Shown here: positions 1-64,000 of the stretch, one piece after another
Position numbering within the stretch: the first letter of the stretch is position 1
Layout of the letters: every line of letters starts with the position of its first letter
Assembly (NCBI GenBank): GCA_946699065.1
Contig: CAMPDV010000258.1
Coordinates: 124,001-188,000, forward strand
Source of the DNA: Loxodes magnus
Taxonomy: Eukaryota; Ciliophora; Karyorelictea; Loxodida; Loxodidae
DNA: 64,000 bases
Reading direction: 5' to 3'
The notes under the pieces: model-generated
Databases searched by the model: none
Told to the model about the DNA's origin: nothing
The model's input: the letters and a program-made list of their open reading frames with translations, nothing else
Made by a program: the position numbers and the translations under genes

Positions 1-3000
1 TTACTTAATTATTTTACTATCTAGTAGTTTATTTAAATTGTCTTACAGTCTTAATTTATTTTAAAATATTATACTATCTAGTTTTTTTAAATAATCTTAC
101 ATTCTTCATTTAAATTAAAGCTCTACATCCCACTTAGATATTTTAATGTCTTACTATCTTTATATTTTAAAAAGCATTACTATCTTATGTATTTTTAAAA
201 ATTAATACTATCTAATTTTAAAATTAAATATCTTACTTCCTAAATTATACTTATAAAGGTACTTCCTAATGATGAAAATATCCCACTTCCTAAAAATAAA
301 ATTAAGAATCTTACCCACTATATAAGACTTAAAAATAGATGCCTTCTATAAAATATAAAAATATCCTACATTCTAATAGTAATTATATCATCTTACTATC
401 TTATTATTATTTTAATTCTTACTTTTCACATAATTTTATTATATCTTATATTCTTGATATGTCGTATTTACTTACCACCTACTATATCAAACAAAGTTAC
501 CACCTTTAGCAGATAGTGTATCTTACAAGCTTGAAATTTAAATTTCTTACTACCTGGATGTTATATATTATTAGTACATTCTGGATTTTTATTAAATGGC
601 ATACAATCTTGCATTACTTTTAAATTTTATTACAGTCTTAAATTTATTTATTGAAGCTTACTTTCTAAATTAACAATAAAGAATTTTACGTTCTGATTTC
701 TTTTAAGCTTTCTTACAAACTAGATTGTAATAAAAAATTACCAAAGTCTGTGTTTTTTAAATTAATTACTCTCTTGAAATAATTTTATATATTTTACATG
801 CTATAGCTATTTATATTACTTACAGCCTAGTTTATTTCTTTAAAATAGTTACACTCTTTATTTATTTAAAGTTTGTTACGGACTAATATTTCAATTTCTT
901 ACAACCTAATTTTATTCTTTAATAGGCTTACATCCTATAATAATAAAGAGCCTTACGATCTATGTATAATAGAAGGTTTTTACTTTCTAAATATTGCTCA
1001 AATATTACAATCTATTTTTGTACTAAAATGCTCTACATGCTTCTTTTACTTCTAAATTTCTTACGATCTTTTAGGAGTTTAAATGCTATACGAGCTGCTT
1101 TTTATCTTAAATATCATACGAGCTAGTTATAATTTAAAATTGCTTACAGGCTAATTTTTATTTAAGTGACTTACGTTCTAAAAAATGAGTTATATAATGT
1201 ACAATCTTGTGTGTTTTATAATGATTTACTTCCTAAATAATAAAAGATTTATTACAAGCTTCTTAGCATATTGATTATCATACAATCCTCTTTATATTGA
1301 AAATATTTTACAGTCTGTTAATATAATTAAAATGACTTACATTAGACTTAATTCTGATTCTTTCATTCCACTTATATATTTAAGCTGTCTTACAGGCTTT
1401 TTTATATTATAATATATTACGTTCTTGAAACATATTAAACGCTATACAGACTTGTATAAATTAAAAATATCTAACATACTAAATGACTTTAGTACAGTTA
1501 CTATCTTTTTATTTTATGACCTAGTTACGATCTATTTTATTTCTTACTTCCTATGCTTAAACATTACTACCTATATACGTATTTATTTACTTCCTATTTT
1601 ATTTAAAAGAATTAAATTTCTTACCACCTTATATTATAATTTTACCACCTATAGTAAGTTTATTGTACAAGCTATTTCGCTTGCTTTTTACCTTCTATTT
1701 TATAAGTTAATTTATCTACCACCTATATTTTAATTAGATTACAAGGATCTTTATTATTATTCTTACGACCTTTGCTTTTTAATATTTTACACTCTTTACT
1801 TAGTTTAATACAATCTATATCTAAGATTTAACATTCTTTTTTTATCTGCTTACTCTCTATATTTTAATTATGTACATGCTGTTGTAATTCTATTTACTGC
1901 CTTGTTCATTTTGATAGATCTTACATGCTAATCTTGAAATTTTTTACCACCTTTATATTTAAATAATTACCGCCTTTATTAGATTAAATATCTCTTACAT
2001 ACTTTATTTCAATTCTTTTACTTGCTGCATTTAAAAATTAGACTCTTAAATTCAAGACTGATATTATTATTCTCCTCTTTTTCAAATTAGTTGAAGATCT
2101 ATTAGTTTTACAATTCTTTTCCGTTAAGATTCAACTTTTAAAATTCCTGCTAGATTTCATATTATTCTTCTATTTTTTTCTTAGCTTGTTCTATTGTGCT
2201 ACTCAGATCTATTTATATTTTAATTGTCCCTCCATTTTTTGTGCTAATATCTATGTCTTTAATTTCTTTTATTTATAACTAATACATCATAAAGTTTCTT
2301 ATATGCTCTTAAATAGTTTCTGCTTAATTATTGTAGTGGAATATTTAAAACATTTACTTCTAGTATTTGTTCTTTTAATATAGATCAGATATATTTTTAA
2401 CAAATTCAATAAACTCCCTTATTATCTAGTAGTTCTAAGAATCATACTAACTTAGTATGCTTTTTATAGTTTCTAAATGCTATCTTTATTCAGTAAACTT
2501 TTAATGGATTTCTTATTCATCTTTTTCTATTTGTCAGAGTCTTTATTGCTAAATCTACTAGATCAAGTTTATCATAGCCTAGGAGCTATCATTTATTTCA
2601 TACTTATATCTTTAAATTTCATACAAAGCCTTTTAGTATTCTTCGTTAAGCTTTTTTAAGCTTTCCGATAGAGATTCATCTAAAGTAACTTGCTATTCTT
2701 GCGCTTTTTTGAACTGATTTTACTTAATCTAATCTATTGCTTCTTCTGCTATTACTATATTATGACTTTTATGCTATTATGAAAAAGCACATAAATGACA
2801 TATTAGTTAAAACTCACTTTTGCATAATAAACTTTTAGGATAATTATGCATCTAGCAAATATCGCTTTAATTGGATTGCTATCCTGGAATAAATGCTAGT
2901 TCTAGATCATAAGGACTTTGCTTAGTAATTTATTAGCATCAAGGACAAATTATCTAATTCTTCTACTATTCTAGCTATAGAGTGCATTCAAAGCACATTA

Positions 3001-3085
3001 TATGCTCACAGTTTAGTTTCTTAGGCAAGTTTCTTCCTTTATTGAACTCTTTGCTACAATTAAAGCAAGAATTCATTTGCTGCAT
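1..3085 (-). CDS. TRIM-like RING/B-box protein with microexon array, left-arm copy, 3' end cut by the window edge
   Basis: This is the mirror copy of the gene at 51,638-55,184. The start ATG is at 3,083-3,085. RING, B-box and coiled coil occupy about 3,085-2,040, and the microexon array runs from about 2,000 to beyond position 1, where it shows as TTAC-NNN-CT motifs about 27 bp apart. Differences from the right copy that I could place in the central part fall in intron interiors rather than in the 3-nt exons. Near 235-290 this copy has one extra complete unit (intron plus 3-nt exon). Short standard-code ORFs on the plus strand here are antisense shadows. Confidence 0.75.
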
Positions 3086-3821
3086 TTATTATTTTAGCAT
3101 ACTCTCTTTTAAGCATAATTAGGGAGTTTAACTTAAACTCCCTAAGGTTTAAGGAAAATTATAAAATAATAAAAATGAATAAAGAAATAGGATTTATAGC
3201 TTATTAGACCAAATCTAAGCTAAAAGTACTTTTATATTATAACTTTAAAAGAAAACCATTTAGAGCAAAAATTTCTCCTTCCCTTTAAAATCATTTTCAA
3301 ATAAATTCTGCAAGTCATGTATTCTCATTACTAAGCTAGCAACTTGCTTATCTTCTAACTTTAAGTAATAGTTCATTTCATTTAGAGCTTGAAGCTTATG
3401 GACTTTAATAAGTTTAATCTATTACATAGTTAATTAAAATAAATTGATAGTTAAATTATACAAATAAAAATTATTCTTTAAGACAAATATAAGAAAGATA
3501 AATCTGGGAAATCTCTTTAAAGTAACTTATAGCCAAAACGATAATCACTGCTACTTAAGGATAGCTGATCAGCTCATAATTTAAGATAGAAATAAGTTAA
3601 CTAAGTATTAATTAGATGGATGCTGATTTTAAATTTTTAAGCTGCTTAAATGGTTGTTAGGCTTCTAATTTTCATGCTAGATAAAGTTTCGAAATGAGGG
3701 TAGTATTTTAAATAATTCTAGAGTCTTATTAATATTATGAGGTTTTCTCTATTGAAAGTTTCTGTATACTTAGTGAAAAGATATTAATAGGTATAAAAGT
3801 AGTTGTAAGCAATGCTTATAA

Positions 3822-3905
3822 GCATGTGTGGCCGAGCGGTCCAAGGCGCTAGACTCAAGTTCTAGTGGGAGAAATCCCGCGTGAGTTCAAATCTCACCGC
3901 ATGCA
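3822..3905 (+). tRNA. tRNA-Leu (CAA)
   Basis: 84 nt with a 7-bp acceptor stem (GCATGTG with CGCATGC), a long variable arm as in tRNA-Leu, loop CTCAAGT giving anticodon CAA, a TTCAAAT T-loop and discriminator A. Identical copies lie at 29,288 (+) and 50,898 (-). The CCA end is not encoded. Confidence 0.95.
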
Positions 3906-4920
3906 TTTTATACATATTATTAAAATTAAATTTAAAGCTTATAATAATTATGCTTTATTACAATAAACATATATGATGTAAAAGGCAAATTTTAGAATTA
4001 TGATTTTTTGCTTCATATCTTAATATTTTTATATCAAGGCTTATTAAAAATTACACTTCATAGTTTCTTGTTTCTATATGCTTTACTTAAATCTCAAATT
4101 CTCTAAGTTTTATTATTTTATATACTTTTTATCTTTTTTTAAATATAATTGATTTGAAACAGAGCTGTGTATTTCAAACTAAAGCACTTTAAAGTGCATA
4201 AATTCTTAAATTATTCTCCTGAAGCGACTTAGATAAACTTCTTCTATTCCCTCTTATTTTTAATCTTTTTTATAAAATAAATTTTTGATTGCTAATGAAT
4301 TATAAAAGTTTGATATATGTCTCTTAATTGAACAAAATAAATTATCTTTTATTCCAACTACATTTAAATTAAACAAATATATCTTTTTATATTATATACT
4401 TAAATTAATTTTATCTGGGATATTCTTAATCTAATTATTTAACCATATTATTACTAATAAAGCTCTTAAATTATTAATCAAAATATATTTCATATATTAG
4501 TCCTTAAATAAAGCGAAATAGCTATTTTTTCTTAAAATTAGTGGTAATTAAAATTAGAAAAATTCTTTAAAATTTGTTATTATTATCTTAGTTTTTATAG
4601 GCTAGGAGTATTTTTTAATTTTATTATTAATTTAATTTTCTATACCTTACCTAAAATAATTTAGCTTTGATATATTCCTTTTATTATTACTTAATTTAGT
4701 CCAAAACATTTGATAAACATTTAGTTTTATTTTATTTCTGTTGTTTGAATTGATATTTTTATAAACTTTTATTTATAGATATCGTTTCTTTCAAGATAGA
4801 ATATTATATAGCTATAAGAGGAAAATAAATTACTAAAATAATATAAATAAAATAGAATTATAGCTATTAATCATAATAGATCAGATTAAATATTACTATC
4901 AACTGTTTTTAGTTAGCATC
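3906..4920. other. Stretch without a recognised gene (left arm)
   Basis: AT-rich sequence between the tRNA-Leu and the GTPase remnant. I see no ORF with convincing residue composition and no RNA gene. Its mirror is about 49,830-50,810. Confidence 0.4.
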
Positions 4921-4924
4921 TCAT

Positions 4925-5960
4925 TTAGATACTCAAAAATTTATAGAAAACGAAGGATTTGACAGTAAAGCAAGTGGTTTATCTAATGTAATAAGCAACT
5001 GAAAAAGAAGAAAAGAAGCTCCTTTAATTTAGTTTATTGATACTCCTGGATTTAGTGGTATTGAAGAAAATGATAAAGAAGTAATAACTTAAATTAGTAA
5101 TTGCTTAAGCTAACTTAATGAGGGAATAAGCATCGTACTTTTATGTATTTCAGCAGAAAGAGAAAATATACCTTAAAACTTTAGTTGAAACATGATACAG
5201 TTAGAAGAAGTTTTAAATAGATGTAACATCAAATATGTAAAAGTATGCTTCACTAAAATGGACATGCTTTCTTAATAAGAAAACTATAACATTTTTTAGA
5301 CTCTTGTCTAATAAATGTTCACAACTATTTAGTAAATTATGAGTGTAAAAGTTAGCTAAAAAATAATATTTTATAAGCATAAATTAGAAGATGATGGACT
5401 AGATTAATTGCTATAAGAAATGATAAGCTTCTATGAACAGAGTTAAGCCATATTAAAAATGTTTATATTTACTCATAATATTCGAATTATAAAAGTAGAA
5501 ATAAAATTAGACAAAGAAGTTTTAATAAAATTATAACGCTAATAAGTAAGAAAAAAGTAAAGAATATTTAGATTTGAAAGCATAAATGAAAGAATTATTT
5601 GATATATAGAGTAAAACAGACTATGTTAAAGAAATCTAATAGTCTCCACTAACTATTACTTTGGAATAGATTCAATAAAGAGTAGAAAAGTTTTAACAAG
5701 AAAACTAATAAATTGAGGTGTAACAGGTAAACTGATTGAGAAATCCAAAATGAGGGTTCTTGATAATTAGAAGATGAGTTTAGAGGTATGAAAATTTATA
5801 GGAATGAGAATTGTAATTCTATATATAGCTAGAAAAGTAAATTAAATACATTTCTAAATCTTATATAACGAACAAGGCTAGCAATTATTACGACTGAAAG
5901 AAAAAAAACAAATTAAGATATTTTGATTTATTTTAGATATTAAACGACCTTACTAAATAT
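4925..5960 (+). pseudogene. Decayed AIG1/GIMAP-type GTPase, left-arm copy
   Basis: From about 4,945 this closely matches the intact gene at 30,274-31,521: the G3 motif DTPG and the G4 motif TKMD (from CFTKMD) are readable with TAA/TAG as Gln and TGA as Trp. The 5' part that holds the P-loop in the intact gene is replaced by unrelated AT-rich sequence. After the G domain the coiled-coil part loses a continuous frame. The right arm carries the same damaged version, so decay preceded duplication of the arm. Confidence 0.7.
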
Positions 5961-6712
5961 ATCCCATACTGCTTTAGTCAAATTTTAATTTCAATTATTC
6001 TTTTATAAAAACCAAACATCGAAGATTTAGTCTTCAAGTCTTTGTATATGTTTGAATGGGAAATAATAATTAAAGCCGTCTTAAGTCGAAGCCTTATTTT
6101 AAAGTAGCTTTAGATAGAAATTAAATGATTTTTAAGACATAATCCCTTAAATCTTAAAGATGAATCAAATTGCAATACCTCGCATTTTAGCGGTTATTTA
6201 ATTTGGGTATTTTACAAAAACAATCTCTGAACTTTCACCTAAAAGTGTTGATTTCCCTAATGATATTTTCTAACTAATCTAATTTAACTTATAGAGAAGT
6301 TTTATAAAAATCCTCTTTAATACTTAAAAAAGTTCTAAAATTTTTGGCTTTTGTTTCTAAACCTTCTAATCAAAGATTTGAAGATTTTAATACAGATTTT
6401 CTACTTAATCAATCTTAAAAATATCCTACTATATTTTATTTAAATCTGCTTAGTTATTCCTTGATATTACTATCATTTTATAGATCTATACAAAATGCTA
6501 AGGAATTTTCTTAAAACTTTAAAGTATCTAAGTTAATTTTTCTTGCTTACTAGCAAGAAAAGCCAAATCTAATCTAGAATTTATTTTAGAATATCAGTGA
6601 TAATTTTATAGTAAATAGCTATACTTAATTTCGTAATCATTTAAAAGCAATCATTTCACATAAATAAATTAGAAATAATTGAATGTAGAATTAAGATTTT
6701 CTGATGTTCATC
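5880..6712 (-). CDS. Unknown protein, left-arm copy (boundaries uncertain)
   Basis: Mirror of the plus-strand reading frame at 48,010-48,850. The coded sequence has a protein-like composition with no recognisable domain. It runs into the antisense of the GTPase remnant, so the 3' end is not defined. Confidence 0.35.
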
Positions 6713-6719
6713 TTATTTC

Positions 6720-8190
6720 TTTCTTTTTAATTAATACCAATTTCAAGTTTTATTTAGCATTTCATGTATAATTTTCTTAGAATAATTTCTGATCCAAACT
6801 CTTGGAAGGAAACAGAAAATGTATTATAAGCTACTATTCTAGTAAATTAAATGCTAGATAATTATAAAAGAAAATTGTATTTAGGAAAATTGCTTCATTT
6901 ATCATTTTATTCCAATTTCTTAAAATTTCTCTACATTTTAATTAATTTTAAAAGAGCTTAGACTTTAATTAAAGGAATTATATTTAGAAAATGTAAGTTA
7001 GTATAAAGAGAAGGTAATATAAGTGAAATAGGGGTATTTAATTTGAAGGTTATAATTTAGATTTTGCTTTAAAAATAAAAAAATACTAGATAAGTATTAA
7101 TGGATAAATGTTTAAATAGTGCTAGAATATAAAATAAAGATATTTATTTACTTTCACCAAAATATTTAAATTCTTAATTAATATAAATTAGAGACTAATA
7201 AAAGGAATTATTTATTTAGATATCTAAATGCTTTATTAAAGGAATTATGATACAATCTTCATAGTAATTTCATTGCTAACTATTTTCCGTAAGACATAAA
7301 TGAAAGTTACTATGTAAAGCAATTTTATTAGTTCTTAGTGATAATTAAAGTAAAGGCTTTATATTTTGATATAATAGATTTGAGTTTGTACTAAATTAGA
7401 AATATAATTGATTTAAATAACCTCTATCTATGATATATCTCCTTTATATGCTATTAACTTTAATTATTACTTAAATGTATGCTTTCTATTATTATTTAGA
7501 ATTTATTTTCTTCAAACATATTAATAAACATTACTTAAAGAAAAAAGCTTGAAATCTGAGCTTTTTAAATATTCTATGTAAGTTTAATTTCATGAATTTA
7601 CACTAAAATTTGAAAGTTAAGAGAGGCAGATCTCTCATTTATTTAGATTAAGAAAACTTAATAAATCTTAGGAATTAGTTGTAATTATAGGTAGATATTT
7701 TTAGCATTAAGCATAAGTGAATAAAAAGAAATATTACAATTTAAGAATTATTATCTATTAGAATAAAAGAATCAGCTAGATAATAAACTTTCTTATTATA
7801 CCCTTTATAACACTAAAATAGATATTTTATTTATATTAGCCTTACCTTGCTATCTATAAAATACACTAAATAGGGTTTAAGATCTGTTATACAACCTTTT
7901 GCCTATTTATTTTGGTTTAATTATATTTTAGATATATCTTTATCTAACTATTTTATATAAATCCTTATAATTTATTATTTTTATTTATGTTTGGCTTGTT
8001 TCAATTTTTCTCTTTTAAGATCTAAAAACTAAGGATAATTATCCTAGATCATTTTAAGATTAAGGTAGCTTTTCTCTTTTTACTAGAGAACTTTTGAGTT
8101 ATTAATCTTTTCATATATAAGACAATACAGCTTATTACTTAGTTTATTTAAAAATAGTTATTGTTTTATATAAAGAAACCGCCTATAGCA
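6720..8190. other. Stretch without a recognised gene (left arm)
   Basis: AT-rich; I found no reading frame that starts and ends cleanly. Its mirror is about 46,540-48,000. Confidence 0.35.
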
Positions 8191-8192
8191 TT

Positions 8193-11100
8193 TCAAGAGT
8201 TTTCTTCTTTGCTCTCACTAATCTTCAAGTCTTAGAAAGATTATCCTTCACTCTATATAAATACTTACTTCTTTTATGCTGAGTTTCTAATCTATCTCAG
8301 AACTAAATTTTTCTATAATTTCCTTATTTTTTTCCCAAATAATTATTTTTTCACAAGATAATTCTTAATTAGGGTCGTTAAAAGTGATGTCATTTCTTTT
8401 AATGTTTTAATTTTCGACAAGAGTATCTTCATTAAAAGAATTTAAATAATTTTAGCTTCGTTCTTTTCCACATTTTTACTAATTAAGCAAATTTTTCTAA
8501 ACTAAATCCTATTTTATTTTCTTAATGGTTTGCTTGTACTTAGGGTTACTCTCTATGTCGTAATTTTGAATAACCTTTCTTAACGATTGCTATATAAAAA
8601 TCTTACTCTAGATATTTAGCTTAATTAGCTGCTATAATTTTATCTATATTATGTGTCTAATAAACTTAGCATTAAAGCTAATATAACGAAGCATAATAAA
8701 CAGATTAGAAGAAATACTCCATAAGCCGTGCCTTGTATTGATTAAAATCTTTAGCTGATATAATTTTCTTTATCACATCTATATCTATAGTCTATGTCTA
8801 GTTTCGTATTTTGAATGCAGTTTTCAAAACTTTCAGGAAATAAATCTTCACAGCCAAGCATATAAATGCTTATTAACCCATGCAAAAATAAACAGCTGGG
8901 AAGCATATTTAAGGCTTTTTAGTGGATATTTATTTAAGTGAATGTTTCCCATTTAAAATACCTCTTTAATAAAAATTTATCTGATAGCAGTCTTAAAAGA
9001 GAAGCGGCAAAAACGCAAAAGTTAAGGATAGGAATTCCTGTCGAGTAAAGCTAAACAGCAAATATAATACTTAGAATCTTAGCATAATTAAACGAAATTA
9101 TAATCTTAGGATTTATTTTTATTTTGTTGAATCATTTACTTAATCTATTTTGTCTTCTTTGTATACTTTAAATTAACTTACTTAGAGGTCATTGCACTAA
9201 TAAATTTCATAAAGCTGGATAAAATATCAAAAAAAATAGTGTTAAAGTAATCTAGCGTCCAATGTCAATGTACCACATACGCTCAAAGTCGTCATAATTA
9301 TTACGTAAAGATTTGCTATTTGTATCTTTGTTTATTCAATAAGGTAATTAGGCATTTACAATAGTTTTCATCAACCCAACATTAAAAAATTCAATGAAAA
9401 ACACAATCGATAAGAAATTATGTGCTTCCTAAATACTCTCCTAAATTTGAAAATATTTGGAAATAAATTTTATAATTTTAAAGGAAATGAAATTTACTAT
9501 TATGATGAGTATCGAAGAAAGATATATCAAATTCTATTTAGTCATATAACGATCTGCATAATGCTAGCATCATCTCCCTATTTCGTTATTTTCAAATGCA
9601 TCTTTTTAATAAGAACATCAGCAAAAATAAGCATTCGATTCCTTTTCATAATTTTTTTAAGCTTCCTCAAAGGTATAAAAGTAGCTAAACTCTCTACTTG
9701 TCCACATATTTTAGCAATCTGATAGACTCGGAAGTTCGTAATATTATTAATAGCTTATCACCTAAAATATGCACAAGGAAATCATTGCAACAATAGATAC
9801 TGAAAACATAAATAAAGATACCAACATCTTTTTTCTTCTTTTTATTTCAAGATTTTCAAATTTGATATCTTGAGGTTCTACCCAGTCATTATTTTAAACA
9901 TTAAATTTGTCTATAAAACTTTAGAATTGTTAATCCTTTATTTAACATTTCTTATATCTCTAATATTATTTAAAAAGATTTTTACTATGTTCATGTTCAA
10001 AAACTACGAACACTACATTGTCATTCAACTCATCGTATAAATTTGTTCTTATGATGATTGAAAGTATTTTTCTTCCTACTAAATCGGTTTTATAATTTTG
10101 GAACTGAATATTTTTTTAATTTGCTTCAAGAGTCTGAATTCTTTCGTTTATATTATGTTGCTTTTAATAAAGCCATATTAAGTTATTCGTTTTCTTTAAA
10201 ACAATTATTTGCTTTACTTTTCCAAATCGATTTTACATTATTTGTTTGAGGTTTTCAATGTCAATTCTTTATTCTTTCTTTAGTTTCAATTGCACAGTAA
10301 AGTTAGAAGCTAACTTTCTTCTCTAGTTTCAATTCTAAATGAGTAACTTAAATCTGATTTTATAAAAGATAATTGAAAGTAGAAGAATTAGCTGATTGAT
10401 GATATCTACTATAATGATATCTTTCTTGAATTGATTATTATAGTCAATATATCCTTCTTCTAATTTCTCTTGCTAATGACTTGCTTTATATTAATAATAT
10501 TCTGTATCATTAAGCTTATTTTCATAGAAGTAAACACTATCTTCATCCAATCATAATATTGATGATCCTGTAGTATATAAGTTAGTTATTGTGATCTTAT
10601 CAAAAAAACTAGATTGATAGTCGTTTAATCAACCGCTTCATTCTCCCCCTCTATAGTTATTTGCAATAGAAACTATGCTAATAGCACTCATAATTAAAAA
10701 AGTTAAACAGATAAACTTCAAGAAGTCAAAATAAAGATCTATCTAAAAAGTATTTTCGTCTTCATTTTTAAATCCCAAAACAAAGATTTTCCTTCAAGAC
10801 CATTTAGGTTTTTAGGCATAATTTTAAAAGATTTGATTAGAATTTTCCATTTGAGAGGAATTATTTAATCTTTACTGTTTCATTCATTTCTTTTAAATAC
10901 TTTTTTTGTCAGATTTTTTCCAAACTAAGTAGATAACTATTGCTGAAGAGATGGTAATTGAAGACAATATTAGACATAAAATACCATTTAAAGGAATTTT
11001 TCTACGTGTATTATATACATTTTAATTATACCCTTATTTTAAATTTAAAATTTGAACGAATTTTTGCTATAAATAAGTATCAAAGGAGCCGCAATCTCCA

Positions 11101-11882
11101 TAATCTCAATTACATGCAGGAGTGTAGCATCCTCATTAGCAAAAAGAATCATTCATAAAAGGAAAGGGACAATAGCATGTATCTAAGCAGTCACCATCAT
11201 CTCAGTTGCATTGAATATTGTTACACTCGATATTACAATGTCCATCTTACAACAAAAAGGCTATTTTATAAGTTTCACAATTACATTCAACACCTCAGCA
11301 TTCGTCACTATCCATGCCACAAGATGGATTGTTACATATTGTTTCACAATGTCCATTATTAGCTAAAAGAAAGCAAGCTGTCATATCTAAACAATTTGAT
11401 TACTCATTTCCATTACAATCTCCTTAGTCATAATTACATTCTGCATAATTACACTAAGGCTAACAAGCACCGTTTCCTAAATAATAGTTTTCACATTGAG
11501 GCATACATTTTTGACAGTCTAAACCATCAAAATTGCATGCTTCAACTTAGCAAGGGATCTAGCAAAAGCTGTCATTAATTCAGGATGAAGAGCATCCTTC
11601 ACTACATAAATCTTAACAATCTCCACCATCAAATTAGCACTCAGTCGAGTTGCATTAAATATCGCAATATCCATTACCAATATTTAAAAAAAGGCACGAA
11701 TAATTGCATGTTCTACAATCCCCTCCATCCACCAAGCATTCATAATTAGAACATTACAACTAACAAGTCTGATCTTCAAGAAATGAATTATTGCAACCGC
11801 TTCTGCACTATGACTCTACTTTCAAACTTAGCATGAAAAGCAATATTGGTATAAAAATCTATGCTTGGTTTATAATTTTCAT
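8193..11882 (-). CDS. LNR-OSCA/TMEM63 channel-like protein, left-arm copy
   Basis: Mirror of the right-arm gene (42,853-46,532; see there for domains). Start ATG at 11,880-11,882, stop TGA at 8,193-8,195. Both short introns and the slippery heptamer are conserved. In the last exon the left and right copies differ mainly at third codon positions (GAT/GAC, ATC/ATT, GAA/GAG, AAT/AAC), a sign that the short C-terminal exon is translated. The copy is about 10 bp longer than the right one overall, including 9 bp after the last membrane segment and at least one small indel in the cytosolic tail, so its C-terminal region may be frame-shifted. The right copy is the better reference. Confidence 0.7.
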
Positions 11883-12790
11883 ATTTATTAAGAAAATAAA
11901 GTCTATTAAAAGTTAATATCATAGCTATATTTAAATCTTAACTAATAAATAAACTTTTATATTTCTTTCAGCTTTATAACTATAAACAATAGAGAATTTA
12001 TGTTTACCTATTTTTTCTTGGATTTTTTTATTTTATTTAATTAGTTAGGCTTTAAAAATGTATAGTTGTAGAAAAATAACTAAAATTCCTAAACTAATAA
12101 AGAAATTAACTAGGTATTCATAGCATTCACTATTAACAAGGATAATTAAGAGCAAAACAGTTGGAAATAATATAATAGAAGCATCAAAAAGATAAATAAA
12201 AGCATAAAATTTAATTATATCTTACACTCTAAATTCTTATTTGTTTGATTATTTTAAGTTTATATTAGCTACTCTTTAGAAAAATACCTTATATTAGATT
12301 CAAATAAAATGTAGGATTATATGTTTTTAGCTTTTTGAATAAAATTTATAAAAGAACCGAAAAATAAATTATTTGATAATATGAACTTGGAAATTTAAAT
12401 TTAATCGAAATCTTCCTACTATAAGAGAATGACAAGTGTTAAAAATTTATAAATCTAAATGTAAGAAGAAAGACCAAATAATATAAATGAGAAGGAAAAT
12501 ATTTCTTGCTTTTGTTTAAAAGTTTATCTAACAAATAAATTAAATAAAAACTAATGTAAAACTTAACTAAAAATAGTAAATTTAGAATTTATACTTTTAA
12601 TAACTAAGTATATGAAATGATTTAATTTAAGAATTATTATTTAGTTTATATTTAGTTATTATTTTAATTATAAGGGCTATTATATAACAGATATCTTAAA
12701 TTAAACATTGGCTAAATTGCTTTTCATTCTATTCATTATTTTAATTTTCTTTAAATTAAAATATAAATCAGGTCAATGTTTATGTTCATC

Positions 12791-14172
12791 TCATAAACTA
12801 AGGAAATTAGCTTTTAATATTATAGTTAAATTTTATATTTTAAGAAAAAATAATTATATTAAAATATATATGCACTGCTTAATTATTATGCTTATATAAT
12901 TCCCCAACTATTTATTAAATTTAATTTAAGTTATTCAGAGAAGTGATTGTTTTCTTAATAGTTTCCTACTCCCTATCCAACTAATAGTTACTTGAACTCT
13001 TGGTGGTCTGTTTCTCCAGTCACTTTTAAGTCTTCGCAGTGGATTGCTCCGAATATTGCTTTTCTTCCTATAAATATTCCCACTGCTTCCCCAACTATTT
13101 ATATGTTTAATTCTAGTATTTTCTATTTTAATATACTTCCTCTAAAAATATTTCTTATAATTATATATCTTTAAGAAAAAACAACATTTTTTGCTAATCA
13201 CACTTAAATATTTACTAGTTGATTCTTAATCTTACAGTCAAAGTGTCTTTGCATTAAATATAATAAAGGTATATTTAATATCATTGTATGATATTAAAAA
13301 TCATTAAAAAACTATTAAAAATTTCTTTTTACGTTATTACTCTCATAGAAAATTCAATAGATAATTAGACTATAACCAAAACTCTTTACTAAATGCTTTT
13401 TTAACTTAATTAAATTTTTTCTTAGAGAACATGAAGTAAAACATTGTTTGATGCTGCTTTTAAAATTTTAAATGCTTATATCATTTAATTTATTCCTTTT
13501 ATATCTTGCCAATATAAGCTTATCTATTTAAAATATTACTAATTTATTATTATTTAAGCATTATGTAAAAGTATTGCTCTATTTAAAAATTTCTATTTTA
13601 GATTATTTTAGCTGTGTTTTTTGTTTATCTTACATACATTTTTACTTATGAAATTTAAATTTCTTCTATATATTTTAGAACTTTATCTTCTATTATAAAA
13701 GCTCTGCTTTATTTTAAATCTTACAATTTTAGATTTTTATATACTTTAAATCTCAATTTTTTAGATTCAATCTGATTACTTAACTCTTGATTGAAACATA
13801 TAGCCTTGATTACTAGAATAATTCTATTATTTTCCTATTTTTCTCTTTAATCTAATATATTATTATGTTTATAAAGCTTAATCCAATTCTTTATATGGAT
13901 TTAAATTATTTTACAAATAGCTCTGAATTAAGCTAATAAAAATACAGTGAGATATAAGTTCTTAGCTACTTAATAAAAGAGGTTTAATTTAATGATTTTT
14001 AGTGGATTAATAGCATACTTTAAATTTAATTTATATAGCTATATCAATTAATTAAAGCTTAGTTGTAATATCCTTATTACTTAGTTAACTTAAATTTATA
14101 TAGAAGTATATTTAACTTTAAGCTATTTTATAAGGTTATTACTTTATATTTAAATAATTTAAAAGCTTTCAT
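12791..14172 (-). pseudogene. Shortened copy of the large coiled-coil gene (left arm)
   Basis: Mirror of the 656-residue gene at 39,925-41,937, with start at 14,170-14,172 and stop TGA at 12,791-12,793. About 955 bp of the middle and 3' coding part present in the right arm is missing near 13,190, and a 187-bp foreign segment flanked by a 16-bp direct repeat sits near the 3' end. Another 150 bp or so is extra near 13,270-13,420. It cannot encode the full protein. Confidence 0.6.
12900..13102 (-). repeat. 187-bp insertion flanked by a 16-bp direct repeat
   Basis: TTCCCCAACTATTTAT occurs at 12,900-12,915 and again at 13,087-13,102; the right arm has it once. The enclosed DNA is clearly richer in GC than its surroundings. 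On the minus strand it reads as an uninterrupted, protein-like segment containing EAVGIFIGRKAIFGAI and DLKVTGETDHQEF. This vaguely resembles the actuator region of P-type ATPases, but the match is weak. It looks like a captured gene fragment or duplication-mediated insertion. It has no terminal inverted repeats. Confidence 0.6.
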
Positions 14173-15229
14173 AATACAATACACAATGAATCAGATTTAG
14201 TTTGGTCTAATTGGTGTAAGCATGAATATATAAATATAGCTGATACTAAATATTAAAGTTTATAGATTATATACTTATTACAATATAATAACTTAATCAA
14301 TAATAAAGCTATCATACTGTCTATCTACAACTATTATGACTAATAAAAATAATCTGCTATAAAAGCCAAATATTTTATACAAACTAAATAAGTTCTAAGT
14401 TATTTAAGAATAAAATAGAAATTATTTTACTAAAATTACTTTTCTATAGTATATCATTTAGGTATTTTACTCATTTAGACATTAAGAATATTAGCAACTA
14501 GATATATAAGATTTATTTATTGTTTGCATCTTTATCTCCTTATAGTTTAAAGCTTTCAATTATAAGATAAAAATAGATAATTTTACATTAAGTCTTATAG
14601 CATAAACTAAAAAATCTTAAATAGAAATAAAAATTAAAGCATGTATTATATTTTTAAAAAGGTTATTATTTATAAAATAACTAAATAAAAGCAAAACTTT
14701 ATAAAAATACCTATTATAATGTGAAAATATAGTAAAAAGGAGAAATTTAATAAACTAAGAAACTTTTAGCTTTTCTTTTTATTTAATAAATATATCTTCT
14801 ACCTTTCTTTTTCTTTAGTTCTTCTTTAAAGATGTTATACTATATCAAATTGGTATATAAATTGTATAAACTAAATTATTAATCTATCTATCCACATTTA
14901 AACTGAGATTGTTTTAGTTTATTAATAGCTATTTACTCATTTAATTACTTAGTCCTTTTTATTTAAAATAATGATAGTTATTATTTTATAAACTTGATCA
15001 ATTATTATTAAATACCTTATCATTTATTACTTACTAATATACTTTAATTACAATTAATAATCCTAGTCTAAATAAGCTAAATATTCAATTACATTCATAA
15101 TTAAGTTGTTTAGTTAAAAGGACTAAGAAAAGCATTTTTCATTTAGTTACTTTTAAATTCTTCTATTTTCATAAAGTTTAAGGAAATTACTTTAAAATAA
15201 CTCTAAAGCTTAAGGGATTTTAATTACTT

Positions 15230-16374
15230 ATGTTGAGACAAAATAAGTTTGCTCTTGTGCTGTTATTCGATAAAGACAAAAGCTAAAATTAAGAAATTCC
15301 TTTTTAAGGTAATCAAAATTTTAAGATTGAAAAGGTAATGACGAATTATTAGAGTATATTATCTTATAATTTAGATGAAATAAGTTAAGCTTAGTAAATT
15401 TTTCTTATTTGTAAGATTTTCTATTAATTAACCTATACAAAATTATTCATATTTAAGATTTATAAGAAGGCAGTAGTAGTAAAAATAACTAACTCTGGAT
15501 TAAGTTATTCTCAAAAAAGAAAAGAAAATAAAAATAATTAATTTTAAGCTGATGAATATAATAGAACTAAATTAATTTATTTTTCTTTAGGACTCTTAAA
15601 TCACTTTTCCACCAATCTTCAGATAGTTAAAAAATTAACAAAAAATTATAGTTTTCATCTTTGCTTTTCAATTTTTGGTTAGTTCTCTTGGCGTTTATAA
15701 ACTCTTCTATTGTATTTTTATGTTTTAGACTATAAAAAATTGCAGGGTATATCTTAGGTTCTAACCTACATCTAGTTTGCAACACCCTGTGGGGTTGAAT
15801 ATGAGTTATTTACCAAAGAAATGCACAAACTAGATCGATTCTTAGAAAATTAGCAAGCCTGGACAGACGAGGTCCAAGCAAATACCTATATCGGTAAGCA
15901 ATTTCAAGAACGAATCCAGTCTAATAAATTTATTGAACCCTCACTTTAATTTATTAAAATCTAAATTTAATAACTGTATAACATTTAGCAAACCTCCTAT
16001 CCTATCTTGGTTTTAAATTAACTTTAGAAAAACTTAATTAATTTTTAGCAACAATCAAGTCTTGAAAACGTTGTTAATCATAACAAATAAGTTAAAATAT
16101 TTAAAATAAAATCAAGAAGTCTTTTATTTCTTACAGTCTTGAAAAATATTTAACGATATTATTGACAACTCCAGATTTAAATGAAAAATTCGCTTTATTT
16201 CTCCAATTTAAGAACAAACACATATATAAGAGTTAGAGTAATATCTGAAATTTCAAACTATAGAAGTTGTTTTATTTGATAAGATCTCAAATTATAAATA
16301 ATGTTACTTACGAAGTATATGTTAATGCAACTTACGGTTAAGCAGTGAAGTCTCCTAACTATATTTCCTATTGA
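15230..16374 (+). CDS. Unknown protein, 372 aa, one 26-nt intron
   Basis: ATG at 15,230 begins just inside the inner end of the left arm. One frame stays protein-like to TGA at 16,372-16,374 if a GT-AG intron at 16,091-16,116 is removed; the spliced length is exactly 373 codons including stop. The protein has no domain I recognise. It contains hydrophobic stretches in its first half and a Gln-rich middle (TAA/TAG codons), and ends with SPNYISY. Only 36 bp separate it from the next gene in the same direction, so the two may share a promoter region. Confidence 0.65.
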
Positions 16375-16410
16375 GATTAAAATTTCTTAATAAAGCATAA
16401 TATAAATAAA

Positions 16411-18067
16411 ATGTTTAATTTACTAATATTTTTTGGCATAGTGTCAGCATTTTCTAAAATTTCGAAACTAGATTATCTAAAATTTATAACATCAAATGCA
16501 TGATAAAAAAGCATAAACTATTTATACTATAATACAGATAATGTAAAAAACCAGGATTGGTTAAAACTTTTTGAGCCTTCCAAAAGAATGAATATAAATG
16601 AAGACGAAATCCAAAAAGAAGTAAATTAAGTTTTATCAAAGCTTATCAAAAAAAATTAAGAGTTTTAGAGATATCTCGAAAACTCATTTATGGAATTATC
16701 AAGTTTAGAATCAAATAAGAAAAATAAAGTCAAAACAATCCTATAAAGACTCACATTTAATTAAATAAGAAAAACATAATATATTCTAACAAACATTGCT
16801 AAGAATATCATAAATAATCAACTATAATTTTCTTTTATTTAATTATTAAGAAACAAATATTCTTTGAAATAGAAAAGACAAAAAATAAAGCCTATTTCTT
16901 TTATTAGAGAAAGAAAAATTTAGTTAAATAATAAGAAAGAAAAGAATCAAATAGCAAAAAATTACTTGAGTAATTAGATGAAGAAATAATTAAAATTAAA
17001 ACTAGCATAATAGCAATTAATAGAATTTAACTTAATTATGGTTAATTCTAATAGTGTAGTAAAGTGTCATATATCAAAAATGAATCAACTATTAAATATA
17101 ATGGCAGGTCCCTAATAGGATTTTCTGTTTCGAAGGAGAAAATGAGAAGAAAGGAAGCTTCTTACTTATTAACCCCTTCTCGGAAGCCAACACTAACACT
17201 CTTCTGGATAGATCGAAGAAATAAATATTAGGAAATAAAAATTTTATAAAATCAAAAAATAAAGACTGCTTAAAGCATAGAATGAAGACTATTGCAATTT
17301 AAACTTACTAGTAAGGGATAAATTATCAAACATTAAGGCATTTTATTATAATTAAGTCATTGAAATAATAAAATATTAATAGAAAAAGATGTCTGAGATT
17401 CCTAAATGGAGAATAAGATTTGATAAAAAAGGAAAGGGTAAAGATCTATAAAACCTGGCTTTTAAACATGCATGATAAAATACAAAATTCTAATTAGTAT
17501 CAAGATACAAGTTTACAAAAAATAAGAGAATAGCTGCTAAATGCCTTTGGAAAAAATTAAAGCTTTGCAGAATTGACAAAAAAAATTTAGGAATTAGAGA
17601 ATCAAACTAAATAAAATGAATGAAAATAAAAGAGAAACGTAAGAATAACGGAATAAATATTATATGGACATTGAAGAAAAAAATATGAAGCTTCCAAAAT
17701 AGCTATTCTCTAGAAAGATATAAGAAGAATAAGATAATGCTATTGCTACTCAAGCATATGTCACTACTTCTAATACAGCCAAAATTTAAAAATTTATAAA
17801 AATGATATATACGCAATTTCAAATCAAAAAGTAATTTATAATTTATGCTTTATTAGATTTACAGTCGTGATTTCATGAGGTATAAAAAATGACAAAATTA
17901 TAGCAAGAAATAAAAAAATTCATCAGTAAAAATCTTGGCTACCAAGATGCTTTAAAAAAAGATGTACAAAAAGAGTTGAATCATTACAAATTATTACTTG
18001 GAATAGATGAAAGCGAAAATGAAGAGGAAGGTATTTTGATAAATTTTAAGAAGATATATATGATTGA
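16411..18067 (+). CDS. Unknown charged, partly coiled-coil protein with several short introns
   Basis: ATG at 16,411 opens with a hydrophobic, signal-like N-terminus (MFNLLIFFGIVSAF). Lys/Glu/Gln-rich sequence follows, with a clear coiled-coil piece (FAELTKKIQELENQ) near 17,560. Frame changes near 17,050 fit a GT-AG intron of about 49 nt. A second change near 17,600 is unexplained, possibly a 52-nt intron or an indel. A 20-nt intron at 18,031-18,050 joins an acidic tail (ESENEEEEDIYD) to the stop TGA at 18,065-18,067. No family recognised. The exon structure is a proposal; the coding nature of most segments is fairly clear. Confidence 0.55.
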
Positions 18068-18348
18068 GAGAAAAAGGGTTTTAGTTTAGCAAACTAAAAA
18101 TATGCATCAAAATATAGCATTAACTAAAAACATAACTTAATAGATTAATGTGTCGTCATTTTTTTAGTTTGCTACGAATCAGAGAATTTAATGCTAGATA
18201 AAATTTTTCACCTCGAATTTACTTGGATCTTCACTGTAATGAAGTTTGATGATTTTAAGTTATTTTTCTTTATTTTTTCCAATAGATAAAATCCCAATAA
18301 TTTTATATTTATTTCATTAACTGCTTATTATATAGGGAATTTCTTTGT

Positions 18349-18864
18349 TCATTTGGAGTTTTTGTATAAAATTAACCTTAAATCTTACAGTATATTTTAA
18401 ATATATCTTACCTAATTTTCTATTATTATTTTTTATTTAACTTGATAGCAAAACAGTATTTTATTCATTGGCCGCTTGTAATACCAGCATATAATTATTT
18501 TCCGATAGGAAATCTCTTATTTAAGATGTTATATTCCCATATCCATTGCGTCATTGAGTTATTAGAATTGTTCTTGCTTAGAGTTTCTATAGTTTTAAAT
18601 TTCTTTTAAGATATATACTGTATATGAGATTCTTCTTTAAATTTACTACAGAGACGGACTTATAACTAATTCCCATCGTAGTTTAGGACTTTCAGATTAA
18701 AAAAATTTCATAGTGTTGGTCAAATCTCAGTTTCATTGAAAGAGCTCATTAATAGTCTTTGTTAAATTATGATTCTCCATCAAAATAAGGTAGAGAGCAT
18801 TGGCAGCATCCTATTACTAGTTATTAAATTTAGTTGGAAAGGTCTGTTATCCATTAGATAGCAT
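18349..18864 (-). CDS. Unknown protein, 171 aa
   Basis: ATG at 18,862-18,864, TGA at 18,349-18,351, 172 codons without interruption when TAA/TAG are Gln and internal TGA is Trp. The sequence is amphipathic and helix-rich, with an NELFQWNWDL stretch and a Gln/Lys-rich second half. It converges with the gene ending at 18,067. Its start lies directly next to the third microexon array, which runs away on the other strand. A possible intron near the 3' end (GTAAG at about 18,418) could change the last residues. No domain recognised. Confidence 0.6.
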
Positions 18865-18883
18865 TTTACATTAATATATAATG

Positions 18884-19307
18884 GTAAGAGCATTTAATAA
18901 TATATAAAGATAGTATATATTATAAAAAGACAAATAGTTAGTAAGATAATTAGATGAATATCTAGATGGCTATACATTTTAAATAGTTATCTTCTGATAT
19001 GATATTAATAAAATATATATAGTACAAGGTATTGAGATATTTGTCTAGTATATAAATATTTAAAACATCTAGTCTGTAATTATTTTTAAATATATACAGT
19101 AAGAAGGTAAGATCTTAAAATTATCTAGAAGGTAAGATGTTTTTAAACTAATCAGATAGTATAATTTTTAAATATATATATCAATTGGTAAGATATTTAA
19201 ATATTTATATAGAATGTGGGATATCTTTAATTTTCTCATATAAAATTAGATTGTTAGACAAGTTTAATATATAAGAACGTAAGCATTATAATAAAAAACT
19301 AATAGGA
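18884..19307 (+). other. Third microexon-type array, decayed
   Basis: AG-NNN-GT junctions recur at roughly 25-bp spacing on the plus strand: ata, tta, aag, ata, aat, att and aac lie between AG and GT. Longer putative exons of 63 and 27 nt are also multiples of three. Some junctions have lost their consensus (GTGGG, GTTAG, or no GT). No RING/B-box region precedes it, so it is probably a remnant of another copy of the array gene. It runs directly into a fragment similar to the 3' end of the zinc-knuckle gene at 22,110-22,340. Confidence 0.6.
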
Positions 19308-19329
19308 CTTGCAAGTGTCTTGGCATATG

Positions 19330-21100
19330 AATTATTAGTAGTTCTAAAGTTAGATATTAGAGGAAATAACTTATAAAATTTATGATTTATGGAAATTTTT
19401 GCTAGACTTTTATGATTATGATCAGTTTTACAATAAAAAGAGGCTTTACAGTAAGAGATTTGAAAGAATGAAATAAAATTTCGAAACTTAATTTAAGATA
19501 TATTAAGAAATTTACCTAAGCAAGAAATAAAAAAATGAGATTATATTTAAAGTTTATATAAATGTGATAAAGTTAAGATTATAATATACACTTTAAATAA
19601 AAGTATAATTTATCTTTTATTTTATAGTATTAAAAGAATCTTTCAAAATATTTTTATTTTATTTATTATTTATTTCCAGCAATTTTAGCAAGCTTGTAGT
19701 TCCAATTTATTTTTATTTAAATTAGTGTAATTTAATTTAATTTCCGACTAGTTTAATTCAAATTTAGATAAATATTTAAAACCTTAAAATTAATAGGATA
19801 ATTTAACTTGCTCATAAAAAAATTTAAAGTGAATATCTTAGTTTTAATATATATCTGATATTTTACTTTTGCTAAAGCTAAATAGAACAAACTCAGTATA
19901 TTCAAATTAATATTTTTGATGATAATCTAGATTTATATTATAGTAGACACCATTTCTTTTGCTCGATCTTCAGTCTGAAATTATATATCTCACTTATAGA
20001 AATAAAAATAAGATTTTTTATATTCTAATAATGTATTTAATTAATAAGAGCTCTTATTGTATAAAATATTTTAAATTATCATAGTTTATTTCTTTCAATC
20101 ATACTTATAATTAACGCTATTCATTTGCTAGATTTAACAAAAAATGTTTATCTCTATTACTATAACTATTATACCTCTAGAACATAATTGTTAATTACTA
20201 AGAATCCTGTTTTTATATTTAATAAAGTAGTTTAATTTGCTACATCTTTATATTTTTTATATTTTTGTATTGCTATTTTAAAGTAAAGTGCTAGTTAGTT
20301 GTAATGATTGGATTCCTTTAGCATATTCTGAGGCTAAACTCCAAATATAAAATGTTTTTTCTTTATAAATCTAAATGTTAGTTATTTTCTTCTTATTAAT
20401 TAGTGCTATAACTTTTCTAAATCCTTTAGCTAATTTAAATTTTACTTATATAAGTTATATTATTTTGGTATTGTTATGTATAAATATAACTAATTATTTC
20501 TTAAACAAATAATAAAGGCTATTATCTTCTAATTATGCTTATAAATATAATTTTTAGTTTAATCCTCACTGATATTCTCAAGACTATAAAATTATTTATA
20601 CTTTTCTAATTAAGTAGTTTCTATTTTAGTGAACCAAACTCTTCTATATTGTATGAATCATCTCTTTGAAATACTCCTAACTGTACAATGTTTAAGATTA
20701 TTTATTTTACTTTCTAATCATAAACATAATAATTTGCTATTATACCATCAATTTAATTCATTAATGCATATCTAAACATTAAAATTATTAATAGTGGTTT
20801 TGCCCAATTTATACAGAAATAAAAAGGTTTAGTTATAAATAAAATTGGTTTAGATAATAAAAAATTTGATAATAATGCTAAGGAATCAATAAAAACCTAT
20901 AAAAAGGTAAAATCCTACACTTATTTAGTTTAGGCTGTTATATTTATAATTTTATAAAGGCTAAAAAAGAAAATATCTACGAATTATACAGAAATACGAA
21001 ATATAATTAAGAAAAGCCTAAATTATTAAAGAAAAATGTGATATCTAATTAACATTAATTTAGCGAAAGGGACTAAAGATAGATATTTTATTAAGTTATT
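19330..21100. other. Mosaic stretch: zinc-knuckle 3' fragment, possible small genes, GTPase fragment
   Basis: About 19,330-19,760 resembles 22,110-22,450, the 3' end and downstream part of the zinc-knuckle gene. From ATG 19,562 a frame runs to TGA 19,856-19,858 (98 codons), and a different frame with protein-like content runs on to about 20,307. I could not decide whether these are one gene or two. Minus-strand resemblance to the GTPase coiled-coil region is seen around 20,380-20,560. Confidence 0.35.
20300..20700 (-). pseudogene. Fragment of the GTPase family (coiled-coil part)
   Basis: The plus strand around 20,390 (ATTAGTGCTATAACTTTTC) matches the reverse complement of the coiled-coil region of the intact GTPase near 31,000. 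Similarity is partial and no frame survives, so this is a remnant. Confidence 0.4.
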
Positions 21101-21120
21101 GTAGGTATATATCATAAAAT

Positions 21121-22191
21121 ATGAATGTATTGATTTTTTAAAAAAAGGATTAATCTCTTCGACTCTCAAAGAATTAACTTAAAAACCTAAAGAGAAAAGC
21201 GACAAAAGAAATTTAGAAAAAACAATAGCAACGAGAGGAGTCAAGTTCGTCATCAGAAGGTAAAGTGATGGTAGGATCTATAGAGATAAGATAACCTAAG
21301 AAGGAATCTGATCAAAAACTTTAAATTTAACTAGATCAAATGTAAAAATTAATTTCAAAGTATGAAGAAATAGCTTATAACTAAGGAGAAAAAATAAGGG
21401 AATTAATGAATAGCATAGAGGATTAAAACAACGAATTATTAATACTCAGAAGACAGCTCATTCAAAGCAATTTGATAACGGAAGAACAACTCTGAACTTA
21501 GTCACAATAAAACTTTAAATACGACACAAAAATGGAAATAGAAAAAATACCAATAGAATTAAAAACAGAATTGAATCCAGAAAAAGAAATGATTGCTACA
21601 AGTTTCATTAAAAGATTAGAAAATATAGAAAATAAATTATCATAAAAAAGAACGAAATAAAGACAATAATACAAACTCTGTTGATGTTGCAAATCAAATC
21701 AACATATTTTAAAAAACTGTTGATAATGAAAGAAAATAAACGAATAAGAGCAGAAAAGAACATGGAGACAACTCAATAAACTATGAATAACTCCAACAGG
21801 GATCTACAAATAAAAGCTTTTTGCAAGACCACTTGAACGGTTACTGTGGTAACCTTCCACTTAATAAAAAGGTCGTGGATCACACCCACGTTAAAAAAAC
21901 TGTCCACAGAGCTACTAATAATATATAACCTGTCAGACACAAAAAAATAGCTAGGTATATATTAATTAATAACTATATAATGATTCTCAGATTATTATTT
22001 AATAATAATAATAATAATATACTTAAAGTTAGTAGAGTTTTGCATTCTCTGGAATTGCAACCAGTTCCTGTGGATAGTTGCTTATTAAAGGAATTAAGCA
22101 TAAAGTTAATTATTTAGGAAATGTCTTGCTAGACTTTTTATCATTAAAAGAGGATCTGGAATAAAAGGAGATTTTGCAGAAAGATGTTTGA
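21121..22191 (+). CDS. CCHC zinc-knuckle, coiled-coil protein, 356 aa (copy A)
   Basis: ATG at 21,121, TGA at 22,189-22,191, 357 codons in one frame. Residues about 30-180 are charged and coiled-coil-like and include a serine cluster (EESSSSSEGKVMVGS). Then comes a zinc knuckle of form C-x2-C-x4-H-x4-C (CWCCKSNQHILKNC), followed by a conserved WRQLNKLWITPTGIYKQ segment. An ATA/TAA repeat near 22,000 encodes a short poly-Gln. It is homologous to 32,278-33,120; tryptophans aligned between the two are TGG in one and TGA in the other. CCHC knuckles bind single-stranded nucleic acid or serve as protein contacts; an origin from a Gag-like protein is possible, but nothing else of a retroelement is present. 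Confidence 0.7.
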
Positions 22192-22509
22192 AAGAATGAA
22201 ATAAAACTTTGAAACTTAATATTAGAAGATATAAATAAGAGGATTACCAAAAAAAGGAAATATTGAGGATAAAGATATTATTAAAGGTTTTTAAAATGAG
22301 ATAAAGCTAAGACTTTAATATACAGTTCAATAAGAGTCTATTTTATCTTATTTTATTAAAAGGGTTAAGAGAATCTTTTATGACTCTTTATTTATAAATA
22401 TTTATTTCCTCAAATTTTAAATAAATTTAAAGTTCAAATTTATTGTTATTCAACAGTATTGTATTTTAAATTAACTTAAAAATAAATAAATATTAATGCT
22501 TTAAAATTA

Positions 22510-23183
22510 TGATAAATAGACATGCACTCGATATTACAGTATCCATCTTTCAGTAAATAGCCTATTTTATAAATTTCGCAATCACATTCTACTCCTCAAC
22601 ATTCGTTACTATCCATACCACAAGATGGATTGTTGCATAATGTTTCACAATGTCCATTATTAGCTAAAAGAGAGCAAAGCACCATATTCCAACAATTTGA
22701 ATATTCAGTTCCATTACAATATCCTTATTCATAATTACATTCTGCATAATTACACTCGGGCTAACAAACACCGTTTCCTAAAAAATAGTTTTCGCATTAA
22801 GGCATAAATTTTTGACAGTCTAAACCATCGAAATTCCATGCTTAAATTTAGCAAGGGTTCTGGTAAATACTGTCATTTATTCAAGTTGAAAAGCATCCTT
22901 CGCTACATAAATCTTAACAATCTCCACCATCAAATTAACACTCAGTCGAGTTACATTAAATATCACAATGTCCACTACCAATACTTATTAAAGTACATAA
23001 ATCATTACAAGTTCTACAATCCCCTCCATCCAGCAAACATTCAAAATTAGCACATTGCAACTAGCAAGTATGATCTTAAAGAAACTAATTATTGCAGCCA
23101 CTTCTACACTATGACATTACTTTAAAACTTAGCATGGAAAGTAATATTGGTATGAAAATCTATATTTGGTTTATAATTTTCAT
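22510..23183 (-). pseudogene. N-terminal fragment of the LNR-channel gene (fourth copy)
   Basis: The start region at 23,181-23,183 and the series of LNR cysteine repeats match 11,190-11,882. Similarity stops near 22,510, before the first channel membrane segment, and unrelated AT-rich DNA follows. The upstream flank (23,190-23,600) also resembles that of the left-arm gene (11,890-12,250). Clearly a partial duplicate; it could at most encode a secreted LNR-only protein. Confidence 0.65.
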
Positions 23184-23689
23184 ATTTATAATTTTAATAA
23201 AAATAAATTTAAAAGTTATAATAAAAGTAAAATTTACCTCTTTATAAACAATTAATTTTCATATTTCTTTCAGTGTTATAGCTTCTAAGCAATTGATTTA
23301 TATTATACTTAGCTATTCTTTCCTTTTTCTAAATTTCACTTGGATTTAATTTAATATAGTAGTAAGACTTTAAAATTTACAGTTGTATAAAATAAGTAAA
23401 ATCGTTTAACTAATAAAGAAATAGACTAAATATGAATAACTTACACAATTAGCAAGATATTAGAAGAGAAAAAAATATAGTTAGAAATAAAATAAATAGA
23501 AACATAAAAAAGATAAATAAAAGTATTAAATTTTACATTATATATTCAAATTTATATAAATATTTTTATCTTATTTTAGCTACTCTCTAAGAAAATTATC
23601 TTATTTTAATTCTCTAATAAAACACATGATTATATGTTTGAACTTTTTTGGAATAAAATTTATAAAAAGAACCAAAAAGGAAATTTGGT

Positions 23690-25760
23690 TATTATGGGAA
23701 CTATAAATTAAAATTTGGTAAAATATTTCATTTCAAAGGTAAATAAAAAGTATTAAGTACTTAAAAATACAATTGTAAGAAAGAAGGTTATATTATAATA
23801 AACACGAAAGAAAATTCTTTCTCGTTATAGTCAAAAAATCTCTTATGCAAATAAAAAAAAACAAGTTGGAAGTTAGATTTTATTAATAAAGCATATAAAA
23901 TGAATAATTTTAAGAATAATAAGTTAGTTTATATTTCTTTATTATCAAATAAAAAGGTTACCATCTAATGGATAACTTAAAATAATTCTTAACTTTAAAA
24001 TAATAATATATCAATATTTAAGCTGAACTCTACAACTAAGGAATTTGGCTTAAAATATTAAAGATAGTGTATATAACCTAAGAAAAATAGTTATTTTTAT
24101 TAAAATTATATATGATGCTTATATATTAATCTTATTATATTTACATCTAATTAAATGCCTAAGTCTCTATTTTTCTATTTTAAAAGTTTTTAAGTTTGCT
24201 AATTGAAGCATCATAGGATAAATTAAAGTTTAGATAAAATATGAGTAGACATAGTTAAACTTACCTCTTAGGGGATTAATAAAAGGAACTAGTTATAGTT
24301 CTAAAAAACTTAAAATAAGCAAACAGAAGGAAATATATTAGTGCTAAAACTAATTAAAAAAATAAGGGTAAAATTTAATATCATGCTGATTATGAAGATA
24401 TCAACTAAGTTGAATTAAGAAGGAGTTAATTATATTTAAATTTCCTTTCTGAAAGATTTTAAAACTAAGAAATTTTCTTTCATATCCTATTTTTTAAGTT
24501 TTAGTACAAACAAAGACAAAAGTATAAATTTAGTTGAACTTAAACAATTGCATTTAGGAAGAAAAGTAGGGAGATTAATTAAAAGAATGGTATTTTAGTC
24601 ATTGAAGAATACAAAAGAAGACAAATATTAAAGTTAACAGAGGTAGTCATAAAAAATCAGAAAAGGAAGCGTAAATCATAGAAAATGTAGTCTGAAGTTT
24701 AGAAGAAAAAAGAATGATGCTAGTATTCTAATCAAATAAATTAAATATAAATAACTTAAATAAACTTTATTAATTATACCTGAAAATTGTAATGCATATA
24801 AACTAATAAATATTTAATATTCTAAATGAAATTAAAGAAAGAGGATTTATTCATCTAATTAGAACATTTAATTTGAGATTTTAATTTATTTAGCTAGTAA
24901 AAAATTTATTTTTCAGAAGTTGAAACTTAGCTATTTAATAATCTCAATTTTAGTACAGAGAAGAGACAATATTCATTTGAAAATTGATGAACTTTAATAA
25001 ATCTAAAGAAATAGAGTAAGTAATCAAAATATAAAAAGCAGAAGTTATAAATTAGACATAATTTAGTAAAAAGCTTTAAATAAAAACTAGAAATAAGTAA
25101 GTGGAAACTAGTCCTTTCTTTTAGAATTAAAGACTTTAAAAAATTTTAAAATAAAAGCCAAGCCCCAATAAAAGTATATATGTTTCTAAAATAAAATAAT
25201 AAAGGCTTAATCAAAAATATATATATAATGAATATTCAGTTTTATCCTATTAAATAAAGATTTTAAGATTACTATTGTTATCTTAAAGCAAAGCTATGGA
25301 TTGCTTTCTTTTATTAAAGCAGGGAGTATAAATTATCTAATTTTAAGAAAAATTGCATTAGAGAAAAGTTAATTTAAATCTAGCTTATTTAAGGGCTATA
25401 TATTAAGTAAGTCATGGTAAAATAACTATTTGATTGCATTTATCTATTTATTTCACTTAAGATTACCTTTATAACATTACTATTAACCATTTATTAAATA
25501 TTCTAAAATTATTCTAAGGAGGAATAATGATGATCTGTTATATTCTAGTGCCCTATGATTCGAATTTCATAACTTTAATTTAATAACTCACTGCTTAGAA
25601 ACAATTTAAGAGTATTGGAAGTATTTAAATAATAAGAGGCTCTATGGTGTAAGGGTAGCACGTGGGCCTACGGAGCCCAAAATTGGGGTTCAAATCCCTG
25701 TAGAGTCGCTTTTTTAACATTTTAATAGAGTAATTTTATTTTCTATAGCATAGAGCGTTT
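23690..25760 (+). repeat. Direct repeat, copy 1 (with 61,940-64,000)
   Basis: About 2.07 kb, over 90 percent identical by eye to the right end of the window. It ends with the tRNA-Arg. The part around 25,200-25,330 is similar to the 3' third of the large coiled-coil gene of the right arm (shared phrase YLKAKL). Frames such as NKDKSINLVELKQL near 24,500 look coding, but the two copies differ there mainly by amino-acid-changing substitutions, so I treat it as a decayed paralogue. Confidence 0.75.
25638..25708 (+). tRNA. tRNA-Arg (ACG)
   Basis: 71 nt with acceptor GGCTCTA/TAGAGTC, anticodon stem TGGGC/GCCCA, loop CTACGGA with anticodon ACG (read as ICG), T-loop TTCAAAT and discriminator G. A second copy lies at 63,862-63,932 and a deleted one at 29,512-29,573. 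Confidence 0.9.
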
Positions 25761-26298
25761 ATAATAAATATGAAGCTTTTTTCAATTAATTTTAACACTA
25801 AATTAACGTAAATTTTATAGAATCATGCATCAAATAATGAAGTTCATCTGATTTTGTAAATAACAGTTTATTAAGCGTCAAAATATTCTCGCTGATACCA
25901 TAAATCTATTTTTATAATTAAGGCGACTTAAAGCATTATCATTTCTAAAACTTGGATTGTGACATATAAGAGCGAAATTTCCACTGAATAATAACTAATT
26001 TAATATTTTTACAATTTAGTTTAAAGAAATTCGCAATTAGATTTTTCTCAATTCTTTAGAAAAAATGATCCTAGAAAATTAAAAATACTTCTTGACTCTG
26101 AAATTGCTTTAATAAAGCTTTCTATTACTTTGATAAGAAACATTCTAGAATAATAAAAATGCGAGAAATATTTTTAGTTAGAAATACTTATTGACTTAAT
26201 GTACTTAGGATAAAGAAGAACGACTCTCTTTTTATTTAAATGAGTACTCTGGTATTTAAGCTAGCCTCTTCAAGTGCTTCTCATTTAATTTGTATAAT

Positions 26299-26709
26299 AT
26301 GGCATTTCTAATATATTTGATCTGTTTAATATTTTTTGCTTTAATTTTAAAAGCTAAACAAATTTAAATTCTTTGATTGTAAAATATGATGATAATTATA
26401 GTTATGAGTTAGAAGCTTTTACTGATATTAAATTAAAGTAGCTTGTTAAGTGAAAAGAGGATTGAAGGCTTTATTTAAAGAAATCCCCTACTATTTAATT
26501 TTTTAAATCTATAGATAGTTAGAATTTCATTGATCTTCATATGAAGTTAAAATCTTAAGCAAGATTATTAATGTCTAATCACAAGCTTAAATCTAGACAC
26601 CTTCTTAGAATATAAGTTTTAAGAAATGGTTTTACCTTTCGCTCATACCTATAGAGATAATGAGACTATTAAAATAATATATACACTTACCTATTAAAGT
26701 TATGCTTGA
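26299..26709 (+). CDS. Unknown small protein with hydrophobic N-terminus, 136 aa
   Basis: ATG at 26,299, TGA at 26,707-26,709, 137 codons. The N-terminus MAFLIYLICLIFFALIL is a signal peptide or signal anchor, followed by a Lys/Gln/Leu-rich body and a C-terminal part with HTYRDNETIK. The frame may extend upstream of the chosen ATG. The next gene in the same direction starts 77 bp downstream. No family recognised. Confidence 0.5.
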
Positions 26710-26786
26710 TAAGCGTTACTTAATCTACTTATATAAAGAGGGGAATTTCTATTTTATTTAAATTTCTTTGCTTTTAAATTTTAAAA

Positions 26787-27191
26787 ATGAATAAGCTAAA
26801 TGAGTCTGAAGAAAAGTCAGATAAAAATTCATAATCTAATACATCTTAAGAAAGAAAAGACGCTATAAAGCCTTAGTGCTTATAGATGGAGACGGATCCT
26901 TATATGTCTGCTAGGCAAGAAAAATTATAGAAGGTGTGAAATAGTTTACATACTGAAAATAAAAATCTAGATATAGAAATTGCTAAAATAATGGAATAGA
27001 CCAAGCTTGAATTAGGAGATTAGAAAATATTAGATGAAGAGTAAGAGCAAGAGCAAGATATTCCTTTAATTGTGATACTTTGCTGATTAATCTTCATCAC
27101 ATTCTGCCTTTTGGGACTTTGTGTGGGAATTTATTTTTGGATTTCTCAAGATGATGAAAATAAAGAAGTGGAGATAGACAAAGATAATTGA
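26787..27191 (+). CDS. Single-pass membrane protein, 134 aa, unknown
   Basis: ATG at 26,787, TGA at 27,189-27,191, no intron. The N-terminal 95 residues are strongly charged (Glu/Lys/Gln) and probably cytosolic and helical. One membrane segment follows (IPLIVILCWLIFITFCLLG and on, about residues 97-120), then a short acidic tail (DDENKEVEIDKDN). Two internal TGA codons (VWN and CWL) sit within the frame and the final TGA ends it, a compact example of TGA used both ways. The architecture resembles a tail-anchored or type-II adaptor; the function is unknown. Confidence 0.75.
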
Positions 27192-27686
27192 GATATTCTT
27201 AGGTAAATGTATAATGTTAATTTAATTCCTCTTTAATGCTTTATATCAAAACTATTTGCAAATCGCACTTAAAAAAATAAAACAGGTTAATTTTAATTTA
27301 AAAACCTTTCTATAAAAACTTCTAGGGAAACTTTTAGTTCAAAATAACTCTAACTATTGATATATACGAAATTAAAAGGCCTCATAAATATGAAATACAT
27401 GATATATGCTGATTTTTTACCGGTATAAGTTATTAAATCTACAAAGTTCTTAAAATAAACCAAAAGGGAATTTGACTCTCTAAATAATTTCTTTATTTTA
27501 AGGAGATTTAATTTTCTAGGTAAAATATAAAAGAGATTAAAGGATACTTGGAATTAAAGAATAAATGTTTAATGCTGTAAGATTAGCTTATTAAATAAAA
27601 GTATCTCTTTATTTATTTAATTGAAAGATTCAGATTCATTAAAATAATTTTTAGTCGCAAATATTTATATTGTGAACTTGATTTCA

Positions 27687-28538
27687 TCAAGTTAGATATT
27701 TAAAAAAATAGAAAATATTTTTTATAGTAACTTTAATACTAAAATACTTAATAACTTTTTAATATCTAGCAAGGTTTAACCTCTACTTTTATTGAATAAT
27801 TTAGATTTTTATTTCGTTTAGTTAGAAAAAATCTGATTTTTATCTAATTTTGAATTTAAATTTTTCTAGTAGATCTAGGTTCATTTTTGTGATATATGAT
27901 ATTAAATTTATCTTTAAAATTGCTTTATCCAGTATATTGTAAAAACCTGCTTTTTAACTTTCTAATTATCTAATTTTTAATATTCTATTAATATCAAATC
28001 ATTTTTCTCATCAATCTTTTAGAAAATTTAAAAAAATTAATCTTTAATTGTTGTCTAAAGCAATGAATAATCTGACATAATTTTATCTTTTTCTTAGCGA
28101 AATTATTTTGATTTAATCTAATATCTAAACGAATGCATTCAAGTATAGAATTAAATTATTTATAATTGGCTTCGAAATTTAATGTTTATGTTTTAATTCT
28201 AATTTCTTTAGACTTCATTAGTCTTTTCCTTCTCTTTTATTTCCTAAAATTCTTTCTATTTTAATTTATAATTGTATTATTAAGTATTTAATTGGCATCA
28301 TTTATTTAGATAGAAGGATTATTATAAACTTCTATTAGAAAATTAGTTATTATATTTAAGAACTTATTGATAATGAATGGTTATCAATTTATACTCTAAA
28401 AGTACGTTTTTTTCTAATTCCAATTTCCCTATATGTAGCTTTCTTAAATCCTTTAGCAAAATAAAAGTAAAATCTAAAAATATGAAAAACTATTATATCT
28501 CACTTATTTTGTATTGCTTTGATTCTTTCAAATATCAT
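27687..28538 (-). CDS. Unknown protein, 283 aa, ends in tandem TGA TGA
   Basis: ATG at 28,536-28,538; the frame is uninterrupted to TGA at 27,687-27,689, directly followed by a second TGA. The protein is Lys/Ile/Leu/Phe-rich with a KDWWEKW stretch whose three tryptophans are all TGA. There are no recognisable motifs and no clear signal peptide. The gene converges with the one ending at 27,191 and diverges from 28,779. The paired TGA could help separate true termination from tryptophan reading. Confidence 0.55.
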
Positions 28539-28778
28539 AATTTTAAAGTTGTAATATTTTAGAATTAAAATATTACTAAAATCTCTTATTTGCCCAATAA
28601 ACTAAACTCAAGAATGCTTTTCTATTTTTGAAAATTATAATGCCAAAACTATTTTAGCTCTATGCATTACCATATATATGCTTTAATATCATAATTATTA
28701 GACAATATAGTTTCTTTATTAATAGTTAAAAAATCATAAAAGCTATTAAATAATTATATAGTAGCAGCTAAAAATTAA

Positions 28779-29224
28779 ATGGATATGAATGATCAAGTTG
28801 CAAATATAGTATTTGAAGGCTGAAATAGTCCAATAGCTTACTATTTTTTCCAGGATAAAACTTATAAAAATATCTAATGGTATATAAATTTCATTAGTGT
28901 TGTGAAAGGTTTTATTTATCTTTTAATGGTTTAAATTTAGGCTTCAATTGTTAAAATGAAATAGCACTAATAAATCAATTTTAAAGAATAGAAGTTGATT
29001 ATTAAGATTCACATAATGAGGTATGTATTTTAAAGCTAGAAACTTACTAAATTTTTTTCAAATTTATAAGCTTAAAATAAATATTTTCAAAAAGATTCAT
29101 TTTTTATATGAAATTAGCTAGAACAAAAGTTTCTTTATCATGATGTGAAAAAATAAAGCAAATATTAAATTTTTAATTTGATCATACTAATAAATAAAAA
29201 TATACTCTTTACCATATTTTTTGA
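28779..29224 (+). CDS. Unknown protein, 138 aa, one 29-nt intron
   Basis: ATG at 28,779 opens MDMNDQVANIVFEGWNSPIA. A GT-AG intron at 28,880-28,908 joins it to a second frame that runs to TGA at 29,222-29,224; the spliced length is 139 codons including stop. The second exon contains FNGLNLGFNC and QRIEVDYQDSHNEVCILKLE, a beta-rich-looking pattern. No family recognised. It ends 63 bp before a tRNA-Leu. Confidence 0.6.
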
Positions 29225-29287
29225 ATATACTTATTATATTAAATTTATTCATTTAACTATAAAAACTATTCTACCCAATACTTGTAA

Positions 29288-29371
29288 GCATGTGTGGCCG
29301 AGCGGTCCAAGGCGCTAGACTCAAGTTCTAGTGGGAGAAATCCCGCGTGAGTTCAAATCTCACCGCATGCA
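29288..29371 (+). tRNA. tRNA-Leu (CAA), spacer copy
   Basis: Identical over its 84 nt to the arm copies at 3,822 and 50,898, but the flanks differ, so it was moved or converted as a small unit. Confidence 0.95.
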
Positions 29372-29511
29372 TTTTTAAATAATTTTTAATTTAAATTAAA
29401 ATATTTAGACCTAATAGCATTATATTAGACTATTTTATGCTAATAAACTAACTAAAACATTTTTATAAGTTTATAATTTAAATATTTATTTTTCAAACTT
29501 ACAAAAAAAAG

Positions 29512-29573
29512 CGACTCTACAGGGATTTGAACCCCCATTTTTGGCTCAACTGCTACCCTTACATCATAGAGCC
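29512..29573 (-). pseudogene. tRNA-Arg remnant lacking the anticodon arm
   Basis: Acceptor stem, most of the D arm and T arm match the tRNA-Arg at 25,638, but the segment carrying the anticodon stem-loop is shortened, leaving 62 nt and no usable anticodon. It lies between tRNA-Leu(CAA) and tRNA-Leu(TAA). Confidence 0.75.
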
Positions 29574-29633
29574 TCTTATTATTTGTCTACTTAATATACT
29601 CTTAACTTATTTAGAAAATACATTTGATATAAA

Positions 29634-29717
29634 TGGCAGCTGTGGGATTCGAACCCACGCGCACTAGTGTGCAACAGATCTTAAGTCTGTCTCCTTAACC
29701 GACTCGGACAAACTGCC
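29634..29717 (-). tRNA. tRNA-Leu (TAA)
   Basis: 84 nt with acceptor GGCAGTT/AGCTGCC, anticodon stem ACAGA/TCTGT around loop CTTAAGA (anticodon TAA), a long variable arm, a TTCGAAT T-loop and discriminator A. Confidence 0.95.
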
Positions 29718-29719
29718 TT

Positions 29720-30270
29720 AGATTTACTCTTACTGACTTATTATAAACAACTATAACCTTTAGTTTAATTATTATAAATAGACTAAATAGCTTTGTTTCT
29801 TATTTCTAAATAAGCAAGGACTTTTAAAATAAAATAGGTTCTATCTATTTTAGTTATAAACTTAATAAACTAAATGTTTATATTTTTAAATATCTTCTAT
29901 TTATTAATAGGAATAACTATAACTGTTAATCTTAACTAAATATTGAATTAATATAAGTTTCTAACTAACTACTTGATAAATAATAATTTCTAGGTTTATC
30001 TTTTTAAATAATAGTGAATGATATTTGTTTAGTTGATTTAATCTAATTGTTCATATTCTTTCAAAATAAATGATTATATATTAGTTTGATTATTAGCTAA
30101 ATTATCTAAACCATTGTATTAAAGCTAAATAATTTCTATATACTCTTTTTATTCCTTGTATTACTGCAAAGCTTAGTTGTAAGCATTATAGTAATATATT
30201 TAATTATCTCTTTTAACTTGATATTTCATTAATTCTTTTATTTCTACATAAGGATTCTAAAATTTATTAT
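29720..30270. other. Stretch without a recognised gene
   Basis: AT-rich DNA between the tRNA cluster and the GTPase start. I see nothing beyond the likely promoter region of the GTPase. Confidence 0.4.
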
Positions 30271-30273
30271 TAA

Positions 30274-31521
30274 ATGCAGATTAATTACTAGTAGTACCCT
30301 TCCTTTTCAATTATTACCATTGGATATCATGGATCTGCCAAAAGTACTCTTCTCAACTGCTTATCCTTAGGATCTCATTAAGATCACGAAAAACTCTTTA
30401 TAGAAAACGAAGGATTTGACAGTAAAGCAAGTGGTTTATCTAATGTAATAAGCAACTGAAAAAGAAGAAAAGAAGCTCCTTTAATTTAGTTTATTGATAC
30501 TCCTGGATTTAGTGGTATTGAAGAAAATGATAAAGAAGTAATAACTTAAATTAGTAATTGCTTAAGCTAACTTAATGAGGGAATAAGCATCGTACTTTTA
30601 TGTATTTCAGCAGAGAGAGAAAATATACCTTAAAACTTTAGTTGAAACATGATACAGTTAGAAGAAGTTTTAAATAGATGTAACATCAAATATGTAAAAG
30701 TATGCTTCACTAAAATGGACATGCTTTCTTAATAAGAAAGCTATAACATTTTTTAGACTCTTGTCTAATAAATGTTCACAACTATTTAGTAAATTATGAG
30801 TGTAAAAGTTAGCTAAAAAATAATATTTTATAAGCATAAATTAGAAGATGATGGACTAGATTAATTGCTATAAGAAATGCTAGGATATTAAGAACAAAAC
30901 TAAGTCATTACAAGCATTAACATCTAAACATAACAAGCAACATAAGAGTCTAACTTGAATGAGTAAAACTAAAATTAGACAGTGGAGTTACAACAAAGTT
31001 ATAGCACTAATTCGTAAGAAGAAAGTAAAGAATATTTAGATTTGAAAGCATAAATGAAAGAACTATTTGATATGTAGAGTAAATTGACAGCAGACTATGT
31101 TAAAGAAATACAATAATTGCCACTAACTATTACTTTGGAGTAATTTCAATAAATAGTAGAAAATTTTTAGCAAGAAAACTAATAAATTAAGATGTAGCAA
31201 GTTAGACTAATTGAGAAAATACAAAATGAGGATTCTTAGTAATTAGAAGATATGTTTTAGAGGTATAAATGATTATAGGAATAAGAAATGTAACTTTACA
31301 AATAGCTAGAAGAGTAAAGTAAACAATTTTCTTAAATCTAGCATACAAATAGTGGTAATTATGAGTGAGATTAAAAGAAATAAACATAAATACTCTAAAT
31401 TATTTTAAGCGATCTTAATAAAAATAAAGCTAATATTTATAAATAAATAAATAAATTTGATTATAGAGCGCGTAGCACTCTCATTGGTGCGCAGCTCTTT
31501 AAAAAAAATGTTTCATACTGA
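30274..31521 (+). CDS. AIG1/GIMAP-type GTPase with C-terminal coiled coil, 415 aa, intact copy
   Basis: ATG at 30,274, TGA at 31,519-31,521. The G domain (about residues 10-190) has a variant P-loop GYHGSAKST (Ala where Gly is usual before Lys), G3 DTPG inside FIDTPGFSG, and G4 TKMD. This pattern and the length fit the AIG1/GIMAP (IAN) family of membrane-associated septin-like GTPases. Residues about 200-390 are Gln/Glu/Lys-rich coiled coil. TGA is read as Trp in ISNWKR, FSWNM and YEWD. Two arm copies (4,925 and 48,780) lack the P-loop region and are decayed; this spacer copy is the only intact one. The last 20 codons enter a GC-rich repeat region and may not be native to the gene. Confidence 0.8.
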
Positions 31522-31655
31522 CAAGAATGTTTGTTACTGATAAAATTATCAGATACTGATAAATCTTGTTCAATACTGGTATAATTATTCAGTACTGATA
31601 AAAATGTTCAATACTGATATAATTTTAGAATACTCGTAATCTTTAATACTTGTTG
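31515..31655. repeat. Tandem repeat of about 19-20 bp
   Basis: Seven to eight units beginning TACTGATAAAA start at 31,516, 31,534, 31,554, 31,574, 31,593, 31,612, 31,631 and 31,647. They begin at the GTPase stop codon. Confidence 0.75.
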
Positions 31656-31940
31656 GAGGTCCAATGACATGGCAGGATTGTGTCTCATTGCATCATCAAA
31701 GCAGAGGACGACATGTGTCAATTATGGTACTTAAATTCCCCACATCTGATGAAGCTCGCAAAAATAATTTCCTTTTATTTCCAGAATTACAAACTGAAAT
31801 AAGCCAGTGCCGAAGGTCAAATTAACAGATGTCTCGATGCCAAACCAAAGCAGAGGAAGACATAAAATCGATTATGGGTACTTAACTTTCCCAACCTCTT
31901 ATGAAGATGTCCCTTGTTATTCACCTTCGAACAACTATGG
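31655..31940 (+). other. GC-richer island with an internal duplication of unknown nature
   Basis: Clearly richer in GC than the neighbourhood. Two segments (about 31,697-31,755 and 31,845-31,905) share a sequence that in both cases reads QSRGRH, about ten variable residues, then FPTS, followed by D or Y and E. The two lie in different frames of the same strand, so either one frame is broken or this is a duplicated non-coding unit. No start or stop assigned. Confidence 0.45.
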
Positions 31941-32277
31941 CGGTTTTTAAAAATATATAATAATTATTCTATTTTTTAATTGATAAACTAGTTAAATTAA
32001 AATTAATCTCATTCTTTCATAAATGTAAGCTAATAGTTAAAATTAAATAAAGAAAGAAATTAATAAAAAGCTTAATACTTACAAATTTATAATATTAAGC
32101 AAAAACTGGCAACTATGCTATAAAAAATTTAAAAAAAAAACCTAGAAGATGATCCACTGATTTCCATATACTTTAACTCCTTTTAATTAATTTTTTTATT
32201 GTATAATATAATAATTTGTAATTGGACTCACTTATTTAATATATTAATAAATAAAATAAATTAAGCATATTTAATGG

Positions 32278-33120
32278 TCATAAAATAATTTAATAATAAT
32301 AGTAAACTAAATGTTAAAAAAATGTTTTGGCATATTCTGGACTTTCAACCAGTTCCTTCCGCCATTTTTTTGACTCGGATGGATACCGCGACCATTTTTT
32401 TTATGTGGATGGTTACCACTGATTGCTTTCAAAAGAGCGCATAGGCAGTTTTTATTTGTATATTCCTGTTGGAGTTATCCATAGAAAATTCAATGCTCTT
32501 CATGTTCTTTATTATACCTTTTCATTTAATTTCTTTCATTCTCAGCATCTTCTTAATAAGTGGTAATTGGATTGGCAATATCAACATTATTTTTTAATCT
32601 TCTTTTGACTAATATGTTTTTTAAATAGCTTATTTTCAATATTTTCTAGTCTTTTAATTAAGTTATTATCATATCTAATTTCTTTCTGTTCTTAAACACT
32701 TTATAATGGAGTGAAAATTTTTTCAATTTCCATCTTTGATGTACGTTAAGATTTTTATTGCGATTACATTCAAAGTTGTTCTTCCGTTATTACCTTGTTT
32801 TCTATTAGCTGATTCTTAAGGATTTCCATTTCATTATTTTGCACGTCAATGTTTGTTGTAAGTTCCCGTATTAATAAGTCTTAATTATATACTGTTTCTT
32901 CGTATCGGGATATAATTTTTTACATTTGCTCGATCTTTTGTCGTAGTTCCTCTGAAATATCTGATTTAAATTCCTCAGCTTGCAAAGTTCCGATCATTAT
33001 TTTACCTTATGAGTCGGAACTTGATTCTTCTTATTGTTTTTATTTTTATCGAAGTACTTAAGCAGCCTTTTTCCGAGCATTTCTTATTTGATTTTTATTT
33101 AGTCTAATGTTCTGCTCCAT
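32278..33120 (-). CDS. CCHC zinc-knuckle, coiled-coil protein, 280 aa (copy B)
   Basis: ATG at 33,118-33,120, TGA at 32,278-32,280, 281 codons. Order: basic N-terminus (KNQIRNARKKAA), Gln-rich linker with EESSSDSQGKIMIGT, coiled coil, knuckle CWYCQSNYHLLRRC, and the conserved WRALNFLWITPTGIYKQ block. Compared with copy A (21,121) the knuckle and the block after it are the best conserved parts. At WR the codon is TGA here and TGG in A; at LWITP it is TGG here and TGA in A. Copy A has a longer C-terminus. Confidence 0.7.
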
Positions 33121-33129
33121 CTTTTTTTA

Positions 33130-33670
33130 TATAAAATAATTTTTGATTAATGAGAAATAAACTAAAGAGATTTATAGCTAAAAGCTATTTTACTTTTTCA
33201 GTAAACTTTAACTTTAGCTATTGAATTTTATCTAAGAAATAGAGTATTTAACTTGAATAAGTATTAGTAAATTGAAAATATAAGAATATTTGTAAATTTT
33301 ATATCAAGCATAACCTAAAAATATCTAGTAGGAATATTAAAAACATTAAAATTATTCATCAGCTATACAATTATTTAACTAATTTTAAAAAAATAGATAT
33401 ATAATAGCAGCTTTTTATAAAACTAATTAAGTTTAAAATCTAAAATTTCGCTAAATCTTTACTAAATTTTAAATATTTTTAACATTTTCACTAAATATCA
33501 AATCTAAAAGGTAAATTTAGAATATTATGAAATAAATTTTTGAGTGTTATTTCAGAAAAAAAAATTTATAAGCAAACTATTTTCAATTTTTTAATATCAT
33601 CATAAATAATAAAATGGCTAATGTTTATCTTAGAAAACAAATTTAAATAGCTAATATAGATTTTGTTCAT
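33130..33670. other. Intergenic stretch between divergent genes
   Basis: Very AT-rich; it separates the zinc-knuckle gene (minus) from the gene starting at 33,676 (plus), so it probably holds both promoters. No ORF or RNA gene seen. Confidence 0.45.
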
Positions 33671-33675
33671 AAATG

Positions 33676-34264
33676 ATGAACAAGATGGAAGATTAGAGTA
33701 GTGAAATAAAAAAGGAAAAAAGATAGAGAAGTAAAGATGAAGTTATTCAGATATTAACTAATTAATATATCTAACCTAAATAATAAAAAAAACCAGTAAA
33801 GTAGACTAAAAATATAAAGATAATCAGGTAAATATAGGAAATGTTTTCCATGCTAAACTAGAATCATAAGCAAAAAAGTTAAATTTTAAAGCTGCTATGT
33901 GAAGAATTTTCCATAGGTCTTTCAACTTTTTATTATTATGAAAAATAAATTGAAGAAGGACAAAATTTCGAATTTTGACTTTGAAAAACATAGCTAGTAA
34001 AAATTGAATTTATTAGCAAAATATAATAAATTAAGTAGATAAGCTATATAAAATTTTATAAAAGAACAAGAAGAATAAGATTTAAATTTATTAGAAGCAA
34101 ATATAGCCTTTCAACGCATTAAAAAATGTTAGTTGGAAAGTGGCCATGAAGATTGTTGCTTTAATAATCCTAATGTAAGTATAAACAAACAAGATAAAAT
34201 TAAAGAAATTATACAATTAGTTAATAGAAAGTAATAAACTTTTTAACACATATTTTCCTTTTGA
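33676..34264 (+). CDS. Unknown protein with a possible helix-turn-helix, frame step unresolved
   Basis: ATG at 33,676. The first frame encodes a basic region and then SQILKLLCEEFSIGLSTFYYYEK, which has the spacing of a helix-turn-helix (second helix after SIG). Near 33,985 the protein-like frame shifts by one, and a second frame (EEQDLNLLEANIAFQRIKKC and on) runs to TGA at 34,262-34,264. No suitable GT-AG intron explains the step, so this is a broken gene or contains an unusual intron. No family assigned. Confidence 0.45.
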
Positions 34265-34925
34265 TAAATCTGCTGTTCAGAACACTAAAAATATTTTAAA
34301 GTTTCTCATATTATCAGTTTAGCATGATATTTTGATTTTTGCGTTTAAAACGATATCGATATTTATCAAAGCAAAGATATTTAATCTTAAAATATCATAT
34401 TACTTAAGATAAGTATTAATCTAAGTTCTTTAGAATATATTCATAAATATTAAGATTTTCCCTTTTCAGCTAATTTTTTCTTCTAAGCAAATCAAAATTG
34501 ATTTAAACTATTTATTTAAAGATAAACTAAATTGCTAGAGAAGGTTTGAATTTCATTAGATTAGTTTTTATTTGATTATTCTATTTTTTCTTTAGTAATT
34601 CTGTCCTTATTAATTAAGGACTATTTAGTTTCGACTCTATAAAAATTACATTAGCTAATAAAGTCTAAATTTATACTTCTATTGATATAAATTTATCCTT
34701 ATTTTTAGTTTTTAATATATCTAAAAGTAAAATCTTATCACTAGAGATTTTCTTTAATTTTATTTAACTTAAATGGTTATTTACTCCTTACTCATTTTCA
34801 AATTAGATTACTTCATTTGAAAATAAATATAATCCTATTAAGTAATTAACTACTTCTATAGTAAAATAAAGAGAAAATTGCTTACATACATTTCGAACAG
34901 ATTTACCTTCAATTCCAAAAATAAA
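34265..34925. other. Stretch without a recognised gene
   Basis: AT-rich DNA between two plus-strand genes; no convincing frame in either direction. Confidence 0.35.
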
Positions 34926-34930
34926 TAATT

Positions 34931-35548
34931 ATGCAAATTATACTAATTCTCTTAATAATATCTATAATTTCTATTATTTGGCTTGCTGATTTGAGATGGA
35001 AATAAGAGTCATAAATATAAAAGGTTTTATTTATAAATTTGATATTTAGAGATGAGTTAATAAAAGAACTTAAACTAAACACTACAAAGTTTAATTGCTC
35101 AATCTTATAAAAATATTTGTGTAGTAAGAAATTATTCTGCTGATGGAGATATTTAGACTAAAATGTCTAGCAATTTATTAAATATATTTACATTTAGAAT
35201 ATATATTAGAAATCAATTAAAAGAATGGATTTGTTAGAGTTTTTCTTAGTAAAGTATATGGTATATATGCTTCAATGTCATGTAGAGATATTAAGATTTT
35301 CTTTTCATAAATCTAAAGAGATTCAGAATTCATAATCTACATGATAAAAAGCTGAAGTTATTTGTGAATAATTGAATGAGAGTTAAAGAAGAGAGGTTTT
35401 ATTAATTAGGATACCTAGAGAACTAAATTAGTAATTTATTTTAGCATTTTAATGAGAGCTTACTAAATCTCGTCTTAGCACTACTAATTATAGACTTATT
35501 TTGCAAATATAAGAGAGATAGCAACTATTGTTTAATATCTTTGAATGA
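34931..35548 (+). CDS. Unknown membrane-anchored protein, 205 aa
   Basis: ATG at 34,931, TGA at 35,546-35,548, single exon. The N-terminus MQIILILLIISIISIIWLAD is a signal anchor. The rest is mixed, with several cysteines near residues 60-75 and a Gln/Glu-rich helical C-terminal half (QLNESQRREVLLIRIPRELN). The next gene follows 126 bp downstream in the same direction. No family recognised. Confidence 0.6.
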
Positions 35549-35674
35549 TCATATGACTATTTATTTAATTCACTTTTAAGAAATTTTAGTTTACATTTAT
35601 TTCTTTATTTCTAAATGATTTCTTTTTACAATATAAAAGCAATATTTAAAGATTCTGGGTATTAACGTATAAAA

Positions 35675-36619
35675 ATGAGTTTTGAGGAAAGTAATACAAG
35701 TTGGTTAGATGAATTGCTCACAAACCCATATAAATAAGCTGAAGAAACCTCTTGGTATTATAGTAACACACTAGATCAAGGTAGTCCCATTGTCGAGACT
35801 TATTCGGATTAATAAATTTATTAGGAACGTTAGCCAAGCAAATATCTTGGACGCTAAAAAAGAAATTCCAATCTAGATGTGTTAGAAGAAACATGAAATC
35901 AACCTAATTTCGACACTCATTTTATAAAGCTTTCTGAAGAATTAAAAATAAATTTACAAAAAATATTGGTTGAAGAAGATAAAGAGTACTGACTCTTCAA
36001 GGCAATGTATGCCGAGAAATTAGAAGAAAATGAACAATTAAAGAAAATATACTTCTTTACAAAAAAATTTGCTGAAGGTATTTCGGAAGATCAAATAAAA
36101 AAGTAGAAAAAAGAAGGTAAATATAGCATTAGTTAATCTGTAGTCTTTTATAATAAAGAAAAAGAAAAAGATTGGGAACCAACAAATAAAATTCACGTTT
36201 TTAAGTCTCTTCTTAGCTATTTTAAATTAGGAACAATTTTATACTCCAGATCTTGGGATAGCCTAAGACGTGAGTACGTGAAACGTATGTACTTATAAAC
36301 TTTAAAATTAAGAAAAGAAGGATAGAATAATGAATAAATTCTATAATAACTTAAAGAAGAAAGGGACAATACAAATAAAAAAGTAAGATTAAATGATTAT
36401 TTACTCGCTTTTATTGCTTATGGCAGTGAATTTTATGCTAGTTTTGGATTTTATGAAGTTCTGAAAAGTTTACAAAGATACAAGGAGTAGAACTAAGATT
36501 AATTTATTAAAGGTGTATTTGAGATTATGGCCTAAAATTGTAAAAATAATTGGATTAAAGAATTTCAAGAGCAGCCCGAGAAAGCCAGAAAGAAATAGAA
36601 AATCTAATAATTTTTATGA
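35675..36619 (+). CDS. Unknown soluble protein, 314 aa, single exon
   Basis: ATG at 35,675, TGA at 36,617-36,619, no intron. The protein is acidic at its N-terminus (MSFEESNTSWLDELLTNPY), then helical and charged, with the segment FKLGTILYSRSWDSLRREYV in the middle and LLAFIAYGSEFYASFGFYE near residue 235. It has several TGG and two TGA tryptophans and many TAA/TAG glutamines. Codon content is richer in GC than the surroundings, which makes this one of the clearest genes of the spacer. I do not recognise the family. Confidence 0.75.
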
Positions 36620-36629
36620 ACAACTTTTG

Positions 36630-38345
36630 TTTAATTTTAATATTCTAGTTACATAAAATAAAATAAAAAAGCCTTCATAGCAACATTTTTATTTATAAGA
36701 TAAGTCTATCTCTATTTTTAACAAGAATGAACTCTTTAATTTTGTTTATATTTTACAAGAGTTTTAAGTTTAACTGTATATTATTGGTATGGTAATATAG
36801 AAACAAAGTTTCTTAGCTAAAGTTATATTTAAATTATGTATTTCATATACAGTTATATAATTTTTTTAAAATATTTAACAAGAAATAATTAAAATCTTCA
36901 ATTATTTCAAACTTAGCAGCTTTTGGAGAAGATTAAGATATTACTATATTCAAATTTAAGTTAATATTTCCCTATAAATATCACCTTAATAAACATTTTT
37001 CTAGCATCTTTATAAGACAGCAATGAAATGCCATATCTAAGAATAGGAATTTCAGTTAATAGAGCTAAATATTAAGAAAAATACTAATTTAGTAAAAATT
37101 AAGATAAACTATTATATAGGATTCATTTTAGCTAAATTTAGGTATTTTAAAGAAATTTTTATTTTATTGCTTGGAAATTAAGTTTTCCATAAGTTTGATT
37201 GATTAGACAAAATATCAAAAAAAGAGAAGACTTTCTAAGCTTTGACTTTAAATAAGATTATTAAGTTTTATTTTTTGTTTCGTATTTAATCTAAATTAAA
37301 TATCTAAAGGTAAAATTCTAAGCTGGTAGTACTTTATTAAACAGAGTTATTATTATTAGTTATAAATATACTAGCTATTATATCTGTAGATGGTAAAATT
37401 TTGCTGATGGCTTGCTTATTTATAAACTTAACTTAAAAAAGATATCTAAATTTAGTTATTTAGATAGACTTTAAAGAATTAAAACCAAAGAATAGCAATG
37501 TGGATCTAAACGTTACTAAAATAAATAAAGAAGAAAGATATTAAAGATGCTAAATATAATGAGTATAAATAATTTAGCTTTTCTTAAGTTATTATCTTAA
37601 AATCCATTTGATATACCAATTATAATATAATTTATTACTTCATATATAAATTAATTTAATAGGTATAATATTTTCTTCAGAGGAATCAGTTCTTTAGTTT
37701 ATATAAATTATTAGCTATGTAAGATAAATTTAAATATTAGATTCTATATAATGCTATAAGGATGATTAATTAAATTTCGCTCATTATATATAAAAAACAT
37801 TAAAAAAGGAATACTTAGAAGTACTAGTTAAATCAATGATGGATTATGATTCAATTTTTAAATTAAATTTTAGTGAAGCAATATAAATAAAAATATTATC
37901 ATAAATAATCTATATACATAAATAGGCTATATATAATTCTTAATGGTATTAGTTATATCTTAATATTAATTTGGTACTTTTTTGATTTTTTCATATAGTT
38001 TCTTAAAATAGAAAAAAGATATTGGTATAACTATTTCTCTTTAGTTTTCAAAATTATTTTATCTAATTTTTTAATTTTTTAGTATTTTTCTCTATTTAAT
38101 TCTTTTCTTCTCATTAGACAATATTTTTTACTAATAATGTAGCTATTTTTTATTCTATTTGGATATACTTAATTTAATAAGCTAAAAGACATAAAACATA
38201 AATGTATATTCATGAATATCTGAATTTTAAAGTTTTATTTTTAAGAAAATATTTATAGATATCGTGCTGGATAATATTCTCTAATAACTTACCACTATAA
38301 AAAAGTTAGTATAATAGTTTTAAATATTAGATGAAAATAAAAAAA
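36630..38345. other. Stretch without a recognised gene
   Basis: About 1.7 kb of AT-rich DNA. I could not find a frame with clean start and end; short coding exons split by tiny introns cannot be excluded. Confidence 0.35.
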
Positions 38346-38351
38346 TAGGTA

Positions 38352-38708
38352 TCAACTACTGCAATATATTTATGATGAAAAAGATAAAAATTTAATATAT
38401 TTAACTATATTTTCATATTAACTTTAAGTATTTAAGAAATTTAGTAAAAACTAATTTTGCTTCATTCTTCTTTTTTCTTTTTCTTCTTTTTCTTCTTTTT
38501 CTTCTTTTTCTTCTTTTTCTTCTTTTTCTTCTTTTTCTTCTTTTTCTTCTTTTTCTTCTTTTTCTTCTTTTTCTTCTTTTTCTTCTTTTTCTTCTTTTTC
38601 TTCTTTTTCTTCTTTTTCTTCTTTTTTCTTTTGTTCGAAATAAACCTTTCTTGATATGTTTTTAAGTTATTTGCTGTTTTTCAACCACTTAATCCATTCT
38701 TTGGACAT
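38352..38708 (-). CDS. Low-complexity protein with a long (Glu-Glu-Lys) repeat, 118 aa
   Basis: ATG at 38,706-38,708, TGA at 38,352-38,354. The N-terminal 30 residues (MSKEWIKWLKNSKQ and on) look like ordinary protein. A 9-bp tandem repeat at 38,475-38,625 then encodes about 17 EEK units, followed by a C-terminal tail ending KFLSFSSQIYCSS. The plus-strand poly-phenylalanine frame is its antisense. Repeat number is likely variable. Function unknown. Confidence 0.5.
38463..38630. repeat. 9-bp microsatellite (CTTCTTTTT)n
   Basis: About 17 nearly perfect copies on the plus strand, coding EEK on the minus strand. Confidence 0.9.
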
Positions 38709-38819
38709 TTTTTATTTTTAAATATTAATTAAAGTAATTTTTAAGAGGAAATCTATGATTAAAGCAGTTTAAGAAATTAAATAAAATGATAACAAGACAT
38801 AATCTTTAAGTCTTTAAAT

Positions 38820-39070
38820 ATGATCCATATTAAAATACCTCGTATTTTTGAATAGTTCACAAATCTCTGAATGTTTGATTAAAAATATTTATTTCGATTA
38901 TGATAATTTGTAACTAAATTATTTTAATACATAAAGAAGCTATTTTTAAGATAATAGTTTTGCTTATCATATATATGCAAGATTCTTAAATTTTTAATAT
39001 TTATATCTAAATCTTTTAATTTAAAGATTTATTGAGGCTAATACAGAATTTCTACTTAAATAATTTAAAA
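38820..39070. repeat. Fragment similar to arm sequence 6,165-6,420
   Basis: Shared phrases around AATACCTCG and ATCTCTGAA suggest a degraded copy of the unknown arm gene at 5,880-6,712, lying just inside the inner end of the right arm. Confidence 0.45.
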
Positions 39071-39924
39071 ATCTCCTACTAATTTTATTTAAGTTTTATG
39101 AAAAATAAAATAAATTAAATCTAATTAAAATAAATTTTTTTTCTTAGTCCTTTTAACTAAACAATTTAACTATGAATGTAATTGAATATTTAGCTTATTT
39201 AGACTAGGATTATTAATAGTAATTAAAGTATATAAGTAAGTAATAAATGATAAGGCATTTAATAATTAATCAAGCTTGGAAAATAATAACTATCATTATT
39301 TTAAATAAAAAAAGATAAAGTATTAAATGAAGTAAGTAGCTATTAATAAACTAAACAATCTCAGTTTAAATGTGGATAGATAGATTATTTATTTAGTTTA
39401 TACGATTTAAATATTAATTTAATATATCATAACATCTATAAAGAAAAAGAAAGGTAGAAGATATAATTATTAAATAAAAAGAAAAGCTAAAGTTTTCTTA
39501 ATTTATTAAATTTCTCCTTTTTACTATGTTTTTCACATTTTAATTAGCAATTTTATTTTAAAAGTTTGATATTATAAAGTTTTGTTTTTATTTAGTTTTT
39601 TTATAAATAATAACCTTTTTAAAAATTTCAGAAATGCCTTAATTTTAATTTCTATTTAAGATGCTTAGTTTATACATATTAAATTAAATATTTTCTATTA
39701 TATTCTTAAATAACTTAGAACTTACTTAATTTGTATAAAATATTTGGCTTTTAGAGAAAATTATTTTTTATTAGTCATAATAGTTGTAGTTAGACAGCAT
39801 GCTAGCTCTATTATTATTAAGCTATTATATTAGTAATAAGTATATAATGTATAAAACTAAATTTATCTATTCTAGCTTATATCAAATTAAACCAAACTGA
39901 GTCTGTTTCATTATGCATTGTATT

Positions 39925-41937
39925 ATGAAAGCTTTTAAATTATCTAAATATAAAATTCTAACTTTTATCAGATAGTTTAAAATTAAATATGCTTCTAAAT
40001 AAATTTAATTCAACCTAGTATCAAGGATATTAGAACTAATCTTTAACTAATGATATAAGCTATATAAGCTTTCATCTAATGGATGTTAATAACCTATTAA
40101 AAATAATTCAAATTAAGCCTCTTTTATTAAGTAGTTAAGAACTTATATACCTCATTATTTTTTATTAGCATCAATCAGAGCTATTTGTGAAATAATTTAA
40201 GTCCATTTTAAAGTGTTGGATTAGGCTTTATAAATATTAATAATATTTTAGATTAAAAAGAAAGAATAGGAAAATAATAGAATTATTCTAGCAATCAAGG
40301 TTATATGTTTCTATCAAGAGTTAAGTAATCAGATTGAATCTAAAAACAAAATTGAGATTTAAAGTACTTAAAAATCTAAAATTGTAAGGCTTAAAATAAA
40401 GCAGAGCTTTTATATTAGGAGATAGAGTTCTAAAATATATAGAAGAAATTTAAATTTCATAAGAAAAAACGAATGTAAGATAAACAAAAAATAAAAGCTA
40501 AAATAATCTAAAATAGAAAGTTATAAGTAAAGCAATGCTTTTGCATAATGTTTAAATAATAATAAATTAGTAATATTTTAAATAGATAAGCTTACCTTGA
40601 TAAATCATAAAAGAGATAAATTAAATGATTAAAGCATTTAAAAATTAAAAGCAGCATCAAGCAATTTTTACTTCAATGAATATTTAGAATACTTTTATTA
40701 TATTTAATACAAAGACACTTTGGCTGTAAGAATCAACCTAGTTGAATATTAAAGTGCGATAAGCAAAAATTTTTATTTTTTCTTAAAGGTTTATCATAAA
40801 ACAAGTTTTCCCTTTCAACAATCTTAAGAAAAAGAAGAAGAAAACATAAAATACTCTTAAGATTTAAATTTATAGAAACTACTATTAAAAGAGACTTTTA
40901 TCTTATTTTTAGTGTAATCCAGAAAATTTGTTGACATTAAGATAAAATTGATGATAGTTTTTAAAAAGCTATAAAAATCTTATAACTAATTTCCGAATTT
41001 CAAAACGAGCAATTATTCTAAAAAAATAAACTTATGAAGAGCTAAAAATTACAAATAAGATGAAAAGTATAAGGAATAAATATAAGAGATATCAATAATT
41101 TAATTAGATCAATTGACTGAACAGAGTAAATAAAGTTCATAAATAACTGGGTTAGCTATCTGCTGAAAGATTAAAAAATGAAGAATAGTTGCCATATAAT
41201 TGGTAGAAAAGAGCAAAAGTAGATGTAATAATTTAATAATAGTAAAATTTATTAAGTTAAACAATTATAAGTATTCTATTAGTACTAGTACTAATATTTT
41301 AGGTATTTGAATATTAATTTTAAATCTTCTAGATTAATCAGAATAAACATTCGTCTATTAGAATTTTAAACTTAGAAGGGATTATATACACATATGAATG
41401 GATAAATTTAGTGATTTAACGGAAGAAATAAAATAAATTAAAAAAGCGAAAAGTTATAAGTATAGTCTAATAAAAACCTTAGAAAAATAACTTAAAACTA
41501 CTAAATTATATCATAAATAAATATATTTTAATCTGCTTTTTCCTTAAGAATTAAAAATTCTAAAGCACATTTAAAATAAAGTTAATTTCCAAATCAAATA
41601 GCAATCTGCTTCTAAATAAATGATCTAGTAATAGCAAGAAAATAAAATAGATATATAGCTTATCACTATTAAAGTAAATACTTCAATTATTTATCTTAAA
41701 GCAAAGCTAGGATAGTTTTTATTTTATTAAAGCTAGAAGATTTAAGATATATAATAAAAAGAAATTGCTTTAGAGGAAGTATATTAAAATAGAAAATACT
41801 AGAATTAAACATATAAATAGTTGGGGAATGATATAAGCATAATAATTAAAGCAGTGCATATATAATTTGATATAATTATTTTTCTTTAAATATAAAATTT
41901 AATTATAAAACCAGAAGCTAAATTCCTTAGTTTATGA
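39925..41937 (+). CDS. Large unknown coiled-coil protein with one hydrophobic segment, 656 aa, two short introns
   Basis: ATG at 39,925, TGA at 41,935-41,937. Removing GT-AG introns at 41,151-41,169 (19 nt) and 41,353-41,375 (23 nt) leaves 657 codons exactly. The first 400 residues are mixed helical and Lys/Gln-rich, with KDTLAVRINLVEYQSAISKN in the middle. Coiled coil follows (EQIQEISIIQLDQLTEQSKQ), then a membrane-like stretch IISILLVLVLIFQV and a charged C-terminal part containing TIKVNTSIIYLKAKL. Part of the gene is missing from the left arm. Related 3' sequences occur at 25,200-25,330 and 63,450-63,570. No family recognised. Confidence 0.65.
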
Positions 41938-42852
41938 ATTATACATAAACATTGGCCTGATTATATTTTAATGTAAAGAAGCTAAAATTAAAATAATGAA
42001 TAGAATGGAAATAATTTAGACTTAAGTTTTAATTTAAGTTATTTATTATATAATAGCCTTTATAGTTAAAATAATAACTAAATATAAACTAACTACTTAT
42101 TCTTAAAATAAAACATTTCATATACTTAGTTATTAAAAGTATAAATCCTAAATTTACTATTTTAAGTTAAGTTTTACATTAGTTTTTATTTAATTTATTT
42201 GTTAGATAAACTTTTAAACAAAAGCTATAAATATTTTCCTTCTCATTTATATTATTTGGTCTTTCTTCTTACATTTAGATTTATAAATTTTTAATACTTG
42301 TCATTTACTTATAGTAGGAAGATTTAGACTAAATTTAAATTTCCAAACTTATATTATCAAATAATTTATTTTTTCGGTTCTTTTATAAATTTTATTCAAA
42401 AAGCTAAAATTATATAATTATGTATTTTATTTGAAATTAATTGAAGGTAATTTTCTTAAAGAGTAGCCAAGATAAAATTAGAAGAATCGTATAAATTGGA
42501 ATTTAGAGTGTAAGATATAATTAAATTTTATTCTTTTATTTATCTTTTTGATGCTTCTATTATATTATTTCCAACTATTTTGCTCTTATAATTCCTTGTT
42601 AATAGTAATTGCTATGGATACCTAGTTAATTTTTTTATTAGTTTAGGAATTTTAGTTATTTTTCTACAACTATACATTTCTAAAGCCTAACTAATTAAAT
42701 AAAATAAAAAAATCCAAGAAAAAATAAGTAAGCATAAACAGCTCTATTGCTTATAGTTATAAAGCTGAAAGAATATAAAAGTTTATTTATTAGCTAAGAT
42801 GTAAATATAGCTATGATATTAACTTTTAATAGATTTTATTTTCTTAATAAAT

Positions 42853-45800
42853 ATGAAAATTATAAACCAAGCATAGATTTTTATACCAATATTACTTTCC
42901 ATTCTAAGTTTGGAAGTAGAGTCATAGTGCAGAAGCGGTTGCAATAATTCATTTCTTTAAGATTAGATTTGCTAGTTGTAATGTTCTAACTATGATTGTT
43001 TGATGGATGGAGGGGATTGTAGAGTTTGCAATGATTTGTGCTTTTTTTTAAATATTGGTAATGGATATTGCGATATTTAATGTAACTCAACTGAGTGCTA
43101 ATTTGATGGTGGAGATTGTTAAGATTTATGTAGCGAAGGATGTTCTTCAACATGAATAAATGACAGCTTTTGCTAGATCCCTTGCTAAGTCGAAGCATGC
43201 AATTTTGATGGTTTAGACTGTCAAAAATGTATGCCTCAATGTGAAAACTATTTTTTAGGAAACGGCGCTTGTTAGCCTGAGTGTAATTATGCAGAATGTA
43301 ATTATGACTAAGGAGATTGTAATGGAACTGAGTAATCAAATTGTTGGGATATGACAGCTTGCTTTCTTTTAGCTAATAATGGACATTGTGAAACATTATG
43401 CAACAATCCATCTTGTGGCATGGATAGTGACGAATGCTGAGGTGTTGAATGTAATTGCGAAACTTATAAAGTAGCCTTTTTGTTGTAAGATGGACATTGT
43501 AATATCGAGTGTAACAATATTCAATGCAATTGAGATGATGGTGACTGCTTAGATACATGCTTTTGTACCACTTCATTTATGAATGATTCTTTTTGCTAAT
43601 GAGGATGCTTCACTCCTGCATGCAATTGAGATTATGGAGATTGCGGCTCCTTTGATACTTATTTATAGCAAAAATTCGTCCAAATTTTAAATTTAAAATA
43701 AGGGTATAATTAAAATATATATAACACACGAAAAAAAATTCCTCTTAATGGTATTTTATGTCTAATATTGTCTTCAATTACCATCTCTTCAGCAATAGTT
43801 ATCTACTTAGTTTGGAAAAAATCTGGCAAAAAAAGTATTTAAAAGAAATGAATGAAACAGTAAAGATTAAATAATTCCTCTCAAATGGAAAATTCTAATC
43901 AAATCTTTTAAAATTATGCCTAAAAACCTAAATGGTCTTGAAGGAAAATCTTTGTTTTAGGATTTAAAAATGAAGACGAAAATACTTTTTAGATAGATCT
44001 TTATTTTGACTTCTTGAAGTTTATCTGTTTAACTTTTTTAATTATGAGTGCTATTAGCATAATTTCTATTGCAAATAACTATAGAGGAGGTAACTGAAGC
44101 GGTTGATTAAACGAATAATAATCTAGTTTTTTTGATAAGATCACAATAGCAAACTTATATACTACAGGATCATAAATGTTATGATTTGATGAAGATAGTG
44201 TTTATTTCTATGAAAATAAGCCTAATGATACGGTATATTATTAGTATAAAGCAAGCCATTAGCAAGAGATGTTAGAAGAAGGATATATTGACTATAATAA
44301 TCAATTCAAGAAAGATATCATTATAGTAGATATCATCAGTCAGCTAATTCTTCTACTTTCAATTATCTTTTATAAAATCAGATTTAAGTTACTCATTTAG
44401 AATTGAAACTAGAGAAGAAAGTTAGCTTCTAACTTTACTGTGCAATTGAAACTCAAGAAATAATAAAAGATAGACATTGAAAATCTCAAACAAATGATAC
44501 AAAATTGATTTGGAAAAGTTAATCAAATAATTGTTTTAAAGAAAACGAATAACTTAATATGGCTTTATTAAAAGCAACATAATATAAACGAAAGAATTCA
44601 GACTCTTGAAGCAAATTAAAAAAATATTCAGTTCCAAAATTATAAAAATGATTTAATAGGAAGAAAAATATTTTCTATCATCATAAAAACAAATTTATAC
44701 AGCGAGTTAAATGACAATGTAGTGTTCGTAGTTTTTGAACATGAACATAGTAAAAATCTTTTTAAATAATATTAGAGATATAAGAAATGTTAAATTAAGG
44801 ATTAACAATTCCAAAGTTTTATAGATCAATTTCATGTTTAAAATAATGACTGGGTAGAACCTCAAGATATCAAATTTGAAAATCTTGAAATAAAAAGAAG
44901 AAAAAAGATGTTGGTATCTTTATTTATGTTTTCAGTATCCATTGTAGCAATGATTTCCTTGTGCATATTTTAGGGGCTAAGCTATTAATAATATTATGAA
45001 CTTCCGAGTCTATCAGATTGCTAAAATATGTGGATAAGTAGAGAGTTTAGCTACTTTTATACCTTTGAGGAAGCTTAAAAAAATTATGAAAAGGGATCAA
45101 ATGCTTATTTTTGCTGATGTTCTTACTAAAAAGATGCATTTGAAAATAACGAAATAGGGAGATGATGCTAGCATTATGAAGATCGTTATATGACTAAATA
45201 GAATTTGATGTATCTTTCTTCGATACTCATCATAATAGTAAATTTCATTTCCCTTAAAATTATAAAATCTATTTCCAAATATTTTCAAATTTAGGAGAGT
45301 ATTTAGGAAGCACATAATTTCCTATCGATTGTTTTTTCATTGAATTTTTTAATGTTGGGTTGATGAAAACTATTGTAAATGCCTAATTACCTTATTGGAT
45401 AGACAAAGATACAAGAAGCAAATCTTTACGTAATAATTATGACGACTTTGAGCGAATGTGGTATTTAGACATTGGAAGCTAGATTACTTTAACACTATTT
45501 TTTTTGATATTTTATCCAGCTTTATGAAATTTATTAGTGTAATGACCTCTAAGTAAGTTAATTTAAAGTATACAAAGAAGACAAAATAGATTAAGTAAAT
45601 GATTCAACAAAATAAAAATAAATCCTAAGATTATAATTTCGTTTAATTATGCTAAGATTCTAAGTATTATATTTGCTGTTTAGCTTTACTCGACAGGAAT
45701 TCCTATCCTTAACTTTTGCGTTTTTGCCGCTTCTCTTTTAAGACTGCTATCAGATAAATTTTTATTAAAGAGGTATTTTAAATGGGAAACATTCACTTAA

Positions 45801-46532
45801 ATAAATATCCACTAAAAAGCCTTAAATATGCTTCCCAGCTGTTTATTTTTGCATGGGTTAATAAGCATTTATATGCTTGGTTGTGAAGATTTATTTCCTG
45901 AAAGTTTTGAAAATTGTAATCAATTCACGAAACTAGACATAGACTATAGATATAGATGTGATAAAGAAAATTATATCAGCTAAAGATTTTAATCAATGCA
46001 AGGCACGGCTTATGGAGTATTTCTTCTAATCTGTTTATTATGCTTCGTTGTATTAGCTTTAATGCTAAGTTTATTAGACACATAATATAGATAAAATTAT
46101 AGCAGCTAAATATCTAGAGTAAGATTTTTATATAGCAATCATTAAGCAAGGTTATTAAAAACTACGACATAGAGAGTAACCCTAAGTACAAGCAAACCAT
46201 TAAGAAAATAAAGCAGGATTTAGTTTAAAAAAATTTGCTTAATTAGTAAAAATGTGGAAAAGAACGAAGCTAAGATTATTTAAATGCTTTTAATGAAGAT
46301 ACTCTTATCGAAGATTAAAACATTAAAAGAAATGGCATCACTTTTAACGACCCTAATTAAGAATTATCTTGTGGAAAAATAATTATTTAGGAAAAAAATA
46401 AGGAAAGCATAGAAAAACTTAGCTCAGAAATAGATTAGAAACGCAGCATAAAAGAAGTAAGTATTTATATAGAGTGAAGAATAATCTTTCTAAGATTTGA
46501 AGATCAGTGAAAGCAAAGAAGAAAATTCTTGA
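42853..46532 (+). CDS. LNR-repeat / OSCA-TMEM63 mechanosensitive channel-like fusion, about 1,215 aa
   Basis: ATG at 42,853 opens with a signal peptide (about residues 1-24). Residues about 25-280 hold seven to eight cysteine repeats of the Lin12-Notch (LNR) type, such as GNGYCDIQCNSTEC followed by DGGDC. A first membrane segment is at about 290-315 and another near 390. A cytosolic RRM-like domain has VFVVFEHEHSK and W-VEPQDIKFENL, the signature of OSCA/TMEM63 (W..APEP.DI.W.NL). The multi-pass pore region follows (WYLDIGSQI, LYSTGIPILNF), then an acidic cytosolic tail. These are calcium-permeable, tension-gated channels of the surface membrane. Introns: 46,119-46,135 (17 nt) and 46,457-46,472 (16 nt). 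The frame shifts -1 at a U UUU UUA heptamer near 45,346; with both introns removed and that shift the length is a whole number of codons. Stop TGA 46,530-46,532. Confidence 0.8.
45341..45347 (+). promoter_or_regulatory. Slippery heptamer T TTT TTA at a -1 frame change
   Basis: In frame AAT TTT TTA the heptamer T TTT TTA is in the register required for -1 slippage. Upstream the zero frame encodes FLSIVFSLNFL; downstream the -1 frame encodes NVGLMKTIVNA, which continues the conserved channel core without loss or gain of residues. Same sequence at 9,388-9,394 (minus) and 61,289-61,295 (minus). Position may be off by a base or two. Confidence 0.5.
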
Positions 46533-46539
46533 AAGGCTA

Positions 46540-48000
46540 TAGGTAGTTTCTTTAAATAAAACAATAACTATTCTTAAATATATTAAGTAATAAGTGGTAT
46601 TGTCTTATGTATGAAAAGATTAATAACTCAAAAGTTCTCTAGTAAAAAGAGAAAAGCTACCTTAATCTTAAAATGGTCGAGAATAATTATTCTTAGTTTT
46701 TTAGAATAAAAAAAAATAGAAGCAAGCCAAACATAAATAAAAATAATAAATTATAAGGGTTTATATAAAATAGTTAGATAAAGATATATCTAAAATATAA
46801 TTAAACCAAAATAAATAGGTAAAAGTTGTATAACAGATCTTAAACCCTATTTAGTGTATTTTATAGATAGCAAGGTAAGGCTAATATAAATAAAATATCT
46901 ATTTTAGTGTTATAAAGGGTATAATAAGAAAGTTTATTATCTAGCTGATTCTTTTATTCTAATAGATAATAATTCTTAAATTGTAATATTTCTTTTTATT
47001 CACTTATGCTTAATGCTGAAAATATCTACCTATAATTACAACTAATTCCTAAGATTTATTAAGTTTTCTTAATGTAAATAAATGAGAGATCTGCCTCTCT
47101 TAACTTTCAAATTTTAGTGTAAATTCATGAAATTAAACTTACATAGAATATTTAAAAAGCTCAGCTTCCAAGCTTTTTTCTTTAATCAATACTTATTAAT
47201 ATGTTTGAAGAAAATAAATTCTAAAGAATAAATAGAAAGCATACATTTAAGTAATAATTAAGAGTTAATAGCATATAAAGGAGATATATCATAGATAGAG
47301 GCTATTTAAATAATTATATTTCTAATTTAGCACAAACTAAAATCTATTATATCAAAATATAAAGCCTTTACTTTAACTATCAATAAGAACTAATATAACT
47401 TCTTTGCATTGTGACTTTCATCTATGTCTTACGGAAAATAGTTAGCAATGAAATTACTATGAAGATTGTATCATAATTCCTTTAATAAAGCATTTAGATA
47501 TATAAATAAATAATTCCTTTTATTAGTCTCTAATTTATAATAATTAAGAATTTAAATATTTTAATGAAAGTAAATAAATATCTTTATTTTATATTCTAGC
47601 ACTATTTAAAGCATTTATCCATTAATACTTATCTAGTACTTTTTTATTTTTAAAGCAAAATCTAAATTATAACCTTCAAATTAAATACCCCTATTTCATT
47701 TATATTACCTTCTCTTTATTCTAACTTACATTTTCTAAATATCATTCCTTTAATTAAAGTCTAAGCTCTTTTAAAATTAACTAAAATGTAGAGAAATTTT
47801 AAGAAATTGGAATAAAATGATAAATGAAGCAATTCTACTAAATACAATTTTCTTTTATAATAGCTAGCATTTAATTTACTAGCCTAGTAGCTTATAATAC
47901 ATTTTCTGTTTCCTTCCAAGAGTTTGGATCAGAAATTATTCTAAAAAAATTATACATGAAATGCTAAATAAAACTTGAAATTGGTATTAATTAAAAAGAA
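46540..48000. other. Stretch without a recognised gene (right arm)
   Basis: AT-rich, mirror of about 6,720-8,190. Protein-like pieces appear close to 47,950 just before the frame at 48,010, so part of it may belong to that gene. Confidence 0.35.
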
Positions 48001-48009
48001 AGAAATAAG

Positions 48010-48850
48010 ATGAACATCAGAAAATCTTAATTCTACATTCAATTATTTCTAATTTATTTATGTGAAATGATTGCTTTTAAATGATTATGAAATTAAGTAT
48101 AGCTATTTACTATAAAATTATCACTGATATTCTAAAATAAATTCTAGATTAGATTTGGCTTTTCTTGCTAGTAAGCAAGAAAAATTAACTTAGATACTTT
48201 AAAGTTTTAAGAAAATTCCTTAGCATTTTGTATAGATCTATAAAATGATATTAATATCAAGGAATAGCTAAACAGATTTAAATAAAATATAGTAGGATAT
48301 TTTTAAGATTGATTAAGTAGAAAATCTGTATTAGCATCTTCAAATCTTTTATTAGAAGGTTTTGATACAAAAGCCAAAATTTTAGAAATTTTTTAAGTGC
48401 TAAAGAGGATTTTTATTTTTGAAAAAAACTTCTCTATAAGTTAAATTAGATTAGTTAGAAAATATCATTAGCGAAATCAACACTTTTAGGTGAAAGTTCA
48501 GAGATTGTTTTTGTAAAATACTCAAATTAAATAGCCGCTAAAATGCGATGTATTGCAATATGATTCATCTTTAAGATTTAAGGGATTATGTCTTGAAAAT
48601 CATTTTATTTCTATCTAAAGCTACTTTAAAATAAGGCTTCGACTTAAGATGGCTTTAATTATTATTTCTCATTCAAACATATACAAAGACTTGAAGTCTA
48701 AATCTTCGATGTTTGGTTTTTATAAAAGAATAATTCAAAAAAAATTTGACTAAAGCAGTATGGGATATATTTAGTAAGGTCGTTTAATATCTAAAATAAA
48801 TCAAAATATCTTAATTTTTTTTTCTTTCAGTCGTAATAATTGCTAGCATT
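48010..48850 (+). CDS. Unknown protein, boundaries uncertain (right arm)
   Basis: From an ATG at 48,010 one frame reads as ordinary protein (for example CDVLQYDSSLRFKGLCLEN and SKSSMFGFYKRIIQKKFDQS) until it enters the antisense of the GTPase remnant. The real 3' end is unknown, and an upstream exon in another frame is possible. No motif recognised. The left arm has the mirror copy. Confidence 0.4.
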
Positions 48851-49815
48851 GTTCGTTATATAAGATTTAGAAATGTATTTAATTTACTTTTCTAGCTATA
48901 TATAGAATTACAATTCTCATTCCTATAAATTTTTATACTTCTAAACTCATCTTCTAATTATTAAGAACCCTCGTTTTGGATTTCTCAATCAGTTTACCTG
49001 TTGCACCTCAATTTATTAGTTTTCTTGTTAAAACTTTTCTACTCTTTATTGAATCTACTCCAAAGTAATAGTTAGTGGAGACTATTAGATTTCTTTAACA
49101 TAGTCTGTTTTACTCTATATATCAAATAATTCTTTCATTTATGCTTTCAAATCTAAATATTCTTTACTTTCTTCTTACTTATTAGCGCTATAATTTTGTT
49201 AAAACTTCTTTGTCTAATTTTATTTCTACTTTTATAATTCGAATATTATGGTATTTTATGAGTAAATATAAACATTTTTAATATGGCTTAACTCTGTTCA
49301 TAGAAGCTTATCATTTCTTATAGCAATTAATCTAGTCCATCATCTTCTAATTTATGCTTATAAAATATTATTTTTTAGCTAACTTTTACACTCATAATTT
49401 ACTAAATAGTTGTGAACATTTATTAGACAAGAGTCTAAAAAATGTTATAGCTTTCTTATTAAGAAAGCATGTCCATTTTAGTGAAGCATACTTTTACATA
49501 TTTGATGTTACATCTATTTAAAACTTCTTCTAACTGTATCATGTTTCAACTAAAGTTTTAAGGTATATTTTCTCTCTCTGCTGAAATACATAAAAGTACG
49601 ATGCTTATTCCCTCATTAAGTTAGCTTAAGCAATTACTAATTTAAGTTATTACTTCTTTATCATTTTCTTCAATACCACTAAATCCAGGAGTATCAATAA
49701 ACTAAATTCTTTTCTTCTTTTTCAGTTGCTTATTAACTAGATAAATTGTTTGCTTAATTACCAAATCCATCGCTTTCTATAAATTTTTGAGTATCTAAAG
49801 GAGATGCTAATTAAA
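48780..49815 (-). pseudogene. Decayed AIG1/GIMAP-type GTPase, right-arm copy
   Basis: Mirror of 4,925-5,960. The G-domain part with DTPG and TKMD is recognisable; the P-loop end is replaced and the coiled-coil part has lost its frame. This copy has an additional deletion and divergence near 49,720-49,760 relative to the left arm. Confidence 0.7.
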
Positions 49816-49829
49816 AACAGTTGATAGTA

Positions 49830-50810
49830 ATATTTAATCTGATCTATTATGATTAATAGCTATATCTCTATTTTATTTATATTATTTAGTAATTTATTTT
49901 CCTCTTATGGCTATATAATATTCTATCTTGAAATAAACGATATCTATAAATAAAAGTTTATAAAAATATCAATTCAAACAACAGAAATAAAATAAAACTA
50001 AATGTTTATCAAATGTTTTGGACTAAATTAAGTAATAATAAAAGGAATATATCAAAGCTAAGATATTTTTGATAAGATATAGAAAATTAAATTAATAATC
50101 AAATTAAAAAATAATCCTAGCCTATAAAAAACTAAGGTAATAATAACTAATTTTAAAGAACTGTTCTAATTTTAATTATCACTAATTTTAAAAAAAAATA
50201 GCTATTTCGCTTTATTTAAGGACTATTATATTAAATATATTTTGATTAATAATTTAAGAGCTTTATTAGTATGAATATGGTTAAATAATTAGATTAAGAA
50301 TATCCCAGATAAAATTAATTTAAGTATATAATATAAAAAGATATATTTGTTATTTAAATGTAGTTGGAATAAAAGATAATTTATTTTGTTCAATTAAGAG
50401 ACATATATCAAACTTTTATAATTCATTAGCAATTAAAAATTTATTTTATAAAAAAGGTTAAAAATAAGAGGGAATAGAAGAAGTTTATCTGAGTCGCTTC
50501 AGGAGAATAATTTAAGAATTTTTGCACTCTAAAGTGCTTTAGTTTGAAATACACAGCTCTGTTTCAAATCAATTATATTTAAAAAAGATAAAAAGGATAT
50601 AAAATAATAAAACTTAGAGACTTTGAGATTTAAATAAAGCATATAGAAACGAGAAACTATGAAGAGTAATTTTTAATAAGCATTTATATAAAAATATTAA
50701 GATATGAAGCATAATATCATAATTCTAAAATTTGCCTTTTACATCATATATGTTTATTGTAATAAAGCATAATTATTATAAGCTTTAAATTTAATTTTAA
50801 TAATATGTAT
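49830..50810. other. Stretch without a recognised gene (right arm)
   Basis: Mirror of 3,906-4,920; AT-rich, no supported feature. Confidence 0.4.
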
Positions 50811-50814
50811 AAAA

Positions 50815-50898
50815 TGCATGCGGTGAGATTTGAACTCACGCGGGATTTCTCCCACTAGAACTTGAGTCTAGCGCCTTGGACCGCTCGGCCACACATGC
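50815..50898 (-). tRNA. tRNA-Leu (CAA), right-arm copy
   Basis: Exact reverse-complement copy of 3,822-3,905, anticodon CAA. Confidence 0.95.
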
Positions 50899-51637
50899 TT
50901 ATAAACATTGCTTACAACTACTTTTATACCTATTAATATCTTTTCACTAAGTATACAGATACTTTCAATAGAGAAAACCTCATAATATTAATAAGACTCT
51001 AGAATAATTTAAAATACTACCCTCATTTCGAAACTTTATCAAGCATGAAAATTAGAAGCCTACAATTATTTAAGCAGTTTAAAAATTTAAAATCAGCATC
51101 CATCTAATTAATACTTAGTTAACTTCTTTCTATCTTAAAAAATTATGAGCTTTATCAGCTATCCTTAAGTAGCAGTGATTATCGTTTTGACTATAAGTTA
51201 CTTTAAAGAGATTTCCCAGATTTATCTTTCTTAAATTTGTCTTAAAGAATAATTTTTATTTGTATAATTTAACTATCAATTTATTTTAATTAACTATGTA
51301 ATAGATTAAACTTATTAAAGTCCATAAGCTTCAAGCTCTATATGAAATGAACTATTACTTAAAGTTAGAAGATAAGCAAGTTGCTAGCTTAGTAATGAGA
51401 ATACATGACTTGCAGAATTTATTTGAAAATGATTTTAAAGGGAAGGAGAAATTTTTGCTCTAAATGGTTTTCTTTTAAAGTTATAATATAAAAGTACTTT
51501 TAGCTTAGATTTGGTCTAATAAGCTATAAATCCTATTTCTTTATTCATTTTTATTATTTTATAATTTTCCTTAAACCTTAGGGAGTTTAAGTTAAACTCC
51601 CTAATTATGCTTAAAAGAGAGTATGCTAAAATAATAA

Positions 51638-54600
51638 ATGCAGCAAATGAATTCTTGCTTTAATTGTAGCAAAGAGTTCAATAAAGGAAGAAACTTGCCT
51701 AAGAAACTAAACTGTGAGCATATAATGTGCTTTGAATGCACTCTATAGCTAGAATAGTAGAAGAATTAGATAATTTGTCCTTGATGCTAATAAATTACTA
51801 AGCAAAGTCCTTATGATCTAGAACTAGCATTTATTCCAGGATAGCAATCCAATTAAAGCGATATTTGCTAGATGCATAATTATCCTAAAAGTTTATTATG
51901 CAAAAGTGAGTTTTAACTAATATGTCATTTATGTGCTTTTTCATAATAGCATAAAAGTCATAATATAGTAATAGCAGAAGAAGCAATAGATTAGATTAAG
52001 TAAAATCAGTTCAAAAAAGCGCAAGAATAGCAAGTTACTTTAGATGAATCTCTATCGGAAAGCTTAAAAAAGCTTAACGAAGAATACTAAAAGGCTTTGT
52101 ATGAAATTTAGAGATATAAGTATGAAATAAATGATAGCTCCTAGGCTATGATAAACTTGATCTAGTAGATTTAGCAATAAAGACTCTGACAAATAGAAAA
52201 AGATGAATAAGAAATCCATTAAAAGTTTACTGAACAAAGATAGCATTTAGAAACTATAAAAAGCATACTAAGTTAGTATGATTCTTAGAACTACTAGATA
52301 ATAAGAGAGTTTATTGAATTTGTTAAAAATATATCTGATCTATATTAAAAGAACAAATACTAGAAGTAAATGTTTTAAATATTCCACTACAATAATTAAG
52401 CAGAAACTATTTAAGAGCATATAAGAAACTTTATGATGTATTAGTTATAAATAAAAGAAATTAAAGACATAGATATTAGCACAAAAAATGGAGGGACAAT
52501 TAAAATATAAATAGATCTGAGTAGCACAATAGAACAAGCTAAGAAAAAATAGAAGAATAATATGAAATCTAGCAGGAGTTTTAAAAGTTGAATCTTAACG
52601 GAAAAGAATTGTAAAACTAATAGATCTTCAACTAATTTGAAAAAGAGGAGAATAATAATATCAGTCTTGAATTTAAGAGTCTAATTTTTAAATGCAGCAA
52701 GTAAAAGAATTGAAATAAAGTATGTAAGAGATATTTAATCTAATAAAGGCGGTAATTATTTAAGTATAAAGGTGGTAAAAAATTTCAAGATTAGTATGTA
52801 AGATCTATCAAAATGAACAAGGCAGTAAATAGAATTACAACAGCATGTACATAATTAAAATATAGAGAGTAAGCAGATAAAAAAAGAATGTTAAATCTTA
52901 GATATAGATTGTATTAAACTAAGTAAAGAGTGTAAAATATTAAAAAGCAAAGGTCGTAAGGATAATAATAAAGATCCTTGTAATCTAATTAAACTATAGG
53001 TGGTAGATAAATTAACTTATAAAATAGAAGGTAAAAAGCAAGCGAAATAGCTTGTACAATAAACTTACTATAGGTGGTAAAATTATAATATAAGGTGGTA
53101 AGAAATTTAATTCTTTTAAATAAAATAGGAAGTAAATAAATACGTATATAGGTAGTAACGTTTAAGCATAGGAAGTAAGAAATAAAATAGATCGTAACTA
53201 GGTCATAAAATAAAAAGATAGTAACTGTACTAAAGTCATTTAGTATGTTAGATATTTTTAATTTATACAAGTCTGTATAGCGTTTAATATATTTCAAGAA
53301 CGTAATATATTATAATATAAAAAAGCCTGTAAGACAGCTTAAATATATAAGTGGAATGAAAGAATCAGAATTAAGTCCAATGTAAGTCATTTTAATTATA
53401 TTAACAGACTGTAAAATATTTTCAATATAAAGAGGATTGTATGATAATCAATATGCTAAGAAGCTTGTAATAAATCTTTTATTATTTAGGAAGTAAATCA
53501 TTATAAAACACACAAGATTGTACATTATATAACTCATTTTTTAGAACGTAAGTCACTTAAATAAAAATTAGCCTGTAAACAATTTTAAATTATAACTAGC
53601 TCGTATGATATTTAAGATAAAAAGCAGCTCGTATAGCATTTAAACTCCTAAAAGATCGTAAGAAATTTAGAAGTAAAAGAAGCATGTAGAGCATTTTAGT
53701 ACACAAATAGATTGTAATATTTGAGCAATATTTAGAAAGTAAAAACCTTCTATTATACATAGATCGTAAGACTCTTTATTATTATAGGATGTAAGCCTAT
53801 TAAAGAATAAAATTAGGTTGTAAGAAATTGAAATATTAGTCCGTAACAAACTTTAAATAAATAAAGAGTGTAACTATTTTAAAGAAATAAACTAGGCTGT
53901 AAGTAATATAAATAGCTATAGCATGTAAAATATATAAAATTATTTCAAGAGAGTAATTAATTTAAAAAACACAGACTTTGGTAATTTTTTATTACAATCT
54001 AGTTTGTAAGAAAGCTTAAAAGAAATCAGAACGTAAAATTCTTTATTGTTAATTTAGAAAGTAAGCTTCAATAAATAAATTTAAGACTGTAATAAAATTT
54101 AAAAGTAATGCAAGATTGTATGCCATTTAATATAAATCCAGAATGTACTAATAATATATAACATCCAGGTAGTAAGAAATTTAAATTTCAAGCTTGTAAG
54201 ATACACTATCTGCTAAAGGTAGTAACTTTGTTTGATATAGTAGATGGTAAGTAAATACGACATATCAAGAATATAATATATAATAAAATTATGTGAAAAG
54301 TAAGAATTAAAATAATAATAAGATAGTAAGATGCTATAATTACTATTAGAATGTAGGATATTTTTATATTTTATAAAAGGCATCTATTTTAAGTCTTATA
54401 TAGTGGGTAAGATTCTTAATTTTATTTTTAGAAAGTGGGATATTTCATCATTAGAAAGTAAGATATTCAATTAAAAAAATAGATAGTAATGCTTTTTAAA
54501 TTATAAAAATAGAAAAACATTAAAATATCTAAGTGGGATGTAGAGCTTTAATTAAATAAAGAATGTAAGATGATTTAAAAAATGTCTAGATAGTATAATA

Positions 54601-55184
54601 TTTTAAAATAAATTAAGACTGTAAGACAATTTAAATAAACGACTAGATAGTAAAATAATTAAGTAATTTATATAGGTAATTTATAAAAGCTTATAAGATC
54701 GTAAGCCTTTAATTATTAAAAGAAAGTAAGATAATTTACTAAATAGATAGTAATATAATAAGTATAAGAAAGTAAGATTATACCTAAAAAGGTTGTAAGG
54801 GTATAAGATCTAGAATGCATTATATTATTTTCAGAGTGTAAGTTATTTAATTTTAGGGAGTGCGTTATTAATTTATCAGAAAGTAACTAATTATATGAAA
54901 ACAGAATGTAAAGTTTAAACAGAGAATGTAATAAGTTAAAAAGTTAGATGGTAAATATTTAAAATTCAATAAGAAAGTAAGAAATGTAAGAAATGTAAAA
55001 AAGCTTGTATGTCTATTTTTATTTTAGGGGGTGAGAATATAAAATTCCAGAATGTAAGATCTTAGAAATCTTAATGTTGTAAAATAAATCTATCTAAATA
55101 TAAAGGCAGTATATTTATCTATGAAAGAATGTAATATAAGCTAAATATAGGTGGTATTTATCTTTAAAAATAGCTGCAAATTGA
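51638..55184 (+). CDS. TRIM-like RING/B-box/coiled-coil protein whose 3' half is coded by a microexon array
   Basis: ATG at 51,638. Residues 7-50 form a C3HC4 RING (C7, C10, C26, H28, C31, C34, C47, C50), typical of E3 ubiquitin ligases. A B-box type 2 follows (about 77-108; C-x2-H-x7-C-x2-E-x4-C-x2-C-x5-H-x2-H), then a long coiled coil: the RBCC order of TRIM proteins. An intron of 23 nt (52,521-52,543) is needed to keep the coiled-coil frame (KIEEQYEIQQEFQKLNLNG). This frame runs to 52,723 and there enters an array of about 90 introns and mostly 3-nt exons. The array encodes about 135 further residues, beginning CGVCTQKYQCHPCEACGG, and ends GCT GCA AAT TGA at 55,182-55,184. The C-terminal part would be the substrate- or ligand-binding region, with a possible extra zinc site from its CxxC pairs. 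That the array is spliced is inference from sequence alone. Confidence 0.7.
52724..55173 (+). other. Microexon array: about 90 introns of 16-30 nt around exons of mostly 3 nt
   Basis: The motif AG-NNN-GTAAG recurs every 20-30 bp. Between AG and GT I count about 80 exons of exactly 3 nt; the others are 6 (three times), 12, 24, 27 (twice) and 30 (twice) nt, so the phase never changes. Intron interiors are very AT-rich, while the 3-nt exons have roughly twice their GC (about 36 percent in the first 58 triplets). Typical introns begin GTAAG, GTAAA or GTAT and end TAG, AAG or CAG, like the 16-29 nt introns elsewhere in the window. Every codon is split after its first base. Confidence 0.75.
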
Positions 55185-55350
55185 GAAGCTTGAAAGTTAC
55201 GTAGAAATTTTATTATTTTACTCTTATTTTACTAATATCATAAAATAACTATGTTTCAATTATAATTTTGAAAACGATTACATTAACGTAAATTTATTAT
55301 AAAAATACAATGAAATTTTCAATAAGTTAATCCAGGATTCTAGATATATT

Positions 55351-56118
55351 TCAAAAATTAAAGTGAAATAATTTTTTTTTCTCTTTGGATTATAAGCTAC
55401 GATGAAGAATCTTATTATTATTTAAAAAATTATCTAACTAAGTTATTAATTACTTAATGAAATAGATCAAATCAGCTATTTTTTATTTATTTTAATTCCA
55501 ATTAAAGGTATGCTTCTTTTATTTTATGATGCTTATGAAAATTTTATATTTAAGTAGATGAAAAATTTTACAAAAGAGATTATTTATATAAACTTCCTAC
55601 AACATACGAAAGTCCTCTCAAAATAATTGAAATTAATTAATCAAAACTTATAAAGTTCTATTTTTAAAGCAGTTCCTTTATCTCGCTTTTGGTAACTAAA
55701 ATTTCAAGTTAGTTCTTCAATTTGAAATTTTTATTTTTAAACCTAGTTTTTTTTATTTTTTAGAATTTAATTATTATTTAGTTGCAATTGAATTGAGATT
55801 TATCTTTACTATTTCAGTTTAATATAGTAAGAGGTTAATTATTAAGCACTTAATTTCATAAGAAAGCTAATTTTCTAAACCTTAAAAAGTTTCATAATTA
55901 TATTATTTAGCCCAAGCTTATTAATTTTTTTTAGATTTTTTCTTCCCTTTCGATTCATAAAAATAATTGTCTAGTTATATAAATCTTGTTGGCATCTTTT
56001 GTTTATTTAGTTGTAGTTTATTTATTTCATTAAAAGTTTTTATGATTCTAAAGCAAGCTAGCTCATTCTAAATCTCTTTAGATAGCCTTAAAACTGCTTT
56101 ATTAATTCTATTTTTCAT
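55351..56118 (-). CDS. Unknown basic protein, 255 aa
   Basis: ATG at 56,116-56,118, four codons after an in-frame TGA; stop TGA at 55,351-55,353; 256 codons. Lys/Asn/Gln/Leu-rich and mostly helical, with YESKGKKKSKKNQQAWAKQ as a basic stretch and LSKEIQNELACFRIIKTFNE at the start. It converges with the TRIM-like gene, 166 bp apart, which independently limits the 3' end of the microexon array. No family recognised. Confidence 0.65.
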
Positions 56119-56355
56119 CCTTATTAATAATTTTCAGTCTTTAATATCTCTTTCTTTTCTCTTCTCTAGATAACCATGTTCTATTATATAAAGAATGTAT
56201 CAAAGATAAAAATATAATTGAAGTTTTAGGACATCTCAGCATGTAATAATAATAACTTTATTAAAGCACTAATTTTTATATTTGGCGAATAAAAGTTTTA
56301 CTATAGCTTTAATTCATAAAAGAAAGAAATTCAAAAAGAACTTAAGTTTACTAAA

Positions 56356-57813
56356 TCATATAAGAACTGCTTATAATTAATTATAAAGGCTTAGTAAGCT
56401 ATATTTATTTAGTTAAGCTTTAATAAATTTATAAGCTATTATTAACTATTTAATCTAAAATCTCTCATTTTATCTTTTTGGATTTTATTTTAATAAATTA
56501 AATCGAAAAGTTCTTTTTAAAAAATTTATGAAGAATAAAATGCAGAAAAACTCTGTATTTTATTTTTCCTTTTTACCCTTAACTTTTAATGCTTAAATTA
56601 AAATTAAAAAGTACTAAGAAATTGTTTAAGATTTATTAGATAATTTTCATATTTAACTTTAATATTTTTAAAAATAATGACTATTTAAATCTATTTTATG
56701 AGTTATCTGACATGCTAAATAATTTTTATAACTAAGGAATTATTTTAACTAGGTATATATATTGGCTATGATTTTCATTCTGCTTGAATTTACATTTCCT
56801 TCTAGTATTTTATTTTGAACTTAATAAAGCTAAACTTAGGTATGAACTATTAGCTTTTTAAAATTTTCATTTATTTGTGGCTTTATTAAAGAAGACTCTT
56901 TTACAAATAAAGACTAATTTCATAATTTATGTATTTCTTAAGAAATATTTAAATTCCTTTTTAAAGAATAAAAAGTTAAAACCCATCACTATTAAAATAA
57001 ATTATCTCCTTATAATTTTCATTTTATTAACTTTAGAAAATCAAAATTACTTATTAAGTCAAGTCCATCTAATTATCAAATTAGCTACTTTATTCTTTTT
57101 AATTTTTTCTCTTTAGTAATTTCTTTTTTAGTCTTCAACAAGTTTTGACTAACACATTTTTCAAATTTATCTTATTCTAGTTAACTAAAATTAATTTGAT
57201 GCCTTGTAAAGCTTTTTTCTTTAATGATATTTTAATTCAAATCTAAAAAAGGTTCTAAAACTTCAATTAACTTAACAATAGTTTTAAAAATTTCCTAGGA
57301 ATTATCTATTTATCCTCTTATTTTTATTTAAAAAGCAAATGATTAATAATCTATAATATTTATAAAAGAAGACTTAACTAAGCTTTAATTAGAATTTTTG
57401 CATCTGGAATTTAAATAAAAAGCTATTAGATTTCTATTTATTTTCTATACTTAATTATTGTTAAATTATATAGGAAACTCTTCTTATTCAAATTTCCATC
57501 TTAATATTTCATCCTTTCTTAGAATATAATATTGATCAATTCTATTAGGAGCTTGCTTTTAATTCTTTTAATTTCGCTATTGATAAATTTTAATCTGTTC
57601 CGAGTTTTAATATATACTTATTAAATCTAGGATTAAAGGTTTTGTGGTTATAGCTAAAGTAAATAAATAGCATTGATTTTTTAGTAATATGGATAATTAG
57701 AAGGGATTGAAATAAAAGAGTGGACTAGATTATAAATTGTGGGATCTTAAGTATAGTTATATTAGCTAAGTACATTTGAAATAGATAGAAAAGAGAATAA
57801 AGATAGAAATCAT
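56356..57813 (-). CDS. Unknown protein with signal-like N-terminus, 485 aa, single exon
   Basis: ATG at 57,811-57,813, TGA at 56,356-56,358, 486 codons in one frame. The N-terminus MISIFILFSIYFKC is a signal peptide or anchor. The remainder alternates Gln/Lys-rich helices (EIFKTIVKLIEVLEPFLDLN, QLEQDKFEKCVSQNLLKTKK) with Phe/Ile-rich stretches. It lies head-to-tail with 55,351-56,118 (237 bp apart). Short standard-code ORFs on the plus strand here are antisense. No family recognised. Confidence 0.6.
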
Positions 57814-58166
57814 ATCAAATAAAAGGATTAAATGAGAATTCAATTAAAAGCTCTTAAAATATACTTAAAGTTTATTATCAAAAAATTTCTCTTTAAAGAG
57901 ATAAAAAGGTCTATTTTCTAAAATTTAAATAGTCTTTATTTGAAAGTAAAAAGAAAACAAAATTTAAAAGCTCTTAATTCAATATTAATATTAGATGAGC
58001 TGTTCATTTATGTAGTTGATTTTAAATTGGGGAAACAATTTATGAATTTTATAAGAGAAATAAATTTAGTACCTTATAAATTAATTAGCTTTAAAATATT
58101 CTTAAGCATCTAATTAAATTTTAGCTATTTTTCTAGTTAAATAAGATTGGATTCTAATTTTATAAC

Positions 58167-58239
58167 GCGGTTTTAGCGCAGTCGGTAGCGCGTCAGTCTC
58201 ATAATCTGAAGGTCGTGAGTTCGATCCTCACAAACCGCA
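58167..58239 (+). tRNA. tRNA-Met (CAT), elongator type
   Basis: 73 nt with acceptor GCGGTTT/AAACCGC, loop CTCATAA with anticodon CAT, T-loop TTCGATC and discriminator A. It sits just beyond the stop codon of the minus-strand gene 58,244-58,907. Confidence 0.95.
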
Positions 58240-58243
58240 TTTT

Positions 58244-58907
58244 TCAATACAAATTTTTATTTAATTTTTAGATTTTAAAGAATAGAACAAATCGTTAGAG
58301 TTAGCATGGCTATATTTATTAAACTAATAATTAATCTTTTAGTTGATATGGAAATTACATTAGTTAGATAAAAAAGAGAAGATAGATAGTTAGTAACTTC
58401 TCTTGCAAACATCAATAAGTTATTAATCTAAATACTTATTTATCTTTTTCTTCAAGCATGAACTAGCAGAGAGCTTTTATCTTACTTGGTATATCACGCT
58501 TTTTAGTTCAATTAAATAAGAAAAATTTGATAATTTGTTCTTCTTTTTTATCTTCAAATGATTGAATTATATAAAAAGTATCTTAACTACCTTGTAATAA
58601 AATTGTTCTAAAGAGATAGTTTAACTTTCTATTTATTTGACTTAGCTATTCAAATAATTTTTCCTTCAAAAACTAACTAAAATCCTTTCAATTATTTCTA
58701 CATTTTAAGCATAAAGTACCAACTTTTAACCTTAATACTTAAATGCTACTAGGTTTTATATAATCTTATTTTATCTTAAACTTTACTTACTTAAAAAAGG
58801 TATATAATTAGAAGGAATTAAAAGGAAGAAATTTTATTCTCTTGGTTAACTTAGAAACTACAGAAAGAAAGTAAATTATCTAATGTAATTGAGAATTTAT
58901 TTCTCAT
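58244..58907 (-). CDS. Unknown protein, 215 aa, one 16-nt intron
   Basis: ATG at 58,905-58,907, TGA at 58,244-58,246. Removing the GTAAGT...AAG intron at 58,775-58,790 gives exactly 216 codons. The protein contains a CxxC pair (GTLCLKCRNNW), then a helical, charged body (QSFEDKKEEQIIKFFLFNW, KIKALCQFMLEEKDKQVFRL). The intron is in the same size class as those of the channel gene. No family recognised. Confidence 0.65.
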
Positions 58908-59223
58908 TACAAGTCTCTTGAGCTATAAGCTGAGTATTAATTTCAGTTTAATATACAATGGTTTTAAAAATAAGATTAGATAGGGTTGGATAATTTCCTT
59001 AGTCTATCGGATTCTTTCTTTAAATTCTTCAGCTTTTTAATTAAATAAAAATCACACATGCTTTTTATAAAATTATCCTCACACATATATTCTAATATTA
59101 TAATTATATAGAGAAATTAATCGAGTGAAGATATAAAAGCTAAGCTAAGAATCTAGATTTAGATCCTTAAAAAAAGGATAAGTGAGATGATAAAGGAGAA
59201 ATGATAATAAATAGATAATTAGA

Positions 59224-60362
59224 ATGGTAATTAATAATACGAATTTAGATTCTGATTATTATATTCATCTTAACATGCTAAAATCGTAAGATAGTTAAAC
59301 TATTAAAAGGAAAAATGAAAAATCATTTAAATTAGATAAATTAAAACTTTAATTTAGAATTTATCTTACAGTCTAAATCTAATTTTATTACTAAAGTGAC
59401 TTCATCGAACTTAATGAGATAGATATTATAGAATCATAAAGCAATTTAAGTGATTTTTTAATAAGTGAAATAGAGCTTTAAAATGCGAGAAATTTTATTT
59501 GGACTTAGAATTTTATAACTTTTAGTTTAATTATAATTAGTTTTAAAAAACCTCTATTTATGAAATAGTTACTTTATATAAGTTTTTAAATCAAATCTAA
59601 TTGCTTAAACGTACATTTTCTCTTTATTTTTCGAAAGACATTTCTTTAAGATCTATCATAAGGAAATATTTCAAGAGATATGAACTAAAGATGATCTTTT
59701 TAAACTTTTTGATCTATTTTGATTCTATAAATAAAAGTTTCTACAAAGATATGAAAATAAAGGAGATTTTAAAATTTGTATTTGAGTAATATTTATCAGA
59801 TTTTGAGATTTCAAAACTTAATAACACTTGAAAATCAAAAGTTATCTATGCAAATTATCTTTAGTGTAGATTAATAAGAAAAGTATATAAAAAGGAAGGC
59901 TATCTTTATAAATTATTATCTTTATTAGATAAAAAATAAATGAGTAGGCATGATAGAATCAACTTTTTATATTATTCTATATAGAGTCTTAATTAAGCAT
60001 TTTATTCTCTATTCGAATTATTTATAAATTACACTAAATTTATTTTAGATTTAAGATTTGGCATTCAATCTTTTTATTAGCTCAGTTTCTTTAAGAATTG
60101 CTTATCTTACTATTTTATATGATCCTTAGATTTTTATTTTGCTGATTTATTTTTAAATTTTAAATTTGTTTCTTTTGTCCTAGAATATAAGAAACATTTT
60201 GTCTTTGATCAAATAAAATAACCTTTAAATTTTTAACCAATAAACCTTAGAGTTTCAATCTAATCAAACATAAGATAAACAAGCTTATTGCTTAATGTAT
60301 TTAAGAATAGCTATTATTTATATAAATTTAATATAAATTATTTCAAGTCTCTTCTTCTTTGA
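59224..60362 (+). CDS. Unknown protein, 369 aa, one 29-nt intron
   Basis: ATG at 59,224, TGA at 60,360-60,362; a GT-AG intron at 59,540-59,568 gives 370 codons. It contains LNEIDIIESQSNLSDFLISE before the intron and, after it, a Phe/Tyr/Leu-rich part with several hydrophobic stretches (FLNFLIYFDSINKS, FILDLRFGIQSFYQLSFF). The gene stops exactly where similarity to the channel pseudogene begins, so the channel fragment was placed at its 3' border. Divergent from 58,244-58,907. No family recognised. Confidence 0.6.
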
Positions 60363-61935
60363 CGCACTAGCTTCCAAGTTTTATCAAGATTTTCCTTCAC
60401 TCTACATAAATACTTACTTCTACAATGCTACATTTCTAGTTTATCTCTGAGCTAATTTTTTCTATGCTTTCCTTTTTTCTTCCTATATATCTTCACAGGT
60501 AATAATTTAGATAAGCCGTTAAAAGTGATGTCATTTCCTTCAATGTTTTAATCTTCAGCAAGAGTTTCTTCATCTACAGTAGTTAAATTTTACTAGCCAC
60601 GTCTAGTTCCACTTTTTTTTTATTAAACAAGTATTTTGAAGCTAAGTCTTGCTTAATTTTATAAATAATAAGCTTGTACTTAGGGTTACTCTCTATGTTG
60701 TAGTTTTTAATAGCTTTGCTTAATTATTGCTATATAAAAATCTTACTCAAGATATTTAGCTTAGTTAACTGCTATAATTTTATCTATATTATGTGTCTAA
60801 TAATTATAGTATTAAAGCTAATACTACGAAGCATATTTAAGGCTTTTTAGTGGATATTTATTTAAGCGAATGCTTCCCATTTAAAATACCTCTTTAATAA
60901 AAATTTATCTGATATCAGCATTAATAGAGAAGCGCCAAAAACGCTTAAGTTAAGGATAGGAATTCCTGTCGAATAAAGTTAAGCAGTAAATATAATACTT
61001 AGCATAATTAAACGAAATTATAATCTTAGGATTTATTTTTAATTGAGCCATTTACTTAATTTATTTTATCTTCTTTGTATACTTTAAATTAACTTACTTA
61101 GAGGTCATTACACTAATAAATTTCATAAAGCTGGATAAAATATCAAAAAATAGAGTTAAAGTAATCTAGCTTCCAATGTCTAAATATCACATACGCTCAA
61201 AATCGTCATAATTATTATGGAAAGTTTCATTGTTCTGATCTTTTTCTATCCAATAAGGTAATTAGGCATTTACAATAGTTTTCATCAACCCAACATTAAA
61301 AAATTCAATGAAAAACACAATCGATAAGAAATTATGTGCTTCCTAAATACTCTCCTAAATTTGAAAATATTTGGAAATAAACTTTATAATTTTAAAGGAA
61401 ATGAAATTTACTATTATGATGAGTATCGAAGAAAAATACATCAAACTCTATTTAGTCTTATAACGATCTACATAATGCTTGGATCATCTCCCTATTTCTT
61501 TATTTTAAAATTTGATATCTTAAGGTTCTATGTAGTCATTATCTTATATCCAAAACTTATCTATTAAATTTTGAATTATTAGTCCTTTATTTAGCATTTC
61601 TTATATTTCTAATATTTGTTAAAAGATTTTTGCTATATTACCGTTAAAAATCTACAAAAATTACGTTATCATTTAATTCGTCATATAATTTCGATTTCAA
61701 AAGCTTTTTGTATATTTTCTTTTATATAAAATAACTTTTAAAATTTATAAACTAAATCTTACTTTAATTTGCTTCAAGAGTTAGTTTTTTCATTATAACT
61801 AAGTTGCTTTTTATAGAGCCATAATAAGTTATTTGTTTTCTTTAAAACAATTAATTTATCAACTTTTCCAAAACGAAATTGCATCATTTATTTTAGATTT
61901 TATGCATCAATTTTTTAGTCTTTCTTGAGCTTCAT
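60363..61935 (-). pseudogene. Decayed LNR-channel gene copy (channel part only)
   Basis: About 85-90 percent identical to the right-arm channel from the RRM-like region to the C-terminus. All LNR repeats and the start are missing, and there are internal deletions, including the last extracellular loop (near 60,835) and part of the pore region (near 61,510). The 17-nt and 16-nt introns and the slippery heptamer region are still visible. Similarity stops at about 61,935, where the direct repeat 61,940-64,000 begins. Confidence 0.8.
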
Positions 61936-61939
61936 CTGC

Positions 61940-64000
61940 ATGGGAACTAAAAATTAAAATTTGGTCAAAATCTTTCATCTAAAAGGTAAATAAAAAGTGT
62001 TAAGCATTTGTAAATACAATTTTAAGAAAGAAGGTTATATTATTATAAACATGAAAGAAAATTCTTTCTCGTTATAGTCAAAAAGTCTGTTTAGTAAATC
62101 AAACAAAAACAAGTTGGAAGTTAGATTTTATTAATAAAGTATATGAAATGAATAATTTAAAGAATAATAAGTTAGTTTATATTTCTTTATTATCAAATAA
62201 AAAGGCTATCATCTAATGGATAATTTAAACTAATTCTTAACTTTAAAATAATGATATATCAATATTTAAGCTGAACTCTACAACTAAGGAATTTGGCTTA
62301 AAATATTAAAGATAGTGTATATAACCTAAGAAAAATAGTTATTTTTATTAAAATTATATATGATGCTTATATATTAATCTTATTATATTTACATCTAATT
62401 AAGTGCCTAAGTCTCTATTTTTTCTATTTTAAAAGTTTTTAAGCTTGATAATTGAAGCCTCATAGGATAAATTTAAAGTTTAGATAAAATATGAGTAGAC
62501 ACAGTTAAACTATCCTCTTAGGGGATTAATAAAAGGAACTAGTTATAGTTCTAAAAAATTTAAAATAAGCAAACAGAAGGAAATATATTAGTGCTAAAAC
62601 TAATTAAAAAAATAAGGGTAAAATTTAATATCATACTGATTATTAAGATATCAACTAAGTTGAATTAAGAAGGAGTTAATTATATTTAAATTTCCTTTCT
62701 GAAAGATTTTAAAACTAAGAAATTTTCTTTCATATCCTATTTTTTAAGTTTTAGTACAAACAAAGACAAAAGTATAAATTTTGCTGAACTTAAACAATTG
62801 CATTTAGGAAGAAAAGCAGGGAGATTAATTAAAAGAATGATATTTTAGTCATTGAAGAATATAAAAGAAAACAAATATTAAAGCTAACAGAGGTAGTCAT
62901 AAAAAATCAGAAAAGGAAGTGTAAATCATAGAAAATGTAGTCTGAAGTTTAGAAAAAAAAGAAGTATGCTAGTATTATAATTAAATAAATTAAATATAAA
63001 TAACTTAAATAAACTTTATTAATTATACCTAAAAATTGCTAATACATTTAAACTAACAAATAATTAATATTCTAAATGAAATTAAAGAAAGAGGATATAT
63101 TCATTTAATTAGAACATTTAATTTGAGATTTTAATTTATTTAGTTACTAAAAATCTTATTTTTCAGAAGTGGAAACTTAGCTATTTAATAATCTCAATTT
63201 TAGTACAGAGAAGAGACAATATTCATTTGAAAATTGATGAACTTTAATAAATCTAAAGAAATAGAGTAAGTGATCAAAATATCAAAAAGCAGAAGTTATA
63301 AATTAGACATAATTTAGTAAAAAGCTTTAAATAAAAAACTAGAAATAAGCAAGTGGAAACTAATCCTTTCTTTTAAAATAAAAGCCAAGCCCCAATAAAA
63401 GTATATATGCTTCTAAAATAAATAATAAAGGCTTAATCAAAAAATATATATAATGGATATATGGTTTTATCCTATTAATAAAGATCTTAAGATTACTATT
63501 GTTATCTTAAAGCAAAGCTATGGAATGATTTCTTTTATTAAAGCAGGGAGGTATAAATTATCTAATTTTAAGAAAAATTGCATTAGAGAAAAGTTAATTT
63601 AAATCTAGCTATTTAAGGGCTATGCATTAAATAAGTCATGGTAAAATAACTATTTGATTGCATTTATCTATTTATTTCACTTAAGATTACCTTTATAAAA
63701 TGTCTATTAGATATTTATTAAATATTCTAAAATTATTCTAAGGAGACATACTAATGATCTGTTATATTCTAGCGCCCTATGATTAGAATTTCATAACTTT
63801 AATTTAATAACTCACTGCTTAGAAACAATTTAAGAGTATTGGAAGTAGTTAAATAATAAGAGGCTCTATGGTGTAAGGGTAGCACGTGGGCCTACGGAGC
63901 CCAAAATTGGGGTTCAAATCCCTGTAGAGTCGCTTTTTGAACATTTTAATAGAGTAATTTTATTTTCTATAGCATAGAGCGTTTATAATAAATATGAAGC
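61940..64000 (+). repeat. Direct repeat, copy 2 (with 23,690-25,760)
   Basis: Same order and orientation as copy 1, including the tRNA-Arg near its end. A stretch of about 25 bp present in copy 1 near 25,130 is missing here. It runs off the window. No clean gene inside; the part near 63,450-63,570 is related to the 3' third of the large coiled-coil gene. Confidence 0.75.
63862..63932 (+). tRNA. tRNA-Arg (ACG), second copy
   Basis: Identical in the tRNA body to 25,638-25,708, anticodon ACG, inside the direct repeat. Confidence 0.9.

Follow-up and report, generated by a model that had tools for sequence, protein, structure and literature searches.

A predicted Loxodes magnus gene in which tiny introns interrupt nearly every codon of the 3' part

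The locus and its repeated units

The window, meaning the whole 64,000-nucleotide stretch of Loxodes magnus DNA that was analysed, contains a RING/B-box open reading frame that runs directly into a long series of tiny intron-like units separated by triplets. The features are as follows.

51638-52678, plus strand: RING / B-box / coiled-coil open reading frame (Pfam B-box 1.6e-5, RING 2e-4); its translation ends in ...SLEFK plus one base
52679-55173, plus strand: predicted intron/exon array; about 92 tiny introns enclose 91 internal exons, of which 84 measure exactly 3 nt; in the preferred reading codons are split 1+2
55174-55184, plus strand: predicted final coding exon; its TGA, at 55182-55184, lies three codons past the last intron if one base is carried
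1-2043, minus strand: mirror array, truncated at the window edge, in which the parse gives 76 introns and 69 exons of 3 nt
About 3085-2044, minus strand: mirror RING open reading frame, which enters the mirror array carrying one base
1-12926, no strand: left arm of a 12.9-kb inverted repeat, the right arm being 41803-54666; 95.6% identical
18884-19305, plus strand: short third array, partly degenerate, with three chains, 11 introns and seven exons of 3 nt; no listed RING match beside it

The upstream frame appears to have the RING, B-box and coiled-coil order of TRIM / RBCC proteins, the coiled coil being judged by eye only. The B-box scores 25.4 bits against a cut-off of 24.1, and the RING, which aligns across the whole model, 22 bits against 27.3. 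Within genes TAA and TAG are read as Q and TGA as W (karyorelict code, NCBI table 27). The assignment of TGA to tryptophan, a coding role that the sequence-only reading had missed, is based on TGA/TGG swaps among paralogues and on TGA codons inside zinc knuckle and LNR motifs. One in-frame TGA (51782-51784) sits between two RING cysteines, and the likely genes, which were chosen with TGA open, hold 27 TGA and 16 TGG in 2,552 codons.

Between 52,720 and 55,180 the motif AG-N3-GTA occurs 77 times, where 200 dinucleotide shuffles give 6.5 on average and 13 at most, and AG-Nx-GTA at each other spacing from 0 to 15 occurs 1-9 times. This series, first described as AG-NNN-GTAAG with about 90 tiny introns and some 80 exons of 3 nt, is confirmed as a real feature of the window. 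A neutral splice model, seeded with the AG-N3-GTA sites and requiring GT-AG ends, with no preference for frame or for length 3, returned 88 introns and 87 internal exons across 52,470-55,260; 70 of the 87 are of 3 nt and 80 are multiples of three. A second parse, whose prior favours 3 nt and 3n, has 92 introns; its 91 internal exons comprise 84 of 3 nt, three of 6, two of 30 and one each of 12 and 27, and none of the 91 falls outside 3n, in keeping with the earlier claim that all exons that could be delimited are multiples of three. From the 168 log units of the window parse, a restriction to 3n takes 9.4 and a ban on exons of exactly 3 nt takes 113.

The array opens with an intron at 52,679-52,697, the triplet CAA, an intron at 52,701-52,720 and the triplet TAT, so that two introns precede the start at 52,724 given previously; together these two total 39 nt, and hence the phase is unchanged. 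Window introns range from 14 to 52 nt, mostly 16-27 with a median of 23, and are no longer than 25 nt in 81/92 cases and no longer than 30 nt in 88/92, GT-AG ends being required by the model. Counted for a possible depletion, lengths divisible by three make up 25/92 in the window and, in the arrays at loci L287x and L266, 59/180 and 33/90. In the likely genes of the window outside the arrays, introns are predicted to be few (nine).

The mirror array, noticed already in the sequence-only reading, is placed by the inverted repeat at 1-2,043 on the minus strand. Near 54,450-54,520 the two arrays are unequal by two complete units of intron and triplet. From arm to arm, the triplets differ no less than the intron interiors.

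Paralogues, phase and splice signals

The window RING open reading frame has 134 matches in the same genome, and arrays of 26 to 180 introns lie downstream in 18 of the 40 RING/B-box paralogues that were fetched. The largest, L287x, counts 180 introns, and 174 of its exons are 3 nt long, with AG-N3-GTA present 158 times and any other spacing from 0 to 12 at most nine times. Among 20 parsed arrays, 14 are entered carrying one base, which is phase 1+2, and the remaining six, which include the window copy, carry upstream indels of one base. Ten of the 20 are clean, entering and leaving with one base carried and then meeting TGA, which appears at the 3' end too, after 1-11 codons; in the other two phases TGA comes only after 14-276 codons. 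At L283 phase 1+2 is entered directly from a Pfam ubiquitin domain. The ten for which the parse does not show a clean frame are the six with upstream indels (L264 also has an internal phase change), L258, L260 and L268 with an internal phase change, and the edge-cut mirror copy. Only L269, whose open reading frame carries an indel, is entered in 2+1. The paralogues fit the 1+2 split proposed from the window, and the TGA foreseen soon after its last intron is the one located at 55,182-55,184.

The entry of the upstream frame in 1+2, as first claimed, holds for the mirror copy and for the 14 parsed arrays but not for the window copy as assembled. In the A-run at 52544-52549 the window copy has six A and the mirror copy seven; of the nine other copies with the motif, seven have seven A (mirror arm, L257-L260, L262, L263) and L264 and L270 have six. 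The window copy, being one A short, would therefore enter the array out of phase (carry 0), whereas the mirror copy enters in 1+2. When compared with L265, the mirror copy and nine of 15 other copies read through into the array without an upstream indel. An intron at 52,521-52,543, joining 52,520 to 52,544, had been proposed but was dropped on these comparisons; the junction is probably a one-base difference in the A-run. The missing A before the window array would be either an erroneous base or a true frameshift.

Several features outside the search motif recur in the window introns, including A at +4 (0.79) and G at +5 (0.44). T at +9 to +11 is found in 155/249 positions against a maximum of 124 in 2,000 shuffles. 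G stands at -3 in 1/78 array sites compared with 0.11 of other AG in the window, that is, GAG is avoided. The GC content of N2N3 is 0.24 versus 0.13 in intron interiors (P 3.5e-4). Over 17 copies the GT and AG columns vary far less (50/390) than those of intron interiors (556/1,408; P 2e-25). Interiors of the window and L287x introns are near background, with pairwise identities of 0.41-0.42, while GT and AG are retained.

Genome-wide, the array pattern has 34,551 matches against 659 in a reversed control, which suggests many arrays; five places were read from the first-listed of these matches. At L319, L320, L321 and L323 intron interiors are 0.86-0.91 identical and triplets 0.40-0.48, compared with 0.35-0.41 for triplets by chance; such near-identical introns are absent in L322 and in the window array. 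The assembly is rich in tandem repeats, which amount to 231 Mbp (PMC11441545), so that some matches may be satellites, and the L323 array fails the codon test (P 0.91).

Coding content of the triplets

Between clades, the triplet order of the window array and L268 scores 27.3, where shuffled orders reach at most -12. In L287x the cross-intron codons in 1+2 include 34 Cys, compared with a mean of 20.9 and a maximum of 30 in 2,000 permutations, and a motif-only method gives 32 Cys against a maximum of 28 of 5,000 (likelihood P 0.0036), in agreement with the Cys-rich, CxxC-containing product first read in this phase. An array on contig C10, with no listed RING match near it, has a codon test P of 0.0003 in 1+2 and 0.35 in 2+1. 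The between-clade pN/pS of the array is 0.57 in 1+2 and 0.81 and 0.74 in the other phases, with 0.45 for the RING, and peptide blocks such as CGACTQ, CGGSRNH and WECCKC are kept, with 57 of 115 aligned residues identical.

The suggested test of whether triplets are conserved while introns drift is favourable for their order between clades, but the triplets evolve no more slowly than introns between the arms and are weakly constrained within recent copies. Raw triplet identity between clades is 0.636, equal to that of the introns (0.635 and 0.614). Within the window clade (12 copies) pN/pS is 0.78 in 1+2 and 0.26 in 2+1, with 0.50 for the RING; in the L266 clade (five copies) the values are 1.04, 0.59 and 0.27. 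The triplets of recent copies thus appear to be under little constraint and are not strongly conserved. For the window array taken by itself, an initial test of order was negative (P 0.48, power 0.74), and likelihood P values for 1+2 are 0.12 in the window and 0.20 in L266.

Two other readings of the triplets were rejected. If each NNN is taken as a whole codon, Gln is found 0 times in 68 codons of 3-nt exons and z is -0.04, against a median of 2.39 in held-out coding windows, of which 5% lie at or below 0.70; this unsplit entry fits the window copy as assembled (carry 0), yet 14 of the 20 parsed arrays carry one base. Phase 2+1, which also gives P values of 0.03-0.04 for the window family, accounts better for the polymorphism within clades and is retained as a counterpoint; of the 20 arrays, it is entered by L269 alone.

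At a Pfam threshold of E 0.1, two of three array peptides have no match and the third matches DUF4860 at 0.041, below its cut-off; the C-terminal tail of the window clade has no Pfam match. Against the PDB, the best match is an AN1/A20-type zinc finger (E 0.035), which is not significant. A protein homologue search of 500 candidates gave none at E 0.001, and the IMG/VR protein search gave no homologue. Pattern scans of genome and viral contigs found no such array where looked at, dense loci being taken for tandem repeats. Kelch-like domains occupy the place of the array in relatives; array peptides have no Kelch match, and replacement of such domains by the array is a guess.

Interpretation and relation to known systems

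The spacing, splice-site constraint, unit gain and loss, agreement of phase and stop in half of the parsed arrays, and order-dependent codons are computed directly. They point, with a probability of roughly 0.86, to a RING/B-box gene whose 3' part is coding sequence with a spliced GT-AG intron after base one of nearly every codon. The main interpretation of the sequence-only reading, with Cys-rich single-codon exons split 1+2, is supported by these comparisons, including its intron definition of serial one-codon exons. Each intron would be recognised alone by the spliceosome, the likely signals being a 5' GTAAG, a run of T (+9 to +11) with an A just after it (about +12 to +14), and a 3' AG other than GAG. 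Removal of some 92 introns by the spliceosome would join the one-codon exons in frame, and translation of the resulting mRNA would give a C-terminal tail rich in Cys, some 125 residues long, ending at the TGA three codons past the last intron. Paralogues have the same architecture, as probably do many other loci. The arrays would grow by copying or homogenising introns between codons.

The array may also be spliced with its triplets as frame-neutral remnants, a long insertion having been kept removable in segments by a spliceosome limited to tiny introns, so that the encoded codons hardly matter. This is less likely, though it accommodates the conserved splice sites, triplets no slower than introns between arms, weak triplet constraint within clades and the two-unit length difference of the arms; the order-dependent Cys codons, the codon order on C10, the between-clade peptide blocks and a between-clade pN/pS below 1 argue against it. 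There is little probability that the units are a non-coding degenerate minisatellite, or an array of AGnnnGTAAG binding sites, downstream of a gene ending at a TGA near 52,710. The repeat-rich genome, the near-identical units of some arrays and the half of parsed arrays in which a clean frame is not shown would suit such a repeat, but not the ten arrays in which frame, phase and stop agree (one right after a ubiquitin domain), near-background interiors between persisting GT and AG, the information in triplet order, or the GAG avoidance and T-run. Ciliates also remove DNA segments, and the array units, about 23-28 bp, are close in size to the 26 bp quoted as the minimum for an IES in Paramecium. 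Removal at the DNA level rather than from RNA is nevertheless very improbable: the assembly is apparently macronuclear, where eliminated DNA would be gone, the units end in GT-AG, and the genome report (PMC11441545) detected no classical IESs in L. magnus.

Searches of a literature library for a gene of one-codon-exon layout listed none. The proposed gene would resemble TRIM-like proteins in domain order, and relatives have Kelch or ubiquitin-like C-termini, but this clade has a tail that lacks a Pfam match and would be encoded by one-codon exons. Introners are intron families that spread by copying. They may be comparable with some of these arrays, in which many near-identical introns stand beside unrelated triplets; the Loxodes introns would differ by entering each codon of a single gene in a constant phase, and neither an inserting element nor a target site was found. 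In Schistosoma, MEG genes likewise have consecutive very short in-frame exons in series, of 3-81 bp according to PMC10526429, where introns reach 5 kbp; the Loxodes array introns are mostly 16-27 nt, its runs comprise tens of exons of exactly 3 nt in one phase (174 in L287x), and the host is a ciliate with a RING/B-box N-terminal part. Ciliate tiny introns are similar in length, GT-AG ends and a U-run with an A near a fixed distance from the 5' site: those of Stentor are given as 15-16 nt with the U-run and A at nearly fixed distance (PMC9505925), and those of Loxodes as a mean of 19.3 and a mode of 17 nt, 93% being no longer than 25 nt (PMC11441545). The array differs in having one in nearly every codon, and somewhat longer (window median 23).

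A wider and more tentative proposal is that Loxodes has a genome-wide gene class in which tiny introns have spread by copying into every codon of a stretch, always after base one. Young arrays would have near-identical introns beside unrelated triplets, and old arrays would keep little beyond splice signals. As every unit is frame-neutral, any subset could be skipped, gained or lost and leave the protein intact, so that in multi-copy families the arrays may generate variant proteins.

An exon of 3 nt cannot anchor an alignment, and such genes would therefore go almost unseen by gene finders and by aligners of short reads. HISAT2 mappings were the basis on which the published Loxodes introns were called (PMC11441545), and this gene class, if real, may be absent from annotations. 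If the reading is true, the Loxodes spliceosome makes about 90-180 accurate consecutive joins of one-codon exons, with no space for exon definition or exonic enhancers. This would set a new lower bound for exon context, offer a natural system in which pure intron definition could be tested, and reveal a route by which introns may multiply until there is one per codon.

Spacing and predicted splice signals of the array

An array of predicted GT-AG tiny introns parting mostly 3-nt exons follows the RING/B-box reading frame (51638-52678, +), and its inverted-repeat partner, the mirror arm, lies at 1-2,043 (-). In the window arm (52,679-55,173, +) AG-NNN-GTA is counted 77-79 times according to where the limits are set, against a mean of 6.5 and a maximum of 13 in 200 shuffles, and each of the other distances between AG and GT, from 0 to 15, turns up 1-9 times. 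A semi-Markov splice model seeded with AG-NNN-GTA sites and having no frame preference divides 52,470-55,260 into 88 introns and 87 internal exons, 70 of which are 3 nt long. The sequence-only reading took all exons that it could delimit to be multiples of three; this applies to 80 of the 87 in that parse but not to the other seven. When only such exons are allowed, the window arm loses 9.4 of its 168 log units and the mirror arm 3.6 of its 149; when exons of exactly 3 nt are barred, the losses are 113 and 99. The final model, trained on seven arrays with a prior favouring 3-nt and 3n exons, places 92 introns around 91 exons, 84 of which measure 3 nt. The arrays are read, with a probability of about 0.86, as coding series of spliced single-codon exons, judging from the DNA sequence of one genome; the shift that precedes the array in the window copy counts against this.

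At array sites chosen by motif alone, the frequency of A at +4 is 0.79 and of G at +5 is 0.44, and G at -3 is found at 1 of 78 sites, its frequency at other AG of the window being 0.11. The GC content of the last two triplet bases is 0.24 versus 0.13 in intron interiors (P 3.5e-4). In the 83 introns of up to 28 nt, a T-run at +9 to +11 (155/249 T; shuffles at most 124) is followed by A at +13 (0.67). PMC9505925 places the Stentor branch A at a nearly fixed distance from the 5' site, and by analogy the T-run and A may be the branch region.

Probable reading phase and coding signal

TGA is tryptophan in the genes of the window. Good evidence is provided by TGA/TGG swaps, in both directions, between two paralogues whose CCHC zinc knuckle, recognised by eye, is Gag-like:
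21202-21984, +, zinc-knuckle gene
32323-33120, -, its paralogue
TGA codons also occur inside CxxC and inside CNWDxGDC, a motif of LNR repeats, and among 2,552 codons of likely genes, which were picked with TGA open, 27 are TGA and 16 TGG. Each of the three stop codons therefore codes for an amino acid here, and an uninterrupted frame is by itself no proof.

Fourteen of 20 parsed arrays (mirror arm, L257-L262, L265-L268, L273, L283 and L287x, these L numbers being RING/B-box paralogue loci and L287x holding the largest array) are entered with one base carried, which bears out the proposed entry in phase 1+2, where each codon is split after its first base. The other six (window arm, L263, L264, L269, L270 and L271) have small indels in the reading frame relative to L265, single-base except for some in L270. 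These changes (at 52544-52549 in the window) lie mostly in A/T runs, and are either assembly base errors or real frameshifts. Ten arrays (L257, L259, L261, L262, L265, L266, L267, L273, L283 and L287x) also exit carrying one base, with a TGA 1, 3 or 11 codons past the last intron; if instead 0 or 2 bases are carried, these ten read on for 14-276 codons before a TGA. Read in 1+2, the window array likewise comes to a TGA, at 55,182, three codons past its last intron. Phase is lost within the parsed array in L258, L260 and L268 after in-phase entry, L264 has an internal phase change besides its indel, and the mirror-arm array is truncated by the window edge. The first array intron, GTCTAATTTTTAAATGCAG in the window, is the counterpart of GTAAGATTTTTTAATATATAG in L266.

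Ten copies have the motif containing the A-run at 52,544-52,549, with 7 A in the mirror arm, L257-L260, L262 and L263, and 6 A in the window arm, L264 and L270. Seven A lead the RING frame straight into the array with one base carried, and six shift it. The intron suggested at 52,521-52,543 is therefore superfluous, and the window copy has either a homopolymer base error or a real frameshift.

The predicted tails of L265 and L266, once spliced, agree at 57 of 115 aligned residues, among them the blocks CGACTQ, CGGSRNH and WECCKC, and their RING regions (79% and 56% identity to the query, respectively) at 182 of 290. Tail identity alone leaves the phase unfixed, because in either of the alternative phases, too, about half of the aligned residues agree. 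The triplet order of the window array scores 27.3 against L268 and 23.3 against L266, compared with at most -12.0 and -7.8 in 100 shuffles. If triplets are parts of 1+2 codons, shuffling exon order should break codons. L287x has 34 Cys codons in 1+2 against a mean of 20.9 and maximum of 30 in 2,000 permutations (likelihood P 0.013), with no order signal in 2+1 (two bases carried), and a motif-only test gives 32 against a maximum of 28 in 5,000 (P 0.0036). For the window array, P is 0.019 (Cys) and 0.12 (likelihood), or 0.03 and 0.04 by motif alone, where 2+1 also reaches 0.03; an earlier likelihood order test gave no signal (P 0.48). L319, a C10 array away from the listed RING matches whose upstream frame, by eye, enters with one base carried, gives 0.0003 in 1+2 and 0.35 in 2+1; L321 gives 0.07, and L283, L273, L320, L322 and L323 have no significant 1+2 signal. 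The Cys-rich tails matched no recognised family.

Across 17 copies, variation is seen in 50 of 390 GT and AG columns, compared with 556 of 1,408 columns of the intron interiors (P 2e-25). Triplet positions vary at 0.30, 0.42 and 0.38, the most variable, N2, being the third codon base in 1+2. Between the two clades of array copies, pN/pS is 0.57 (1+2), 0.81 (unsplit) and 0.74 (2+1), with 0.45 for the RING; the respective values are 0.78, 0.41, 0.26 and 0.50 within the window clade and 1.04, 1.71, 0.59 and 0.27 within the L266 clade. The absence of the between-clade pattern within clades speaks against selection being strong on recent copies. Between the two arms, where the sequence-only reading asked whether 3-nt exons are kept while introns drift, the triplets have diverged at least as much as the intron interiors. 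The RING frames differ by three substitutions in the first 883 nt and one in the remainder before the array, all synonymous when the codons are read by hand. None of 213 last-three intron bases, as labelled from the window arm only, is changed, two whole units have been gained or lost, and, on reading both arms, one window-arm unit lacks the acceptor and donor present in the mirror arm.

The arms belong to a 12.9-kb inverted repeat of 95.6% identity (1-12926 and 41803-54666). Further duplicated blocks carry genes for tRNA-Leu and tRNA-Arg together with three genes identified by eye: one with LNR repeats, one for an AIG1-like GTPase and one resembling TMEM63. At 38465-38626, 18 tandem copies of a 9-bp unit read as (KEE)n in a minus-strand reading frame.

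Distribution and possible growth of arrays

The RING/B-box query has 134 genome matches. Arrays occur in 18 of 40 paralogues fetched roughly in score order, some near-duplicates being skipped (L257-L271, L273, L283 and L287), and in none of the 700-nt flanks of 20 further matches, which have at most three motifs each. In the 22 array-less paralogues the model gives just 2-4 introns per 3.1 kb; four of them (L272, L274-L276) have a Kelch-like region downstream, by eye, and L272, the one scanned, matches Kelch_3 above its cut-off (26.8 bits), its best E, 5e-8, coming from a model below cut-off. In L283 a Pfam ubiquitin domain (5e-13) directly precedes the array, which comprises 26 introns and 25 exons, each exon 3 nt long. 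The L287x array, with 180 introns and 174 3-nt exons, comes after a region that is ubiquitin-like by eye only. Under a flat prior, 3n exons number 134 of 149 in L287x and 20 of 22 in L283. On a tree of 42 RING regions the presence of arrays must change at least twice (2-3 times in bootstraps), and a single origin is possible. The window itself has a third array:
18884-19305, +, short, partly degenerate, tiny introns and 3-nt exons, no listed RING match adjoining

Genome-wide, the three-unit pattern is matched 34,551 times, a figure that also counts overlapping units and ordinary tandem repeats, versus 659 for its reverse. Five further places (L319-L323) were read, picked from the first-listed matches. 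In L323 (G000:C2:2786154-2786623), which looks non-coding in phase 1+2, and L321 (C41:7710-8164), successive units have almost the same intron but differ in their triplets. The L266 and L268 arrays alternate 3-nt and 12-nt exons (four and seven of the latter in a flat parse), encoding QAVGQ-like repeats, which indicates that units of two introns expand in frame. Repeated triplet blocks, seen on comparing L268 with L266 and the window arms with each other, show that whole units are gained too.

At four of the five places intron interiors are 0.86-0.91 identical and the triplets of the same pairs 0.40-0.48, near or slightly above chance (0.35-0.41). If only whole units were copied, triplets would resemble one another as closely as introns do, and so introns have apparently been copied or homogenised between codons independently of the triplets. 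Interior identity falls to 0.41-0.42 in the window and L287x, and aged arrays would retain little beyond their splice signals.
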